This document shows positions 1 through 55,495 of a stretch of DNA of 55,495 nucleotides, piece by piece. The DNA comes from a virus, in the IMG/VR virus record IMGVR_UViG_3300043449_001017, positions 1 through 55,495 of that record; one strand, written 5' to 3'. Under the pieces are notes generated by a model. The model had not been told where the DNA came from, did not search any database, and was given only the letters and a program-made list of their open reading frames with translations. Every line of letters starts with the position of its first letter. Position 1 is the first letter of the stretch. The translations under genes were made by a program, and so were the position numbers.

Positions 1-13
1 ATTCGAATTAACC
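1..13. repeat. Terminal direct repeat, left copy
   Basis: The 13 bases ATTCGAATTAACC are repeated exactly as the last 13 bases of the window. This is what an assembler leaves when it closes a circular or circularly permuted molecule. The junction lies between the terminase small-subunit gene and the GGCC-rich island. A true short terminal repeat is possible but less likely. Confidence 0.85.
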
Positions 14-15
14 CG

Positions 16-31
16 CGAGGGTTTTCCCTCG
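16..31. other. Small perfect hairpin at the circular junction
   Basis: CGAGGG and CCCTCG form a six-base stem with a TTTT loop. There is no T-tract on either side, so I do not call it a terminator. It sits in the gene-free junction between the right-end promoter region and the GGCC island. Confidence 0.4.
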
Positions 32-153
32 GAAGGACCCATAGGGTTGCAATTGAGAATCAGTTGCAACAAGGTGCCAGGCCCTCGGGCCCGGTCCGGC
101 CCTGACAGCCCTGGCCATTGCGCCATCCCACCCCAGGCAAAGGCTAGGGGTGA

Positions 154-239
154 GATACAACAAAGGGCCCGCACAATGGCAGGCCCTCAGATACAACAAA
201 GGGCCAGGGGTGAGCCTGGCCCGGATGCAACAAAGGGGG
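154..239. repeat. Three GATACAACAAAGGGCC-type repeats downstream of the GP88-like gene
   Basis: GATACAACAAAGGGCC occurs at 154-169 and 190-205, and a variant GATGCAACAAAGGGGG at 224-239. A weaker relative (TTGCAACAAGG) lies near 64. All fall in the roughly 275-base gene-free stretch after the GP88-like gene and before the junction. I see no gene or clear terminator there. The spacings (36 and 34 bases) are roughly three helical turns, compatible with protein binding, but this is only a possibility. Confidence 0.6.
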
Positions 240-277
240 CCAGCTGGCCCCCTGTGATTTGGCTGTGATGCCTGGGC

Positions 278-1387
278 TCAGGCCCAGATCAGCTCAATTG
301 ATCCGTCTGCCAGGGCCTGCGGGCCAGGGGTGGCCTGCAGGCTGAAAGGATCAGCAATGGCACGGTCGGCCCCTTTGCTCACTTTTGTGCGCAGTATCAC
401 GGCAACCCCCTGAGGCTCGAGCCAGCGATTATCAGACTCGTCTCCTGCGATCGCAGGGAGGGTGACTGTTTGGCCCTTATGGGTGAGCCTGAGGGCCACA
501 GGCCAGGCCTGGCCCTTTGCTAGCAGCACAGGGGCGGCAAGTCTGAATCCTGCCAGGGCAGCTGCCATAGCGTCTGCCACAGCTGAGGGCCTGTCAGCTG
601 CCAGGCTGGCTGTGACATCCCAGCCAGCTGCCCTTTGTGCCAGGAGGCCAGTTTTGCCCTGCAGGGGGCTTTTGGTGTAGTCGTATAGAACTACTGAGCC
701 ATCAGCCAGGGGCAGGGCCAGGGCCTGGGCCAGGTTCATAGATTCCCCTGCCACGGCCTGCAGGCCGTAACGGATCCTGAGGGCCTGGGCCTCCTGGGGG
801 CTCAGGCTGAACCGGGCCAAATGGTGGGGGTGATCATCGGTGCCCCTGAGCCTCACGGCCAAGGGCAGGCCCAGGGCCTGAGCCTTGGCATAGTGCCTGC
901 CAATGGCCCACAGGATGGCCCGTTGATACGTGGCAGGCTCAGCCAGCATGGCAAGGGTGCGCCGACCCCTGGCAGCTGCCACAGCCTGGCTCAGGCCACC
1001 ATGGCCGGCCCAGTTAAGGCAGCCCATTGCGCAGCCAGGGGTGGCCCAGGGGCATCCATTGCGGGCCAGGCCCTTTGCCAGGAGGCCCTCGGATTCTGCG
1101 AGCTCTCGCAGGGCTGGGATGAAGGCCCGAGAGGGGATGCCGGCATTCTCAGGGGTGAGGGCTGCAGCCAGGGCCTTATGGGGCAGGTGATGCAAGATCA
1201 CAGGGAGGGCCTGGGCTGAGCCCTTGGCCAGCTTGGCATTGTCATCAGTTAGCAGGCCAGGAAGGGTGAGGCTGAACCGTGCCAGGAGGGCTGCCACGTC
1301 TGCAGGCAGACGGGAGGGGGCGCACGTGCGGGCCTGGGCTGTGGTTTGAATGGCAGGCATGGAAGAAAGGGGGATAAGGGTTTGCAT
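278..1387 (-). CDS. GP88-like phage protein
   Basis: Resembles the gene product 88 family of phages and plasmids, whose biochemical role I do not know. The sequence shows the family's Cys-rich signature CPWATPGCAMGCLNWAG, followed by an ARGRRTL block and a later LAVRLRGTDD segment. The ATG at 1387 is chosen because AAAGGAGG lies eight bases upstream; an in-frame ATG at 1459 would add a Cys-containing 24-residue extension and cannot be excluded. The length, about 369 residues, suits the family. It is the main gene of a GGCC-dense, CG-poor island, so its Ala, Gly, Leu and Gln codons look unlike those of the rest of the genome. Two 18-base direct repeats lie just upstream. Family assignment is by motif recognition only. 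Confidence 0.7.
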   Translation of the reverse strand: MQTLIPLSSMPAIQTTAQARTCAPSRLPADVAALLARFSLTLPGLLTDDNAKLAKGSAQALPVILHHLPHKALAAALTPENAGIPSRAFIPALRELAESEGLLAKGLARNGCPWATPGCAMGCLNWAGHGGLSQAVAAARGRRTLAMLAEPATYQRAILWAIGRHYAKAQALGLPLAVRLRGTDDHPHHLARFSLSPQEAQALRIRYGLQAVAGESMNLAQALALPLADGSVVLYDYTKSPLQGKTGLLAQRAAGWDVTASLAADRPSAVADAMAAALAGFRLAAPVLLAKGQAWPVALRLTHKGQTVTLPAIAGDESDNRWLEPQGVAVILRTKVSKGADRAIADPFSLQATPGPQALADGSIELIWA

Positions 1388-1415
1388 TTGCGGGCCTCCT
1401 TTATGGCTGGCCTTT

Positions 1416-1468
1416 TGTAGCCATTGGCCACAAGCTTGGCAACAAAATTCTGTAGCCATTGGCCACAA
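1416..1468 (-). promoter_or_regulatory. Paired 18-base direct repeats upstream of the GP88-like gene
   Basis: TGTAGCCATTGGCCACAA (plus-strand reading) occurs at 1416-1433 and again, identically, at 1451-1468, 35 bases apart. They lie directly upstream of the Shine-Dalgarno of the GP88-like gene. Each copy contains the palindrome TGGCCA. Position and spacing suggest an operator or leader control element; the binding protein is unknown. Confidence 0.5.
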
Positions 1469-1475
1469 TTTTGTG

Positions 1476-1676
1476 CTAGTGGCGATCTGAGATCAGCCAG
1501 GCCTGGCCCTGAGGCTCAGGGGGCAGCTGGCCCGATCGGATGGCCCGTCTGAGGGCCTCCTGGGCTGCCCCTTGGGCAGCGTAACGCTGCAGGATGGCTG
1601 CCAGGTCTGGCCTGCCAGGGGTGGCCCAACCTATGGGCTGGCCCTGGCTGTTTGTGACCCGTTCGAGCTCAGGCAT
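1476..1676 (-). CDS. Small hypothetical protein
   Basis: Encodes about 66 residues starting MPELERVTNSQGQPIGWATP. I do not recognise the family. The ATG at 1676 overlaps the stop of the upstream 50-residue gene by eight bases (ATGCCTGA), which argues for translational coupling and for both genes being real. It contains the WATPG peptide also found in the GP88-like protein, encoded by the same repeated DNA word. Confidence 0.55.
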   Translation of the reverse strand: MPELERVTNSQGQPIGWATPGRPDLAAILQRYAAQGAAQEALRRAIRSGQLPPEPQGQAWLISDRH

Positions 1677-1821
1677 GGGGGGCAAGCTTAAAAGTGTGCT
1701 CCTGGCCCTTTATACGCTGCAGGAGGGCCAGCCTACGCTCAGCCACAGCCAGTGGCCGGGCCTGGGGGATGGCAGGCTGCCATCCCTGCTGAATGCCGCG
1801 CCAGATCAGAACGATCGCCAT
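1669..1821 (-). CDS. Very small hypothetical protein (50 aa)
   Basis: An ORF starting MAIVLIWRGIQQGWQP that ends inside the start of the next gene (ATGCCTGA overlap). No family recognised. The upstream region has no Shine-Dalgarno but carries a G-rich run on the opposite strand. Support is mainly the tight overlap with its neighbour and the shared island composition. Confidence 0.4.
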   Translation of the reverse strand: MAIVLIWRGIQQGWQPAIPQARPLAVAERRLALLQRIKGQEHTFKLAPHA

Positions 1822-1855
1822 GGGAGGGCAAGGGTAAGGGTAAGGGTTGAAAGGG
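1822..1855 (+). other. G-quadruplex-prone GGG array
   Basis: Six GGG runs in 34 bases with loops of one to six bases, including a telomere-like GGGTAAGGGTAAGGG core. The runs are on the plus strand, the template for the flanking minus-strand genes, in the 42-base gap between two of them. The motif meets the common G3+N1-7 rule for G-quadruplex formation. Effect on transcription or replication is inference. Confidence 0.55.
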
Positions 1856-1863
1856 TGAGAGGC

Positions 1864-2118
1864 TCAGGCCAGCACAGGCAGCACAGGGGCCAGGCTGCCA
1901 TGGCACAGGGGGGCAGGAGGCAGGGCCTCCCCAGGCAGCACAGGCCGGGCCTGGGCCCGCTGAATTGTGCTGAGGATGGCCCCAGGGCTCACAGGCTGGC
2001 CCTGGGCCTGCAGCTGCAGGGCCACAGCCTTAAAGGGGGCCAACTGAGAGGGCAGGAGGGCAAAGGATTGGGCCAGGCATGCCAGGGCCCGCTCAGTGGT
2101 GGGGGTGGGGTTTGTCAT
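1864..2118 (-). CDS. Small hypothetical protein (84 aa)
   Basis: Begins MTNPTPTTERALACLAQS and is rich in Ala, Leu, Pro and Gln. No recognised domain. It is the first gene of the short minus-strand island operon and faces the AT-rich repeat zone at 2.3-2.6 kb, which may hold its promoter. No clear Shine-Dalgarno is visible. Confidence 0.5.
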   Translation of the reverse strand: MTNPTPTTERALACLAQSFALLPSQLAPFKAVALQLQAQGQPVSPGAILSTIQRAQARPVLPGEALPPAPLCHGSLAPVLPVLA

Positions 2119-2294
2119 AAGAGGTAAGGATCAATGCCCCTAAATACTGAGGCCCAGGCCACCCCTAGCCCAGGGCCAGTGTGCCAGTTCTGGGATTGGT
2201 CTAGTTGCCACAGGCTGGCCACCCCTCGCGAGGGTGCGGGCCTGGGGTGGCATCTCACCCCAGGCATAAGGAGGGCCACAGCCTGGCCACCCCT
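2119..2294. other. Gene-free GGCC-rich stretch
   Basis: No convincing gene. It holds three copies of GGCCACCCCT, near 2158, 2218 and 2278-2290, the reverse complement of the AGGGGTGGCC word that also recurs inside the island genes. This is the edge of the GGCC-rich island. Confidence 0.5.
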
Positions 2295-2372
2295 GCCGAG
2301 CAGAGCACGCCTAACCGTGGGCCGAGCAGAGCACACCTAACCGTGGGCCGAGCAGAGCACACCTAACCGTGT
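2295..2372. repeat. Three tandem 26-base repeats
   Basis: The unit starts GCCGAGCAGAGCAC and ends CTAACCGTGG. Three head-to-tail copies lie at 2295-2320, 2321-2346 and 2347-2372, differing at only one or two positions. There are no spacers, so this is not CRISPR. The array directly abuts the AT-rich zone, an arrangement common at origins and partition sites. Confidence 0.8.
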
Positions 2373-2393
2373 TGGCTGTTTGTGAAAACAAAC

Positions 2394-2480
2394 AAGCAGC
2401 GCTGTTTAATTCAATGCAAACAGCGCTGATAAAAACAATAAAACAGAACGGTTTGTATTAGTTACAAACAGCACTGTTTT
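2394..2480. promoter_or_regulatory. Three AACAGCGCTGTTT-like dyads in AT-rich DNA
   Basis: The palindrome CAGCGCTG occurs at 2397-2404 and 2421-2428, and a near match inside ACAGCACTGTTT at 2468-2479. Flanking A and T runs extend the symmetry towards AAACAG-CGCTGTTT. This looks like a set of operator-type binding sites. No cognate regulator is identified; the XRE protein at 5374-5562 is one candidate. Confidence 0.5.
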
Positions 2481-2495
2481 AGTTGTTTATACAAA

Positions 2496-2560
2496 TAGTA
2501 CAAATGTACCAGTAGTACAAATGTACTATAGTACAAATGTACTATAGGACAAATGTACTA
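2496..2560. repeat. Four dyad iterons TAGTACAAATGTACTA
   Basis: Copies start at 2496, 2513, 2529 and 2545, a period of 16-17 bases. Each is itself an inverted repeat (AGTACA-AA-TGTACT), with small changes in the first and last. The region from about 2373 to 2575 is strikingly AT-rich in a GC-rich genome. Regular dyads in AT-rich DNA are typical of replication origins, centromere-like sites or cooperative operators. No Rep or ParA/ParB gene is adjacent. Confidence 0.75.
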
Positions 2561-2582
2561 ATTAAGAATTTGACGTGCAATA

Positions 2583-2608
2583 GGCGGGGCGCTAAAACCG
2601 ACCCCGCC
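2583..2608. terminator. GC-rich hairpin, possible terminator
   Basis: GGCGGGG at 2583-2589 pairs with CCCCGCC at 2602-2608 around a 12-base loop. It lies downstream of the minus-strand gene ending at 2682. There is no strong T-tract on either strand, so the terminator call is weak. Confidence 0.3.
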
Positions 2609-2628
2609 GTGTATGTGAATACCCCTTA

Positions 2629-2708
2629 AAAACCGGCCCTTCGCAAGTCCCTGGCCCTAAAAACCGGCACCCCGCAAGTCCCTAAGAACCGGCCGGCCGC
2701 AAGTCCCC
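2629..2708. repeat. Three degenerate AACCGGC...CGCAAGTCCC repeats
   Basis: AACCGGC begins at 2631, 2662 and 2687, each followed 3-5 bases later by CGCAAGTCCC. On the minus strand each unit reads GGGACTTGCG...GCCGGTT and two end in a short T-run. The third copy encodes the last residues and stop of the gene at 2682-2864, so the array overlaps the 3' end of a coding sequence. Function unknown. Confidence 0.65.
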
Positions 2709-2864
2709 AGGGCACAGCTCTTCCCACACCTCGAGCAGCTCGTGATCGTCAGCTGCCATCAGATCGTCGCGAGCTTGCAGCATCTGGTCTTCGAAAATGT
2801 CGCCGCGCTTGAGCATGGCCGCCACCAGGGAGGCCACAAGCTGTATCCGTTCGTCGTGGGTCAT
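2682..2864 (-). CDS. Small hypothetical protein, paralogue of its neighbour
   Basis: Sixty residues starting MTHDERIQLVASLV. It shares the pattern AML-x2-GDI-x3-Q and a later EL...CP with the product of the gene just upstream, so the two look like a tandem duplication. The ATG overlaps the upstream stop (ATGA). Its C-terminus is encoded by a copy of the AACCGGC/CGCAAGTCCC repeat. No known family. Confidence 0.6.
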   Translation of the reverse strand: MTHDERIQLVASLVAAMLKRGDIFEDQMLQARDDLMAADDHELLEVWEELCPGDLRPAGS

Positions 2865-3061
2865 TTTCCGATCAGTCGGTTCCATTCGTCTGGGCACCTG
2901 TCGTTGCATTCCTGGCGCAGCTCGGTGTTGTTCATACCGGCCAGCCAGGCTTCGGTCTCGCCGATCTGGCTGTCGGTAATGTCGCCCACCTCCAGCATTG
3001 CGTCCAGCATGCTGTCGATGACGCGGGCCCTGTCGGCCCTGGTGATATAGGTGCTGCCCAT
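2861..3061 (-). CDS. Small hypothetical protein, paralogue of its neighbour
   Basis: Sixty-six residues, MGSTYITRADRARVIDSM onward, with the shared AML-EVGDI-x3-Q core and a Cys-rich end (ECNDRCPDEW). ATGA overlaps on both sides place it in the middle of a coupled three-gene string. Function unknown. Confidence 0.6.
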   Translation of the reverse strand: MGSTYITRADRARVIDSMLDAMLEVGDITDSQIGETEAWLAGMNNTELRQECNDRCPDEWNRLIGK

Positions 3062-3393
3062 CAGACCAGCCCCAGCAGGCGCAGCCAGGAATCATCGGCA
3101 TCGGGCTCGATGATGTCGCCGGCAGGTGTCTCGCACACGCTGTCGAATGTCCAGCGCTCAACATCCTCCATTGCGGGCACCGGCCACCACTTGGAGTGCC
3201 AGCGCAGCTTGAGCACCTGGCTGCCATCGCCCTTGCGGGTGAAGCGGCCCACGGCGCCATCACGCAGGAGCTTCTGCACCGTGCCATCGGGCAGGGTGAC
3301 TTTCTTCACCAGATCCTGAGGCACCAGGATGTCATCGCCTTTGCGGCGGATGTTGACGGTGGCTGGAAACTGGTCGGCTTCTGTGATTTTCAT
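3061..3393 (-). CDS. Hypothetical protein (110 aa)
   Basis: Starts MKITEADQFPATVNIRRKGD. Contains a run of beta-type sequence and a Trp-rich segment (LRWHSKWWPVPAMEDVERW). No family recognised. First gene of the coupled string 3393 to 2682; its stop overlaps the next start. Confidence 0.6.
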   Translation of the reverse strand: MKITEADQFPATVNIRRKGDDILVPQDLVKKVTLPDGTVQKLLRDGAVGRFTRKGDGSQVLKLRWHSKWWPVPAMEDVERWTFDSVCETPAGDIIEPDADDSWLRLLGLV

Positions 3394-3464
3394 GATCAGA
3401 TAAGTGTTAATGGGACTCCCCGAGGGTAGGCGGGGGACTCCCCGAATGCCCTCGGTCGTTACAT

Positions 3465-3911
3465 TCAGTAATGATCTGGGCTGCCTACGTAGTTGAAGTC
3501 AGTGGGGTCTGGCTCAAAGGGAAGATCAAGCTGGCGCAGGTCCGTGTGGACCCAGCCTTGCTTGGGCACGAACACGTAGGCGTGCTCGCAGCCGCACTCC
3601 TGGAAATGATCGAGCAGGCCCTGGATCTCGGTGAACTCCTTTGGGGCCACCACAGCAGGCACCTCGCCACGATCGGCGTAGTAGAGCGGGCCCGACTCAG
3701 GAAGAGTTTCGCGATCCCAGCCCAGGTTGGTGTGGAGAGCACTGATGTCGCCGCCAGCCACCAACTCCTGCGCAGCCTCATGGCTGTCGTGGTGCGCCAG
3801 CAGCAGGGGTAGCTGATGACTGGGGTAGCCGTCGTAGTGGCAGTAAACAGCCAGGTAGCAGGGCTTGCGGGCAGTGCCGGTGCGGACGGCAATGACAGAG
3901 CGGGTGGCCAT
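3465..3911 (-). CDS. Conserved phage-type hypothetical protein (148 aa)
   Basis: The ATG at 3911 gives MATRSVIAVRTGTARKPCYL followed by VYCHYDGYPSHQL. This matches a widespread phage family of unknown function whose members begin RSVIA and carry a VYCHxDGYP motif, then a GD-S-L segment and an aromatic C-terminus. The upstream in-frame region lacks similarity, so the internal start is preferred. Role unknown. Confidence 0.7.
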   Translation of the reverse strand: MATRSVIAVRTGTARKPCYLAVYCHYDGYPSHQLPLLLAHHDSHEAAQELVAGGDISALHTNLGWDRETLPESGPLYYADRGEVPAVVAPKEFTEIQGLLDHFQECGCEHAYVFVPKQGWVHTDLRQLDLPFEPDPTDFNYVGSPDHY

Positions 3912-3915
3912 CGGA

Positions 3916-4134
3916 TCAATTGATAACGAGAACGGGAGCGGCGCAGCCATTGGCCAGCAGCTGATCAGCCAGGCGCTCGGCATCTTCGAGCACCATCAGG
4001 TAGTCCGTGGGCAGTGGCTGGTAGCCGATGCTGTTGAGGTCGTTGCCGAGGGCGAAGCCTTCGGTGTGCCAGCCGGCCGTGTGCAGGGCCTTGATCACGC
4101 TGGCGGTGTAGTCGCGGACTTGGTTGAGGTTCAC
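3916..4134 (-). CDS. Small hypothetical protein
   Basis: About 72 residues from a GTG at 4134 (MNLNQVRDYTASVIKALHTA); a TTG at 4143 is the alternative. No Shine-Dalgarno. It ends four bases before the next start. No family recognised. Confidence 0.5.
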   Translation of the reverse strand: MNLNQVRDYTASVIKALHTAGWHTEGFALGNDLNSIGYQPLPTDYLMVLEDAERLADQLLANGCAAPVLVIN

Positions 4135-4228
4135 GGGAGGCAAGCGATAAAGGCGGCTCGTTGGCCGATGAGAGAAGAATACGCGACCGCCGGACCGCAG
4201 CAGCCGCGCTTGTTACAGATCGAAACAA

Positions 4229-4360
4229 TCAGCGCCGGAAGGGCACGACCTTCCGATCTAGGCGGTGAGCCAGTACCTCGAGCCGGCGGATCCGACTGGA
4301 CTGGCGCAGGCTGTAGGCCACATGGGCGGCCAGGCAGAGGACAAGGGCAGCAGAGAGCAT
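4229..4360 (-). CDS. Small single-pass membrane protein (43 aa)
   Basis: Starts three bases after the stop of the RlpA-like gene. The N-terminus MLSAALVLCLAAHVAYSL is a convincing membrane segment or signal anchor, followed by a basic tail. Close spacing supports coexpression with the secreted proteins upstream. It is short, so confidence is limited. Confidence 0.4.
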   Translation of the reverse strand: MLSAALVLCLAAHVAYSLRQSSRIRRLEVLAHRLDRKVVPFRR

Positions 4361-4363
4361 GGA

Positions 4364-4699
4364 TCAGTAGCGAATGGTCACAGGGGCAATGCCGTCGACG
4401 GGGACGCCCAGGGCGACCGCTGCACCGGCAGAGAGATCAATCCGAGGAGAGCAGGCGCAGCGATCAGTGATGGGCACCACCAGCGACCTGCCAGCGTGGC
4501 GGATGGTCACCTTGGTGCCACAGGGCAGCCAGGCGTGGGCGGCGCTGATGCCCCAGTGGTCATAGCGCTGGCCGCAAGCCGTGCGCCCGCCGTGGTAGCT
4601 CGGGTGGTAGACGCTGGCGACGGTGCGCTCAGGGGTAGCGTGGGCCGCTCCGGCTTGCAGCGTGAGCAGGCCGGCAAACAGGAAGTGTCGAAGACTCAT
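4364..4699 (-). CDS. Secreted RlpA-like double-psi beta-barrel protein
   Basis: A signal peptide (MSLRHFLFAGLLTLQAGAAH) is followed by a single DPBB domain of about 85 residues. The family hallmarks are present: a SVYHPSYHGGRTACGQ opening, LPCGTKVTI, and VPITDRCACSPRIDLS, equivalent to the NDRGPF...RIIDLS motif of RlpA. RlpA proteins bind, and in some bacteria cleave, peptidoglycan lacking stem peptides. There is no SPOR domain. Between it and the next secreted gene upstream there is a 25-base gap. In a phage it may be a lysis accessory or a lysogenic-conversion factor acting in the periplasm. Confidence 0.75.
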   Translation of the reverse strand: MSLRHFLFAGLLTLQAGAAHATPERTVASVYHPSYHGGRTACGQRYDHWGISAAHAWLPCGTKVTIRHAGRSLVVPITDRCACSPRIDLSAGAAVALGVPVDGIAPVTIRY

Positions 4700-4724
4700 A
4701 AATCAGAACAGAATTCAGCAACCC

Positions 4725-4946
4725 TTAGCGACTGAAGCGAACGCAATAGTCGCCTTGGGTGTACCAGCCAATGGGACAATCCCGGCTGGTTTTCTTCACC
4801 GCTGGTTGTTGCGTGGTGGAGAATGGCACACAATAGCCATATTGCGTGTAGTAACCGATCGGGCATTGCCCCTGCTTTTGCACAGGTTGCTGCGCAAAGG
4901 CTGGAACACCTGCAAGCAATAGCAGTGCCGTAGCGAGTTTTGTCAT
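4725..4946 (-). CDS. Secreted Cys-repeat protein (73 aa)
   Basis: MTKLATALLLLAGVPAFAQ is a clear signal peptide with an AFA-Q cleavage site. The mature protein has two copies of one motif, CPIGYYTQYGYCVPF and CPIGWYTQGDYCVRF, about 32 residues apart. Similar CP-x-G-Y-x5-YC motifs occur in small exported proteins of cyanobacteria, function unknown. The gene start overlaps the upstream stop by four bases (ATGA). Confidence 0.7.
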   Translation of the reverse strand: MTKLATALLLLAGVPAFAQQPVQKQGQCPIGYYTQYGYCVPFSTTQQPAVKKTSRDCPIGWYTQGDYCVRFSR

Positions 4947-5284
4947 GGCTTCACACTGAATGCGACATAGCTTGTGGGGCGGTCGGTGGCAACGCCTTCG
5001 GCCTGCTCGTCGAGCTGCAGCTGGCGTAGGCGCAGGGCGACGGCATCGGCATGGCCGCTGTAGCTCCAGTTGTGACGCACCTTGCGGGTGGCGCGGAACT
5101 GGCCCAGCTCGATGCGGTCAAGGCCCTGGCGGTGCATGTGCTCAAGCAGCGAGGCCCGCAGGGGTGACAGCTGGGCCTCGAGGCGCTGGATCTCGTCCTG
5201 GAGGCGCTGGGCACGGCGAAGCTTGATGCCGATAGAGCCAGCAGCGCTGTAGGAACGCAAGCGGCGAGCAGTGATAACGGTCAT
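4943..5284 (-). CDS. Hypothetical coiled-coil phage protein (113 aa)
   Basis: The ATG at 5284 gives MTVITARRLRSYSAAGSIGI. Residues 20-55 form a heptad-like helix (LQDEIQRLEAQLSPLRASLL), followed by a beta-type segment with a W-S-Y motif. This arrangement recurs in small phage and cyanobacterial proteins of unknown function. It is coupled to the secreted Cys-repeat gene downstream. Confidence 0.6.
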   Translation of the reverse strand: MTVITARRLRSYSAAGSIGIKLRRAQRLQDEIQRLEAQLSPLRASLLEHMHRQGLDRIELGQFRATRKVRHNWSYSGHADAVALRLRQLQLDEQAEGVATDRPTSYVAFSVKP

Positions 5285-5373
5285 GATGCGCAGGTGGTTT
5301 GCTGAACGCCCAGGAACCGTACAGGCCCGCCGGACTCCCGGAACTGGCGCTGCAACAAACCGCAACATCAAGC

Positions 5374-5562
5374 TCACCGCGAGCGGCGACCGCTGAGCCT
5401 GCGCTCGATCGTCTCCAGCGCCAGGTGAAGAAAAGCCGGTATGGCTCGGGCCCCAGTTTCCCAGCGGGCGACCGTGACACGGTCAATGCCGAGCTTGTCG
5501 GCCAGCTCCTGCTGGGTCAGCTGCAGGCGCTCACGGAGCGCGACGAGGTCTTGCTGTGTCAT
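5374..5562 (-). CDS. XRE-family helix-turn-helix regulator
   Basis: Sixty-two residues, almost entirely one Xre/Cro-type HTH: LRERLQLTQQELADKLGIDR then TVARWETGAR. It lacks the peptidase-like C-terminal domain of a LexA/CI-type repressor, so it resembles Cro or a small antirepressor-type regulator. It lies downstream of the gp10-like gene and upstream of the coiled-coil gene. It is one of two candidates for a lysogeny regulator; the other is at 18524-18850. Confidence 0.75.
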   Translation of the reverse strand: MTQQDLVALRERLQLTQQELADKLGIDRVTVARWETGARAIPAFLHLALETIERRLSGRRSR

Positions 5563-5593
5563 GCGCCATCTGTAACCGATGGCAACGCAGCCG

Positions 5594-6373
5594 TCAACGG
5601 CCGCCCATCACGTCCTTGAGTTTGCCGAACACCAGCTTGGGGAACTGCTCCTGGGCGATCCGATCAGTCAGGCCGTAGAAGTCGTAACGGGTCGACACCG
5701 TAGGCGGCGAAGGCAGGTACTTGAACAGCATGTTGATGTCGCGGCCGGAGCGCCGGTAGATGCCAGGCTTCAAGCCTTTTGCATTACCAGGCTTCGCCAT
5801 GAAGTATTCCTTCTTGGGCTTACGCTTGGCCTGAGCGTATCGACGACCGGTGTAGGTATCGTTATCGTATGCGCCGATAGAGAACAGCACTTGCGTATAT
5901 TGGCCTGGCGAGATCCTGCCCTTGGACAATCGAGCCGCGTCACTGTCTGTGATTCCGAGCATATACGAGCCACGCGGTGTGTAACCACGGTGCGCTAAAG
6001 CTTTCGAAAAACGTGTGTCATAAACCGGCTTGCCCCCAGCCCCTTGCTCTTTTACGGTCGGGTAAAGATACTTCGATGCGGGGTTGCCTTTGGCGCCAAA
6101 TTCTTTGACGCCGATGTAGCTGTAGAGCTTGGTTTTATCGGACCGCGTGTAGAAGATTGAGTTCAGGGTGAAAGGCACTGGGTTCTCAAATACCCGCTCC
6201 ATCTCCTGCCGGTGGGCAGCCTGCAGTAGCGGCCCCATCTGATTGAGCGCGTAGCTCATCACGAAGGGCATCTGAACCCGGCGAATGACATCCAGGTTCT
6301 TCACCACAGCATCAGCGTCAAAGGTGATCGACCCTTGCCGCCAGCTACCAGAACCGGACCACTCAATCGCCAT
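5594..6373 (-). CDS. HK97-gp10-like virion morphogenesis protein, isolated
   Basis: A 259-residue protein (MAIEWSGSGSWRQGSITF) resembling phage proteins of the HK97 gp10 / minor-tail Z type: QMPFVMSYALN near residue 34, an ENPVPFTLNS motif, later a GIYRRSGRD segment and a basic C-terminus. It would act in tail completion or virion assembly, but it lies about 40 kb from the tail-tube genes. A consensus AGGAGG lies five bases before the ATG, directly after a terminator hairpin, so it may be expressed separately. Part of the gene is more AT-rich than its surroundings. The family call is tentative. Confidence 0.55.
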   Translation of the reverse strand: MAIEWSGSGSWRQGSITFDADAVVKNLDVIRRVQMPFVMSYALNQMGPLLQAAHRQEMERVFENPVPFTLNSIFYTRSDKTKLYSYIGVKEFGAKGNPASKYLYPTVKEQGAGGKPVYDTRFSKALAHRGYTPRGSYMLGITDSDAARLSKGRISPGQYTQVLFSIGAYDNDTYTGRRYAQAKRKPKKEYFMAKPGNAKGLKPGIYRRSGRDINMLFKYLPSPPTVSTRYDFYGLTDRIAQEQFPKLVFGKLKDVMGGR

Positions 6374-6390
6374 GGCGGCCTCCTACAGAA

Positions 6391-6418
6391 AGACCCAGCG
6401 ATGTCACGCGCTGGGTCT
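6391..6418 (-). terminator. Intrinsic terminator-like hairpin
   Basis: AGACCCAGCG (6391-6400) and CGCTGGGTCT (6409-6418) form a perfect ten-base stem with an eight-base loop. On the minus strand it is followed by TTCTGT. It would end transcripts of the gene at 6471-6683, just before the strong AGGAGG of the next gene. Confidence 0.6.
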
Positions 6419-6470
6419 GGTGCCTGTCAACGATCCGAGTCTACGAGCGAAAGCCGCATACCCGCCAGTC

Positions 6471-6683
6471 TCAGGTGCGTCTCACATTGCGGGCGTCGTC
6501 GCAGTAGACGGTCCGCTGCTCCTTGCCCAGCCAGATGGCCCCACGAGCGCCCTGGAGGCCGTCCCAGGTGCCTGAGGCCCATCCGTAGCCCATAAACACC
6601 TTGCAGGCGGTTCCACGGGGCCAGGAGGGCCAGCTGGTGGGGCTCCTGGCTAGGCGCTGGTGATCAGGGGTGGGCTTGGGCAT
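6471..6683 (-). CDS. Small hypothetical protein (70 aa)
   Basis: Starts MPKPTPDHQRLARSP. The C-terminal half (GYGWASGTWDGLQGARGAIW, then RTVYCDDARNV) looks like a folded beta domain seen in small phage proteins. Ends before the hairpin at 6391-6418. Function unknown. Confidence 0.5.
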   Translation of the reverse strand: MPKPTPDHQRLARSPTSWPSWPRGTACKVFMGYGWASGTWDGLQGARGAIWLGKEQRTVYCDDARNVRRT

Positions 6684-6686
6684 GGC

Positions 6687-6956
6687 TCAGCGCACCCGGA
6701 CACAGATCAGGCGACTGGACGGTTCACCCTCGGCCCGCTCGACGTGGCGCACCGAGAACTTCCAGTCCAGGTGCCGGCGTTCGGCCCAGCCGCTTCCGCA
6801 CAGGCGAATGCCGTCAGCCCTCCGATGGCCCACCGCGTTGACGAAGAAGTAGTCGCCGACCTCCATGGCTGCAAAGGGGTACTTGGTGGAGCCGTGAAGG
6901 TCGGTGGAGAACGGGTCGATAAGCGAGTGCTCGCGACCAGGGGGAAGGCTCAACAT
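6687..6956 (-). CDS. Small conserved phage protein (89 aa)
   Basis: ATG at 6956: MLSLPPGREHSLIDPFSTDL, then YPFAAMEVGDYFFVNAVGHR and a FSVR...CVRVR ending. A YPF-x2-M-x-VGD motif with a basic C-terminal strand is common in small phage proteins near replication genes. Function unknown. It is the last gene before the GTAAC repeat zone when read leftward. Confidence 0.55.
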   Translation of the reverse strand: MLSLPPGREHSLIDPFSTDLHGSTKYPFAAMEVGDYFFVNAVGHRRADGIRLCGSGWAERRHLDWKFSVRHVERAEGEPSSRLICVRVR

Positions 6957-7008
6957 CGAACGCAGTAAGACCAGCACAGACGCTAAGACAGGCAGGCCCC
7001 AGGAGGCT

Positions 7009-7253
7009 GTAACGCCCTGTAACGCGGACCGTTACAGCCAAATCCCAGTCAGGGCCTGGCTTGTAACGTAGTAACCTTTGTAACAAGAAATTTATTTTAT
7101 TAGGGAGGGGGTTCTGAGAGGGGGTCTGGGGGCTCTGGGGCTAAGAGTCTCTTTAAAAGTTTCTCCTGAGAAAACGTTACACGTTACCGAAACGCCAAAA
7201 CCCAGTCATACCAACGGGTTTCGGCGTAACGGGCACCGTTACTTTGTAACGGT
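7009..7253. other. GTAAC-repeat, AT-rich and G4-prone zone: possible replication origin
   Basis: About ten GTAAC/GTTAC elements lie in 245 bases: 7009-7015, 7019-7025, 7029-7036, 7061-7068, near 7070, 7078-7084, tandem ACGTTAC at 7174-7187, and 7226-7252. The last three include the palindrome ACCGTTACTTTGTAACGGT at 7235-7253. Between the clusters are an AT-rich tract (7084-7103, AAGAAATTTATTTTATTA) and a G-rich run (7103-7140). The zone sits directly downstream of the primase-helicase gene. Iterons, an unwinding-type tract and a replication gene together suggest an origin; an operator array is the alternative. Confidence 0.5.
7103..7140 (+). other. G-quadruplex-prone run
   Basis: Five G-runs of three to five bases with loops of one to eight bases, on the plus strand beside the AT-rich tract. 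It fits a relaxed G-quadruplex pattern. In an origin such a run could influence strand opening; no direct evidence. Confidence 0.5.
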
Positions 7254-7261
7254 CGGCGGTC

Positions 7262-9907
7262 TCAACCCATCTCGAGCGTCTCAAGTGGGACCAATGTTGC
7301 GCGAGCCACGCCGCTGCCCTTGAAGCGGATCGAGGCGGTGCTGGCGGTCGCACCAGGCAGCCGGCGGAGGGCCTGACGGAACGCATTTCCGGCCCATGGG
7401 GTGTCTTTGAGTAGCGCCTGCAGGTTGGTGCTGTTGTTGGCGACCGCCAAGTGCCCACCGCCCACCTTGAGCCCGTAGCGGCCCAGGATCGTCTCGATCT
7501 CGTCCGAGGGGTGGTCCCGTCCGGGAATGGCGAAGATCACGCCGCGCTGGGCCATCTGCACCAGCTCGAGCACGCTCATGCGCTTGCCGCCGTCCACCTG
7601 CACGAGGTTCTGGAGGATGTGGTTGAGGCACTTCACCTCATCGGCGTCGGTGGCGTCGACCTCGCGGCTGTCCCAGTCCATCGAGTCGATCCACTGCCCG
7701 GCCATCTCGAGCGTCAGCTCGCCACCACCCCCAGGTTCCAGGCTCCAGGCGCCGGCCAGCAGGGTGCCGTACTGATCGCCAAAACGCTGGCCGAAGCGAC
7801 GGGAAAGGGCGGCTGCGAGCACCTTGCCGTTCTTTCGGATGGCGGGAATCTGCTGGAGAGTTCGTGCCACCAGGCGGCGCCCATTCTCTTCAGTGCAGGC
7901 ATTGAGAATCTGCTGCTCGAACTCATGCCAGTCGTCCTTGGCCATCTCGTCTTTGCGCAGGCTGAGAACGCAAAACCGGTCCAGGTCAGCACGCTGAATC
8001 AGTGCGACGTTGATTGAGCTAACGCAGAACATTGAGCGGATCTCAAATGTGTTCGAGCCGCCCGATGTTGTGCCTTTGTAGATCTTGCCGCCCTCGGAAG
8101 ATGCGATGCGTGCCAGGGCCAGGATGTTCTGAACGGTCTGCTTGTCCTTCTGCTCGTTCTGCTCGAGTTCGTCGAACACGACGGGAATGGCATCGGAGCG
8201 CAGCTGGCCGCGTAGGCCGGCCTCGGTGGTGCCGCCTGTGGCGCCCTCGAACATGCCTCCCAGAAGTGGCTTGATGAAGGAGCGCAGGATGGTGGTCTTG
8301 CCGGTGCCGGCACCGCCGGTGATCCAGATGTGCGGCCGCCAGTCGAGGGCGCCGCAGACGGGGGCCAGCACGATCCAGCCGAGCAGCAGGTGAGCGGATG
8401 CGGGTGTCTCCCAGCGGAAGCGCTCAGCGATGCTGCAGATTGATGTCGCCAGGTCGTCAGCGAGAGCATCGTGGCCGGGTCCGTCGATGGCTTTGGCGTT
8501 CTCGTAGAAGTAAAGGCTCGAGAATTTACGGGGCAGCTTGGTGATGGGGTGGGAGTGCCCGTTGATCACGAGGCGGTTGCCGAGGTGCAGGATCACCCGG
8601 CTGGCATCGGCCCAGGCACCACGGCCACGCACACGAGACGGGTCGTAGACGCCCTGGGCAATGCAGGCGCCCATGATTGCGTTCTGAGCCGAGTCCCAGT
8701 CGATGCGATTGCCCTGGGCATTGCTGAAGCCGGTGGCCCACCACTCGAGGGGTGCCAGCTGCAGGAAGTGGGACTTGGTGTGCTGAGCGGCGGTGAGAGG
8801 GATGACCTGACAGGCGTTCTTTGGCAGGTAGTAGTAGATCCCGTGATCGAAGCCGAGGGGGCGAAATGGGAGGGAATCGGCGGGGCCTGGAGCGGTAGCA
8901 GGATCCTCGAGATCGGGGTCCTCGACTGGAGTTTCAGCAGGTCCAGGAGCAATGTCTGCAGCGGGTGCGGGGGGCAAGTTGCGCAGGGCTGGCGGGCCGG
9001 GAAGGATGCGCCGTGGTGCGCGATAGCCGTGCTCCTTGGCCCAGTACCAGAAGGTGCCAGCGGTGATGTCTGCGCCACCAGAGCGGGCGACCTGATCGAT
9101 GCCACCCCACTGAGGGCTGTGCGAGGCCATCATCGAGATGGCGGTGTCGGCCGAGCCGCCGGCCTCCTCGCAGGCCTTGACCAGGCCCCAGAGGATGTTG
9201 CGGTAGATCGGATAGGTGTTGCCGCCAGGCACTCGAGGCGGGATCGCCTGCAGCGCCCGTTGCACCTCGTCGAGTCCCTGGGCTTCGTAATCAGTGAAGG
9301 TGCGGGCCTGCTCGTGCCGGGTGTCGACCACCGGCGCAGGAATGCACGATGTGATCACATCGGCGGTGTAGCGGTGACCGGTGCGATTGACGATTTTGGC
9401 GATTTCGCCGGTCTCGGGGTGCGGGGTGCCAGGGAGCCGCATGACGCGAGAGGGGTTCTTAAGCGCCCGGTCAGCGTCGGCGTAATTGAGCAGGCTGGTC
9501 TGGATGGTCTTCCACGCTTCAGGCGCCAGCGGCTCGGTGAGCACCCAGTAGGAGTGGATGGACTTGCCGCCCGTGTCGACCTGGATGGTGGGCTCGGGGA
9601 GGCCGAGTTGCTGCCATGCGGTGAGCTGCCAGTCCTTGGGCTTGTCGTCCCATTCGACAAAGAAGGCAATGCAATCGGTGATGTCGGTGTCTTTGTCGCC
9701 CCCGTTGTTGACGACGACGTAGACGCCCCGGCGATCGGCGGCCCATTCCTCGACAAGCGCCTTGGTGGGTTCACCCTTGGCACCGTGATCGTTGGCCTTG
9801 CGCGGGTCGGTCTTGGCGTAGAAGGCACGCAGGCGAATAGAGCCCTTGGGTTTTCCCAGGGCTGCCAGGAATTCACGGGCGACAGCAAAGTCAGGAGATA
9901 GGCTCAT
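7262..9907 (-). CDS. Primase / superfamily helicase fusion
   Basis: About 881 residues from the ATG at 9907 (MSLSPDFAVAREFLAALG). The N-terminal third resembles RepB/AEP-type primases: VEWDDKPKDWQLTAW, then a QVDTGGKSIHSYWVL segment and RVMRLPGTPHP. A Pro/Ala-rich linker follows near residues 320-360. The C-terminal half is an ATPase with Walker A GGAGTGKTT near residue 530, Walker B-like VVFDELEQ, and a sensor segment SSINVA. Such proteins prime and unwind DNA at phage and plasmid origins. It is encoded with a VRR-NUC nuclease and an SF2 helicase, and beside the GTAAC repeat zone. The first 18 residues of a longer ORF are not supported by a start. Confidence 0.85.
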   Translation of the reverse strand: MSLSPDFAVAREFLAALGKPKGSIRLRAFYAKTDPRKANDHGAKGEPTKALVEEWAADRRGVYVVVNNGGDKDTDITDCIAFFVEWDDKPKDWQLTAWQQLGLPEPTIQVDTGGKSIHSYWVLTEPLAPEAWKTIQTSLLNYADADRALKNPSRVMRLPGTPHPETGEIAKIVNRTGHRYTADVITSCIPAPVVDTRHEQARTFTDYEAQGLDEVQRALQAIPPRVPGGNTYPIYRNILWGLVKACEEAGGSADTAISMMASHSPQWGGIDQVARSGGADITAGTFWYWAKEHGYRAPRRILPGPPALRNLPPAPAADIAPGPAETPVEDPDLEDPATAPGPADSLPFRPLGFDHGIYYYLPKNACQVIPLTAAQHTKSHFLQLAPLEWWATGFSNAQGNRIDWDSAQNAIMGACIAQGVYDPSRVRGRGAWADASRVILHLGNRLVINGHSHPITKLPRKFSSLYFYENAKAIDGPGHDALADDLATSICSIAERFRWETPASAHLLLGWIVLAPVCGALDWRPHIWITGGAGTGKTTILRSFIKPLLGGMFEGATGGTTEAGLRGQLRSDAIPVVFDELEQNEQKDKQTVQNILALARIASSEGGKIYKGTTSGGSNTFEIRSMFCVSSINVALIQRADLDRFCVLSLRKDEMAKDDWHEFEQQILNACTEENGRRLVARTLQQIPAIRKNGKVLAAALSRRFGQRFGDQYGTLLAGAWSLEPGGGGELTLEMAGQWIDSMDWDSREVDATDADEVKCLNHILQNLVQVDGGKRMSVLELVQMAQRGVIFAIPGRDHPSDEIETILGRYGLKVGGGHLAVANNSTNLQALLKDTPWAGNAFRQALRRLPGATASTASIRFKGSGVARATLVPLETLEMG

Positions 9908-10029
9908 TAGGTCTCTGCAGGGAAGGGGACTGGGTCTGCGGCTCCCCACGCAGGCCCACACATTTCAGTTCGTCAGAGGTTGGTTCTGGGAACCACTCGA
10001 CGAGCTTGTCGAAGAATCGTTGCAGGGGC

Positions 10030-10401
10030 TCAGACACCTCGGAAGGGCTCTGTTGCGATTCGTAACGCTTCATCGATGGAGCGGACGATGCCGGCGAGGC
10101 CACCGGCTGCTCGTATGTGCTCAATGAACCGCCTCTGTTCAGGTGTGGCGCGGCCTGTGGCGGTTTTGATCTCGATGGCAGTGAAGATCGCGACCTTCCG
10201 TCCGACCATTTCGGGCGTGATGGTGATGGTGCGGTAGCCGAGGAGATCCGACCCGCCGGGGGAGGCAACGCCGAACTGAACCCAGCGACCGGTGCGCGGG
10301 TCTGGGAGCTTGCCGGAGTTGTTTCGCCAGGCGCGGAAGCCGGGAAGAGTGCCAACTGCGAGACGGATCCGTTGCTGGAGTTCCGTCTCTTGATTGGCCA
10401 T
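10030..10401 (-). CDS. VRR-NUC domain nuclease
   Basis: A 123-residue stand-alone VRR-NUC fold of the PD-(D/E)XK superfamily. Visible motifs: E7, WRNNSG, FGVASPGGSDLLGY with the catalytic D, then AIEIKTATGR carrying the E-x-K pair, and TPEQRRF. Stand-alone members are structure-specific nucleases found beside phage helicases and probably process replication or recombination intermediates. It lies between the SF2 helicase and the primase genes. Confidence 0.9.
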   Translation of the reverse strand: MANQETELQQRIRLAVGTLPGFRAWRNNSGKLPDPRTGRWVQFGVASPGGSDLLGYRTITITPEMVGRKVAIFTAIEIKTATGRATPEQRRFIEHIRAAGGLAGIVRSIDEALRIATEPFRGV

Positions 10402-10426
10402 GGATCTGGGCAGTTGCTGGCCTCCA

Positions 10427-11797
10427 TCATGCAGCCGTCCGCCGCTGGCGTGCTGCCAGGACGTGCCGGGCCCAGCCCTCGGGGTGCTTCATGCCCCTAC
10501 GGCGACCAACCTCGATCAGCTGCTGCAGGCTTTGGGCCTGGCCCTGCTCCTTGCGGTGCTGCTTGCGGCGCAGCTCCTCGGGGTCGACTTCAACCAGCTC
10601 GCCGTCGACCTGCTCGGGGCCCCGTACTACCGCGTCGCGTTGGTACTCGTGACCACAGCAGGGACAGACAGGAGCAGGCGGGTGGCAGGCGTAGCACTCC
10701 GGGCATTCGCGCACCGGTGGCGCCTGGGTGCCGGCACGCTTGGGTTTGGCGTCGAGGGTCCACTCACGAGGATCCTGCGGCAGGCCATGGGTGAACACGC
10801 AGGAAGCATGGTCGAGCACGATGAGATCGGGCTTACCGGGTGCGGTGCGCAGCCCCCGGCCGACCGACTGCAAGTACATCGTGAGCGACTTGGTGGGGCG
10901 CAGCAGGATGACGCAGCCGATCTCAGGGCAGTCGACACCAGCGACCCAGAGGGCGCAATTGCAGACGATGTCGATGGTGCCCTGGCGCAGGCCGGTCAGC
11001 GCCTGGGTGCGCTCTTCACGGGTGGAGTCGCCGGAGATGGCAACAGCGCGGTAGCCGGCTGCAGCAAAGGCAGAAGCGGTGTGCTCTGCGTGTTTGATGT
11101 TGACGCAGAAGGCAACTGCCCGGCGACCGTGGGCGTATTTGCGGTAGTGAGCAACGGCGTCTCCGATGATGGATGGCCGATCAACGGCCTCGGCCAGCTG
11201 GTCTAGCGCGAAGTCGCCACCGCGAGAGCGGATGTTGGCGAGATCGGGCTTGGTGGGCGCGTAGTAGCGGATGGGCGCCAGCAGGCCCTCGGCGATCAGG
11301 TCGGCGGTGGAGCAGGTGGGGATGATGGTGTCGAACAGCTCGCCCAGGCCACGGCCATCCAGTCGGCAGGGTGTGCCGGTGAGGCCGAGTATTGGCGGAT
11401 TGCCGGCGGCAGCCAATACCTGGCGATAGGTGTCCGCGACGGCTAGGTGGCACTCGTCGATGATGATCAGGCCGGGCTTGCGCACCACCGGCCGGCGGAC
11501 AGCGGTCTGCACCGACACCACCTGCACCGGCTGGTACGGGTTGCGGGGCATGCCGGCCATGATGAAGCCGTGGGGGATGTCGGCAGCTGCGAGGCGGCGA
11601 GCGGTGTCATCGAGGATCTCGCGCAGGTGGGCGAGGAACCAGACATCGTTGCCGCGCTCGATGGCGGATTTGATGATTTCGGCAGCGGTGTGGGTCTTGC
11701 CGAAGCCAGTGGCGGCGCACAGCAACGGCGCACGGAAACCAGCCCGATAGGCGGCCCGCACGTCCTGAATAGCTTTCTGTTGACGGGGTCTGAGCAT
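10427..11797 (-). CDS. SF2 (DEAD/DEAH-type) DNA helicase
   Basis: A helicase of about 456 residues. Walker A AATGFGKT lies at 28-35, DECH at 114-117, LTGTPCR as motif III, and QSVGRGLRTA as motif VI. A CPECYACHP...CPCCGHEY zinc-binding segment near the C-terminus may contact DNA. The ATG at 11797 starts MLRPRQQKAI, the usual opening of this family; an upstream TTG is less likely. Its start faces the divergent exonuclease gene across a control region with palindromes. Confidence 0.9.
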   Translation of the reverse strand: MLRPRQQKAIQDVRAAYRAGFRAPLLCAATGFGKTHTAAEIIKSAIERGNDVWFLAHLREILDDTARRLAAADIPHGFIMAGMPRNPYQPVQVVSVQTAVRRPVVRKPGLIIIDECHLAVADTYRQVLAAAGNPPILGLTGTPCRLDGRGLGELFDTIIPTCSTADLIAEGLLAPIRYYAPTKPDLANIRSRGGDFALDQLAEAVDRPSIIGDAVAHYRKYAHGRRAVAFCVNIKHAEHTASAFAAAGYRAVAISGDSTREERTQALTGLRQGTIDIVCNCALWVAGVDCPEIGCVILLRPTKSLTMYLQSVGRGLRTAPGKPDLIVLDHASCVFTHGLPQDPREWTLDAKPKRAGTQAPPVRECPECYACHPPAPVCPCCGHEYQRDAVVRGPEQVDGELVEVDPEELRRKQHRKEQGQAQSLQQLIEVGRRRGMKHPEGWARHVLAARQRRTAA

Positions 11798-11907
11798 GGT
11801 CTTGACCGCAGTGGTCAGCAATGGATAGATCGAAAAACCGAGCAATCATAAGCACTTAACCGGGACGTTCCGTGAAGTGCGAAGAAACATGACAGGAGAA
11901 CAGGAAG
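11798..11907. promoter_or_regulatory. Divergent control region between replication and recombination operons
   Basis: On the plus strand TTGACC (11802-11807) and TAGATC (11826-11831) are 18 bases apart, a possible sigma-70 type promoter for the exonuclease operon. TGACC-N5-GGTCA at 11803-11817 is a dyad overlapping it. A second dyad, GCACTT...AAGTGC around 11852-11880, encloses the near-palindrome GGGACGTTCC. Two dyads between divergent early operons are what a repressor-controlled switch would look like. All assignments are by pattern only. Confidence 0.4.
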
Positions 11908-12777
11908 GTGCGTGAACTAGCGGTAAGCTTGCGTCCACAAGCACCACAGATGCCTATGGGGCTCACCAACGCCGAGTACCACGCACACCCGGCGGTCTCT
12001 AAAAGCGGACTGGATTTGGTGCGGCGTTCGCCGCTGCACTACTGGAACCGCTACCTCAATCCCAACAGGGTGATTGAGCCGCCGACACCAGCGATGGTGC
12101 TGGGTTCGGCCTTGCATGCACGGGTGCTCGAGCCCCACGTCTACGACGACGAGTACATCGTGGCGCCGGAGGGGATCGACCGCCGCACCAAGGAGGGCAA
12201 GCTCCGATGGGCAGACTTCGAGGCAGAGTCAGAGGGCAGGATCGCGCTCAAGGCCGAGGATGCTGCCCATATTGAGGGCATGGCAGCAGCGGTGCATGCT
12301 CACCCTGCGGCTAGCGCCATCCTGCGGCTGCCAGGCAAGTGCGAGCAGTCCTACTTCTGGACCGACCCTGAGACTGGCATCGAATGCAAGTGCCGGCCTG
12401 ACTGGCATAGTGACGACCGCCGACTGATTGCCGATGTAAAGACCACCGAGGACGCCAGCCCTTCTGGCTTTAGCAGATCCGTCATCAAGTATCGGTATTA
12501 CGTTCAGGCTGCGTTTTACCAGCAGGGAATCACTGCCGAGCAGTTTGTATTTTTGGCAGTCGAGAAAAAGCCTCCGTATGCAGTTGGCGTGTACGTCACG
12601 CCACTCCCTGCCATCGAGCGCGGATTCCGAGATGCCATGGAGGATCTGCGACGGATCGCCACATGCAGGGCTGCGAATGAGTGGCCGGCCTATGGCGACG
12701 AGATCCAGTCCCTGCGACTTCCGTCATGGTTCAGTGATGAATCAGACGAGCCAACTCATGAAATTGAAGGTTTCTAA
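11908..12777 (+). CDS. RecE-like exonuclease VIII (PD-(D/E)XK)
   Basis: About 289 residues. The core matches the RecE C-terminal exonuclease domain: YHAHPAVSKSGLDLVRRSP near the start, an LGSALHARVLEP segment, CRPDW followed by LIADVKTTEDAS with the D-x-K pair, then YYVQAAFYQQG. Such 5'-3' exonucleases make 3' single-stranded tails for the annealing protein encoded next. The GTG start follows an AGGAG at nine bases; ATG at 11950 is an alternative. The stop overlaps the recT start (TAATG). Confidence 0.9.
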   Translation: MRELAVSLRPQAPQMPMGLTNAEYHAHPAVSKSGLDLVRRSPLHYWNRYLNPNRVIEPPTPAMVLGSALHARVLEPHVYDDEYIVAPEGIDRRTKEGKLRWADFEAESEGRIALKAEDAAHIEGMAAAVHAHPAASAILRLPGKCEQSYFWTDPETGIECKCRPDWHSDDRRLIADVKTTEDASPSGFSRSVIKYRYYVQAAFYQQGITAEQFVFLAVEKKPPYAVGVYVTPLPAIERGFRDAMEDLRRIATCRAANEWPAYGDEIQSLRLPSWFSDESDEPTHEIEGF

Positions 12778-13463
12778 TGACCGCATCTGACAATCAGATT
12801 GTTATACAATCAGGCGCCCAAAATCAGGGCAGCCTGACTGCACAATCGGGAGGCGTGTTCGCCGGCATTCAACAGTTCGAGAACGCGCAAAGAATTGCCA
12901 AAGCTTTAGCGTCATCGGCCCTAGTACCAAAGGACTACCAAGGGCAGAGCGGACTCGCGAACGTACTCGTTGCGATGGAGATCGCTGGACGAATGAGTCT
13001 TTCGCCCTTGCAGGTCATGCAGAACCTCCACATTATTCACGGGCGCCCTAGTTGGTCGTCGCAGTTCATCATTGCGATGGTTAACGGCTGTGGGCGATTT
13101 TCCCCGTTGGACTATGAGATGACCGGCGAGGGTGAATCGCTTGCGTGCTATGCCTTTGCCAAAGAGCTAAGCACAGACAAGGTTTTGAAGGGGCCAACCG
13201 TCAGCATGGCGATGGCCAAAAGGGAGGGATGGGCGACAAAGTCAGGATCTAAATGGCAAACCATGCCGGAGCTTATGGTCCGGTATCGCGCCGCAGCGTT
13301 TTGGGGCCGCCTCTATGTCCCTGAGTTCTTGGTTGGCATGAAGACACAAGAAGAAGTGATCGACATTGAACCTGTCGACGTGACTGAACAGCCAACAGTG
13401 GTGAATGAACTGAATCAAATGATTCAGGAAAGTAAGGGACAGTCGGATGACGCAGTCTGGTAA
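12777..13463 (+). CDS. recT: RecT-family single-strand annealing protein
   Basis: A 228-residue RecT/Bet-type annealase. Characteristic segments: FENAQRIAKALASSALVP, VAMEIAGRMSLSPLQVMQNL, IIHGRPSWSSQFIIA, MAKREGW, and TMPELMVRYRAAAFWGR. It pairs with the RecE-like exonuclease and the SSB downstream for homologous recombination during replication. The gene is translationally coupled to its upstream partner. Its C-terminus overlaps the next gene by 17 bases. Confidence 0.9.
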   Translation: MTASDNQIVIQSGAQNQGSLTAQSGGVFAGIQQFENAQRIAKALASSALVPKDYQGQSGLANVLVAMEIAGRMSLSPLQVMQNLHIIHGRPSWSSQFIIAMVNGCGRFSPLDYEMTGEGESLACYAFAKELSTDKVLKGPTVSMAMAKREGWATKSGSKWQTMPELMVRYRAAAFWGRLYVPEFLVGMKTQEEVIDIEPVDVTEQPTVVNELNQMIQESKGQSDDAVW

Positions 13464-13662
13464 TTACTTGACGCCACAGGAGCTGGCGCAACGCTGGCGT
13501 AATGTGGTGTCCCTCTCGACCCTGGACAACTGGCGCAGCCAGCAGAAGGGGCCGAGATGGTTCAAAGCCGGAGGACGGGTGCTTTACCCGTTCAACGAGG
13601 TCATCCAATTCGAGCAGCGCAACATGCGCGGCTTCCCCAACACCCCCAATACCGAGCGATGA
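13447..13662 (+). CDS. AlpA/MerR-type helix-turn-helix protein
   Basis: Seventy-one residues: YLTPQELAQRWRNVVSLSTL, then DNWRSQQKGPRWFKAGGRVL, then YPFNEVIQFE. This is the winged HTH layout of AlpA/excisionase-like proteins (HTH_17). It could act as an excision factor or early regulator. It overlaps recT by 17 bases and the next gene by ATGA. The integrase lies 9 kb away, so an Xis role is only inferred. Confidence 0.7.
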   Translation: MTQSGNYLTPQELAQRWRNVVSLSTLDNWRSQQKGPRWFKAGGRVLYPFNEVIQFEQRNMRGFPNTPNTER

Positions 13663-13910
13663 ATCGCATCACTGCAGAAGAGGCACTGGCGCAGGTGGGC
13701 CGCCGCTCGAAGGCGAGCCCGCTGCGCAGTGAGATCCTCGACCTTGAACCTGGTGAGGCCATTGAAATTGGCTTCAACGAGTTCAAGCCGAGCACGATCA
13801 CGCAGATCGCCGGCAACCTCAGCCGCCGCCAATTGAGTCGTAAGTTCTCGGTGCGCAAGCGCCGGGACGGACTCGGCTGCTTTGTGATCTGCACCGCCAA
13901 AACTAACTGA
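13659..13910 (+). CDS. Small hypothetical protein (83 aa)
   Basis: ATG at 13659 overlaps the upstream stop (ATGA). MNRITAEEALAQVGRRSK opens a basic protein with a central beta/alpha segment (GEAIEIGFNEFKPSTITQIA). Lies immediately before ssb. No family recognised. Confidence 0.55.
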   Translation: MNRITAEEALAQVGRRSKASPLRSEILDLEPGEAIEIGFNEFKPSTITQIAGNLSRRQLSRKFSVRKRRDGLGCFVICTAKTN

Positions 13911-13918
13911 GATCAACC

Positions 13919-14398
13919 ATGTTTAACGGAACCCTTACCGGCAACATCGGCCGCGACCCTGACTTCAGCACCACTCAAACCGGGCAGATGGTGTCGAAGT
14001 TTTCGGTGGCGGTCCGCCAGCCGAAGAAGCAGGGCCAGGACCAGCCCGCTTTCTGGGTGAAGGTGGAATGCTGGGGCAAGACGGCCGAGTACGCAGCCAA
14101 CTACCTAAAGAAGGGCAACTCGGTGTGCGTGACCGGCCAGGTGTCGGAGGAAAGCTGGAACGACAAGACCACCGGCGAGCTGAAAAAGGCCGTGGTGATC
14201 CGCAACGCCAACATCGAGAGCTGGCAGTCTCGTGATGATGGCGGCCAGCAGCAGCCTGTGACCCAGCAGTCCTATGCGCAGGCCAGTCAGCGCATGGCAC
14301 CTCCCGTTCAGCAGCAACAGGTGATCAACACCGCTGCGCAGACTGTGGCGCAGAACTTCGGCGGCCAGGTGATCGACGACGGGGATATTCCGTTCTGA
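13919..14398 (+). CDS. ssb: Single-stranded DNA-binding protein
   Basis: A 159-residue bacterial-type SSB. The OB fold covers about residues 1-105 (MFNGTLTGNIGRDPDF, FWVKVECWGKTAEYAANYLK, VCVTGQVSEESW). A Gln-rich linker follows and the protein ends in the acidic tip DDGDIPF, the docking site for SSB-interacting proteins. Completes the exo-RecT-SSB recombination set. Confidence 0.95.
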   Translation: MFNGTLTGNIGRDPDFSTTQTGQMVSKFSVAVRQPKKQGQDQPAFWVKVECWGKTAEYAANYLKKGNSVCVTGQVSEESWNDKTTGELKKAVVIRNANIESWQSRDDGGQQQPVTQQSYAQASQRMAPPVQQQQVINTAAQTVAQNFGGQVIDDGDIPF

Positions 14399-14450
14399 TC
14401 ATCCACGGGCCCGGCTTCGGTCGGGCCTCGAACCTTTGAACCTTGGAGAC

Positions 14451-14933
14451 ATGCTGACTTTCAGAAGCCTTGAACTTGATCGCGAAGTAAAAATCGAGGA
14501 GGTCCACGACTTGGACCTCGACGCCTGTCGGCGGCTGCACGTCGAGCTGACGATGGCAGTGCAGGGCGTAGACGACTCGATCAAGGAGGCCTTCCGGCTC
14601 GAGTCTGACGCGAGCGTGCCGTTTGATCGGGACTGGATGCACCGGGCCCGGAAGAAGCGCCGGATCATGCTGTCCTTCGCCACCGAGGCAAAGCGCCGGC
14701 TGCTGAAACTGGAGGGTGTTGACGGCACTGAACTGCGCCAGAAACGCACGCTGCTGGAGGCGCAGCGAAACAAGTTCCTGGGCATGCGCCACGAACAGTT
14801 GCGGACGCTGCTGCGCGAGGAACTGGGCCCTGGTGTGCTCGAGGAGGTCGAAGCAGAAGCTCACGAACTTGCCGAGGCGGAGTTCAGGAGCTGGCTGCAG
14901 GACCACGGCTACGAGCAGCTGTATGTGACGTGA
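14451..14933 (+). CDS. Hypothetical alpha-helical protein (160 aa)
   Basis: ATG at 14451 with GGAG four bases upstream; the in-frame TTG at 14436 is less likely. The protein is charged and helical (ARKKRRIMLSFATEAKRRLL; VLEEVEAEAHELAEAEFRSW), with probable coiled coils. No family recognised. Its place after ssb suggests an early role. Confidence 0.6.
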   Translation: MLTFRSLELDREVKIEEVHDLDLDACRRLHVELTMAVQGVDDSIKEAFRLESDASVPFDRDWMHRARKKRRIMLSFATEAKRRLLKLEGVDGTELRQKRTLLEAQRNKFLGMRHEQLRTLLREELGPGVLEEVEAEAHELAEAEFRSWLQDHGYEQLYVT

Positions 14934-15005
14934 CGAATTGCAACAACAGTCGCCTGCGAGGTCGGCTGGTTGCTTTGATAGGCCAGCCACAACGGAGTTA
15001 CGACC

Positions 15006-15260
15006 TTGCTTGAGTTACTCGCAGCCGCCTCAGCGGGCAGTGTTTTAGGCGCAATTGCGATGGGCAGTCTTGCAAGTCGCGGACTGCGCAGCGACGAGGT
15101 GACCGCGTTCATCGAGATGCAGCTGCAGATCGCATTTCGAGCGGGGTTCATGACGGCAGCGGACATGGTGACCATGAGTGGTCACGATGAGCTGGCCGGT
15201 AAGCTTCGCCGCACGGCCGATGAGGCCCTTGCTAACAACGACAACTTTGCTGATCAATGA
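15006..15260 (+). CDS. Small membrane-anchored hypothetical protein (84 aa)
   Basis: TTG start with GGAG eight bases upstream. Residues 3-25 (ELLAAASAGSVLGAIAMGSL) are a weak membrane segment, followed by a helical soluble part. Overlaps the next gene by ATGA. Function unknown. Confidence 0.5.
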   Translation: MLELLAAASAGSVLGAIAMGSLASRGLRSDEVTAFIEMQLQIAFRAGFMTAADMVTMSGHDELAGKLRRTADEALANNDNFADQ

Positions 15261-15487
15261 CTGGAAATTTTGCAGCTCTCACCGTCTGGGATGAAGGGCA
15301 ACACGGCAGCTATGGACCCGGCATCAGCAGGGCAAAGGAAGGCGAGCGCACCAGGCCGTACACGCTGCTGGTACGGCAAAACACCGCACGTCCGATGAAG
15401 GTGACGCTGCAGGCCCGCACCAAGACCGACGCGATCAAGTTCGCCCGCAATCGCTGGCCTGGTGCTGCGGTGGAGGTGGCGGCCTGA
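15257..15487 (+). CDS. Small hypothetical protein (76 aa)
   Basis: MTGNFAALTVWDEGQHGSYG opens a basic beta-rich protein ending in FARNRWPGAAVEVAA. Coupled to the upstream gene. Function unknown. Confidence 0.5.
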   Translation: MTGNFAALTVWDEGQHGSYGPGISRAKEGERTRPYTLLVRQNTARPMKVTLQARTKTDAIKFARNRWPGAAVEVAA

Positions 15488-15489
15488 GC

Positions 15490-15756
15490 ATGGGCTACTT
15501 CAACTGCAGTACCAGCAAGGAGACCTACTACCTGTCGATGGCTAACCGGCCCAGGCCGGCAAATGCCTCGAGCGTTTACCGGGGCGTCTCACGCAGCACC
15601 GATCCAAAGCTGCCATGGCGGGCGGCGTTGGGCTATCGCGGCGCCCGGTACTACCTGGGCAATCACGCCACAGAGCGTGAGGCGGCGTTGGCCTACAACG
15701 CGGCCGCCCTGCGGATTATTGGCGAACACGCTGTTATCAACGAAATCACCGAATGA
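15490..15756 (+). CDS. Stand-alone AP2-domain DNA-binding protein
   Basis: Residues 28-85 form an AP2/ERF-type domain: VYRGVSRSTDPKLPWRAALG, YRGARYYLGNHATEREAALA and a C-terminal helix. In cyanobacteria and phages AP2 domains usually sit next to an HNH nuclease domain in homing endonucleases; here no nuclease part is present. It may be a relic of such an element or an independent DNA-binding protein. An HNH gene lies 6 kb downstream on the other strand. Confidence 0.8.
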   Translation: MGYFNCSTSKETYYLSMANRPRPANASSVYRGVSRSTDPKLPWRAALGYRGARYYLGNHATEREAALAYNAAALRIIGEHAVINEITE

Positions 15757-15974
15757 CCAATTCCCAACCAACTCCTAATCCAGTCCCAATTAGGAGTTCG
15801 CTGGTGGAGCGAGTGAGCTGCGCCATTGATGGGCGGATCAACCCTGACCAATGGCTGCACCAAGACGCTGCCCGCGCCGCGATCCGCGAGGTGGCGGCGT
15901 GGATGACCAGCAACCCCGATGTTTACTTTCCACCTGCGCTTGTCTTTGCGCTTGAGCGGGAGGCTGAGCGATGA
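15753..15974 (+). CDS. Small cyanobacterial-type hypothetical protein (73 aa)
   Basis: MTNSQPTPNPVPIRSSLVER opens the protein. The PTPNPVPIRSS peptide is encoded by a hairpin-forming element that recurs in the gene at 16117. The body (CAIDGRINPDQWLHQDAARA) is helical. Coupled by ATGA to both neighbours. Function unknown. Confidence 0.55.
   Translation: MTNSQPTPNPVPIRSSLVERVSCAIDGRINPDQWLHQDAARAAIREVAAWMTSNPDVYFPPALVFALEREAER
15770..15798 (+). repeat. In-frame hairpin element, copy 1
   Basis: AACTCCTAAT (15770-15779) and ATTAGGAGTT (15789-15798) form a ten-base stem with a nine-base loop. The element lies inside a coding sequence near its start. A near-identical element is at 16263-16291. 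Confidence 0.75.
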
Positions 15975-16120
15975 GCACCTTCATTGCAATCCTCGCCTTC
16001 TCGATGCTGTTCCTGTTATTCGCCCTGGTCCTGACGGGCTTCGCCCTTAGCACGTTCAGCTTATGGCTGGACTTGAAGGACCAGCTCCAGGAGCGCCGCA
16101 AGCGGAGGCAAGGGCGATGA
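15971..16120 (+). CDS. Small single-pass membrane protein (49 aa)
   Basis: MSTFIAILAFSMLFLLFALV begins a long hydrophobic segment of about 30 residues, followed by a basic tail ending ERRKRRQGR. ATGA overlaps with both neighbours support it. Tail-anchored in a positive-inside orientation. Function unknown. Confidence 0.55.
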   Translation: MSTFIAILAFSMLFLLFALVLTGFALSTFSLWLDLKDQLQERRKRRQGR

Positions 16121-16611
16121 CACACCCCATCACCCCACCGCCTCCGCACCTGCTCAAGAAGTTCTCGGAACAGGCGAGAGTCAGCAGCCAAAAACGTGGT
16201 ACACCCAACTATCTAAAGACCTTTGCCACCCTTTGCATCGAGTGGGCGATGAACTCCAAGCCAACTCCTAATTCAATCCAAATTAGGAGTTCCGAAATCA
16301 CCCCACCGCCGGAGCTGGTGCAGCAGTGGATGGATGCACCGCATGGGCTTGGCCTTGGCTGCCATCGTGCAAGATCCGTAGCAGATGAAACCTATGCAAA
16401 AAGACTGACCGAGGCCGCCCAATGGGGCGCCGACCAGGAGCTGGAGGCGTGCTGTGAGTGGCTAGATGGTGTTGGCGATCTGACGCTGCAACTCCGCGCC
16501 GCCCGTCGCCCCAAGCCGCCGAGCTTGAAGGAGCAGGCGTTGAAAGCACTGGAAGATGACGACATTGATGTCTACCTAATCCGCCGCGCACTGGAGGCAC
16601 TGCCCGAATGA
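16117..16611 (+). CDS. Modular small protein with WGADQELEACCEW motif (164 aa)
   Basis: Two similar stretches, ITPPPPHLLKKFSEQA near the start and EITPPPELVQQWMDAP near residue 60, suggest internal duplication. The second follows the hairpin-encoded PTPNSIQIRSS. Residues near 110 read AAQWGADQELEACCEW, a motif I associate with Synechococcus/Cyanobium hypothetical proteins. The end ARRPKPPSLKEQALKALEDD is also of that type. Function unknown. Coupled by ATGA to both neighbours. Confidence 0.65.
   Translation: MTHPITPPPPHLLKKFSEQARVSSQKRGTPNYLKTFATLCIEWAMNSKPTPNSIQIRSSEITPPPELVQQWMDAPHGLGLGCHRARSVADETYAKRLTEAAQWGADQELEACCEWLDGVGDLTLQLRAARRPKPPSLKEQALKALEDDDIDVYLIRRALEALPE
16263..16291 (+). repeat. 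In-frame hairpin element, copy 2
   Basis: AACTCCTAATT (16263-16273) and AATTAGGAGTT (16281-16291) form an eleven-base stem with a seven-base loop. With copy 1 it shares a roughly 30-base unit that encodes PTPN-x3-IRSS in both genes. The reading frame is kept, as in protein-coding palindromic repeats known from other bacteria. Confidence 0.75.
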
Positions 16612-16943
16612 CTGGCCCGACCCCCACCGACTGGCGAGCGCTGTGCGCCCGCATGGCTGATGAGCTGGATCATTACCGCCAGCTCCTAATGGATGATCGC
16701 CGCGAGACTCATGCGCTGGCGTCTGAAGCCCGCGCCGCCCTAGCCCAGCCCGAGCGGCAGTGGCCAACGGATGAGGAGATCGACAAAGTTCTTTTTCAAG
16801 CCTTCACCGAATACATGGAGCAAGAAAGCCCGTTTGGTGGTCCTACTAATCAACGGCAGCTTGACCGCGCAAAGGCCCGCGCCGTCCTTGCCCGCTGGGG
16901 CCGCCCCGCCAGCGAGCCGGTGCCGCAGCAGGAGGCTGAGTGA
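16608..16943 (+). CDS. Modular small protein, WRALC head and PQQEAE tail (111 aa)
   Basis: MTGPTPTDWRALCARMADEL resembles the start of the gene at 17151, and both end EPVPQQEAE with nearly identical DNA (16909-16943 and 17336-17372). The middle, including EARAALAQPERQWPTDEEID, is of a type I associate with marine and freshwater Synechococcus. The two look like recombined paralogues. Function unknown. Confidence 0.65.
   Translation: MTGPTPTDWRALCARMADELDHYRQLLMDDRRETHALASEARAALAQPERQWPTDEEIDKVLFQAFTEYMEQESPFGGPTNQRQLDRAKARAVLARWGRPASEPVPQQEAE
16909..16943 (+). repeat. Shared 3'-end module, copy 1
   Basis: About 35 bases encoding the SEPVPQQEAE tail and stop. Nearly identical to 17336-17372; the differences are confined to the first few bases. 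The copies mark the common 3' ends of two paralogous genes. Confidence 0.75.
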
Positions 16944-17011
16944 TGATTACCATCATCGTTGCGTTCATTGCAGTTTTCCTCATCGGCTTATTCGTAGGCA
17001 GCCTGCGATGA
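16943..17011 (+). CDS. Tiny membrane peptide (22 aa)
   Basis: MITIIVAFIAVFLIGLFVGS then LR and stop. Almost wholly hydrophobic. Its start and stop overlap both neighbours by three or four bases (TGATG and ATGA), which is the main support for calling it. Confidence 0.4.
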   Translation: MITIIVAFIAVFLIGLFVGSLR

Positions 17012-17154
17012 CGAGATGGTTTTCTATCCGCAAAGCTGAGTTTGACAAGACATTCTTTGTCGGCTTTGGCTTTGGCGGAGACATTCCGAAGATTGAACTC
17101 GCTGTAATTGTCGTTATCGGACCTCGTGTAATCTGCCTCGGACCCCACAAATGA
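17008..17154 (+). CDS. Tiny hypothetical protein (48 aa)
   Basis: MTRWFSIRKAEFDKTFFVGF, then GFGGDIPKIELAVIVVIG. ATGA overlaps on both sides. Function unknown. Confidence 0.45.
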   Translation: MTRWFSIRKAEFDKTFFVGFGFGGDIPKIELAVIVVIGPRVICLGPHK

Positions 17155-17372
17155 CTGACCTCTCCCCCGCCGACTGGCGAGCACTGTGCGCTGAGCTTGT
17201 TGATTCCTTGGAAGAGTGGCTAAGTTGCAATTCTATTGGTGGTATTTCACTTGACGATGGCACAGATGCTGAATTGATTAACCGCGCCCGCGCCGCCCTG
17301 GCCCAGCCCGAGCCGCAAGGGCCGACGGGCCGCCCCGCCGTCGAGCCGGTGCCGCAGCAGGAGGCTGAGTGA
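17151..17372 (+). CDS. Modular small protein, WRALC head and PQQEAE tail (73 aa)
   Basis: MTDLSPADWRALCAELVDSL, a short variable middle, then RARAALAQPEPQGPTG and EPVPQQEAE. Head and tail match the gene at 16608, while the middle differs. Function unknown. Coupled by ATGA upstream and TGATG downstream. Confidence 0.65.
   Translation: MTDLSPADWRALCAELVDSLEEWLSCNSIGGISLDDGTDAELINRARAALAQPEPQGPTGRPAVEPVPQQEAE
17336..17372 (+). repeat. Shared 3'-end module, copy 2
   Basis: Partner of 16909-16943. A shorter relative (GGAGGCTGAGCGATGAG) closes the gene ending at 15974, so the module may have been used a third time. Confidence 0.7.
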
Positions 17373-17584
17373 TGGCTGAGCTATCGAAAGAGGCGCAGGC
17401 GGTGTTAAGCGCCTGCGCCAAATATCCCTTGCACGGTGACCGCATAGCCGAAACGCTGATGCACGGTGCGCTCCCCGCCGCCCTCCGCGCTGCTGCGGAT
17501 CACATTGATCACGACTGGTCGGCGTTCAACTGCATCGATTCCCTCTACGAAATCGCCGCCGAGCTGGAGGGCCTTCATGGCTAA
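17372..17584 (+). CDS. Small cyanobacterial-type hypothetical protein (70 aa)
   Basis: MAELSKEAQAVLSACAKYPL, then ALPAALRAAADHIDHDW and YEIAAELEGLHG. The LS-x-AQAVL...AALRAAAD...IAAELEGL pattern recurs in Synechococcus/Cyanobium proteins of unknown function. Overlaps the upstream stop (TGATG). Confidence 0.6.
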   Translation: MAELSKEAQAVLSACAKYPLHGDRIAETLMHGALPAALRAAADHIDHDWSAFNCIDSLYEIAAELEGLHG

Positions 17585-17605
17585 CCCTCTCCACTTAGAA
17601 GGCAG

Positions 17606-18076
17606 ATGGTCGCTGTAACTCTGGCCTGGCACGAGTACGCCATGGCGTCTGAAATCGGACGACTCCGGCAGCTTGCATCGGTTCGCCATGGTCGCCGCGA
17701 TCAGCACGGATTCGAGGGCCTCGGGTGGTCAGAGCACATCGAAGGTGCCTGTGGCGAACTGGCCGTAGCCAAACATCTAAATGTCTACTGGGACGGCAGC
17801 GTCGACACCTTCAAGGCTGATGATCTCCCCCACCTGCAGGTTCGCACTCGAAGCCTGCACCACTACGACCTCCTCGTGAGGCCGCAAGATAGTGACGAGG
17901 CCATTTGGGTTCACGTCACCGGCCGATGCCCCGTCTACCGCGTGCATGGCTGGCTCTATGGCCACGAAGCGAAGAAGCCTTGCTGGCTTCAAGCTGTTGG
18001 TGGTCGACCTCCGGCCTATTTTGTGCCGCAAGCAGCTCTCCATTCCATCGATGACCTCCCCAACCTGGATCTGTAA
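17606..18076 (+). CDS. Conserved phage hypothetical protein (156 aa)
   Basis: MVAVTLAWHEYAMASEIGRL, then GACGELAVAKHLNVYWDGSV, then LPHLQVRTRSLHHYDLLVRP. The GA-GE-A-AK followed by D...QVRT resembles the E...D...E-x-K order of a restriction-nuclease-like fold, seen in a widespread phage family of unknown function. Nuclease activity is an inference. AAGG precedes the start. Confidence 0.6.
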   Translation: MVAVTLAWHEYAMASEIGRLRQLASVRHGRRDQHGFEGLGWSEHIEGACGELAVAKHLNVYWDGSVDTFKADDLPHLQVRTRSLHHYDLLVRPQDSDEAIWVHVTGRCPVYRVHGWLYGHEAKKPCWLQAVGGRPPAYFVPQAALHSIDDLPNLDL

Positions 18077-18254
18077 TTCTTGCGCCCGCGACCTGTGCGG
18101 GTTTTACATCGACGGCCGCTGGGTCGGCCCAGCCAAGCACGTCGCCACCTATCACATGGGCGAATGCAGCGTGTGCGGCGTCACTGACGCTGTCACCGAG
18201 CCCCGCGATCACGGTGGCATGGTGAAAGGCTGGGAGAAGATCGCCCGCCGCTGA
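18051..18254 (+). CDS. Small zinc-ribbon-like protein (67 aa)
   Basis: MTSPTWICNSCARDLCGFYI, then HMGECSVCGVTDAVTEPRDH. Paired C-x2-C motifs about 25 residues apart fit a zinc ribbon. It overlaps the previous gene by 26 bases and ends exactly against a convergent minus-strand gene. Function unknown. Confidence 0.6.
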   Translation: MTSPTWICNSCARDLCGFYIDGRWVGPAKHVATYHMGECSVCGVTDAVTEPRDHGGMVKGWEKIARR

Positions 18255-18491
18255 TCAGTCCAACAGCTGGCGGGCCATCTCTTCAAAGCGAGGATCGATG
18301 CCGTTTTCCTTGCTCATCAGTTCCAGCTCCAGCCTGGCGATTTCGTGGGTGGCTTGCTGGAGCTGGTGCTGGAGGCGGCAGCACAGCCGATACAGCATGG
18401 CTGTCCTGGGATCTTCCTTTCTGGCCATCAGCTCAACCTGCAGCGAGTCTTCTGGCGACATGTCAGCCCGCAGCCATTGTCCAAATTCCAT
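18255..18491 (-). CDS. Small coiled-coil protein on the opposite strand (78 aa)
   Basis: MEFGQWLRADMSPEDSLQVE, then a helix with a heptad pattern (LQHQLQQATHEIARLELELM). It is the only minus-strand gene I support between 11.9 and 21.7 kb. It is divergent from the HTH/zinc protein at 18524 across a 32-base gap. A regulator pair is possible; no family is recognised. Confidence 0.5.
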   Translation of the reverse strand: MEFGQWLRADMSPEDSLQVELMARKEDPRTAMLYRLCCRLQHQLQQATHEIARLELELMSKENGIDPRFEEMARQLLD

Positions 18492-18523
18492 TTTGATTTA
18501 GGGCAGTCCCGCTCACCTTATCC

Positions 18524-18850
18524 ATGCCTCGACTTGACGACGACACTCTCGTGTGGATCACAGCATTCGGCCATAAGCCGAGCTATTCCAAGATCGCCAG
18601 CAAGATAGGCCGGCCGGCTCAGACGGTGTATGACGTGCTGGTAGGCAAAACAAACGCGGCTCGCCTGGCCAAGTTGCAGAAGCAGACGTACTGCGTGAAC
18701 TGCCGGAACTTCGATGCAGAAAAAGGCGAGTGCCTCTACGGCTTTCCAGACCTCGACCTGCATGGGCCGGCATTCGCCAGGGACTGCTCGATGTACGAAC
18801 GTGACGAATTGCAACAAGCTTCGTCGGCGTCGGTCGTTTCAGCGGCATGA
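18524..18850 (+). CDS. HTH and Cys-cluster protein, candidate regulator (108 aa)
   Basis: Residues 18-50 (PSYSKIASKIGRPAQTVYDV) read as a helix-turn-helix. A Cys cluster follows: CVNCRNFDAEKGEC and later FARDCSMYE, likely a zinc site. This layout occurs in small phage DNA-binding proteins. It faces a divergent small gene, an arrangement suited to autoregulation. It is one of two candidates for a lysogeny switch regulator. Confidence 0.55.
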   Translation: MPRLDDDTLVWITAFGHKPSYSKIASKIGRPAQTVYDVLVGKTNAARLAKLQKQTYCVNCRNFDAEKGECLYGFPDLDLHGPAFARDCSMYERDELQQASSASVVSAA

Positions 18851-18996
18851 TGACCCCGTCACCACTTCACCCGATGGCACGACTCCTTTTGCTTTTGATC
18901 CCGGTCGTCACAATTGCGGCGATCGTCCATGACCACGCAGCCTCCTGCAAGGTGGCACACCACCCCGTTGCCGGGCGCATGCCCGTTTGCGAATGA
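18847..18996 (+). CDS. Small exported or membrane protein (49 aa)
   Basis: MMTPSPLHPMARLLLLLIPV then VTIAAIVHDHAASCKV: a hydrophobic segment followed by a short Cys-containing tail. The ATG overlaps the upstream stop and the stop overlaps the next start. Function unknown. Confidence 0.45.
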   Translation: MMTPSPLHPMARLLLLLIPVVTIAAIVHDHAASCKVAHHPVAGRMPVCE

Positions 18997-19160
18997 CTGC
19001 TCCCAACACCATTGAATTCCGCGAGGCAGATCAGACCGAGATGCTGCGCCTCGACAGCGAAGGCTTTCACTACAAAGGCCAAGTCATTGAGGACGCAGGC
19101 GAAGCCTATCGCTTGTTTCGGGAGTGGCTGGCCAAACAGAACGAGACCACCAATGACTGA
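18993..19160 (+). CDS. Tiny hypothetical protein (55 aa)
   Basis: MTAPNTIEFREADQTEMLRL, then YKGQVIEDAGEAYRLFREWL. Acidic and helical. Overlaps both neighbours (ATGA upstream, eight bases downstream). Function unknown. Confidence 0.5.
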   Translation: MTAPNTIEFREADQTEMLRLDSEGFHYKGQVIEDAGEAYRLFREWLAKQNETTND

Positions 19161-19311
19161 ACGCAACTACCACTTCACCATCCCGCAATCGAACGTGTTC
19201 GATTACGTGAAAGCTGCCAGCTTCACTGAGGCCAAGGCAAAAGCTTTTGAGGAGTACGGCCCTTTTTATGGGCAGATCGAATGGCTCGATGCTGATCGGC
19301 AAGAGCCATGA
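19153..19311 (+). CDS. Tiny hypothetical protein (52 aa)
   Basis: MTERNYHFTIPQSNVFDYVK, then AKAFEEYGPFYGQIEWLD. A compact alpha/beta sequence. Overlaps both neighbours. Function unknown. Confidence 0.5.
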   Translation: MTERNYHFTIPQSNVFDYVKAASFTEAKAKAFEEYGPFYGQIEWLDADRQEP

Positions 19312-19523
19312 TCGAGATCACTTCTGATTTTGGCCGGATTGGCGAGCTCCGATGGATGAACACAAACCAGGAATTCTGGTTTGAGATTGCTCCAAGGCGT
19401 GGAGAGGTATTGCCTACCACCTTCCCGGCCTGGTGGGGCTGCGCCTGGTTTGGCCGTCCACCGGAGCATTACTGCCGCCGGATCGACACCGTCGTTGATG
19501 GTTTGGGCCGTGCCCTGTCCTGA
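19308..19523 (+). CDS. Small aromatic-rich hypothetical protein (71 aa)
   Basis: MIEITSDFGRIGELRWMNTN, then FPAWWGCAWFGRPPEHYC. Trp-rich in its second half. ATGA overlap upstream; overlaps the next gene by 26 bases. Function unknown. Confidence 0.5.
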   Translation: MIEITSDFGRIGELRWMNTNQEFWFEIAPRRGEVLPTTFPAWWGCAWFGRPPEHYCRRIDTVVDGLGRALS

Positions 19524-19773
19524 CGATCTGCGGGCTGCTCTGGGGCCCTGGGCCACATTGCGCGACGACCTCGACTGGCGCGAGTGTCCTGACGATGTCT
19601 GGCAGCAGCTGCTGGTGCAGGCGCCCAAGTTGGCGGCCATCAGTCGCTACTGGTTCGAGAGAGGCCTCCACCGCGCCATCGACGAGATGGAACGCAAGAT
19701 CGACGGCAAGCCCATGTGGGTCACCCGAGACGAACTGATCAAACACCTCAAGACTATTCATGCACCCAAGTGA
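19498..19773 (+). CDS. Small hypothetical protein (91 aa)
   Basis: ATG at 19498 (MVWAVPCPDDLRAALGPWAT); a GTG at 19510 is an alternative start. Helical, with a DVWQQLLVQAPKLAAISRYW segment. Overlaps the alpha-CTD-like gene by 14 bases. Function unknown. Confidence 0.5.
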   Translation: MVWAVPCPDDLRAALGPWATLRDDLDWRECPDDVWQQLLVQAPKLAAISRYWFERGLHRAIDEMERKIDGKPMWVTRDELIKHLKTIHAPK

Positions 19774-20149
19774 AGACGATTTCAGGCTGATCCCTGAGAC
19801 CTCCCGCTACCTAAAAACACGCACCATCAACTGCCTGCTTCGTGGTGGCTTTTTTACCGCCGAGCAGATCATGATGGGCTCCACAGCCGATTTTCTGAAG
19901 ATCAACGGCTTTGGCTACCAGTCCCTCCAGGAAGTCGCGGAATGGCGCGACGCTCTCATGGCGCAAGACCCTGAGCTCTTTAACGAGACTCTGGCAAGCG
20001 TGATGCAAGCCATGGACAAGACTGAATCGGTGATGACCGAGAGGCTTGCCAGGGCCGCCATGGCTCACATCTGGGGCAAGATTGCCACAGGCGCTTTCAC
20101 TGCTGCTCGCGTGCGCCAGATGCTCATCGATCCTTCGCAAGACCCATGA
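19760..20149 (+). CDS. RNA polymerase alpha-CTD-like helix-hairpin-helix protein
   Basis: Residues 13-65 (SRYLKTRTINCLLRGGFFTA, then STADFLKINGFGYQSLQEVA) match the C-terminal domain of the RNA polymerase alpha subunit: an L-x-x-R-x-x-N-x-L-x-x-x-G opening, a GFG-x-x-SL hairpin, and an acidic helix. The remainder is helical. Alpha-CTD contacts UP elements and activators, so this phage protein may redirect host transcription or simply bind DNA. Length 129 residues. Coupled by ATGA to a tiny membrane gene. Confidence 0.65.
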   Translation: MHPSEDDFRLIPETSRYLKTRTINCLLRGGFFTAEQIMMGSTADFLKINGFGYQSLQEVAEWRDALMAQDPELFNETLASVMQAMDKTESVMTERLARAAMAHIWGKIATGAFTAARVRQMLIDPSQDP

Positions 20150-20235
20150 CGCTCTCCACTGCTCTCTACCTGGCTGGTGCCTACTGGCTGATTTGCATCG
20201 CCTTTCTCTGCCTCTGCAAGAAGATCCTTCCATGA
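20146..20235 (+). CDS. Tiny membrane peptide (29 aa)
   Basis: MTLSTALYLAGAYWLICIAF, then LCLCKKILP. One hydrophobic segment with Cys residues and a basic end. ATGA overlaps on both sides. Confidence 0.45.
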   Translation: MTLSTALYLAGAYWLICIAFLCLCKKILP

Positions 20236-20405
20236 CCACTCGCGGCAATTTTTACCGGGTGCAGCTGGTTTATTCAGACGGCCACCGGGAGCAGAAACAG
20301 ATCTGGGGCAACGGCTCCACCAATGCGCACTGGATCGCTTCACAGCTGCATCCTGACGCTCAAGTGAGCGTGCTCAGCATTGTCGCGGAGTACGACGCCG
20401 AATGA
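20232..20405 (+). CDS. Tiny hypothetical protein (57 aa)
   Basis: MTTRGNFYRVQLVYSDGHRE, then WIASQLHPDAQVSVLSIV. Alpha/beta-like. ATGA overlaps on both sides. Function unknown. Confidence 0.5.
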   Translation: MTTRGNFYRVQLVYSDGHREQKQIWGNGSTNAHWIASQLHPDAQVSVLSIVAEYDAE

Positions 20406-20593
20406 TCCACTCTGAACAGGTCCGGTACACAGGCCAAAACCACCCTTGCTATGGGGTCCAGCCACAAGACCGGGGCCTTGGTCTCATCTTCCTGCCGTGG
20501 TGCTTTGACGGCAACTATGTGACGTGGGGTCCGGCCTATGAGACCCATTCCGAGGCTCTTGCTCACGCTCGCGATCTTGCATCATGGAACTGA
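20402..20593 (+). CDS. Small hypothetical protein (63 aa)
   Basis: MIHSEQVRYTGQNHPCYGVQ, then LPWCFDGNYVTWGPAYETHS. Aromatic-rich. Its 3' end overlaps the kinase gene by ten bases. Function unknown. Confidence 0.5.
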   Translation: MIHSEQVRYTGQNHPCYGVQPQDRGLGLIFLPWCFDGNYVTWGPAYETHSEALAHARDLASWN

Positions 20594-21111
20594 TTGGCCT
20601 TTACAGCCCTGCACCCGGCTGCGGGAAGACCGCCGTTGCGCGGATCCTTCACGACGACGGCTATGCGCGGGTGCCGTTTGCTGCACCACTCAAGCGAATG
20701 GCGTGCGAGTTTCTGACACAGATCGGCTACGACCGGGGCGAGGCTGAGCGTCTGGTGTGGTCGGACAAGGAGACGGTGATCCCGGAGCTTCGGGTTAGCG
20801 TGCGGCATATCCTGCGGACGCTTGGCACCGAGTGGGGACGGTCCTGCATTCACCCAGGCCTATGGGTCTACGCTTGGGCCAAGAACTGCCATGCGCACTC
20901 AAAGGTCGTCGTCGACGACGTGCGGTTCCTCAACGAAGCTGTCGAGGTAAAGGCGCGAGGCGGACAGATGTGGTTGATCACCAGGCCTGGCATCGAAGAT
21001 GCTTCAGGCCACGAGTCGGAGGGCGGGTTGGCCGGATTTCACTTTGACGCTGTAATCGAAAACGACGGCACGCTCGCGGATCTTCGAGCGAAACTGCAAA
21101 ACCTCCTGTGA
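20584..21111 (+). CDS. Deoxynucleoside monophosphate kinase-like protein
   Basis: About 175 residues. The P-loop is near the start (GLYSPAPGCGKTAVARIL), followed by VRHILRTLGTEWGR, then VVVDDVRFLNEAVEV and a RPGIEDASGHESE segment. This order matches phage dNMP kinases of the T4 gp1 type, which phosphorylate dNMPs to dNDPs. It complements Dcd, ThyX and RNR encoded in the late block, although it is in the early operon. Confidence 0.8.
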   Translation: MELIGLYSPAPGCGKTAVARILHDDGYARVPFAAPLKRMACEFLTQIGYDRGEAERLVWSDKETVIPELRVSVRHILRTLGTEWGRSCIHPGLWVYAWAKNCHAHSKVVVDDVRFLNEAVEVKARGGQMWLITRPGIEDASGHESEGGLAGFHFDAVIENDGTLADLRAKLQNLL

Positions 21112-21428
21112 AGCAGCGGCGCTACCACGCAGGGCGAATGGTCCTCGATCAGGTGGCAGGTGGCTGGCACCTGACCATCCGCCTTGATGGTGCCCGTACT
21201 CACGAAGCATGCCTACAGGTCACAAGCCTGGCTCAGGCTGTTGTGGCAGCCGAGCGCATTTATTCAGACCTCAGGGGCCTGCCCAGTGACAGGCCCATGT
21301 GCTGGCAATGTGTGCATTGGCTGCCAGTGCAGGCGAGTTGCTATTTTGGCTGGCCAGAAGCTCGACAGACTGGCGGAAGGTTCGCCGCGCAATGCAGCGT
21401 GTTCAAGGCATGTCCCACCCGGAAATAA
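21108..21428 (+). CDS. Small Cys-containing hypothetical protein (106 aa)
   Basis: GTG start overlapping the kinase stop (GTGA). MKQRRYHAGRMVLDQVAGGW opens a beta-type half; the second half has CWQCVHWLPVQASCYFGWPE and CSVFKAC, a likely zinc site. Function unknown. Confidence 0.5.
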   Translation: MKQRRYHAGRMVLDQVAGGWHLTIRLDGARTHEACLQVTSLAQAVVAAERIYSDLRGLPSDRPMCWQCVHWLPVQASCYFGWPEARQTGGRFAAQCSVFKACPTRK

Positions 21429-21583
21429 TCAGCACCATTGAGCGCGATGGTGGAACCATCGACACCCTCGAACCAGCCGAGGGAGGCGAGCTGTACTACC
21501 GCAGCTGCGCCAAGGGCTACTGCCGGTATTCGAGCGACCTGTGGCAGGCCGAGATTTACCTGGACCAGCTGCTGGCGCGATGA
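21410..21583 (+). CDS. Tiny hypothetical protein (57 aa)
   Basis: MSHPEIISTIERDGGTIDTL, then YYRSCAKGYCRYSSDLWQAE. Overlaps the previous gene by 19 bases and the next by ATGA. Function unknown. Confidence 0.5.
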   Translation: MSHPEIISTIERDGGTIDTLEPAEGGELYYRSCAKGYCRYSSDLWQAEIYLDQLLAR

Positions 21584-21678
21584 CCCGGCGTGAGCGCTGG
21601 CTGCTCGAGGCGGCCTACCTGGTGACGAACGCCTTCATCGTGGCCGGCGTCGTGCGCCACTGGAACGACTTAGGGTGA
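21580..21678 (+). CDS. Tiny membrane-associated peptide (32 aa)
   Basis: MTRRERWLLEAAYLVTNAFI, then VAGVVRHWNDLG. A basic start and one hydrophobic stretch. Last gene of the long plus-strand operon; coupled by ATGA. Confidence 0.45.
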   Translation: MTRRERWLLEAAYLVTNAFIVAGVVRHWNDLG

Positions 21679-21680
21679 GG

Positions 21681-21705
21681 CTTGGGTCGGTAGCCCAAGC
21701 AGAGG
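21681..21705 (+). terminator. Hairpin after the plus-strand operon
   Basis: GCTTGGG and CCCAAGC pair around a seven-base loop just after the last gene of the operon. No T-tract follows, so if it ends transcription it would be a weak or factor-assisted terminator. Confidence 0.35.
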
Positions 21706-21754
21706 CAGCCAGGACAACTGGAACTCAGTGCTGGTTCAAGCCCAGCCCGACTCT

Positions 21755-22075
21755 TCAACCAGCGCCCTGGATCCACTCGTAGATCACCTGGGCCCGGATA
21801 GCGCAGTAGAAGTCCTGCGATTCAAACCAGGGCGCCCAGTCGTGGTGCTGCTTGTGGGCATTGCAGCCGAGACAGGCTGGCACCAGATTGCGTGGGTCGG
21901 TGGTGCCACCCTTGGCTTTCGGGATGACGTGATCCAACGTCGCCGATCTCCCAAGCGGCTCGTCGCAGTAAGCGCACTTGTGCCCCCATCGACTCAGGAT
22001 CTGATCACGGAACCGAAGTTTCGCCTCCTTCTTCGGAATCAGCTCCTTCTCCGAGATCTGATGGTCCGGCACCAT
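21755..22075 (-). CDS. HNH endonuclease
   Basis: A 106-residue HNH protein: CAYCDEPLGRSATLDHVIPK, then AKGGTTDPRNLVPACLGCNA. Both C-x2-C pairs and the DHVIPKxxGG...NLVPAC core are intact. It could be a homing nuclease or, in phages, a terminase-associated nuclease, but it is far from terminase. It lies on the minus strand between the plus-strand operon and attP. Confidence 0.85.
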   Translation of the reverse strand: MVPDHQISEKELIPKKEAKLRFRDQILSRWGHKCAYCDEPLGRSATLDHVIPKAKGGTTDPRNLVPACLGCNAHKQHHDWAPWFESQDFYCAIRAQVIYEWIQGAG

Positions 22076-22238
22076 TCCAGTCGGGCAGTTGGAAAGCGTT
22101 GATCTCTGCAGCTACGAGGTCATCATCCTGTGGGATGAACTCGGCGATCCGGCTGTAGATGTTGCCGCACAGATCCTCTGCCTCCAGCTCGCTGGAGACC
22201 ACGACCTTGGCCGTGACCTCGATCAGATAGGCAGGCAC
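22005..22238 (-). CDS. Small acidic hypothetical protein (77 aa)
   Basis: MPAYLIEVTAKVVVSSELEA, then GNIYSRIAEFIPQDDDLVAA. A plausible alpha/beta protein with an acidic tail. Its 3' end overlaps the HNH gene by 71 bases in another frame, so the end of this gene or the start of the HNH gene may differ from what is listed. Confidence 0.5.
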   Translation of the reverse strand: MPAYLIEVTAKVVVSSELEAEDLCGNIYSRIAEFIPQDDDLVAAEINAFQLPDWNGAGPSDLGEGADSEEGGETSVP

Positions 22239-22302
22239 GAGGGCGCTGCGGCTGGACCCACCCTAGCCATGGGTTACGGGACGTAACGTTTCCTTTGGGA
22301 TC

Positions 22303-22324
22303 GTGCGCGAAAGGTGCGCGAAAG
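22303..22324. repeat. Tandem GTGCGCGAAAG repeats on the left side of attP
   Basis: The 11-base unit occurs twice head to tail (22303-22313, 22314-22324). TGCGCGAA also recurs on the other side of the tRNA-like core, in direct and inverted orientation. This matches the layout of arm-type sites bound by an integrase N-terminal domain. Confidence 0.6.
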
Positions 22325-22377
22325 AGGCTGTGCGCAACTCCACCCCATTGAAATACTTAATAAATGCCAGGCAGTTG

Positions 22378-22427
22378 GCTGCCTTGTAAGCGGTAGGTCG
22401 CGTGTTCGAGTCACGCAACCGGCACCA
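22378..22427 (+). other. attP-like site: 3' half of a tRNA-Thr(UGU) gene
   Basis: The sequence folds as the 3' half of a tRNA: anticodon stem GCTGC/GCGGT with loop CTTGTAA (anticodon TGT), variable AGGTC, T-stem GCGTG/CACGC with loop TTCGAGT, acceptor strand AACCGGC and ACCA. The 5' half is absent: no GCCGGTT-type acceptor strand occurs upstream. A tRNA 3' end just upstream of an integrase gene is the classic phage attachment core that restores the host tRNA on integration. Confidence 0.85.
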
Positions 22428-22490
22428 CCTCGAACTTCCCGAAGCTTACCGATTTCAACGGGTTGCGCCGGTCATGGCGCCCTGGACAGT

Positions 22491-22554
22491 TCCCGCCAGT
22501 TCGCGCAGAATCCCGCCGGTTCGCGCAAATCTGCGCGAATGGCTGCGCGAATGG
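22491..22554. repeat. Arm-type repeats between attP and integrase
   Basis: Two related 20-base units starting TCCCGCC and containing GTTCGCGCA lie at 22491-22510 and 22511-22530. Two identical CTGCGCGAATGG units follow at 22531-22542 and 22543-22554. TTCGCGCA and TGCGCGAA are reverse complements, so the two pairs face each other. They lie between the tRNA-like core and the integrase start and may also bear on integrase expression. Confidence 0.65.
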
Positions 22555-22562
22555 GGTGAGCG

Positions 22563-23672
22563 ATGAAGCGGTGGGAAAGCGACTCGTCGGTGCCAGGGCT
22601 AGGTGTCATGGTGCTGCCGTCCGGCGTTCGCACCTGGTATTTGCGCTATCGCGAGCCGGACGGAAAGCAGCAAACGCAGAAAATCGGCCGCGACGGCATC
22701 ATCAACAAAACGATCGCCAGAAAGCAGGCGGTGCAGATCCTGGCCGAAGTCGCCAAAGGCAATGCGCCAGCGACGGCTCGCAAGCAGCGCCTGAATGCAC
22801 CAAAAATGATCGAGCTACAGGCTCGGATGGAGAAGGAACACTACGCCACGCTGCGCCAAAAGACCGCCTCCAACTACGAGCAAATCTGGCGCCTTCATGT
22901 CGCACCAACGCTCGGCTCCAGTCGGGTGCGCGATGTCACTCGTGAGCAGGTGATCCAGATGCTCAGCAAGCTGGCACCAGTGCAGCGAAACCGTGTGCTG
23001 CAGTGCCTCAAGGCGGCATTCACCATGGCCGAGGTATGGGGCTTGCGCCCTGAAGGCACCAACCCCTGCCGAAAAATCTCCAAGACCCCTGAGCGAATCC
23101 GCACTCGCTACCTCGCCGACCCCGAACGGGCCCGACTACTGGCATCGCTTGACGCTATGGGCACCACGCCACTTCGGTGGCGATTTGCGCAGCTCGTGCG
23201 CCTCCTGATGCTCACCGGCTGCCGTGTGGGCGAGATCTGCCGTGGTCGCTGGGAATGGCTTGACGACGATTTTCGGCTGATGGTGATACCAGCAGAGCGG
23301 CACAAGACGGGTGAGCGAACAGGCGAGCAGCGCGTGGTGCATGTTCCTCCTGCAGCAGCTCGCATCTTGAAGGAACTGCGGCAGCAATCCCATTCGCCTT
23401 GGATCATTGCTGGCGACGGCGAGAAGCACCTGGTGGGCTACCAAAAACTTTGGCTGGAGCTGCTGCGCACGGCCAAGATCGACAATCTGAAGGTTCACGA
23501 TCTGCGGCACAACTTTGCTTCTGTGGCACTGACCAAGGCCGGACTGACACTGCCCCAGGTCGGCAGTCTCCTCGGCCATGCAAGCCCCTCAACAACAAAG
23601 CGCTACGCCCACCTCATCGACGAGGGAGCGCAGCGGATGGTTGCAGACGTAGCTGGGAAAATTGGGCTCTAA
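22563..23672 (+). CDS. int: Tyrosine recombinase integrase
   Basis: A 369-residue integrase. The N-terminal part (GLGVMVLPSGVRTWYLRYRE) is an arm-binding domain of the P4-like type. The catalytic set is complete: R221 in TGCRVGEICRG, K248 in ERHKTGE, H312 and R315 in HDLRHNF, H339 in LLGHASP and Y348 in KRYAHL. It directly follows the attP-like tRNA-Thr fragment and its repeat arms. GGTGAG precedes the ATG. It converges with the late block, overlapping the last late gene by four bases. Confidence 0.95.
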   Translation: MKRWESDSSVPGLGVMVLPSGVRTWYLRYREPDGKQQTQKIGRDGIINKTIARKQAVQILAEVAKGNAPATARKQRLNAPKMIELQARMEKEHYATLRQKTASNYEQIWRLHVAPTLGSSRVRDVTREQVIQMLSKLAPVQRNRVLQCLKAAFTMAEVWGLRPEGTNPCRKISKTPERIRTRYLADPERARLLASLDAMGTTPLRWRFAQLVRLLMLTGCRVGEICRGRWEWLDDDFRLMVIPAERHKTGERTGEQRVVHVPPAAARILKELRQQSHSPWIIAGDGEKHLVGYQKLWLELLRTAKIDNLKVHDLRHNFASVALTKAGLTLPQVGSLLGHASPSTTKRYAHLIDEGAQRMVADVAGKIGL

Positions 23673-23959
23673 AGCGCCCAGGGACTGGCCTTGTAGGCCG
23701 GCTCGTCGTTTTCGGTGAGCACTGGCTGGGCCATCTCGTTGCAGATCATGTCGTGCAACGTGACATAGGCTTTCATCAGCTTGAAGTGATCGGCGAGAGC
23801 GGTGTACTCACTCTCGCCGACAATGCCAAACGCGTCGGGGTCTGCGTAGACCAGGAACATCATGGCCGCTTCTTGGATGCGACCGTCCCGGTAGAGCTGG
23901 AAGGCTGTTTCAAGGCCATCCTCGTAGCTGACAGTACCGTCGCGGGTGGCGAATCTCAC
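23669..23959 (-). CDS. Small hypothetical protein after RNR (96 aa)
   Basis: The GTG at 23959 overlaps the RNR stop (GTGA) and gives MRFATRDGTVSYEDGLETAF; a longer form from 23986 would overlap RNR. Helical, with GRIQEAAMMFLVYADPDAFG. Unrecognised. Last gene of the late block; its stop overlaps the integrase end. Confidence 0.55.
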   Translation of the reverse strand: MRFATRDGTVSYEDGLETAFQLYRDGRIQEAAMMFLVYADPDAFGIVGESEYTALADHFKLMKAYVTLHDMICNEMAQPVLTENDEPAYKASPWAL

Positions 23960-26223
23960 TGGGGTTTGGCAGCGGCAAACAGGCATTTGTCTCCGTCGCA
24001 CCCAGCAGGGCCCGCTTCGACAAGCTCTCCCACGTCATAGCGCTTCAGAGCTGCAAAGAAGTCCTGTTCGCCACGACGGGTTTCCACCTCAGCCGAAAGC
24101 TGGTCGAAAGTTGCCTTGTCGATCGGCTCGAACGGCAGACGGGGGAACGTCTCGTTGGCGTCAAAGCGGGCAAGCAAGGCCGCCGAGATGTAGCCCTCGT
24201 TGTCCTGGATGGCTTGGTAGATCGCGTCGGCGAGCGGCTCGATCTCGTTCTCCCGGTACTCAATCGTGGCAGAGGTGTTGTGCGTGGTGTAGTGCTTCTG
24301 CACCTGCATGTAGAAGTCGAACTGAGCCAGCGCCGAGATCTGGCTGATGTCGACCGCATCAGCGCCAGGCATGTCAGCCCAGGGCACGGCGGTGGGGATT
24401 TCCACCAGCCACTCGGTGCAGCGCTCGTCGAATGGATTGTCGAGCAGCTTGCCGGTCTCATCCTTGTCGGACTGGCTCGGGACCACGCTGTAGCCGTAGT
24501 CGATGCAGGCCATGGCCACCGGATCGTTCTTGCGGAACGTGATGCGGCGGATGAAGCGCTGAGACTTCGGCGGGTGCCAGCCAGGCGCAGCGCCGGTGAG
24601 CAGGCTCTTGGTGCCGGCGGGCTGCACGGTGGTGCAGCGGTTGGGGCGCTTCAGGCCATGGCGGTCGCAGTATTCCCAGACAGTGCCCTCAACCACGTTG
24701 CGCCAGCGCATCAGGTACGAGGCCTCAGCGGCCTTGTAGGCCTTGCCTTCGTCGGTGTCGGGGCGGCCAGCCACAAACCACTCCAGCCACTCAACGCCGA
24801 ATGCCTTCACGAAGAAGTCAAAAAGGCCGGTGAAAGACACGCCCACGATGGGGTCCAGCTCGCGGCTGACGCGGTAGCGCTCCACCTCAAAGCGGTGATT
24901 CAACAGGCAGGCCACGGCCAGGCCACCGGCACGGAAGGCGTCGTCCTGACCCCTGCTGTCAGTGGGATCGATCTGATTCAGGTGGATCTCAGACAGATTG
25001 CAGTGGAAGTCGGTGCCGAGGATCTCGCCGCAGGGGTTCAAGCCGTAGCGGCCGAGGCGGTGATCGAGTTCCTCCACGTCCATCTCGGGGCGCAGGTGCA
25101 GCAGCATGCTGGCGGCAGCCTCCTCGCCCTCCCGGCAGTACACGTCCACAAATTCCCGGCGGTACGCATCATTCCTGAGCAGGTCGCGGTTGGAGCGGGC
25201 GATAGCTTCGGGAGCGAACTGGATCGCGCCCTCACCGGAGTAGAACTGCTTGGTGACTGCCTCGAGCACCACCTCGCGACTGGGGCGCTCGTGGAACACT
25301 CTGGTGTGGTTAGCCATGCGCAGGGCGTCGCGCTCAGGGTCGATGCGCCAGGCGCCGTCGTCGCCCTGGAACCACAGGTTGTCCTTCGCGGCAGATGCCT
25401 CAAGGTCGTCTGCCGCGAATTGGCGCATGCCGGCGCTGCGGCGGATGTTGCCAGCCACGATGGTCACGGCAGCCTCATCGATCAGCAGGCAGCACTCCAC
25501 GGAGGTGAGCTGGCGGCCCTGGGCTTTCGACAGGATTCGGGCGACGCGCTGATACAGGTCGGGCAACTTGGCAGGATTGGCCATGCCACCGAAGCCCTTG
25601 AGGCTGGCGCCGGCGGGGCGAACGTTACCCAGGTCGATCTTCACCGCTACGTCGCCGGTGAACTCGAGATGCGTCGACAGGTGAAGCAAGGCCCGGTAGC
25701 TCTCAACCCAGCCTGCGCGGCTATCGCCGACCTCGATGATGGCGCTGTTGCCCCGGATCGAAGTGAAGGTTTCGTCGTCGCGCTCGCTCTCAGGCTTGGT
25801 GCCGATCGCAGTGACCTCCTCGATCACCAGGCGATTGCGGATTTCAGGCAGCTGGTCGATCAGGTGCGGCTCGATGATGGCGCCGGTGCCGGAGCCCATC
25901 ATTGCCAGGTCCATCATCAGCGCGAACGCTTCCCAGTCGATGAGATCCGTCGAGGTGCAGTTGTAGGCGCCGGAAAAGTTCTCGGGCTTCTCGATCCAGG
26001 GCGTCCCACCCACCCACAGCCAGCGGCCGGAGGGCAGGCAGCGCAGCTGCTCCTGCTGCTGACGGATCAGGTGGGTCTCGGCCTCTGTGAGCTTGCCAAG
26101 CCCCACCAGGCCATCGACGGTGCGCTGGGTGACCTCGCGCCAGCTCTCGCGGCCCTCAGGGCGCTTACGGGAGTAGGTGCGGTAGAAGACAGGATTGGCT
26201 GCAGGTGCGGTAGTGGGAAACAT
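23956..26223 (-). CDS. nrdJ: Class II (adenosylcobalamin-dependent) ribonucleotide reductase
   Basis: A 755-residue monomeric class II enzyme of the Lactobacillus RTPR type, also usual in Synechococcus. It reduces ribonucleoside triphosphates with a B12 radical. Visible features: YNCTSTDL (active-site Cys), MGSGTGAII, NPCGEILGTDF then HCNLSEIHLN (active-site and radical Cys), QPAGTKSLLTG, and the C-terminal redox pair in CDGDKC. Length matches the family, so there is no intein. It needs host-supplied B12. It sits with thyX and dcd at the end of the late block but after a terminator hairpin. Confidence 0.95.
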   Translation of the reverse strand: MFPTTAPAANPVFYRTYSRKRPEGRESWREVTQRTVDGLVGLGKLTEAETHLIRQQQEQLRCLPSGRWLWVGGTPWIEKPENFSGAYNCTSTDLIDWEAFALMMDLAMMGSGTGAIIEPHLIDQLPEIRNRLVIEEVTAIGTKPESERDDETFTSIRGNSAIIEVGDSRAGWVESYRALLHLSTHLEFTGDVAVKIDLGNVRPAGASLKGFGGMANPAKLPDLYQRVARILSKAQGRQLTSVECCLLIDEAAVTIVAGNIRRSAGMRQFAADDLEASAAKDNLWFQGDDGAWRIDPERDALRMANHTRVFHERPSREVVLEAVTKQFYSGEGAIQFAPEAIARSNRDLLRNDAYRREFVDVYCREGEEAAASMLLHLRPEMDVEELDHRLGRYGLNPCGEILGTDFHCNLSEIHLNQIDPTDSRGQDDAFRAGGLAVACLLNHRFEVERYRVSRELDPIVGVSFTGLFDFFVKAFGVEWLEWFVAGRPDTDEGKAYKAAEASYLMRWRNVVEGTVWEYCDRHGLKRPNRCTTVQPAGTKSLLTGAAPGWHPPKSQRFIRRITFRKNDPVAMACIDYGYSVVPSQSDKDETGKLLDNPFDERCTEWLVEIPTAVPWADMPGADAVDISQISALAQFDFYMQVQKHYTTHNTSATIEYRENEIEPLADAIYQAIQDNEGYISAALLARFDANETFPRLPFEPIDKATFDQLSAEVETRRGEQDFFAALKRYDVGELVEAGPAGCDGDKCLFAAAKPQ

Positions 26224-26230
26224 CGGTCGC

Positions 26231-26262
26231 GAAAAGAGAGCCCGGCGTTTTTGGCACCGGGC
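26231..26262 (-). terminator. Intrinsic terminator between thyX and RNR
   Basis: On the minus strand GCCCGGTG and CGCCGGGC form an eight-base stem with a CCAAAAA loop, followed by TCTCTTTTC. This is a good rho-independent terminator pattern. It would separate expression of thyX/dcd from RNR unless read through. Confidence 0.7.
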
Positions 26263-26274
26263 AGTGGGTATAAG

Positions 26275-26907
26275 TCAGGAGTCCGCGCCGTAGAGCGCTT
26301 CGCTGATGATCGGAAATTCGGCCGAGAAAATGGCCTTGATCGCGTCGGCGATTTCGCGGTGCTCAAGCTGGGTCGCCGGATCGCACCGAACCTCAAGATA
26401 GTGAATCCATGAGCGCAGCGTGCCGTGCATATAGAGCGTGGTCGGCGTGCAGAGCGGCAGGATCCGGCGGGCGGTTTCCTTGGCAATGCCGAGGCCCAGC
26501 ATCTCCTCGTAGAGGTCGTAGGCGTTCTCTAGGTGGTTGCCGAGCACATAGTCCCAGCTCGATTTTGCGACATCAGCAAGATCGTCGATGCTGTTCTGGC
26601 GGTTCTTGGTGTCCTGGCGACGCAAGGCAGGTGGCTTGGGCTTGCCAGTCACGGCATAGCGGGTGCTGAACTCCTGGAAGCTGAAGCTCCGGTGTCGAAG
26701 GATCTGCGCCGCAATGTCCCGCTCGGTATCGATCTGGACGCACATGGATGCCATTTCAAACGGCGACCAGTGCCTGTGCCTGATCAGATAGCGCAGCAGG
26801 CGGGGCCCGGTCTCCTCGTTGTCCTGGTTGGCCGGGTTGCTCACCCGCGCCATCTTGACGATCAGTCGCTCAGCATCCGGGGTGCAGTGGATCAGTTTGA
26901 CTCCCAT
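26275..26907 (-). CDS. thyX: Flavin-dependent thymidylate synthase
   Basis: A 210-residue ThyX from the ATG at 26907 (MGVKLIHCTPDAERLIVKMA). The ThyX signature RHRSFSFQEFSTRY is at residues 71-84. Also present are the N-terminal RVSNPANQDN segment and the PFEMASMCVQI strand. It makes dTMP from dUMP using FAD and methylene-tetrahydrofolate. The start overlaps the dcd end by 16 bases, so the two are coupled. Confidence 0.95.
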   Translation of the reverse strand: MGVKLIHCTPDAERLIVKMARVSNPANQDNEETGPRLLRYLIRHRHWSPFEMASMCVQIDTERDIAAQILRHRSFSFQEFSTRYAVTGKPKPPALRRQDTKNRQNSIDDLADVAKSSWDYVLGNHLENAYDLYEEMLGLGIAKETARRILPLCTPTTLYMHGTLRSWIHYLEVRCDPATQLEHREIADAIKAIFSAEFPIISEALYGADS

Positions 26908-27413
26908 GAGGGCATCACCTGGGGTTGAAGATTGTAATGGCCGACTTCGGCGTAGGAGATGTCCGGGATCCCAGCGGTCAGCATGAAGACCATCTGGCCG
27001 ATCTTGAGCCCGGGCCACAGGCGCAGTGGCCGCAGCTGTCGGGCATTGGTGAGCTCCAGCGTCAGCTTCGACCCGGTCCATTGCGGATCCGCAAAGCCCG
27101 CATGGCTGTGTTCTAGACCTTCGCGAGCGCGACTTGATTTGAGAAAGAAGAACCCTGCCACGTCGTCGGGCATGTTGAACGTCTCAAACGTCTCGGCGAG
27201 GATCCACTGGCCGGGCTTGAGCAGATAGGGATCGTCCTTACTGCAGTCGCTGATGTCGACGCGCACCAGCTCGTCGGCGGTGGCGCTCTCAATCATGATC
27301 TCGCTGCCGAGCAACAGGTCGTAGCTAGCCGGGTTGAGCTGCTCAACATCAAATGGGACGATCATCCGATCTTCTTCGCAGAAGCGGCGGATCTCGCGAT
27401 CGTGGAGGATCAA
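26892..27413 (-). CDS. dcd: dCTP deaminase
   Basis: 173 residues. The dUTPase-fold signature SSRAREGL (residues 93-100) and GFADPQWTGSKLTLEL (106-121) are clear; the E in LTLEL fits the deaminase catalytic acid. It turns dCTP to dUTP, feeding the ThyX pathway encoded next. Starts MILHDREIRRFCEEDRMIVP. Confidence 0.9.
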   Translation of the reverse strand: MILHDREIRRFCEEDRMIVPFDVEQLNPASYDLLLGSEIMIESATADELVRVDISDCSKDDPYLLKPGQWILAETFETFNMPDDVAGFFFLKSSRAREGLEHSHAGFADPQWTGSKLTLELTNARQLRPLRLWPGLKIGQMVFMLTAGIPDISYAEVGHYNLQPQVMPSWESN

Positions 27414-27487
27414 GGCTTGTCCTTATGGGGCTCGGCCAGCCTATTCGCGAGTGGTCGCCCCAGGCCCGCGCTTCACGGACTGAAACA

Positions 27488-28546
27488 TCAGTAGTCCCAG
27501 CGCACGCGCGGCCGGCCGTCGCGGATTCCGAGATGGATGAATCCCTTGGCAGCGCCGTACCCAAGCGAGTAGGGCCAGTTGTCATCGCACCAGTCCTGCA
27601 CGGCGTAGATGTCGACGCCGCTCAGGTAGAAGTCGACGGCCCCGCAGCCGGGCTTGTAGAGGTGCTCGCTGTTGGAGGCGCCACCCACGGCCGCGTTGAC
27701 CGCCGGGGGGCGATGTCCGCTGGTGATCACCACCGGCGCCTTGAAGTGAACCCGAACCTTCTCGAGGAACTGACACAGCTCGGTGGCAATGTCGCACTGG
27801 CCCTGAACCGTGAAGCGGCGACGCTCTTCGCCGTTGCAAAGCTCGCCGTAGGTGACGTGCGGCGTGACCTTGAAGCTGAACGGAGCGCCAGGGGTGAGCT
27901 TGGCAGCGGCAGCCGGCGAGGAGAATCCCTGGCTCCAGAGTTTGCCCTCGGCCTCCCTGCGCCGCTTCAGGCCGGCCTCGACGTTGCTGCCTGGGTTTCG
28001 GTAGAGCAGTAGGGCAGCAGGCACCTGGCCCCAGTCCTTCTCTCGCAGCCGGCGGCTGATCGTCTCGAAATCCTGGGCCCCGTAAAAGCCGCTCCCCAGG
28101 TTGTAGGCGAAGGAGATCAGAGCAGAGCGCTTCTCGTCGCTCATCTCGGTCCAATGCGGCACGCTGGCGGCCAGCTTGGCGGCGATCCGATCCACCTCCA
28201 GCCGCAGGAGCATGTCGGCCTCGATGGCGTTGATCTTGTCGCCGCGCTTGACCGGCCGGCCGTCACCGTAGCGGGTGGTGCCGTAGCCAATCGTCCAGGG
28301 ATCCCCGCCGCTGAGCGGGTCGGGATAAGACTCGAGGTGGCAGCCTTCGAACTCTTTTATGAGCCTTATGGCTGAGGCATAATCGCCCTGCTTGCCACCC
28401 GCCTGCCAGGTTTTATACCAGGCGGCGTCTCGTTCGAGCGCAGCGGGCGCGTGCTTGGCAATGAATTCCTGCAGCTCCGCAATCGCAGCGTCCTGGTGGG
28501 GCAGTTGCTTGTAGAAGCGGAAAAAATCTCGAAGCTGCAGTGTCAT
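27488..28546 (-). CDS. Two-domain endolysin: GH24 lysozyme plus M15 peptidase
   Basis: 352 residues. Residues about 60-200 are a T4-type lysozyme (GH24): IKEFEGCHLESYPDPLSGGD, then WTIGYGTT, giving the E...D...T catalytic order. Residues about 225-350 are an M15-type D-Ala peptidase: TSGHRPPAVNAAVGGASNSE, then HLYKPGCGAVDFYLSG with zinc-binding H and D, and FIHLGIRDGRPR. It would cut both glycan and peptide parts of peptidoglycan. No signal peptide; it depends on the holin-like genes upstream. Confidence 0.85.
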   Translation of the reverse strand: MTLQLRDFFRFYKQLPHQDAAIAELQEFIAKHAPAALERDAAWYKTWQAGGKQGDYASAIRLIKEFEGCHLESYPDPLSGGDPWTIGYGTTRYGDGRPVKRGDKINAIEADMLLRLEVDRIAAKLAASVPHWTEMSDEKRSALISFAYNLGSGFYGAQDFETISRRLREKDWGQVPAALLLYRNPGSNVEAGLKRRREAEGKLWSQGFSSPAAAAKLTPGAPFSFKVTPHVTYGELCNGEERRRFTVQGQCDIATELCQFLEKVRVHFKAPVVITSGHRPPAVNAAVGGASNSEHLYKPGCGAVDFYLSGVDIYAVQDWCDDNWPYSLGYGAAKGFIHLGIRDGRPRVRWDY

Positions 28547-28549
28547 GAC

Positions 28550-28705
28550 TCAGCGGCGGGGGCTGTACGGAAAAGCGCGGCGAGCAGCAGTCAGCACCAG
28601 CTGAAGAACGCTGTTGGAGCGCAGCTTGCTCATGCCGATGATCTCGCTGGCGACAAAAAGCGCGAGGCCGGCGTATTCGATGTAGTGGCCTTCCATGTCC
28701 AACAT
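28550..28705 (-). CDS. Small membrane protein, holin candidate (51 aa)
   Basis: MLDMEGHYIEYAGLALFVAS, then EIIGMSKLRSNSVLQLVL. One membrane segment and an amphipathic basic half. I recall similar small proteins beside lysis genes of cyanophages. It ends four bases before the endolysin start. Too short for a standard holin call. Confidence 0.55.
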   Translation of the reverse strand: MLDMEGHYIEYAGLALFVASEIIGMSKLRSNSVLQLVLTAARRAFPYSPRR

Positions 28706-28722
28706 TGAGGAGTGCTCTCAGG

Positions 28723-28995
28723 TTACCTCTGTCTCTCGATCTGCGTCGGCGCAGGCTGCGGGCGACCTAACGCGATGAGATCGGCAAACCATCCAAGCGC
28801 GGCCGGCAATACCAGGCCTGCCAAGGCGGCAATGATCACCACCTGCGCCATGCGGCTTTCAAGTGTCCCAATCCGCCGAAAGATCTCAGTGCGGTCCTGC
28901 TCCTCCTTTGATCGGCTGAGGATGAGGCTGTCCATCTTGCCCTGCAGGATGCCGAGCTCGCGATAGATCTCGGCGTGCGACACTTCAGCTTCCAT
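28723..28995 (-). CDS. XhlA-like lysis accessory membrane protein (90 aa)
   Basis: MEAEVSHAEIYRELGILQGK starts an N-terminal coiled coil; IFRRIGTLESRMAQ follows, then a membrane segment (VVIIAALAGLVLPAALGWFA) and a short polar tail. This is the layout of XhlA hemolysin-like proteins, which work with a holin and endolysin. It is upstream of the second small membrane gene and the endolysin, forming a lysis cassette. Confidence 0.65.
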   Translation of the reverse strand: MEAEVSHAEIYRELGILQGKMDSLILSRSKEEQDRTEIFRRIGTLESRMAQVVIIAALAGLVLPAALGWFADLIALGRPQPAPTQIERQR

Positions 28996-29210
28996 GCTGC
29001 TGCCCGTAACCCGCTGATACTAGCCACGCAAAATTGCGCAGACCTTTCGACCTGCGCAACAGCGCAACTTACGCGGTTTTCACGGACTACCTGCCCTGGC
29101 CACGCAATTTCTTGCGACCTCTGCGTTGGGGGCGGCTGCGCTGCCCCTGGCCCTGGCAGGTGGTCTTAGGGGGCCCTGGCGTGTGGCCAGAGCGCCCCAG
29201 GGAGCCGGTT
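28996..29210. other. Gene-free stretch with palindrome and GGCC-rich patch
   Basis: No gene is supported. TTGCGCAG (29034-29041) and CTGCGCAA (29052-29059) form a perfect eight-base dyad with a ten-base centre; on the minus strand the dyad is followed by a TTTT run, so it may be a terminator before the lysis genes. From about 29091 to 29205 the DNA is rich in CCCTGGCC-type words like the island at 1-2.3 kb. Confidence 0.5.
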
Positions 29211-29393
29211 TTAGCCTTGACCGCCATCGCCCTCGGTAGCGGGTTCCACGGCCACGTCGGTGCTGATAGTGCAGTTCTCCAGGAAGCCGATCAAACTGGA
29301 GCCTGCGGACTGAACCAGGAGCTGGTTGCCGGTGGCGCGAGCGATGGCGTAGGCCTCGATCAGTTCGGTGAGCTGCTGCTTGGGGTCAGGCAT
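29211..29393 (-). CDS. Small helical hypothetical protein (60 aa)
   Basis: ATG at 29393 overlaps the upstream stop by eight bases. MPDPKQQLTELIEAYAIARA, then TGNQLLVQSAGSSLIGFLEN. Short late proteins of this type sit after tail-fibre genes in cyanophages. Function unknown. Confidence 0.5.
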   Translation of the reverse strand: MPDPKQQLTELIEAYAIARATGNQLLVQSAGSSLIGFLENCTISTDVAVEPATEGDGGQG

Positions 29394-29742
29394 CGATGTC
29401 CTCGTTTGCGGTTTCATTATTGCTCAGGTTGGCCTGCCACGGCAGACCCTGCGCGACGGTCGGCTGGAGTATCTGATCGAGCTCCTTCTGGAGAGATGTC
29501 TCGATCCCAGCCACCCCTTCAGGGGTCAGCTTGTCCTTGACCCAGCCGATGCAAATTTCAGGGCTGAGGTCTTCGTAAGAGATCATGGCGTCCGGATCGG
29601 GCGCCTCAAGCCCCATGGAGCCATAGGCGCTGGTGAGGTTGCTGCCGTCTTCAGCCACGGCCCGCCAGTGGACTGTAGTGACAGTTCCATCTGCGAGCAG
29701 TCGCTCCATGCTGGCGATGGTCCAGGTGAACGTTGTGGTCAT
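29386..29742 (-). CDS. Tail-fibre-associated hypothetical protein (118 aa)
   Basis: MTTTFTWTIASMERLLADGT, then VTTVHWRAVAEDGSNLTSAY. The T-x-WTI-x2-MER...DG-V-x2-HW pattern recurs in cyanophage structural regions, function unknown. It follows the tail-fibre gene and may be a fibre-associated or chaperone-like protein. Confidence 0.55.
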   Translation of the reverse strand: MTTTFTWTIASMERLLADGTVTTVHWRAVAEDGSNLTSAYGSMGLEAPDPDAMISYEDLSPEICIGWVKDKLTPEGVAGIETSLQKELDQILQPTVAQGLPWQANLSNNETANEDIDA

Positions 29743-29778
29743 TGCAGGTGCTCAGTGTTGAAGGTTTGGAAGCGGCGA

Positions 29779-32700
29779 CTAGCTCAAGCGATAGGTCACG
29801 AAAGTGTTGGCCGCCGTGCGTCGTGAGGCAAAGCGACCGGAGGTGCCAGTGGCAACAGAGCCGGAGCCGACAATGGTGTGAGCGGTACCAGCTAGCACAC
29901 GAACCAGACTGGGGCCTGTGTTGATGACACTCCACTGGAAGGTCAGGTTTGTGTAGATACCGTTGAATCCAGCTTCTGTGAGTGTACCGGTGGGCAGCGT
30001 CATGTCAGTAGCGGCTGCTGACGTGCTGGTGATGATGCCGGTTTTCAGGTTTGCAACCGTAAGGGTTGCGGTGGCGTTGACTGCAGCAGGAGCGGACTGG
30101 TTGTAAGCAACAACGCGATCTGAAGTGACCCGCCAGGCTTCTGAAGGCGTTCCGCTCGCTGGCGGGGTGGTCATGATCTCTATGCGCCCTGGCATCACAC
30201 CAAAGCTGGGGTTGCCATCTACTACTGCTTGGACGCGAGCAGCGGCTACGCGAGAGAATCCATCTCCACCGCTCCAGCTCATCAAACCCAGAATGGTCTC
30301 ACTTGCAACCAGCGCGAATGCGGCGGGGTCGGTTCCGCCGGACCGGGTCATCGCCAGGACGCAAGGCCCTGCCGTAGTAAAGACACCGATACCTTCGTTG
30401 CCCGTGCCCGAGATGATCAGCTTCTGGCTTGTATTCCATCCGTTGATATAAGTGCTCGTCCCCAGTAGCAGCCTGCCGGTGTTGTCGATTCGGGCCGCCT
30501 CCTGACCGCCTTCTACAAACGCCAGTTCATCCGCCGCAGGCCAATAGATTCCGGTGTTGGTGTCGCCGTTTGTTGCCAGTGACGGAGCGGCAAGCGATCC
30601 CGCGCCGACCTGCACCTGTCCGGCGAAGTAGTTGGGCGCCGTGCCCACCATGAAGCAGTTCCAGTTGTTAGCGCCGGAGGCGATGGCGCCGTAGAACCCG
30701 TAATTGTTGGTGGCACCGTCCAGGGTGGAGCTGGCACTGAAGCCGATCTGGTTTGTCAGCGTGGTGCTGGCGCCCAGGGTGCCGGTGGCTGCCTGGTAGT
30801 GAATCAGCGATGAGATGGACTGGCTGCCAACAGTGGACAGGCTGGTGCCAATGCCAACGGCGGTTGCGGTGACATCAGATTGCACCGTGCCGTCGATATA
30901 TTGCGCCCAGGCCGTGGTGCCGCCGGTGACTGCCCTGCTGTTGCGGAAGCCGACGTTTGCGTTTGCGGCGGTGCTGCCCAGGGCCAGGCGCTGTAGGCGC
31001 ACAATGCCGCCACTCACCCCGTCAACAGTGTTCACATACAAGTCAGCCCATGCATTCAGGGCATTGTTGTGCGCAAAGACACCGGCGACGTTGGGGTAAG
31101 TTCCGAGGAAGACGGCGCGATCAACAGTGGAGTTTTTGCTGAGAATCCTTCCGTACCAAGCAGCATTAGCACCGTTGTGTTGATTAACAATGGCCTGGTC
31201 CGCTGCTGCGGAGACTGAAGCGGCGGCGTAGTTGGTGTAGTTGGAGGAGTCCAGAACGGTCCTCCACGATGTCCAGGTGCCGCTGTTTCTGCCGCGTACA
31301 GCAATCTGACCAGTCCGGTAATCGCCATAGATTTGGTGAACCCAAGACGCATTGTAACCTTGCGCGTAAAGAGCGCCGTCTACCTGTCCGAATAAAGAAA
31401 CACCGGTAACGTAAGCATGTCCGTTATTGGTAAGAGAATCCGGGCCGGCGACGGGGGTGTTGAGGTTGGAATTTGTGAAGCCGCTGAGATTAGATGCAGT
31501 GGTTGCCGTTCCAGCATTGCCCGTAACGTTGATACCCCAAGTCCCCGAGGCGCCGCCGCCGGTCAGGGATGGCGAGTAGCTGGTGTAATTGCCGTCTGTA
31601 AGAATTGTCCGCCATGGGTTCCACGCAGCCGCATCATCATTGCGAGTGCGAATCTTGAAGTCATTGCCTCCTGAGTAGGCGCCGACCAGCTGGCAGGAGT
31701 AATCGATATCTCCATTGAGTCCTCCAAATGCAATAAATGGTCCAGGGGGCTCCCCTGATCCGCCATAGGTGAACCCCATTTCAGGGGTGCTAATCGACGA
31801 GTTCAGGGACGTGCCGTCAGTTGTGTTGATCCTTGTGCGACGCTTCAGAATTGCCCGGTTAGACGAGACACCCCCAAGGCTTGCAGCGCTTCCAGTAATA
31901 CTGATCCCCCACGTGCCAGTAGCGCCCGTGCCAGTCGTGGTGGCGTAGGTGTTGGTGTCGAGCGAGTATGCACCGGCGGCAGTCTTGCGGATCAGGCCAC
32001 TTGTGCCCGCCAGGCCAGCGATACCAGTGAGCTCTGCGCTGATCGGCTGGTTGCCCGAGGCCGAGCCCGTCAGGTTGGCGGTGATGGTGCCAGCCGAGAA
32101 GTTGCCAGAGGCGTCACGTGCTACCACCTTGCTGGCGGTGTTCGCACTGGTGGCGTCTACCGCGAAAGTGCGGGCCAGGGCCCCGTCAAACGTGCCGCCA
32201 GAAGTCAGGTATGTCCCAGCCGTCAGTGCTGCGGGGGTGCTGGCCGTGACCGTGATGTTGGCCGAGCCGTTGAAGCTGACCCCGTTGATGGTCCGTGCTG
32301 TGGCCAGGGTGGTGGCCGTCGCCGCGTTCCCAGTGACCGAGATCCCCCAGGTGCCCGTCGCGCCGGTACCGTCCTTGGCCGGGGCGTCGTTGGCGATCTC
32401 GGCCTGCACGAAGGCCGTCGTGGCGAGTTGCGTGGTGTTGGTGCCAACCGCCGCTGTAGGGGCCGCAGGAGTGCCCGTGAAGGTTGGGCTGGCCAGCGGC
32501 GCCCGGCTGGTGTCCGTGGGGTGAACGTGATCACCACGGGCAAACTCGAGCGAAGTCCCAACTGCTGCCGTGCCGTTCATCGGCGGCACCACATCAGCGC
32601 CCTGGCCGATCACGAACGCCGTAGTGGCCAGCTGCGTGGTGTTGGTGTTGACGGCTGCCGTGGGCGCTGTGGGGACACCCGTAAGCGCAGGGCCGGCGAG

Positions 32701-33072
32701 CGGTGCGTAGGCCTGCGCCCGAACGTAGGCCGTGGTCGCAATGGCCGTGCTGTTGTCGTTCGTGGCTGGCGTGGTGCTGGTGCCGCCGCCGTTCAGTGCC
32801 GCCGCGCCTGTGACCGTCAACGCCCCGCCGATGCCGGCCGCCCCGGTGGTGCTCAGCCCCGTCAGCGCATAGGTCGTGGTCAGCTCTGCCCATGCGCTAC
32901 CGCTCCACTTCTTCCAGCGGTTGGCGCTGCTGTCCCACCGAATGGTGCCGGTGACCAGGTTGCTGAGGGTGCCGCTGTCAAACTGCAGCGCCAGGTCTGT
33001 GTCCCGAGCCTTCAGCTCCGAAAGGAAGTCTGTGTAGAGCGACGTGAGGGTGGGGTTGTTCCAGTTGGCCAT
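29779..33072 (-). CDS. Long side tail fibre / receptor-binding protein
   Basis: 1097 residues, low in Cys and rich in Thr, Ala, Gly and Asn. The N-terminal part (KARDTDLALQFDSGTLSNLV, then TIRWDSSANRWKKWSG) is a fibre-attachment region. Repeats of the phage collar type follow: two units with APTAAV-NTNTTQLATTAFV, then several GTWGISVTGNAATA-type units. The C-terminal part has a WRTIL/WRTVL segment repeated twice and a final beta-rich domain (VRVLAGTAHTIVGSG). It would bind the host surface. The start overlaps the preceding stop (ATGA). Confidence 0.85.
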   Translation of the reverse strand: MANWNNPTLTSLYTDFLSELKARDTDLALQFDSGTLSNLVTGTIRWDSSANRWKKWSGSAWAELTTTYALTGLSTTGAAGIGGALTVTGAAALNGGGTSTTPATNDNSTAIATTAYVRAQAYAPLAGPALTGVPTAPTAAVNTNTTQLATTAFVIGQGADVVPPMNGTAAVGTSLEFARGDHVHPTDTSRAPLASPTFTGTPAAPTAAVGTNTTQLATTAFVQAEIANDAPAKDGTGATGTWGISVTGNAATATTLATARTINGVSFNGSANITVTASTPAALTAGTYLTSGGTFDGALARTFAVDATSANTASKVVARDASGNFSAGTITANLTGSASGNQPISAELTGIAGLAGTSGLIRKTAAGAYSLDTNTYATTTGTGATGTWGISITGSAASLGGVSSNRAILKRRTRINTTDGTSLNSSISTPEMGFTYGGSGEPPGPFIAFGGLNGDIDYSCQLVGAYSGGNDFKIRTRNDDAAAWNPWRTILTDGNYTSYSPSLTGGGASGTWGINVTGNAGTATTASNLSGFTNSNLNTPVAGPDSLTNNGHAYVTGVSLFGQVDGALYAQGYNASWVHQIYGDYRTGQIAVRGRNSGTWTSWRTVLDSSNYTNYAAASVSAAADQAIVNQHNGANAAWYGRILSKNSTVDRAVFLGTYPNVAGVFAHNNALNAWADLYVNTVDGVSGGIVRLQRLALGSTAANANVGFRNSRAVTGGTTAWAQYIDGTVQSDVTATAVGIGTSLSTVGSQSISSLIHYQAATGTLGASTTLTNQIGFSASSTLDGATNNYGFYGAIASGANNWNCFMVGTAPNYFAGQVQVGAGSLAAPSLATNGDTNTGIYWPAADELAFVEGGQEAARIDNTGRLLLGTSTYINGWNTSQKLIISGTGNEGIGVFTTAGPCVLAMTRSGGTDPAAFALVASETILGLMSWSGGDGFSRVAAARVQAVVDGNPSFGVMPGRIEIMTTPPASGTPSEAWRVTSDRVVAYNQSAPAAVNATATLTVANLKTGIITSTSAAATDMTLPTGTLTEAGFNGIYTNLTFQWSVINTGPSLVRVLAGTAHTIVGSGSVATGTSGRFASRRTAANTFVTYRLS

Positions 33073-34106
33073 CAGACTCCTCGGGCACTCCAGCTAAAGG
33101 CCCCGCTCACCCGGTTGCCACTGGTGTCAAACAGCAGAACCTTGAAGCTGACGGGGTTCGGGGCATCCACAAAATCATAGATGGCAATTCTGGGCGTCGT
33201 CCCGGAAGGTGTCACGCTGATTGCCTCCACGTCAACGAAAGCAACATTGAAGTTCACGGTGGTTCCGCCACTGTCCGCAGAGTTCGCGGTGCCTGTGCCG
33301 AAGTCATTGCGCAGCTTGGAATCGAGCCGATAGTTCAGTTCGGTCAGGCGCATCAGGTCGTCGCCGCCCGCGCTGCTGAAGTCATAGCGGAACTTGATGT
33401 AGCGGAAGTCGCTCGCATAGACCTGATTCACGCCGTTGTAGTCGGTCCAGGGGTCTGTGGTCAGCTTGCGCACGCTGATCTTGGGGGTGACCGAGAACGA
33501 ACCGGCTATCACCGTGCTGGTGAGCGTCTCCGTCACCTTGCTGGATGCGACCACGCTGCCATAGTCCACGATCTCCTCGTAGTAGGCCGAGGTAGTGGAT
33601 GGCATGATCCAGTAGCTGTAGCCGGCTGTGATCTGGTCCTGCGGGCTGTTCCAGCTGCGGGTGGTGAAATGATCCTGGTAGGTCTCGGTGAGGTTCAGGC
33701 CCAACAGCAGCGTCCCGCTGTCCAGCAGCGCGTTGTTCTTCGTGCCGCTCCAGGTTGAGTTCTGGTTGAGCTTTAGCTGGTAGTCCGGCGGCTGATTGAC
33801 TATCGCCGACACGCTCCCTGGGGTGCCGTAGTTCCCTGCACTGTCGATGGCTGCCAGCCAGTAGGTATACGTCCCGCCGGCCGTCTCGAAAACTGAGGTG
33901 AAACGGCCAGACTTGGTGCCAATCAGGGTGGCGCTTGCCCATGCCGCTCCGCGCCGGAGTTCATATGAATCAACGGGCAAAGTTGTCGTGCAGTCGTTCC
34001 ACTGGAGTAGGACGTTGTTATCAACAACCTGCTGCGCGATTGTTGGCTGAGACGGTGCCGAGACCGTGATGTCAACCGCTGTTTCTTGGCCGAGTCCGTC
34101 GCTCAT
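33072..34106 (-). CDS. FN3-type tail-tip protein, apparent continuation of J
   Basis: 344 residues. The first 100 are a fibronectin-III-like repeat (VDSYELRRGAAWASATLIGT; YWLAAIDSAGNYGTPGSV) closely like the terminal repeats of J. The rest is a beta-rich domain with ISVRKLTTDPWTDYNGVNQV and YIKFRYDFSSAGGDDLMRL. J stops after an identical GAAGS repeat end and this gene starts in an ATGA overlap, so a longer J may have split here. Confidence 0.7.
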   Translation of the reverse strand: MSDGLGQETAVDITVSAPSQPTIAQQVVDNNVLLQWNDCTTTLPVDSYELRRGAAWASATLIGTKSGRFTSVFETAGGTYTYWLAAIDSAGNYGTPGSVSAIVNQPPDYQLKLNQNSTWSGTKNNALLDSGTLLLGLNLTETYQDHFTTRSWNSPQDQITAGYSYWIMPSTTSAYYEEIVDYGSVVASSKVTETLTSTVIAGSFSVTPKISVRKLTTDPWTDYNGVNQVYASDFRYIKFRYDFSSAGGDDLMRLTELNYRLDSKLRNDFGTGTANSADSGGTTVNFNVAFVDVEAISVTPSGTTPRIAIYDFVDAPNPVSFKVLLFDTSGNRVSGAFSWSARGV

Positions 34107-37100
34107 GATCCGGCTGCCCCGTAAAGGCCGTTCACGTCAACTGCTGCCACCCAGAACCTCTGAGTGCCAACCCAGTTGGCGCGGGTCGTGAAATAAGTGG
34201 CGTTCACCCGCCCCTGCACGGTAGCGGTCGCGAAGGTGCTCCCCCGCCGCACCTCATAGTAGGCAACCTCCAGGGTGCCCTTGACCGCTTGCCAGCTGAT
34301 CTGAGCGTCTCGGCCGCTGAAGGTGACGCTGAGCGTCGGGGCCGGCGCTCGGTCAATCGAGGTCACCACACTGCCCGCCGCGCCGTAGTTGCCGTTCGCG
34401 TCCACGGCAGCCACCCAGAAGGTTCGCGCCCCGGCCCAATTGGCATCAGTGGAGTAGCCGGTGCCATCGGCGCTGATCTTGGCGATCTTGGTGCCGGCCG
34501 CCCAGCTCGCGCCATAGCGGATCTCATAGAACACCGACCGGAGCGTGCCGTTGACCGGATTCCAGCTGAGCGTGCAACTGCGCCCGTAGAAGGTGGCCGC
34601 TACGGTCGGCGCTGCGGCTGCGGTGATCGTGACGTTCCGGCTGCCGGCTGCTCCAGTGTTGCCTGCTGGATCAACACCGGCCACCCAGAAGGTTCTGGTT
34701 CCGCTCCACATGACGGGCACGTTGAAGCTGTTGCCATAGACCCTGCCCACGCTGGTGCCGGACGCGAAGCTCGCGCCGTGGCGCAGCTCGTAGTAGTCCG
34801 GGGTATAGGAGCCTCGCGGGGTGGTCCAGGTGATCGCCGCCACGGGGTCTTCGATGGTGTGGGTGACCGTGGGAGCGCCCGGCCCCGTGATCGTGATCGT
34901 CGTGGTGGCTTGGGCCGTGCTCAAGACGTTGCTGCTGTCTCGAGCCTTGACCCGGTAGACCGTGGTGCTGGGGTCCAGCAGGCCGAGCACGTAGCGAGTG
35001 GTCTGGGCGTAGGCGAGGAACGCCGCTGTCTCCCAGCTGGACCCGCCAGACCTGATTTCGTAGTCCTTCAGGTCGATGTCCTCGACAGGATTCCAGCTGA
35101 GTGCCACACCCAGATCCTTATCGATGACGCTGGTGAGCCCAGTCACGTTGGCTGGCGGCGCAGTCTTGCCCAGCGCTTCCAGGGTGCCTGTCAGCGAGCT
35201 GGTGCTGATCTGCCCAACGGAGTTGAGGCTGAACACCTCCACCTCGAAGCTGCCAGGGGTGATGTTCAGGATTTCGTGGTCGGGTGACTGGGTTGTGTAA
35301 ATCGTCCAGTTGCCTTGGTTCTTGCGCCAGCGCACCCTGTACTGGTTCACGCCCGGCACTTGCCGCCAAGAGATCGACACCTTTGCGCGAACCTCTCCAC
35401 GGAACGGATACAGCGACTCCGTGATCTGCAGGTTTGTTGGCGCGGCCGGCACCAGGTTCAGGTTGGTGACATCACGGAACTGCAGCGGCCGGTCACGCTC
35501 GACGTAGGCGTACTTGCTGGCGTTGTAGCTCAGCGCTGTGACGCTGTAGCGAACGCCCTCCTGCTCCTGCACTGAGAGCACCCGCCATAGCGTGGTCGAA
35601 ATCCCGCCGCCGCCGTAAACCCAGATGGAGTTTGCCGCCGGTGCGGCAGACAATGCGCTGGGCAGGTTGAAGGTGTTGCCGCTTCGGGTCCCAACTGTCC
35701 GGGCTTCTACTGTGCCGTCTTTCAAGATGACCGACAGGGTGCCACCGCTGGCCGGGAGGCCGCTGGCGTCGTCCACAACGACTGAGGTGGTGGTCGCGCT
35801 CATGATCCTGCCACCACGCCGCGCCCCTGAACGGGCCGGGTCGGCAATCTCGATCACCTGGCCGGGCCGCACCATCACGCCCGCCTCCACGGAAGCCGTG
35901 AAGGTCACCACCTCCGTCTCGTACTGGCTGGAGTAGAGGAGCCACTCACCGAGGCGCGCGGCCTGCCCCCTCGAGGTGCAGGCAAAGGCGGAAACCTGCG
36001 TGGTCTGCACGCCGTACTTGGCGACAGCCACCACGTCCTCCACCACCTCGTAGGCGATGTCTTTGGTGCGCAGGTCCAGGTAGGACACCACCGCCACTGT
36101 GGGGCGCACCTTGGAATCGCTGCCCGCGTAGCTGAAGCCCTCCTCGGCCACGTTGGCCATCGTGAACAGGTAGGAGGCCGGCTGCGGCTTGTCCTGGGCG
36201 ATGGTCAGCGCACCGGTGCTCCAGTAGGGCATGGCCCGGAACACGCTGCAGAGATCATTGATGAGCTTGTAGGCATCCTCTTGGGTTTGGATCAGGCAGT
36301 TCATCGAGAACCGAGGTTCAGTGCCGCCAAAACCCGTAGGGACCAGCTCGTTGCAGTATTGGCTCGCCGAATAAAACGCCCACTTGTCGAGGCTGGCTGC
36401 CGAGATGTGATCGCCAAACCCGAACCGCTTGCTGGTCAGCAGATTCCATAGGCACCAGGCCGGATCGGATGTCCATTGCGCCGCGCCAAATGTCCCATTC
36501 CAGACCCCGCTGTAGGTGATGCGCCCCGTGGCCCGGTCAACCGTTGCGTTGTTGGGGATCTGAACCTTCAGCCCCCGCACCTGATAGCTGCGGCTGGGGA
36601 CGGAGCCAAATTGCTCAGCATTGACCCGCAGTGCCACAAGTGCGCTGTTGGGATAGCGCAGCTTCTCGGCAATGATCTCGGTGTAGCTGGTCCAGGTGAA
36701 GGCGTTGACGATTTTGGCGCTTGTGCTGTCGGGGTTCGCGCGGCTCACCCGAACATCAACGGGGAACGGCCCCGTCACTGGAATCATGTAGTCGCGCTGA
36801 TAGGAGTCAGGAGTGCGACCACGGATCACGTCGTTCACAACGTCTGACCAGCCGCCACCATTGCGCTGAAGCGCAACCACGACGTGCGCAGCCTCGCCAT
36901 TGATGTCGCCGTTGCTGTCATAGCTCTGCAGTTGCGGAACTGTGATCGTGACCCGCACGGCGTCCACGTTGGTGTCCGTGATGGTCCGCACGACAGGAAC
37001 GTTCCTGTCTACCTGCACTCCGACAGAAACCTCAGACGCAGCACTCCCGCTGCCGGTGTTGGAATTGATTGCGGACTGCGCCTGCGTCCCGTAGCGAGGA

Positions 37101-37414
37101 TTTACTCCGACGTTCTTGAAGTTGTAATCCGATGCCGCTGGAGCTGTATTGCTGGCCCCGGCGCGAAGGATAGGGGTGTTGTCGAGGTAGATGTCCTTGA
37201 GCATGGCGCGATTCCAGTCCGCGCTGCCCCGTGCATAGCCAGCCTTGGAAGGCGTAGCAAAGCCCTCTATCTCACCCTCGCCGAGCACGTCGATGATCTC
37301 AACGGTGGCGCTGCTGTTGAGGTTGTCGCCGGCCTCCGTGGGGGTGCGCGTATTGACCCCGCTGCTTCCGCCACGGCCGCCGAATGCGCCTGAGATCAAG
37401 GGCTGGTCTGTCAT
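34103..37414 (-). CDS. Central tail-tip protein J-like (host specificity)
   Basis: 1103 residues of the lambda gpJ type. The N-terminus has GGRGGSSGVNTRTPTEAGDN and EIIDVLGEGEIEGFATP; the core includes DPAWCLWNLLTSKRFGFGD and LINDLCSVFRAMPYWSTGAL. After about residue 650 come several FN3-like repeats of 85-95 residues ending in the motif TFWVAAVD-x-NGNYGAAGS. It forms the tail tip, binds the receptor and threads DNA. Overlaps both neighbours by four bases. Confidence 0.9.
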   Translation of the reverse strand: MTDQPLISGAFGGRGGSSGVNTRTPTEAGDNLNSSATVEIIDVLGEGEIEGFATPSKAGYARGSADWNRAMLKDIYLDNTPILRAGASNTAPAASDYNFKNVGVNPRYGTQAQSAINSNTGSGSAASEVSVGVQVDRNVPVVRTITDTNVDAVRVTITVPQLQSYDSNGDINGEAAHVVVALQRNGGGWSDVVNDVIRGRTPDSYQRDYMIPVTGPFPVDVRVSRANPDSTSAKIVNAFTWTSYTEIIAEKLRYPNSALVALRVNAEQFGSVPSRSYQVRGLKVQIPNNATVDRATGRITYSGVWNGTFGAAQWTSDPAWCLWNLLTSKRFGFGDHISAASLDKWAFYSASQYCNELVPTGFGGTEPRFSMNCLIQTQEDAYKLINDLCSVFRAMPYWSTGALTIAQDKPQPASYLFTMANVAEEGFSYAGSDSKVRPTVAVVSYLDLRTKDIAYEVVEDVVAVAKYGVQTTQVSAFACTSRGQAARLGEWLLYSSQYETEVVTFTASVEAGVMVRPGQVIEIADPARSGARRGGRIMSATTTSVVVDDASGLPASGGTLSVILKDGTVEARTVGTRSGNTFNLPSALSAAPAANSIWVYGGGGISTTLWRVLSVQEQEGVRYSVTALSYNASKYAYVERDRPLQFRDVTNLNLVPAAPTNLQITESLYPFRGEVRAKVSISWRQVPGVNQYRVRWRKNQGNWTIYTTQSPDHEILNITPGSFEVEVFSLNSVGQISTSSLTGTLEALGKTAPPANVTGLTSVIDKDLGVALSWNPVEDIDLKDYEIRSGGSSWETAAFLAYAQTTRYVLGLLDPSTTVYRVKARDSSNVLSTAQATTTITITGPGAPTVTHTIEDPVAAITWTTPRGSYTPDYYELRHGASFASGTSVGRVYGNSFNVPVMWSGTRTFWVAGVDPAGNTGAAGSRNVTITAAAAPTVAATFYGRSCTLSWNPVNGTLRSVFYEIRYGASWAAGTKIAKISADGTGYSTDANWAGARTFWVAAVDANGNYGAAGSVVTSIDRAPAPTLSVTFSGRDAQISWQAVKGTLEVAYYEVRRGSTFATATVQGRVNATYFTTRANWVGTQRFWVAAVDVNGLYGAAGS

Positions 37415-38007
37415 GTCTGGCTGATGTCGATGGAGGCGCTGATGACAATCGACCCGACGATGGTCTCGCCGTAGATCACGGGAACCGGGACGCCCTGCCG
37501 CGAGACGTTCTGGATGCCGCTGAAGCTGTATGACTTGCGTGGGTCGGCCTCCCCATCCATGCCGGTGGTGGCTTTGGGAACGGGGCTGAGAAGCTCTGCG
37601 ACGCCACCCAGGATCAGACTGGCGCCGACGCCAAGGGCCACGGTGCCCACCGCAAGGGTGCCGGCACCAAAGAGTCCAATCGCAGCGCCACCGAATCCGC
37701 CGGTGACGATGGTCAGGGCTACCAGCGCCACGCCGGCCAGGATCCGCCCGACAGCACCACCAGCACCGGCCACCACGGGGACGATCTTGATCTCCTGCTG
37801 CCCTGCAGGGTGGTGAAGTTCTTCCAGAGCGAGGTCGTAGTCGCCAACACTCACCCGATAGTGCTGGTCGGCCATGTGCTGCTCGAGCTCTGGCCAGTTC
37901 GCGAGAAGGAAGCGCACGGCCTCGGCCGCGCTGGCAACATCAGCGTGGAGAACTCGCTTGCCGATGAACTTCGCAAGCTGGCCGTAGAGCTTAATCCTGC
38001 GAAGCAT
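37411..38007 (-). CDS. Tail assembly protein I-like
   Basis: 198 residues from the ATG at 38007 ([20 protein letters not shown]), preferred over a GTG further upstream because GGGAGG lies ten bases before it. Ubiquitin-like N-terminal region, then a Gly/Ala-rich hydrophobic stretch ([20 protein letters not shown]) and a C-terminus [16 protein letters not shown]. Matches lambda gpI-type proteins. It overlaps K by 17 bases and J by four. Confidence 0.85.
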
Positions 38008-38698
38008 GACGAAGCCGCCTCCCTGTGCATTGTAGGAGCCAGCCACCGTAGAGATCGCGGCTGCTGAGGCGTCCCTGCAGGTGGTGAAAGACGGCCTGGT
38101 CGCCCAGGTAGACAGCGCAATGATTCAGGCCTGGGCTGCTGATGGCCATCAGCAGAAGGTCGCCGCGCTTCAGCTCCTCATCCTCTCCTAGCTCTCGGAA
38201 GCCAGTGTCCCGCCAGCAGCGATCAAAGATCGGCTCCCGCAGGAAGTCCTCAGACCGCACGGGCCGTTCCCAGTCCCGCAGCTCTAGGTCCAGCTCCTCG
38301 CGATACCAGTCACGCGCCAGCGTCCAGCAGTCAGACACCCCCCACGCCCAGCAGCGCCCGATCAGCGGCGCCCTGTAGCCCTCCGGCTTGCACCCGCCCC
38401 ACTCTCCAGTCTTGGGGTTGACGATGTGCCACTCCAGCCCACTGTTCTCGCACGCCATTCGGTCCGCCTGGCTGGGCACCGGCTGGGTGAGAGGGTGGCT
38501 GTGAACGACAGCCAGGATCTCGCCAGCGTCCTCGGCTGCTGCGTAGTCGAGCGGGTCCAAGACGAAGAAATCAGCCGTGTCGGCAAGGTTCCTGCACGGC
38601 CAGTAGCGTTCGCGGCCTTTGACCACCACCAGCAGGCCACAGGCCTCGCGCGGGTCTTCGGCTTGTGCGTGCTCAAGGGCATCGGTGCGCCAGGTCAT
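37991..38698 (-). CDS. Tail tip protein K-like: JAMM plus NlpC/P60
   Basis: 235 residues from the ATG at 38698. The N-terminal half is a JAB/MPN metalloprotease-like domain with HSHP (66-69) and the downstream S...D pair. The C-terminal half is an NlpC/P60 peptidase: [20 protein letters not shown] with the catalytic Cys, and [10 protein letters not shown] with the His. It probably opens peptidoglycan during entry. Coupled to L by ATGA. Confidence 0.9.
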
Positions 38699-39909
38699 AC
38701 GGCAAAGCTCCCCACGCCAGGGAAGCTGCCGAAGGGCAGTGCGGCCGTCGCGCCGAATCGCAGCTTGCAGCTGTCCACCCTCTTGCCGCAGGCGTCGCCG
38801 CTGTAGGCGATGTCCGCGTCCCAGGCGGCAGAGGCCTGCCAAGTGTTCAGTGCGGTGTCCCGAGCTGCAACAGCGGCGTTGTAGTTAGAGAGAGCGGTGT
38901 TGTAGGCAGCCAGCGCCGCGTCGTAGGCAGCCTGTGCGGCAGCGAGGCCAGTGGAATCAAGAACCCACCGCTGGATCTCGTACACGGCGAGATAAACGCT
39001 AAAGTATTTTTGCGTGCCGCGCCTGTATTCAGTGCCCAAAGTTACGCTCACTCCGTTCCATGACGCAAATTCACCTACAGCTGAAAAGGTGTTGAATCCG
39101 ACTTGGTTAAATGCGTCGTAGCGGGTCTCGGCCAGCTTCCAGGTCGGTTGCGTAGCATTCAGCGTGTTTTTGGTTGTGTTCAGCGTCGTGGTCGCAGTCG
39201 CCAACTGTGTCGTGCGTGTCGCCAGCGTTGTCACGGCGCTGTAGTAGGCCGTCGCTTCTGTCGATGTTGGCGTTAGAGCAGGAACGTCAAACTCGTTGGC
39301 CACCGGCGGGCCATCGAAACCACACTCAGCAGACCTGTAGCCCCACTGGCAGACGTTCGCGATGCACTGCCGCTTGGGCGCACGCACACCCTGCAGGTCA
39401 AACGCAGCCGCCAGCTCGAACTCCACGACATCGCGGTTCTCCGCCACCTTCCGGCTGATGTAGTAGATCTCCTCCGGGAACTCGGCGGTGCTGTCCGGCG
39501 TGCCGTAGGGGTTCACGTTGCCGGGGAAGTTGGATGCGTCCATGTAGCGGGCCAGGGTGCGCCGCCGGATCACCTTTGCGCCGATCAGGTCATTGCCTGG
39601 CGTGATTGCGTTCACAGCCAGCAGCACCGTGGTGATCGTACTGAGCACGTTGGCGACCCGCAGCCGGGGCCGGGGGAGCTGGCCATTGCCGCTGTACTCG
39701 AAGCCGTCGCACTCGATGGGGAACGCTGTATAGGTCTGTCCAGCCCACACCACGCTGCCGCCATCGTTCTTGCCATTCACGCCGGCATGGAAGCGATAAA
39801 CGTCGGTGCTGCCGTGGAGCTTCTGCACCAGGCGCAGCTCAAACAGCTCGATGATCGCGCTCGGGGCGACCTTCTGCAGCTCCTCCGTGATCTGCTGGGG
39901 AACTGTCAT
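38695..39909 (-). CDS. Tail tip protein L-like with a long insertion
   Basis: 404 residues of the lambda gpL type, which carries an iron-sulfur cluster. The N-terminal 190 residues are standard ([20 protein letters not shown]). The Cys motifs [19 protein letters not shown] and [15 protein letters not shown] are normally close; here about 150 residues separate them, including Ala/Thr-rich helical segments ([40 protein letters not shown]). The end [10 protein letters not shown] is typical. Function retained is likely. Confidence 0.85.
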
Positions 39910-40250
39910 GAGGGCTCTGCAACCTGCCGGAAGGTCGCGGTGACAGTGTTCAGGTTGTAAGAGTCAGCCGTGATCTGCCAGTCCTCGCACACGTACTGGC
40001 CCTGAGCAGCGCCCCACACCGGCGGTGTCCAGGTGAACGACTCCACTCCACCGCGCGCCTGCAAGAAGTTGCGGATAGCAGTCGTCTCAGTGTTGTTGCG
40101 CGACTTGAACGTGAGCTGCCAGCTCTTGAGGTCAGTGTTCAATCCAAAGCGAATGCGTTGCTCGTAGCCGTCTCCGAATTGAGCCTTGCGTGCGCGAGGA
40201 TTACTCACCTCGGTGGGTGGATATTCAGGGATGTAGGTGAAGGTCGCCAT
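39906..40250 (-). CDS. Minor tail protein M-like
   Basis: 114 residues of the lambda gpM type: TYIPEYPPTEVSNPRARKAQ, FGDGYEQRIRFGLNTDLKSW, then a SFTWTPP segment. It caps the distal tail tube in tail-tip assembly. Follows the tape measure and overlaps L by four bases. Confidence 0.9.
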   Translation of the reverse strand: MATFTYIPEYPPTEVSNPRARKAQFGDGYEQRIRFGLNTDLKSWQLTFKSRNNTETTAIRNFLQARGGVESFTWTPPVWGAAQGQYVCEDWQITADSYNLNTVTATFRQVAEPS

Positions 40251-40252
40251 GA

Positions 40253-43200
40253 TTAAGCCGCCAGTAAGCCGCCAGGGCGCTTCTGGCGGAGAAGTTCATT
40301 CTGCACCGCCTGCGACACAGCGCGACCGAGCGCTTCAGCCTGACCCGGATTGCCCTGGACCTGGCTGCCGCCAGACGCGTCCACATTCACGACGACGCTG
40401 GTGCTGCCGCCGCCGCTGCCCGCCGCGACCCCGAGCTTCCCGTCGCGCCCACGACGCAGTGGCATGATCGCCTCTGGACCGGCTTCGCCCATCAGTCCGA
40501 GCTGGCCGGCGCCACCATTGGCAAACTTGAACAGGGTGGGCTTATCGACGACGCCACCCATTGCAAACGGAACGATGCCGTTTTGGGCAAATGCGTTGCC
40601 ATTGGCGTTGGGTAGTGGAATGCCAAACAGCCCCATCACTCCGCCCATTAGCGGCTTGATGATCGCCTGCTGAATAGCGATCCGAGCCATGTCAGAAAGG
40701 ATGCTGCGGGCGAGCTCCTTGAAATTGGCCTTGCCGGTGGTGACGAAATTCAGAAGCTGATCTTCAAGGCCCTTGAATGTGCTTTGAATAACTGTGCCAA
40801 CAGAGCCGCCAAAATCGTTCAGTGTCTTGTAGTAGTTCTGCAGGGATGTGGTGAGGCTTCCGTTAAAGCTCCTCGCCCTGTCAGCAGCTTCTACCTGTCT
40901 TTTAGCGTTGTCAGTGATTGCCTGACCGAGCTGTGGATACAGGACCACCAAGGCCTGAATCGCTTCGCGCAACTTATTGGCTTCAGCGGAATTGCCCTGA
41001 CCGCTCTTTTCCAGCGCCTTTAGCGCCTCGTTTGCCACGCTAATGCTTTGCGTGACCTCGCGAGCCGCCTTGGCTTTGCGCAGTTCAGCGTCAACAAACT
41101 CGGGCCGCATGTTGGATTTCTCCAACCTGTTGCGGTACTCGAGCTCAAAGTTTGCGTCCTTTTGAGCGTCTAGCTGTTCACGGATTTGCTGCGTATAGTC
41201 ACGCACAAATCCCGTGCCAATTTGCTCTTTCAGCTTAGCGACTTGCTCTTCGGTAAGCTTCAGGATGCGCTCAGCCCCAGCGAGGTCGACAGCCTCAACG
41301 CCTGACTTGGCTTCGGCGCCGATCGAGCGAGCCTGCTGCGAAGCATTGCCAGTTGCCGAGGCAGTCGCTCGAGCCGTTGAACCACCTTGCAGATGCAGAA
41401 GACGCATGGGGCCGTCTGCCGTCTGAATTTCAACAGCAAAGCCTCCTGCGCCAGTAAAGCCCAGGTCGCGCAGTACGGTTGCGCCGTTGCGCAGACCGAT
41501 GCCGCTGCCGCTGGGGGTGCCGAAGTCGATTCCGTTATGGAAGCTGCGGCCAAACATCCTGCGCGGCCCGTAGGGGCTGGTGACGCCATAGCTGCTTGGG
41601 TCCCTGCCATTGACGCTGATATAGCGATCAACATCTTCTGCCGTGATGCGCCGGCCGTCAGCCCAGCGAGCATCCAGATGTGGCCCCGTGCTCTGGCCAG
41701 TATCGCCGGTGCGAGCAATAACGCCAGTCGGAGAGACGCCGGTGCCGCCAGTCGCCGTCGCCATAGCCTGAGCAGACTTGGCCGCCTGCTGAGCAGCCAT
41801 GACACCAAAGGCGGCTTCCCGGCGACGATTCGTAAGCCCATCCATCTCGCCATAGAAAGACGTGATGAGACTGGCGGCAGATTTAGCTACGCCAGTAAAG
41901 CTTTTCACCCAGTTGTCGCGCTGCTTATTTTGTAACTCTTGTTCGAACTCGTATCGCTTACGGATCAACTCCATCGCATTGCGATGGGTCGCATTGTCTA
42001 GATCAACACGAGCTCGAGCATTGGCTTCGTCGAGACGGCGCTGTTCGTCGGCTTCCTTTTTAGCCTTCTCAGAATCTTCGCCAGTGCTAGGGGGTACGTT
42101 TTGCGCCTGGCCGCCAAAGTTGCCGCCCAGCTCGGGCATTTTGAACATGTCGTTGAACTTGCCGCCGATCGAGTCGACGATGCCACTGACAGCTCCGTCG
42201 ATCTGATCCTTGAACAGCGCCGCTGCACCAGCACCGGCCGCCAGTCCAACAACGGCGCCAACTCCTTTTGCGCTTCTAAGCCCTTTGACAGCACCGGAAG
42301 CGGAGCCACTGATGACGGCTTGCAATGCGCCTTGAATGGCCTTGAGTGCCGTGATCGCCTTCTCAAGCGTCAGCAGCTCTCGAGTGACCTTAACCAGCGT
42401 CGTCGTGACACCCACAACAGTCCTGAACGCCGCCACGAAGGTGCCGATGTTCTGCACCGCAAAGACGCCCGCCATGGTCGTGCCGAGCACGAGCAGCGTC
42501 TTGGTGAGACCAGACAGGATGTCCTTCAGCCCCTGTACGCCACCGATCAGCTTGCTGACGTTGCTGAACGTGTTGCCAAGAGCCTTCTGCCAGTTCGTTG
42601 TTCCCTCGGCGACCCGCGTCAGTGAGTTCAGTGCTTCGGTGCCAAAGTTCTGGAACGCTGTGACGATGGGCAGCAATGCCTGGCCCGCCGCCAGCTTGAA
42701 GTTGTCCATTGCAAGCTGGAAGCGGATGCTTGCAGCAAACGGCGAGTCGCCGATTGATTTGGCTGCATCTCCGTAGCGCTTGAACAGCTCTTCGCTGAAC
42801 TTGACGAACTGCTCAGTCGTGACCTTGCCGTCCTGCAGCGCCTTGTCGAGCTGCTGCGGGGTCATCTTTACAGCCTGGGCAAAGATCGTGAATGCACCGG
42901 GCAGGCGCTCGCCGATTTGTCCGCGCAGTTCTTCCGCGCTCACTTTGCCCTTGGAAAATACCTGCGAGGCAGCGAGCATGGCCGCGTTGAGCTGCTCGGT
43001 GCTGCCACCGGTGGCCACGATGGCAGCGCTGAGGCCCTTGAAGACCGTCTGGGTCTCATTGACGCCCATGCCTGCGCCGCGCACGGAGGCTTGCAGCCTG
43101 GTGTAGTTCTTGGTGGCGTCTCCGAGACTGGTTAGAAACTGCGGTGCTGCATCCTTGATGAACTTGAGGCTGTTGTTGAACTCGCGTTGATCGGTGCTGA

Positions 43201-44908
43201 CACCCTTCAGCGCGATCTGCAGGCGAGCGATTTCCGATGCGTAGTTGCTAGCACCAGCCGCAGCCTGCCCAACTCCACCGACTGCTGCACCGATCGCCGC
43301 GCCTCCCAGGGCTCCGGCAAAGCCGCCGACCCCAGATGCTGCACCAAAGGCTGCGCCGGCAGCGCCGCCGAGGAAGCCCGCAGGCCCACCAAACACGGCG
43401 CCCGAGGCAACAGCGCCAAGGGTCTGGAACCTGCTACCAAACGCGTTGCCGCCGCCGATACGCTTCTCCAACTGCCGATCAATTGTCGACAGCTCCTTGC
43501 CGATCTCTTTCAGCGCAGCCTTGTTGTTGCCGACAGTGTTGCGAAGTTCTTCCCAGGCCGCGCGCTGCGAGCGCAGGCTATTGATGCTGCCATCAGAGGC
43601 GGCGGTCGCCTTGCGAATGTCAACAGCTACCTCTTCGTAGCTGTTGCCCATTCGTTCGATGTCATTGCTGATCTTTGCAAAACCAACACCACCGATTGAC
43701 TGGTAGAGGGAGCTGATCTCTCGGGGCGGCATCGAGATCTGCGACAGCAAATTTTCGCGAGCAGCCGAGCGCCCTTCTGTGCCACGCGCCAGCATGGCGC
43801 CTGTCGCGGGGTCGCGGTAACCCCCGACGTTCGGCGCCTTTGCAACATCCTCCTGGATCCTTGCGAGCTTCTCCAGGACGCGAGCGCGACGCTCCTCTAC
43901 CCTGGCTGCCTGCTCCTGTTCCTTGGTCGTGCCATTCAGCATGCGCTGAAGGTCGTCCTCGGCATCCAATAGCTGCGTCTGCAGCACCCGCACTTGGTCC
44001 TGCTGGGCCTGCTTTAGGCGGTCGTACTCGGCGGCCAGCTGGCCCAGTTGAATGCGCGAAGCTTCCCATTCGCGGCCGATGTCGCGGCCGGCGCCTTCCA
44101 GGCCCGGAATGGTCGTGCGAGCGCCGCCGCTAGTGGTTGCTGGGCCGCGAGTGGATGCAAGGTTGCCCTCGATGCGGCGAATGTCATTAAGCAGCGGCTC
44201 GAGGTTAGAAGTGTCCCGCAGGACGTTCTGCAGCTGCTCCTTCAGGCGGGAGACTTCAGCCTGCTTGGCGGCGACTGTGGCGGGCAAGCCACCCTGCTTC
44301 GCCTGGCGCTCAAACAGAGCGGCCGGGTCATCAACGAAGTAGTTGCCCTTCAGGTAAGGATTCGCGTTCAGCGCATTGCTGAACAGGTTGTTGTCTTGAC
44401 TTTTGCGCTGCCCTTCTTGCGTCGCCTTATTGATATCGGCGACGCCTTGGATGTACTCCCGGCTCAAAAGCTTGAACTTCGCCAGGTCGTCCTGCATCTG
44501 ACGAACCTGCGCGGCAAGCATGCTCGGCTTGCTCGTTGCAGCACCCAGATTGCTGAGCTGCTTCGCCGTATAGGTCGCGCCCGTGGCGAGATCGACGTAG
44601 GCCGCGTTCAGGTCGCGGACCTCGCCCTCAAGGCGACGAATATCGGCCCCCAGCGTGGTGTAGAGCTGGCCACCAGCGCCGGCCTGGCCCTTTAGCGCCT
44701 TCAGGGCGTCAATCTGCCCTCTGATGATCTGCTCGGTGCGCTTGCCGGCTTCCCCGAAGGCAATGATGTCCTGTCGAGCCTTGCTCAGCTGCGTCTCGGC
44801 AGGGCCGATCGCCTGCTGCAGACCCTTGAAGGCGCCCTTGAGCTTATCGAAGCCCTCGAGGCCTTCGATCTGGGCAAGGATCTTTAGCCGTGCGACCTGT
44901 TCAGCCAT
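40253..44908 (-). CDS. Tape measure protein with M23-like peptidase domain
   Basis: 1551 residues. Long helical N-terminal part; a tape-measure core near residues 500-740 with a Gly/Ala-rich hydrophobic run (GAVFGGPAGFLGGAAGAAFG) and QTVFKGLSAAIVATGG. Near residues 1070-1180 lies an M23-type metallopeptidase in unusual order: GDTGQSTGPHLDARW first, then FGRSFHNGIDFGTPSGSG, then MRLLHLQ. A lambda-H-like C-terminus follows (LLNFVTTGKANFKELARSIL). It sets tail length; the peptidase would act on cell wall at entry. Length suggests a tail of roughly 230 nm at 1.5 angstrom per residue. Confidence 0.9.
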   Translation of the reverse strand: MAEQVARLKILAQIEGLEGFDKLKGAFKGLQQAIGPAETQLSKARQDIIAFGEAGKRTEQIIRGQIDALKALKGQAGAGGQLYTTLGADIRRLEGEVRDLNAAYVDLATGATYTAKQLSNLGAATSKPSMLAAQVRQMQDDLAKFKLLSREYIQGVADINKATQEGQRKSQDNNLFSNALNANPYLKGNYFVDDPAALFERQAKQGGLPATVAAKQAEVSRLKEQLQNVLRDTSNLEPLLNDIRRIEGNLASTRGPATTSGGARTTIPGLEGAGRDIGREWEASRIQLGQLAAEYDRLKQAQQDQVRVLQTQLLDAEDDLQRMLNGTTKEQEQAARVEERRARVLEKLARIQEDVAKAPNVGGYRDPATGAMLARGTEGRSAARENLLSQISMPPREISSLYQSIGGVGFAKISNDIERMGNSYEEVAVDIRKATAASDGSINSLRSQRAAWEELRNTVGNNKAALKEIGKELSTIDRQLEKRIGGGNAFGSRFQTLGAVASGAVFGGPAGFLGGAAGAAFGAASGVGGFAGALGGAAIGAAVGGVGQAAAGASNYASEIARLQIALKGVSTDQREFNNSLKFIKDAAPQFLTSLGDATKNYTRLQASVRGAGMGVNETQTVFKGLSAAIVATGGSTEQLNAAMLAASQVFSKGKVSAEELRGQIGERLPGAFTIFAQAVKMTPQQLDKALQDGKVTTEQFVKFSEELFKRYGDAAKSIGDSPFAASIRFQLAMDNFKLAAGQALLPIVTAFQNFGTEALNSLTRVAEGTTNWQKALGNTFSNVSKLIGGVQGLKDILSGLTKTLLVLGTTMAGVFAVQNIGTFVAAFRTVVGVTTTLVKVTRELLTLEKAITALKAIQGALQAVISGSASGAVKGLRSAKGVGAVVGLAAGAGAAALFKDQIDGAVSGIVDSIGGKFNDMFKMPELGGNFGGQAQNVPPSTGEDSEKAKKEADEQRRLDEANARARVDLDNATHRNAMELIRKRYEFEQELQNKQRDNWVKSFTGVAKSAASLITSFYGEMDGLTNRRREAAFGVMAAQQAAKSAQAMATATGGTGVSPTGVIARTGDTGQSTGPHLDARWADGRRITAEDVDRYISVNGRDPSSYGVTSPYGPRRMFGRSFHNGIDFGTPSGSGIGLRNGATVLRDLGFTGAGGFAVEIQTADGPMRLLHLQGGSTARATASATGNASQQARSIGAEAKSGVEAVDLAGAERILKLTEEQVAKLKEQIGTGFVRDYTQQIREQLDAQKDANFELEYRNRLEKSNMRPEFVDAELRKAKAAREVTQSISVANEALKALEKSGQGNSAEANKLREAIQALVVLYPQLGQAITDNAKRQVEAADRARSFNGSLTTSLQNYYKTLNDFGGSVGTVIQSTFKGLEDQLLNFVTTGKANFKELARSILSDMARIAIQQAIIKPLMGGVMGLFGIPLPNANGNAFAQNGIVPFAMGGVVDKPTLFKFANGGAGQLGLMGEAGPEAIMPLRRGRDGKLGVAAGSGGGSTSVVVNVDASGGSQVQGNPGQAEALGRAVSQAVQNELLRQKRPGGLLAA

Positions 44909-45245
44909 CGTCGTTCAGAACTTTCAGGGCGGCGGCTTCCATGGCCTGAATGCCCTCAAGCATGGCCTTGGGATCCTCAACCGAGTATAGGTCGCACAGC
45001 CACCGCAGCACCTCGTACTTGAGGCCGGCATAGCCGCTCATGGTGATGTTCCACTGCGTTTGCATGCGCAGAAACATCATCACCGTCTCCCAGTTGTCGA
45101 AGAAGACTTCAAAGTCAGAAGGCGGCGTAGAGGCTCGCAGTTTTGCGATGTCCTCATCCGTTGCGCCGAATGCCTTGAAGTCTTCCTCCGCCTGGTCGTC
45201 GACGCCGCCGGAAGCCCAGTGCTCGGCGGCCTCTTTCAGTTTTTT
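44901..45245 (-). CDS. Tail assembly chaperone extension (T part of GT, made by -1 frameshift)
   Basis: Read in the -1 frame after the slippery site, about 112 residues extend G: LKEAAEHWASGGVDDQAEED, then FEVFFDNWETVMMFLRMQTQ and a GLKYEVLRWLCDLYS segment. The W-x-TV...LR-x-QTQW...GLKY pattern is that of phage DUF1799/T-type sequences. There is no good independent start; the shift gives one GT product. Its stop overlaps the tape measure start (ATGGCTGA). Confidence 0.85.
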   Translation of the reverse strand, partial: KKLKEAAEHWASGGVDDQAEEDFKAFGATDEDIAKLRASTPPSDFEVFFDNWETVMMFLRMQTQWNITMSGYAGLKYEVLRWLCDLYSVEDPKAMLEGIQAMEAAALKVLNDDG

Positions 45246-45565
45246 ACCTTCGCCCCTTCCAGGCTCTCAAGGTAGCTTTTGATGATCCCTCGCGTGAAGT
45301 AGGGGTCGTCAATCAGCTCCTTGAGGGCCGACTTCGAGTAGGGCAGCTCCTTGTCGCCTTCGTCCTTGATGCCTTCCCAGCCAACCAGCACAGACTCGAT
45401 AAGGTCGGTGTCGCCCTTGTCGAGCAGCTTGTTGAACTCCGAGCGACCGACACGGCGGAACACCGCGTCAAAAGTTTCGGTTTCAAAGCGCCCGCCGTCA
45501 GTCGGATACTCAACAGCGACGGGCCACTTGAAGGATGCGTCCTTGGACTTGCGGACGAAGGGCAT
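45236..45565 (-). CDS. Tail assembly chaperone G-like
   Basis: 109 residues: MPFVRKSKDASFKWPVAVEY, then DAVFRRVGRSEFNKLLDKGD and SKSALKELIDDPYFTRGIIK. Fits the G-type tail chaperone by position, size and sequence type. It coats the tape measure during tail assembly. Ends just after the slippery AAAAAAC. The start overlaps the tube gene stop (ATGA). Confidence 0.85.
   Translation of the reverse strand: MPFVRKSKDASFKWPVAVEYPTDGGRFETETFDAVFRRVGRSEFNKLLDKGDTDLIESVLVGWEGIKDEGDKELPYSKSALKELIDDPYFTRGIIKSYLESLEGAKVKN
45239..45245 (-). promoter_or_regulatory. Programmed -1 ribosomal frameshift site AAAAAAC
   Basis: On the minus strand the last codons of G read GTA AAA AAC TGA, so the heptamer A-AAA-AAC is in the X-XXY-YYZ frame. 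A -1 slip bypasses the adjacent stop and continues into the T frame with sensible sequence. Position between tail tube and tape measure is where lambda-like phages shift. Confidence 0.85.
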
Positions 45566-46512
45566 CAGAACACCTCGAGAGAGAACTCATCATCGCCGGT
45601 GCCGTTGTTGGACGGCAGTGCAGCAAACGGAATCGAGTATTGAGTGACCCGGTTCTGCTCGGCGTAGTTGATGGTTGTGATGTTAGCCCGAGGAATGGTC
45701 AATTTCACCTTGTTGCCGGCAACAGTGCCGTGGGTCACGGTGCAGTTACCGGAAGTGCTGGTGATGGCGCTCGTGAAGTAGTCCTTCGTTGCCATCGTGA
45801 CCGCGTCGAACTGGACGGTGCCAGTGGTGTTGCGGTCGGTCAGCAGCACTTCCTTGGTGTTGCCAACCAGCTCGCGGTAGACCATGTCCATGCCCACCTG
45901 CACTTCCAGGCTGCTGAGCTCGGGGCTGTAGGAGTGGAACTCAAAGCCGGAGCTGTTGGTGTTGTTGAACAGCAGGGGGTTCTGGAAGCCGGTGTAGGTA
46001 GTGCCGATGGTCGAGAACGCCACGTCAACAGGCGCGTCATAGACACCCATCAGCTCAAACTGGAACACGGGGATCTGGCTGACCGTCATGTTCATGCTGA
46101 CGGTGCCCCGGCACCCTTTGATCTTGTGGGTGACGCCGTCGATGTTGACGTAGATGGTGCAGGAGCTGAAAGCCTCTGACACCGGGGCGTAGGTCACCTT
46201 GGTGGCAGCGGTGACAGTCTCAGACATGCCGCAGGCTTTGAGGATTGGGCCATACTTGGGCGCCGTGCCTGCAGTGCCCGAGCCGGCCATTTCCACTTCA
46301 AATGTCACCCGGCTGCGGACGTTGGCGATCAGGATGTCGCTCGAGCCCAGGTAGGGACGGACCAGGTCGCGGCTGACCTGTTCGGCGTCGACTGGCTGGA
46401 TCTCTAGGTTGCGCACCAGGATGGCATTGGCCGCACCCGTAGGGGTCGGGTCAACGCCGTAGGTGACTTCCTGTTTGGCGAGCAGAACTCGCTTGTTGTA
46501 AAGGAGGGGCAT
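45565..46512 (-). CDS. Major tail tube protein
   Basis: 315 residues: MPLLYNKRVLLAKQEVTYGV, DPTPTGAANAILVRNLEIQP, then SRVTFEVEMAGSGTAG and a beta-rich body. This N-terminal pattern is that of tail-tube proteins of the lambda V / phi-type families. It forms the tube lumen. Next to the G/GT chaperone genes. Confidence 0.85.
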   Translation of the reverse strand: MPLLYNKRVLLAKQEVTYGVDPTPTGAANAILVRNLEIQPVDAEQVSRDLVRPYLGSSDILIANVRSRVTFEVEMAGSGTAGTAPKYGPILKACGMSETVTAATKVTYAPVSEAFSSCTIYVNIDGVTHKIKGCRGTVSMNMTVSQIPVFQFELMGVYDAPVDVAFSTIGTTYTGFQNPLLFNNTNSSGFEFHSYSPELSSLEVQVGMDMVYRELVGNTKEVLLTDRNTTGTVQFDAVTMATKDYFTSAITSTSGNCTVTHGTVAGNKVKLTIPRANITTINYAEQNRVTQYSIPFAALPSNNGTGDDEFSLEVF

Positions 46513-46523
46513 GGCCGATTACC

Positions 46524-46712
46524 TCAAGGCTTGGAGGTGGATTCAGGGGCAGGCTCAGGAGCCTTGGGAATTGCAGCTGTAGGAGCGGTTTCCTCTTCCA
46601 GCTTCGCTTGCGTGGACTGAGGCTCGGTGCGTGAGCCCTGCACCAGCGTGCGCTTGCCAGACTTCGGATCCACCGTGTAGGTGCCGCCCTTGCCGTGATG
46701 TTCGTCCACCAT
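46524..46712 (-). CDS. Small Pro-rich tail-region protein (62 aa)
   Basis: ATG at 46712: MVDEHHGKGGTYTVDPKSGK, then RTLVQGSRTEPQSTQ and a Pro/Ala-rich acidic tail. The short YTVDPKSGKR motif occurs in small proteins between tail terminator and tube genes. Function unknown. Confidence 0.6.
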   Translation of the reverse strand: MVDEHHGKGGTYTVDPKSGKRTLVQGSRTEPQSTQAKLEEETAPTAAIPKAPEPAPESTSKP

Positions 46713-46720
46713 GCTAGGCC

Positions 46721-47143
46721 TCAAGCTAGAGAGAGATCGGCAGCCTGAGTCCGGTAGCGGATGGAATAGTCCATCATCACCACGCCCGCAGGCTGATCTG
46801 CATCGATACTATCGAAGACCACACGAACCGGGACGATTTCGCTGACAAGTTCGAGAAGCGCTGAGTTGGTCAGCAATCGCTTGTGAACGTCTTCGACAAC
46901 TGGGTCTGCAAGCTGGTCGGGGACTGCGCCGCGAACCACAACCGCAATTCGCACGATCAGGCGCCAATCAAGCTTGGGCACCACGCCATTGTCGGCATCG
47001 TCCGTAATTGGCTCGACGACAATCGCTGGACTTTCGGATCGCGCCAGGGCCGACGCCCTGCTGCGATAGATGCGGTTGCCCACCTGGGCGGTCCCGGCAA
47101 GCGCCGTAGCTACAGCGGCGAGAATGGTTTCGCGTTTTGTCAT
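46721..47143 (-). CDS. Tail terminator / completion protein
   Basis: 140 residues: TILAAVATALAGTAQVGNRI, then IYRSRASALARSESPAIVVE, and a later FDSIDADQPAGVVMMDYSIR. This matches gpU-like tail terminator proteins in size, order and sequence pattern. Coupled to the connector gene by ATGA. Confidence 0.75.
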   Translation of the reverse strand: MTKRETILAAVATALAGTAQVGNRIYRSRASALARSESPAIVVEPITDDADNGVVPKLDWRLIVRIAVVVRGAVPDQLADPVVEDVHKRLLTNSALLELVSEIVPVRVVFDSIDADQPAGVVMMDYSIRYRTQAADLSLA

Positions 47144-47415
47144 GTGCGCTGCAGGTAAAGGTCGCAGAATTGGCCGTCATCAAGCAGCACGTTTTCGCGA
47201 ACTTGGTAAGAGACGCCGTTCACGGAAATGCTATCGCCGTACTTAAGCGTCCCAAAATCTGACGTTTTTGCTGTGAGCCTGTAGTCGGTGGTAAGCACCA
47301 TCCCATCGGCGACCACTTGACTTGGCGTGTCCAGGATGCCCAGTGCGGTCACTGCACCGGCAGTGCAGCTGACCCCGAAGTCATCCAGGAAGACATTCAG
47401 ATCCTCTGAGATCAC
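47140..47415 (-). CDS. Head-tail connector, FII-like
   Basis: 91 residues from a GTG overlapping the upstream stop (GTGA). DLNVFLDDFGVSCTAGAVTA, then GILDTPSQVV, and YQVRENVLLDDGQFCDLYL. The D-F-G-V opening, central beta segments and terminal L-DG-F-x-x-L-L resemble lambda gpFII-type head-tail joining proteins. Confidence 0.75.
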   Translation of the reverse strand: MISEDLNVFLDDFGVSCTAGAVTALGILDTPSQVVADGMVLTTDYRLTAKTSDFGTLKYGDSISVNGVSYQVRENVLLDDGQFCDLYLQRT

Positions 47416-48428
47416 AGCGGCACCGCCTTGTGTCGTGCAATCAGGCTAGCCGCATCTGCAGCTTGCACTGCGACCTCGGTGCCAGACCAGGCTGGCTGGC
47501 CGCCGATCATCACGTCACCGGTCAAACGCACGCGAATCTCGCCCTTTGCATTCACCGGCGTGGTGACGCGGCGCATCTGATCGACCCGGATCGTCTCGAT
47601 TGCGCAGTCGAGATCGTTGCGGCCGTAGGACACGAGCGCCTTTTGTCCAACCAGCTCGAGGCCGCCAGGAAAGACGCACAGCGGCTGCCAGCCTCTAGCT
47701 GTTTCAGGTGCTCCCCATTCCTCCTCTGCCGTAATCACCGGCCCAGCTGACATCATCGTTGGCGCATGCGGCGCTGTGGCACTGAAGGCCACCCATGCCG
47801 CGTGATACAGCCGACTCCGCCGAGGGTGCTTCTCCCAGCTGTGGAACATCGCCAGTTTCTGTCCCTGCCAGTCAACTGCCGGTGTTCCGCCGCTCATTCG
47901 ACCCCAGCGCCAACGCAAAGGAGCATTTCGCCACTCCTGCACTACGTCGTCGCCATCAAGTTCGAGCACAACCCAGCCGCTAGCGCCCATGTCATAAACG
48001 CAGCGCAATGCGCCCTCGGCTTCAAAGAAGGTCCAGTTCTTCTCCTTGCTGCTCCAGTTATTGGCGCCGTACCTCGGCACCCACATCTGCGACAGGCTCC
48101 ACGAACGGCCCTTTTTCACTAGCCGGCCATAAGCCTGTACGCACTTCCACCCTTCCGCCTCGCCGTACTTGGCGATCGAAAAAGCGATGTACGGCGATCC
48201 GCCGTACATGAACAGGCGCGGGTCTTCCAGTGAGCACCCGGCCGGGATGCCTGGCACTTTCAGTCGCTGGTTGCGCAGCACGTTTCGTGCCGCATCCATC
48301 TCAGCAAGCACGATCTCGCTGGCCTTGAAACTTTTCGGTTCAGACCGATACGCCAACAGAAAGCCCTCCCCGGCCGAAACCAGGGAGGGGTTGTAGTTCC
48401 GCTTGGCTTCAACTAGCCCAGCAATCAT
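47412..48428 (-). CDS. GH130-like beta-propeller protein fused to a small phage capsid-region domain
   Basis: 338 residues. Residues 1-285 read as a five-bladed propeller related to GH130 mannoside phosphorylases and related glycan-acting proteins: NPSLVSAGEGFLLAYRSE, SLEDPRLFMYGGSPYIAFS (EDPR 68-71), EKNWTFFEAEG, GGTPAVDWQGQKLAMFHSWE, VFPGGLELV and SYGRND (267-272). EDPR is where GH130 keeps its catalytic Asp. Residues 297-338 (RVRLTGDVMIGGQPAWSGTE) match a short domain often encoded as a separate small protein after phage capsid genes. Lies between capsid and connector genes, coupled to the latter. It could modify or bind host glycan or decorate the head. Activity unproven. Confidence 0.7.
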   Translation of the reverse strand: MIAGLVEAKRNYNPSLVSAGEGFLLAYRSEPKSFKASEIVLAEMDAARNVLRNQRLKVPGIPAGCSLEDPRLFMYGGSPYIAFSIAKYGEAEGWKCVQAYGRLVKKGRSWSLSQMWVPRYGANNWSSKEKNWTFFEAEGALRCVYDMGASGWVVLELDGDDVVQEWRNAPLRWRWGRMSGGTPAVDWQGQKLAMFHSWEKHPRRSRLYHAAWVAFSATAPHAPTMMSAGPVITAEEEWGAPETARGWQPLCVFPGGLELVGQKALVSYGRNDLDCAIETIRVDQMRRVTTPVNAKGEIRVRLTGDVMIGGQPAWSGTEVAVQAADAASLIARHKAVPL

Positions 48429-48430
48429 GC

Positions 48431-50686
48431 TCAGCTCAGGGCACCGGTGCCGTAGCAGAAGGCGCCGGGATGCTTGACAGCGAAGTCGATGTCCTGCAGC
48501 GCGATGATGCGAACGGTGCCGCTGGTGGCGCCGGCGTAGGGGTCGAGAGTCAGGTCAAGACCAGACCACATGCCCATGATCATCTTGTCAAAGGCACCGA
48601 ACACGATGTCGTCAAATGCCAGCTGGTTGGACACGACGGCAGGGTAGCCGTTCACCTCGTTGTTCTCGTACACGAAGCCAGCAGCCACGGCAGAGCCAGA
48701 CTTGGCGGTGGACTTCAGAGCACCGCGAGCAGCGGCGTTCATCAGGTAGAACAGCGAGCCGGCGTCGGCGTTGTCCTTGGCCACCTCGGTCTCCATGTCG
48801 ATCAGCTCGGCGAAGGTGCCGTAGCCGGTCAGAGCCTTGGTGTTAATGCCGACAGTGTTCACCAGGCCGCGAGGCTGGTTAGAGGTGCCGGAGCCGTACA
48901 GGCCAGCCCGGTCAATCTCGAGGGCGATCACACGAGCCAGGTCATTGCGGACCATCTGCTCAACGTCCACGGAAGACTGAAGCAGCAGGCGACGGCTGTA
49001 GTCGACGTAGGCGCCCACGGTCTTGGGCGACATGGTCACCTGGTCCAGGGTCTGCTGGCTCTCGGTAGGAGCGTTGCCTTCACCCACCCAGTAGGCGGTA
49101 GCGGCAGCAGTCTGGCGAGGGATGGCAATGTTGCCCTGCAGGCCATTCAGCACGGTGGCGCCCACCTGGGCCAGAGCCAGCTTGTTGCGGAGCAGCTCGA
49201 TGAAGCTGCCGGCCAGCAGGTCGGTGGCGACCAGGTTGCCGCCAGCGGAGGCAGGGCTGGTGGCCAGGTCGCGGCGCAGCACTTCGTTGGGCACCATCAG
49301 ACCGTTGGCGGGCTTGCCGTAGGTCTTGGATGCAGCTTCAGACACCTCACGCTCGAAAGCGGCGGCCTCTGCGGCTTTCTTGTCGCCAGGATTGGCGAGG
49401 TAGTTCAGTGCGCGAAGGAAGGAGTAGCTGCGGGTCTCCTTGTCGTTCAGGCCCACCTCGGAGGTGGTGTCGATGCGGTGCTCCACTTTGGTGCTGCGAG
49501 TGTCGATTTTTTCAAGGAAGGCAGCGCGAGCCTCGTCAAGGCTGCGGCCGCCGTTGATCAGCTCGCCAGCAAGCTCGGACATGCCGTGCTTTTCGCCGAG
49601 AGCAGTGATGGAAGCGATACGGCTACGCTCGGCCTCGACGGCCTTGGACCGGATCACCTCCACGTCAGGGGTGGTGTTCTCCATTTGAACCTCAGGTTCT
49701 TGAGTGGGTGATGCGGCTGGGGCCGCAGAGTCGATCGAAAGCGACCGGCCGATCCCGATGGTCGGGTCTGCAGGGATGCTAACCACCGATACTTCGTAGG
49801 GAGCCCAGTTGGTTGCTACGAAGTTATCGCCACGCTCCTCCATTTTGTTGATGGAGTAGCCGAAGCTGACCCCGCGAAGGACATTGTCCTTCACGTCGGC
49901 CATGACCTCCTTGGCGAAGCTATTGCGGGAGAAACGCACTTTGACGTAACCCCGCTTCTTGCTGCCGTCGACCCATGCACGCTCGACGACACCCACGACC
50001 TTGTCAGGGTTGTGGTTGAAGAGCAGAGGAGCTCCGTCGTTGAGACGGCTCAGATCGGCTGCTTCAATTTCGTGGCTAAGCACTTCGTTTCCAAAGTACC
50101 TAGGCACGGGATACTCGGAACTAAAGGGGAACTCAAAGGAGCGCTCCTCTACTTCCGAGAAGACGGTGGCTTCAGTGCGTTGGTACTTACCTTCCAGTGA
50201 GCGCAGAGCTGTGGTCTTGGTCAGAGCACTGAAGCGATGACCGGCCATCACGTCGGTCTCATTCCAGCCGTCCGCGCCCTTGCGGTAGACCGCGATCAGC
50301 GCAGCTGGATCTTCCTCCGTGCCGACGATCTCGAAGCTGCTACTTGGCACATCGATGCGACCGTTGCGCTCGACCTTCTTGATCTGCCCTTGGGCTTGGC
50401 CACCGGGCGTGTTCCACTTGACGAAGTCGCCGACGCTTAGGGCGTCAGCTTTTGCTCTGTCGCCCATCGGCATCGGAGCAGACTCCTCGGCCATCTCCTC
50501 GGTTTCGTCCTCGGACTCCGGGTCTTCGCCCGACAGCGTCTCGACCGTATCCTCGACGATCTCGGCCATATGCTCGGCCACGACCTGGCCGATGGTCTCG
50601 CCGATCGCGACTACCTGCTCCTCCGTCAGATCGTGCATGGCACGCTCCGCGCTAGAGGTTTCAGTTGTTTCCTTCAGTTCGTCCAT
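48431..50686 (-). CDS. Prohead protease - major capsid protein fusion with tudor-like domain
   Basis: 751 residues. An acidic helical N-terminus (1-75) is followed by a tudor-like domain near 80-160 (SVGDFVKWNTPGGQAQGQIK), then an S78/HK97 prohead protease near 195-310 with H in LLFNHNPDKVVG and S in LRGVSFGYSI. From M335 comes the capsid part: a delta-like propeptide, then LVATDLLAGSFIELLRNKLA, the HK97 fold, and VKHPGAFCYG at the end. The protease would cleave the fusion to free capsid. An internal ATG at 49684 with GAGG five bases upstream could give capsid protein directly. Confidence 0.9.
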   Translation of the reverse strand: MDELKETTETSSAERAMHDLTEEQVVAIGETIGQVVAEHMAEIVEDTVETLSGEDPESEDETEEMAEESAPMPMGDRAKADALSVGDFVKWNTPGGQAQGQIKKVERNGRIDVPSSSFEIVGTEEDPAALIAVYRKGADGWNETDVMAGHRFSALTKTTALRSLEGKYQRTEATVFSEVEERSFEFPFSSEYPVPRYFGNEVLSHEIEAADLSRLNDGAPLLFNHNPDKVVGVVERAWVDGSKKRGYVKVRFSRNSFAKEVMADVKDNVLRGVSFGYSINKMEERGDNFVATNWAPYEVSVVSIPADPTIGIGRSLSIDSAAPAASPTQEPEVQMENTTPDVEVIRSKAVEAERSRIASITALGEKHGMSELAGELINGGRSLDEARAAFLEKIDTRSTKVEHRIDTTSEVGLNDKETRSYSFLRALNYLANPGDKKAAEAAAFEREVSEAASKTYGKPANGLMVPNEVLRRDLATSPASAGGNLVATDLLAGSFIELLRNKLALAQVGATVLNGLQGNIAIPRQTAAATAYWVGEGNAPTESQQTLDQVTMSPKTVGAYVDYSRRLLLQSSVDVEQMVRNDLARVIALEIDRAGLYGSGTSNQPRGLVNTVGINTKALTGYGTFAELIDMETEVAKDNADAGSLFYLMNAAARGALKSTAKSGSAVAAGFVYENNEVNGYPAVVSNQLAFDDIVFGAFDKMIMGMWSGLDLTLDPYAGATSGTVRIIALQDIDFAVKHPGAFCYGTGALS
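49682..49697 (-). promoter_or_regulatory. Internal ribosome binding site and start for capsid protein
   Basis: Inside the protease-capsid ORF, minus-strand GAGGTTCAAATG gives GAGG five bases before an in-frame ATG (MENTTPDVEVIRSKAVEAER). Initiation here would make a 417-residue capsid precursor with its propeptide. This would let the phage make more capsid than protease. Confidence 0.55.
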
Positions 50687-52323
50687 CAGTTAAGCGGCCC
50701 CTCTGGACGCTCGGATTGAACTTGTTCAACTGTAGTCGGCTTCTTGCGACGCGATCTTGTTGACTTGGCGCGAGGCTCAGCGCTTGTATCTTGCTGCGCT
50801 TCCTCGACCGGAGGTTCTTCGGTAGCTGAAGGCTCCGTCGGTGCGCTGGGCGGCGACTTAATCAGATCAGTGTCGAGCTGCACGCCAAGGTTGGCAGCAG
50901 TCTTCCGCTCGCGAGCAATTTGCTGAAGGTTTTCGTCGAGGTCTCCGCCTAGCTGTGCGCAGATCTGCGCCTTGGTCATGTAGCCAGCTGCCTCCATCTC
51001 GCGGTAGGCCTTTACCTCCTTGAGCGGATCCACCCAGCTCCAACCGCGTGCCAGCCACTTCGGACTGTCGTAACGCTCAGGGCGCAGCTCGTAGTCCGGC
51101 AGGGCTAGCTCGCCACTGAGAACCGCTACGTCGAGCCACTCACGGAACACCCGCATGTGAAAGTGCTCGATCAGGTAGTTCTGCACCACCTTCCAGTGGT
51201 CACGGTCCTCGAGCAGGCTTAGGCGGGAGCTGGAGTAGTTGGTCTCCGAGAAGTCCCTCGACAGGGTCTCATAGGAGCAGCCAAAACCTGAGGCAAAGCG
51301 CCGAGTCTTAGCCCGCACAAAGCTTTCATACTGCGCATCCGGCGAGCGCAGGTCGGGCACGGTCACCGACTGGCCTGGGTCGAGGTACTTGAAGACACCA
51401 GGCTCGAACTCGGTGATGCGCTGGCCCTCTTCAACCGCATCTGCCTCCAGCTCCCCCTCGGGGCTGGTGATGAAGCCCATCAGGGACGCAGTAGACCGGG
51501 CCCGGATTACCGCTGCCTCTTCGTAGCCAGACAGTTGGTGGGCATCGGCGATCACCGGCGCAAACCAGGGCACTCCACGGTGCTGGTTGGGGCGCTCTGG
51601 GATGAAAAGGTGGATCACCTCATTCGCCGGCAGAAAAACGTGCTTCACGTTTTCCTTGTCGGGCGTGCCCTGGAACCAGTAGTCGCCAGGGTGACGGGTC
51701 AGGAACGCATAACGGACTGCTCGCCCATAGCGGTCGATCTCGACCCCCATGCGCCATTCATTGCCCTTGGCGCTCACTGCGCCGTTGTACTCGTCATCGA
51801 GTAGATCGCTCTCGATGATCTCGAGGGCCAAGGGGATCCTGCTGCCACCAAACCCACGTTTGTGGACCCGGAAAATCACCTCGCCGGACTCGGGCAGTGC
51901 CCCGGCAGCAAGCCACTCAAACGAATGGAAGCTATTGCGACCCGTCACGTCGCAATAGTCGGACCGACACCAGCGCTCCCACTTGCTTTCGATCAGGCTG
52001 TTCGTCCGCTCGTCACGCTTGTTGCCGCGCAGGGTCATCACCTGCGACTGGAGCTTGACGCCCTGACCGATCACGTTGATCTGCGTCGTGCGCTTGGCCT
52101 GTCGCGCATACGGGTTGTCCCGTACCATCTGACGCGACCGGTCGCGCAGCTTGCGCAGGCTGGTCTTGATCTCAGCGTCGGCGCTGGTGCCGTGCGCGAT
52201 CCAGTCACTGGTCAGGCGGTTGATCACAGCGCCTGCATAGGCACGGCGCCGACGCTTGGCGGGCTGTGGTTCAGGCTCTGGCCCGAATCCAAAGAATTGA
52301 GCTACTCGAGTGCGGAGTCCCAT
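50686..52323 (-). CDS. Portal protein, lambda B-like
   Basis: 545 residues of the lambda portal family: YAGAVINRLTSDWIAHGTSA, LRDRSRQMVRDNPYARQAKR, then NVIGQGVKLQSQV. Later LSRDFSETNYSSSRLSLLED is a hallmark of the family. The C-terminus is Pro/Lys-rich. It forms the dodecameric portal at the head vertex. Adjacent overlaps with both neighbours. Confidence 0.95.
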   Translation of the reverse strand: MGLRTRVAQFFGFGPEPEPQPAKRRRRAYAGAVINRLTSDWIAHGTSADAEIKTSLRKLRDRSRQMVRDNPYARQAKRTTQINVIGQGVKLQSQVMTLRGNKRDERTNSLIESKWERWCRSDYCDVTGRNSFHSFEWLAAGALPESGEVIFRVHKRGFGGSRIPLALEIIESDLLDDEYNGAVSAKGNEWRMGVEIDRYGRAVRYAFLTRHPGDYWFQGTPDKENVKHVFLPANEVIHLFIPERPNQHRGVPWFAPVIADAHQLSGYEEAAVIRARSTASLMGFITSPEGELEADAVEEGQRITEFEPGVFKYLDPGQSVTVPDLRSPDAQYESFVRAKTRRFASGFGCSYETLSRDFSETNYSSSRLSLLEDRDHWKVVQNYLIEHFHMRVFREWLDVAVLSGELALPDYELRPERYDSPKWLARGWSWVDPLKEVKAYREMEAAGYMTKAQICAQLGGDLDENLQQIARERKTAANLGVQLDTDLIKSPPSAPTEPSATEEPPVEEAQQDTSAEPRAKSTRSRRKKPTTVEQVQSERPEGPLN

Positions 52324-52907
52324 CAGCGGCCGAACCTCACGAACAGGCTATGCGGATTGCCAAGGCCGTTTGCGATCATCGCGGCCTTCTGCTCGCGAGC
52401 GACCTCCGCCTTCAGTCGCGACTCGAGCGCCAACAGCTCAGCGAGGTCGTAGCGTTTCAGGCTGCGGGTGCCGATCCGGTATTCCTGAACGGCACCGCCG
52501 GACATCAGCGTCCGAATTGCTGCCTGGCAGGCATCGAGATCTTTCTGCGCCTGAGACCTGGCATCTACTGCAGCGGGAGTGCCGACGTAGGCAAAATTTG
52601 GGTCAACCTCAAAGCTGCCCGAACCCAGCGTCGTCTTCGCGCCGCCAACATTCGCAGTGGCAACTGCCTGCCAGTAGCCAATGTCGTCCTCGTGAAACCC
52701 GCCGCTGACGGCAGAGCTGATCGTGAGCCTCCATCCGCTCCCGTCAGCAACTCCCACAACAGTGGCGCCGTGGTTGTTGCGGTTGAACCTGACGTAATAA
52801 GTCAGGTCGTGGGTGGAGCTGTCGATCGGAGCGCCGAACACGTCGACAGTCGGATCGTCTTTCCACGCGACCGTGTCACCAGCCCGAATTTTGGATGGGA
52901 TCTTCAC
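52323..52907 (-). CDS. Head-tail joining protein, W-like with extra N-terminal domain
   Basis: 194 residues from a GTG at 52907, five bases after the terL stop. The N-terminal part (KIPSKIRAGDTVAWKDDPTV, LTYYVRFNRNNHGATVVGVA) is a beta-rich domain. The C-terminal 75 residues (LDACQAAIRTLMSGGAVQEY; DLAELLALESRLKAEVAREQ) resemble gpW-type joining proteins. A longer form starting with TTG at 52928 would overlap terL. Confidence 0.7.
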   Translation of the reverse strand: MKIPSKIRAGDTVAWKDDPTVDVFGAPIDSSTHDLTYYVRFNRNNHGATVVGVADGSGWRLTISSAVSGGFHEDDIGYWQAVATANVGGAKTTLGSGSFEVDPNFAYVGTPAAVDARSQAQKDLDACQAAIRTLMSGGAVQEYRIGTRSLKRYDLAELLALESRLKAEVAREQKAAMIANGLGNPHSLFVRFGR

Positions 52908-52911
52908 GGCC

Positions 52912-54765
52912 TCACCACTGGCGGACAAAACTCCGTTTTGGAGCCTTGTTCGATCTTAGCGGGGCCTTGCGCTCGGCTTCTACGGGCTTTTCTAGCCTTT
53001 TTTCCAGCTGATCCCACATTGTTCTGCGGTCGTACCGCTGGTACATGCGATTTAACGCTGCATACGCATACACAAGCTCGTCCAGCGCTTCATTTCTCTG
53101 ACTCGACTTCTTGACCCAGACCCTCTCGGGGTAGCCGCGCACAAATCGCGTGATCTGCTTCTCGGCCGTCAACTCTTCGAAATACTCGAGCCCGGCCTGG
53201 GCATAGAAGTGCAAAAATCCTGGACCTGGTTCATTGTGCTTCAGCCGGCCAAACAGCAGGCTTTTCACCGTGTCGCCACCCACCGGATAGACCTCAGCGC
53301 CTTTCTTCAGGGCCTTGCCCTTGTAATTCAAGTCCACCTTGGTGGGCTTACCAATCGGCGGCTTGCCCTTCTGGCTCTGACCTTTCACGGCAATCACGCC
53401 TAGGTTCTGCCGCTCGCGGGCGTACTGGTACACCTCCATCGTGTGGTGGCCGCCAGAGTCGATGCAGACCACATCTGGCCGCAACTCGCAGCCAAGCGCA
53501 TGTGGAAACGGCCGTGTCACGACCTCGTCAAGCTGCTTCCATGGCTCGGGCCTGCTCGGATCGCCATGAATCACAACCCTGTCGACCAGCCAGCCTTCCT
53601 CCTCGCGGCCCCACGCCCAGACGCTGAGACTGAGGCGGTTGTCCTGCACGTCGCATCCAATCGTCAGGGCCGACGCTTCGGCAGGGACCAGCCTGGGCTC
53701 GTATAGCTCGGCCCGCTCGAGCAGGCTGTCGGCGCCGACCTTTGCGGCATAGTCGTCTTCCCAGCTTTCGCCGAGCACGGTGTTTACGAATGTCTTGAGC
53801 GCCTCGGCGTCATTCTTGGCCTCGAGGAACTCGTCTTTCAGGTTGTCCCAGCTTGCATTCGGGCTGTAGCTGTATGCCGCCCAGATGTGAAAGCTGACGT
53901 GCTTGCCATTGCCAGGAGTCGTCGGGCGCCACTCACCGCGCTCAACCATCCATCGCTTCTTCGAGTGTGGAATAAAAACGCCACAGCTCTCGCAGACGTA
54001 GTGAACCGGGTCGGTCGGTTCATTCCATCGCATCCCGCTCCATTTCAGGTACTGCATGTGCCCGCAGTCGGGGCACGGCACGAAGTAACGACGCTGGTCG
54101 CCTTGTTGAAACAGTCTTTCGATGCGACTGGCATCCTTCAGCGTCGGTGTGCTGCCAGCGATGATCTTGCGATTCCAGTAATACTCCGTTCGGCGGATGC
54201 CCAGCTTGATCTGGTCGCCCTCAGGGCCGGCGCTCGGTGGATAGCCGTCTGTCTCGTCAAACATCACGATCCGGCGGCTGACACGACGAAAGCCACGCGG
54301 ACTGTTGGCACCCACCAGGCCGAGCGTTCCACCCGGATACTGCTTCTGCAGGATGGTGTTGGCGCCGTCCTTGGCCTTGCTGTCACTCACCAGGCCGCGC
54401 AGCACCGGCACATCCCTGAGCATCGGTGCGATCTCTTCCTTTGAGTAGCCCTGGGCGTCCTCAATGGTGGGCAGCACCAGCATCATCGGGCAGGGATCTT
54501 GGTGGATGTGAAATGCGATGCAGGCATTCAGGATCTTGGTGTACCCGACACGAGCAGATTTCATCACCGACACCTGCTCCACCCTTGGATCGGTGACGGC
54601 ATCCATGATCCCCTTCTGGTAGGGGAGCGTGTGCCAGCGGCCAGCCTCAGCGCTGCTCTCGGCCGACAGTGCAAAGTGCTTGTCTGCCCACTCGCTTAGC
54701 GAGAGCTTCTCGGGCGGCTTCCATGCGCGGAGTGCCGAGCTGGCGATGTCCTCAACTGTCGCCAT
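52912..54765 (-). CDS. terL: Terminase large subunit, lambda GpA-like
   Basis: About 617 residues: EKLSLSEWADKHFALSAESS, then VEQVSVMKSARVGYTKILNA (Walker A region), LVLPTIEDAQGYSKEEIAPM, MFDETDGYPPSAGPEGDQIK (Walker B), and a nuclease part with TIGCDVQDNRLSLSVWAWG. All are typical of GpA ATPase-nucleases that package cos-ended DNA. ATG at 54765 is chosen over an upstream GTG; it overlaps the terS end by 14 bases. Confidence 0.95.
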   Translation of the reverse strand: MATVEDIASSALRAWKPPEKLSLSEWADKHFALSAESSAEAGRWHTLPYQKGIMDAVTDPRVEQVSVMKSARVGYTKILNACIAFHIHQDPCPMMLVLPTIEDAQGYSKEEIAPMLRDVPVLRGLVSDSKAKDGANTILQKQYPGGTLGLVGANSPRGFRRVSRRIVMFDETDGYPPSAGPEGDQIKLGIRRTEYYWNRKIIAGSTPTLKDASRIERLFQQGDQRRYFVPCPDCGHMQYLKWSGMRWNEPTDPVHYVCESCGVFIPHSKKRWMVERGEWRPTTPGNGKHVSFHIWAAYSYSPNASWDNLKDEFLEAKNDAEALKTFVNTVLGESWEDDYAAKVGADSLLERAELYEPRLVPAEASALTIGCDVQDNRLSLSVWAWGREEEGWLVDRVVIHGDPSRPEPWKQLDEVVTRPFPHALGCELRPDVVCIDSGGHHTMEVYQYARERQNLGVIAVKGQSQKGKPPIGKPTKVDLNYKGKALKKGAEVYPVGGDTVKSLLFGRLKHNEPGPGFLHFYAQAGLEYFEELTAEKQITRFVRGYPERVWVKKSSQRNEALDELVYAYAALNRMYQRYDRRTMWDQLEKRLEKPVEAERKAPLRSNKAPKRSFVRQW

Positions 54766-55297
54766 ACTCCTCGGCCAGTTCCTCGAGGGCTTCACGCACG
54801 ATGTCTTCGAGCACCACCACCTGATCCTGCGTCAGGTCTGGGATGCGCTGCTTTGCCTTGCTTGGGATTCCCAGCACCTTGGTGCGACTGATGGTGATGA
54901 CCTCAACCCACTTTGCCTGCACCTCAGCCGCTCGGACCAGCAGCCCTTCCTTTTCCTTGCGCTCCAGCTCGAGCAGCTCGGCCTTCAGGTACTCGGTGCG
55001 GGCACGCGATTCGTTGTAGTCAGGGACAATGTCCCCTGGCTCGGGGTCAGTGAGTGGTCGGTCTCGTTTGGGTCGCTCTGGAGGAAAGGCGCTCTCGCCC
55101 ATCGGGGGCTTGGGACCGATGCCGACTTTTTGCATCGTGTTGGCAGCCCAGTGCTCGCGTAGCGTCTCGCTGTCGATCAGCTCTTGCCCGTCTCTGGTCC
55201 GAACGACCGGGACGCGACCTTCCTTGACCGCTTTGTAGACGGCCTGGCGTGTCACCCCGAGGACTCGGCCAGCTTCTGCCTTGGTGATGAGTGGCAT
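54752..55297 (-). CDS. terS: Terminase small subunit, Nu1-like
   Basis: 181 residues. The N-terminal winged HTH is clear: TKAEAGRVLGVTRQAVYKAV, then KEGRVPVVRTRDGQELIDSE. A Pro-rich linker and a helical C-terminus (NESRARTEYLKAELLELERK) follow, the layout of Nu1-type subunits. It recognises the packaging site, which should lie nearby in the gene-free DNA upstream. First gene of the late block. Confidence 0.85.
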   Translation of the reverse strand: MPLITKAEAGRVLGVTRQAVYKAVKEGRVPVVRTRDGQELIDSETLREHWAANTMQKVGIGPKPPMGESAFPPERPKRDRPLTDPEPGDIVPDYNESRARTEYLKAELLELERKEKEGLLVRAAEVQAKWVEVITISRTKVLGIPSKAKQRIPDLTQDQVVVLEDIVREALEELAEEYGDS

Positions 55298-55482
55298 GGC
55301 CGAAGGTTAGCCGCAGTGGCGGTCCTATTGCGGATTGTGTAATTCTGGGACGGACAGTTACCTGCCAGAGTATCTGGATGGTACTGTTTTCGGTTGCCTC
55401 GTTTTCGGGGAAAGGGGTGTCTTTGCGTGAGACGCAGGAGACGTGAACTAACTCCGGGGGTAGTGCCTAGAAAAATATCGAG
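55298..55482. promoter_or_regulatory. Late leader and candidate packaging (cos) region
   Basis: No gene is supported here. In the circular molecule this stretch continues into bases 1-277. It lies upstream of terS, where lambda-like phages place cos and the late promoter. I cannot point to a sure promoter. CAGTTACC...GGTACTG near 55350-55370 is a weak imperfect dyad. Cos is inferred only from position and the GpA/Nu1-type terminase. Confidence 0.35.
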
Positions 55483-55495
55483 ATTCGAATTAACC
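55483..55495. repeat. Terminal direct repeat, right copy
   Basis: Exact copy of bases 1-13. Together they imply a unit molecule of about 55,482 bp. Confidence 0.85.

Follow-up and report, generated by a model that had tools for sequence, protein, structure and literature searches.

Why should a viral gene that resembles GH130 enzymes lie among the genes that build the virus head, and what might its product do there? The question is raised by the window analysed here, a virus contig of 55,495 bases taken at its full length, in which terminase, portal, capsid, attachment, terminator, tube and J-like tail genes follow one another in order. An initial annotation, made from the sequence alone, had read the gene as a GH130-type propeller fused to a small capsid-region domain, and suggested either a virion-linked glycan enzyme or lectin or a new head decoration. 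Taken as a whole, that interpretation is partly supported.

A GH130-like propeller gene in the head operon

The open reading frame is real. It runs on the minus strand from an ATG at 48428 to a TGA at 47412-47414, and the plus strand at 47412-48428 is not open. The gene starts 2 nt after the gene for the HK97-type capsid and overlaps the attachment gene, which is followed by a tail terminator (phrog_4204). Its placement between capsid and connector genes, with a GTGA overlap, had been noted before and agrees with the Pfam assignments of the neighbours (Table 1); the overlap is kept in the intact relatives checked. Twenty close homologues in IMG/VR share 62-84% identity with the protein and the same gene order where checked, which together with low dN/dS places the feature far beyond chance. 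The upstream protease and capsid form a single protein of 751 aa, in which residues 86-131, near the N-terminus, give a weak TUDOR-like match (PF11160, E 7e-4).

Judged by terminase and capsid, the window's closest relatives in culture include the Synechococcus phages S-LBS1, S-CBS1 and S-CBS3. The tail fibre of the window (29779-33072) ends in about 120 residues nearly identical to those of S-LBS1 A11, a gene that sits between the attachment and terminator genes of S-LBS1. From these relatives and the tail fibre, a cyanophage identity is plausible. Elsewhere in the window (22563-23672 and 23956-27081), a tyrosine integrase has as neighbours a class II (B12-dependent) ribonucleotide reductase and a thymidylate synthase.

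GH130 (PF04041) is the only Pfam family matched by the window protein. The score of 21.7 bits (E 1.1e-4) is below the gathering cut-off of 26 bits, and the protein is therefore called GH130-like here and not filed as a GH130 member. Some relatives exceed the cut-off, those in the contigs L017 (27.6 bits) and L025 (42.4 bits). Single-sequence searches of the PDB gave nothing useful and profiles alone gave matches: a profile of 21 viral sequences found Lin0857 (E 4.3e-15), Teth514_1788 (4.6e-13), Teth514_1789 (1.5e-12) and Uhgb_MS (about 9e-8). An AlphaFold model built from the viral alignment (pLDDT 89.3, pTM 0.81) agrees with the profile, as each of the best 26 PDB matches in Foldseek is either a GH130 enzyme or a protein of that group solved by structural genomics (E to 1.8e-10, TM about 0.6), the latter kind also matching the viral profile. 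By its match to GH130 structures, the predicted fold is of the five-bladed propeller type that had been proposed.

The motif blocks named in the initial annotation are all present, namely EDPR (residues 68-71), GGTP (180-183), FHS (195-197), VFPGG (252-256) and SYGRND (267-272). In the profile alignment, N13, D69 and D272 fall exactly on Asn28, Asp92 and Asp281 of Teth514_1788 (numbering along the PDB chain differs by one). These are the mannose-binding residues of that enzyme and correspond to Asn73, Asp131 and Asp344 in the MGP of B. fragilis (PMC4264767), and the matching Asp is essential in BT3780 (D142N, PMC4599007) and in BT1033 (D101A, PMC10619541). All three lie within the 17 invariant columns of the 21 viral sequences, some of which are only 20-25% identical to the window protein; the probability of this by chance is about 1e-4. 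R28 and H196 are likewise invariant. In the alignment, R28 lies opposite an Arg of Teth514_1788; judged by its spacing, it probably corresponds to the +1-subsite Arg89 of BT3780, while K130, R177 and H196 are candidate basic residues for phosphate binding, placed by alignment and of approximate equivalence. Three basic residues bind phosphate in GH130 phosphorylases, and a pair of Glu marks the hydrolases; the viral protein could phosphorolyse, hydrolyse, transfer or simply bind its sugar. When the supposed pocket around EDPR is viewed by alignment, the residues of the -1 sugar site are conserved, which indicates that the Asn/Asp/Asp mannose (-1) site of GH130 is retained. Since this site is kept, the propeller would most likely bind a beta-mannoside or a similar sugar.

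Table 1. Features of the propeller gene and its immediate neighbours in the window.
Feature	Position	Strand	Details or basis
GH130-like propeller and post-capsid mini-domain fusion protein	47412..48428	-	338 aa
Prohead protease-major capsid fusion, directly upstream	48431..50686	-	PF04586 E 1e-9, PF05065 E 1.5e-50, phrog_617
Head-tail attachment protein (Phage_attach), directly downstream	47140..47415	-	PF05354 E 4.6e-10
GTGA overlap (4 nt) of fusion-gene stop and attachment-gene start	47412..47415	-	sequence
GH130-like propeller domain, residues 1-282	47583..48428	-	profile against PDB, Foldseek, dN/dS
Linker, residues 283-296 (14 aa)	47541..47582	-	dN/dS 0.94, lowest pLDDT
Post-capsid mini-domain, residues 297-338 (42 aa)	47415..47540	-	HMM of stand-alone copies
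Asn13, aligned with Asn28 of Teth514_1788 (-1 subsite)	48390..48392	-	invariant in 21 sequences
EDPR, residues 68-71; Asp69, in the place of the candidate catalytic Asp of GH130, aligns with Asp92 of Teth514_1788	48216..48227	-	
Lys130 (KEKNW motif), unchanged throughout the viral family; close to the position that aligns with a Lys of beta-1,2-mannoside-active GH130	48039..48041	-	
His196 of FHS, invariant; the GH130 phosphorylases shown have a conserved His at the aligned position	47841..47843	-	
Asp272 of SYGRND, aligned with Asp281 of Teth514_1788 (-1 subsite)	47613..47615	-	

A fused mini-domain and a missing cement gene

The C-terminal 42 residues had been taken for a segment that is normally encoded separately, and this is borne out by an HMM that draws solely on stand-alone post-capsid proteins (19 distinct ones) and that matches residues 299-335 (E 1.6e-5). 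Against Pfam, the exact C-terminal segment has no match. By this family match, the mini-domain was once an independent post-capsid protein, which has its own gene of about 70 aa in 59 capsid relatives, with stand-alone counterparts in S-LBS1 (A06) and in an unannotated ORF of S-CBS3. The latter encodes about 74 aa and lies at about 6957-7180 (L027), right after the capsid gene.

The fusion is present in every complete member of the propeller clade. Within the clade, the propeller has a median dN/dS of 0.18, the mini-domain one of 0.24 and the linker one of 0.94, so that both domains are under purifying selection and the linker is under no constraint, as expected for two working domains joined by a loose tether. 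No internal in-frame start codon before the mini-domain is conserved across the clade, which suggests that the clade produces the mini-domain solely as a fusion.

Comparison of 80 loci with a related capsid places this gene in a wider pattern. The gene after the capsid is the propeller in 19 of them (17 readable through the attachment gene) and the stand-alone mini-protein in 59, where it is followed in nearly all cases, if the contig extends that far, by a protein of 125-136 aa. Five of eight members of this second family match Pfam Bbp16, the best at E 2.5e-5 and just below the cut-off, and the family profile matches the BPP-1 cementing protein (3j4u) with E 1.9e-10. In BPP-1, Bbp16 is the jelly-roll protein that cements the head, and infectious particles depend on it (PMC3863775). 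Two proteins currently annotated as 'hypothetical', S-LBS1 A07 (L026:6735-7124) and S-CBS3 gp05 (L027:7168-7545), are BPP-1-type cement proteins.

Among the 58 loci readable through the attachment gene, 17 carry the propeller without cement, 40 the mini-protein with cement, one (L130) neither propeller nor cement, and none both. The 58 do not count as independent cases, since the cement loci include many that are almost copies of one another, and the exchange took place once. Six-frame searches for a cement gene of the PF21190 (Bbp16) type found none in the window, and none was found in nine other propeller-clade contigs of 43-57 kb, which were searched whole. In the capsid tree, the propeller group forms one clade nested in cement-bearing clades (support 85/96), so that parsimony puts propeller gain and cement loss on one branch. 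Loss and gain are a single event in one clade and hence one observation, and the case of L130, cement-free yet with no propeller, also weighs against tying the two together. The propeller did not replace the cement at the exact spot, since it precedes the mini-protein and the cement gene comes after it. What is new is that a propeller clade does without the BPP-1-type cement that its capsid relatives carry. This tie to cement loss makes head decoration the stronger half of the original idea.

At 43-57 kb, the propeller-clade contigs are longer than S-LBS1, S-CBS1 and S-CBS3 (about 30-35 kb), and the change in decoration may accompany a larger head and an altered architecture. Within the clade, seven contigs (L002, L005, L009, L011, L013, L016 and L017) cluster at 53-57 kb.

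What the fused protein may do on the virion

We put at about an even chance the reading that the gene encodes a putative two-domain head protein, a glycan-binding or glycan-cleaving decoration that replaces the lost cement. The mini-domain, as the small post-capsid protein of this lineage, would dock the product on the assembling head, and the propeller would thereby be carried on the capsid and displayed outside; the mini-protein could instead be internal or act in assembly only. The propeller would take over the decoration role of the BPP-1-type cement, if the two indeed share that role. Its pocket may bind, and perhaps slowly cleave or phosphorolyse, terminal beta-mannosides or a similar sugar, presumably of the host sheath, exopolysaccharide or biofilm, and virions could be helped to stick to the cell surface layer or to move through it.

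A bolder version holds that an enzyme-competent GH130-type propeller replaced a jelly-roll cement as the capsid decoration of a cyanophage, and that it is the first propeller-fold and enzymatic one. We regard this as possible, at about one chance in three. To our knowledge, no propeller-fold or enzymatic capsid decoration was known before. If true, capsid decorations would be exchangeable for catalytic modules, and cyanophages could act on the sheath or slime of their hosts via the head and not the tail.

The wider viral family bears on these readings. Neither the protein nor its distant kin gave any tblastn match in 50,697 phage records or in 72,556 plasmid records. Homologues that are ordinary head proteins would have spoken against the initial annotation; with no homologue among the 50,697 annotated phage records, none is known as such. 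Two motif-pattern scans of genome contigs, with patterns that need the exact KEKNW-type motif, confirmed no cellular relative. In the small phage contig L025, a Mu-type portal fused to a C39-like peptidase is followed by the GH130 protein and then by a minor head protein (433-3890 and 4614-5411). GH130-like genes therefore occur in the head modules of at least two unrelated phage groups, the propeller clade and that of L025.

Other relatives keep different company. In three contigs (L035:5917-7483, L037:5638-7487 and L042:5599-7471), a conserved methyltransferase, 46-56% identical between contigs, comes after the GH130-like gene, which also has a conserved protein of 555-640 aa beside it; the predicted structure of the 555-aa protein has a pLDDT of 32. 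In a 54 kb virus contig (L041:4846-6477), the GH130-like domain is fused behind an N-terminal part that looks glycosyltransferase-like by eye and has no Pfam match, near a GroES-like ORF and a methyltransferase. In L032, the domain is fused behind a GT4 glycosyltransferase (PF00534, E 2.7e-6), and large contigs of the L022 type carry what appears by eye to be a giant-virus-like glycosyltransferase cluster. Structural matches in BFVD are mostly giant-virus proteins, several of them named LicD, fucosyltransferase or pyruvyltransferase. That several distant viral relatives sit with glycan-synthesis genes counts against the decoration reading and favours a biosynthetic role.

The main rival draws on these relatives. 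It supposes a GT108-like enzyme, using GDP-mannose or mannose-1-phosphate, that adds or trims a capsid sugar at assembly time; the mini-domain would deliver the enzyme to the substrate, and on the virion the work would be done by the glycan coat rather than by the enzyme. The fusions and clusters of L032, L022 and L041, the adjoining methyltransferase of L035, L037 and L042 and the BFVD names all fit it, as does the literature on GT108 enzymes, which have the fold of GH130 and act both as transferases and as phosphorylases (PMC8950772). However, the window proteins that were scanned included no recognisable product of a glycosyltransferase or sugar-nucleotide gene, and this reading leaves unexplained why cement was lost at the same point and why all complete clade members have the enzyme joined covalently to a head protein. 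We consider capsid glycosylation unlikely for the window protein, and keep it at roughly one chance in five because the other viral kin point to glycan synthesis.

Less likely again is a purely structural propeller, a captured fold without sugar function that now does the bracing of the capsid once done by the cement. The exchange with cement suits it, as do the larger contigs of the propeller clade, whose head architecture may have changed, but the invariance of N13, D69, D272, R28 and H196 over 21 viral sequences would then be unexpected. A cytoplasmic enzyme of carbohydrate metabolism, an auxiliary metabolic gene in the head operon by chance, is improbable, for although GH130 phosphorylases are cytoplasmic (PMC4599007) and no signal peptide is evident by eye, the fusion to a post-capsid domain in all complete clade members and the overlap with head genes speak against it, and no other sugar-metabolism genes were recognised nearby.

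The finding also makes it testable how a lineage without cement stabilises its capsid, given that cement is essential in BPP-1 (PMC3863775).

Comparison with known systems

The closest characterised proteins are the GH130 beta-1,2-mannoside phosphorylases Lin0857 (5B0P), Teth514_1788 (9FJ8) and Teth514_1789 (7FIP) and the mannoside synthase Uhgb_MS, with profile homology at E 4e-15 to 1e-7. The window protein has the fold of the phosphorylases, by Foldseek, and their Asn/Asp/Asp mannose site in common. Unlike them, it scores below the Pfam cut-off, carries the viral KEKNW motif and is fused to a phage head domain. The GT108 mannosyltransferase-phosphorylases of Leishmania also have the GH130 fold, by the literature, and viral kin of the window protein accompany glycosyltransferases; the GT108 structure 6Q50 is absent among the matches listed (50 structures, 18 sequences).

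On the phage side, Bbp16 of BPP-1, with its homologues S-LBS1 A07 and S-CBS3 gp05, belongs to the same head operon, and its gene is missing from the propeller clade. In contrast to the window propeller, Bbp16 is a jelly roll, an unrelated fold, and is encoded downstream of the mini-protein and unfused. The small post-capsid proteins such as S-LBS1 A06, which are weakly DUF7210/DUF7302-like, are homologous to residues 299-335; they stand alone in every relative found outside the propeller clade, whereas in the window protein the homologue is fused.

A 2020 review lists five folds of decoration proteins (beta-tulip, beta-tadpole, OB, Ig-like and knotted helix), and no propeller (PMC7602432). Glycan-binding head decorations such as Hoc and pb10 are known, and the known folds are small binding or bracing domains. 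It is with the carbohydrate-binding head decorations, T4 Hoc, T5 pb10, SPP1 gp12 and phi29 gp8.5, that the window protein most likely shares its mode of action.
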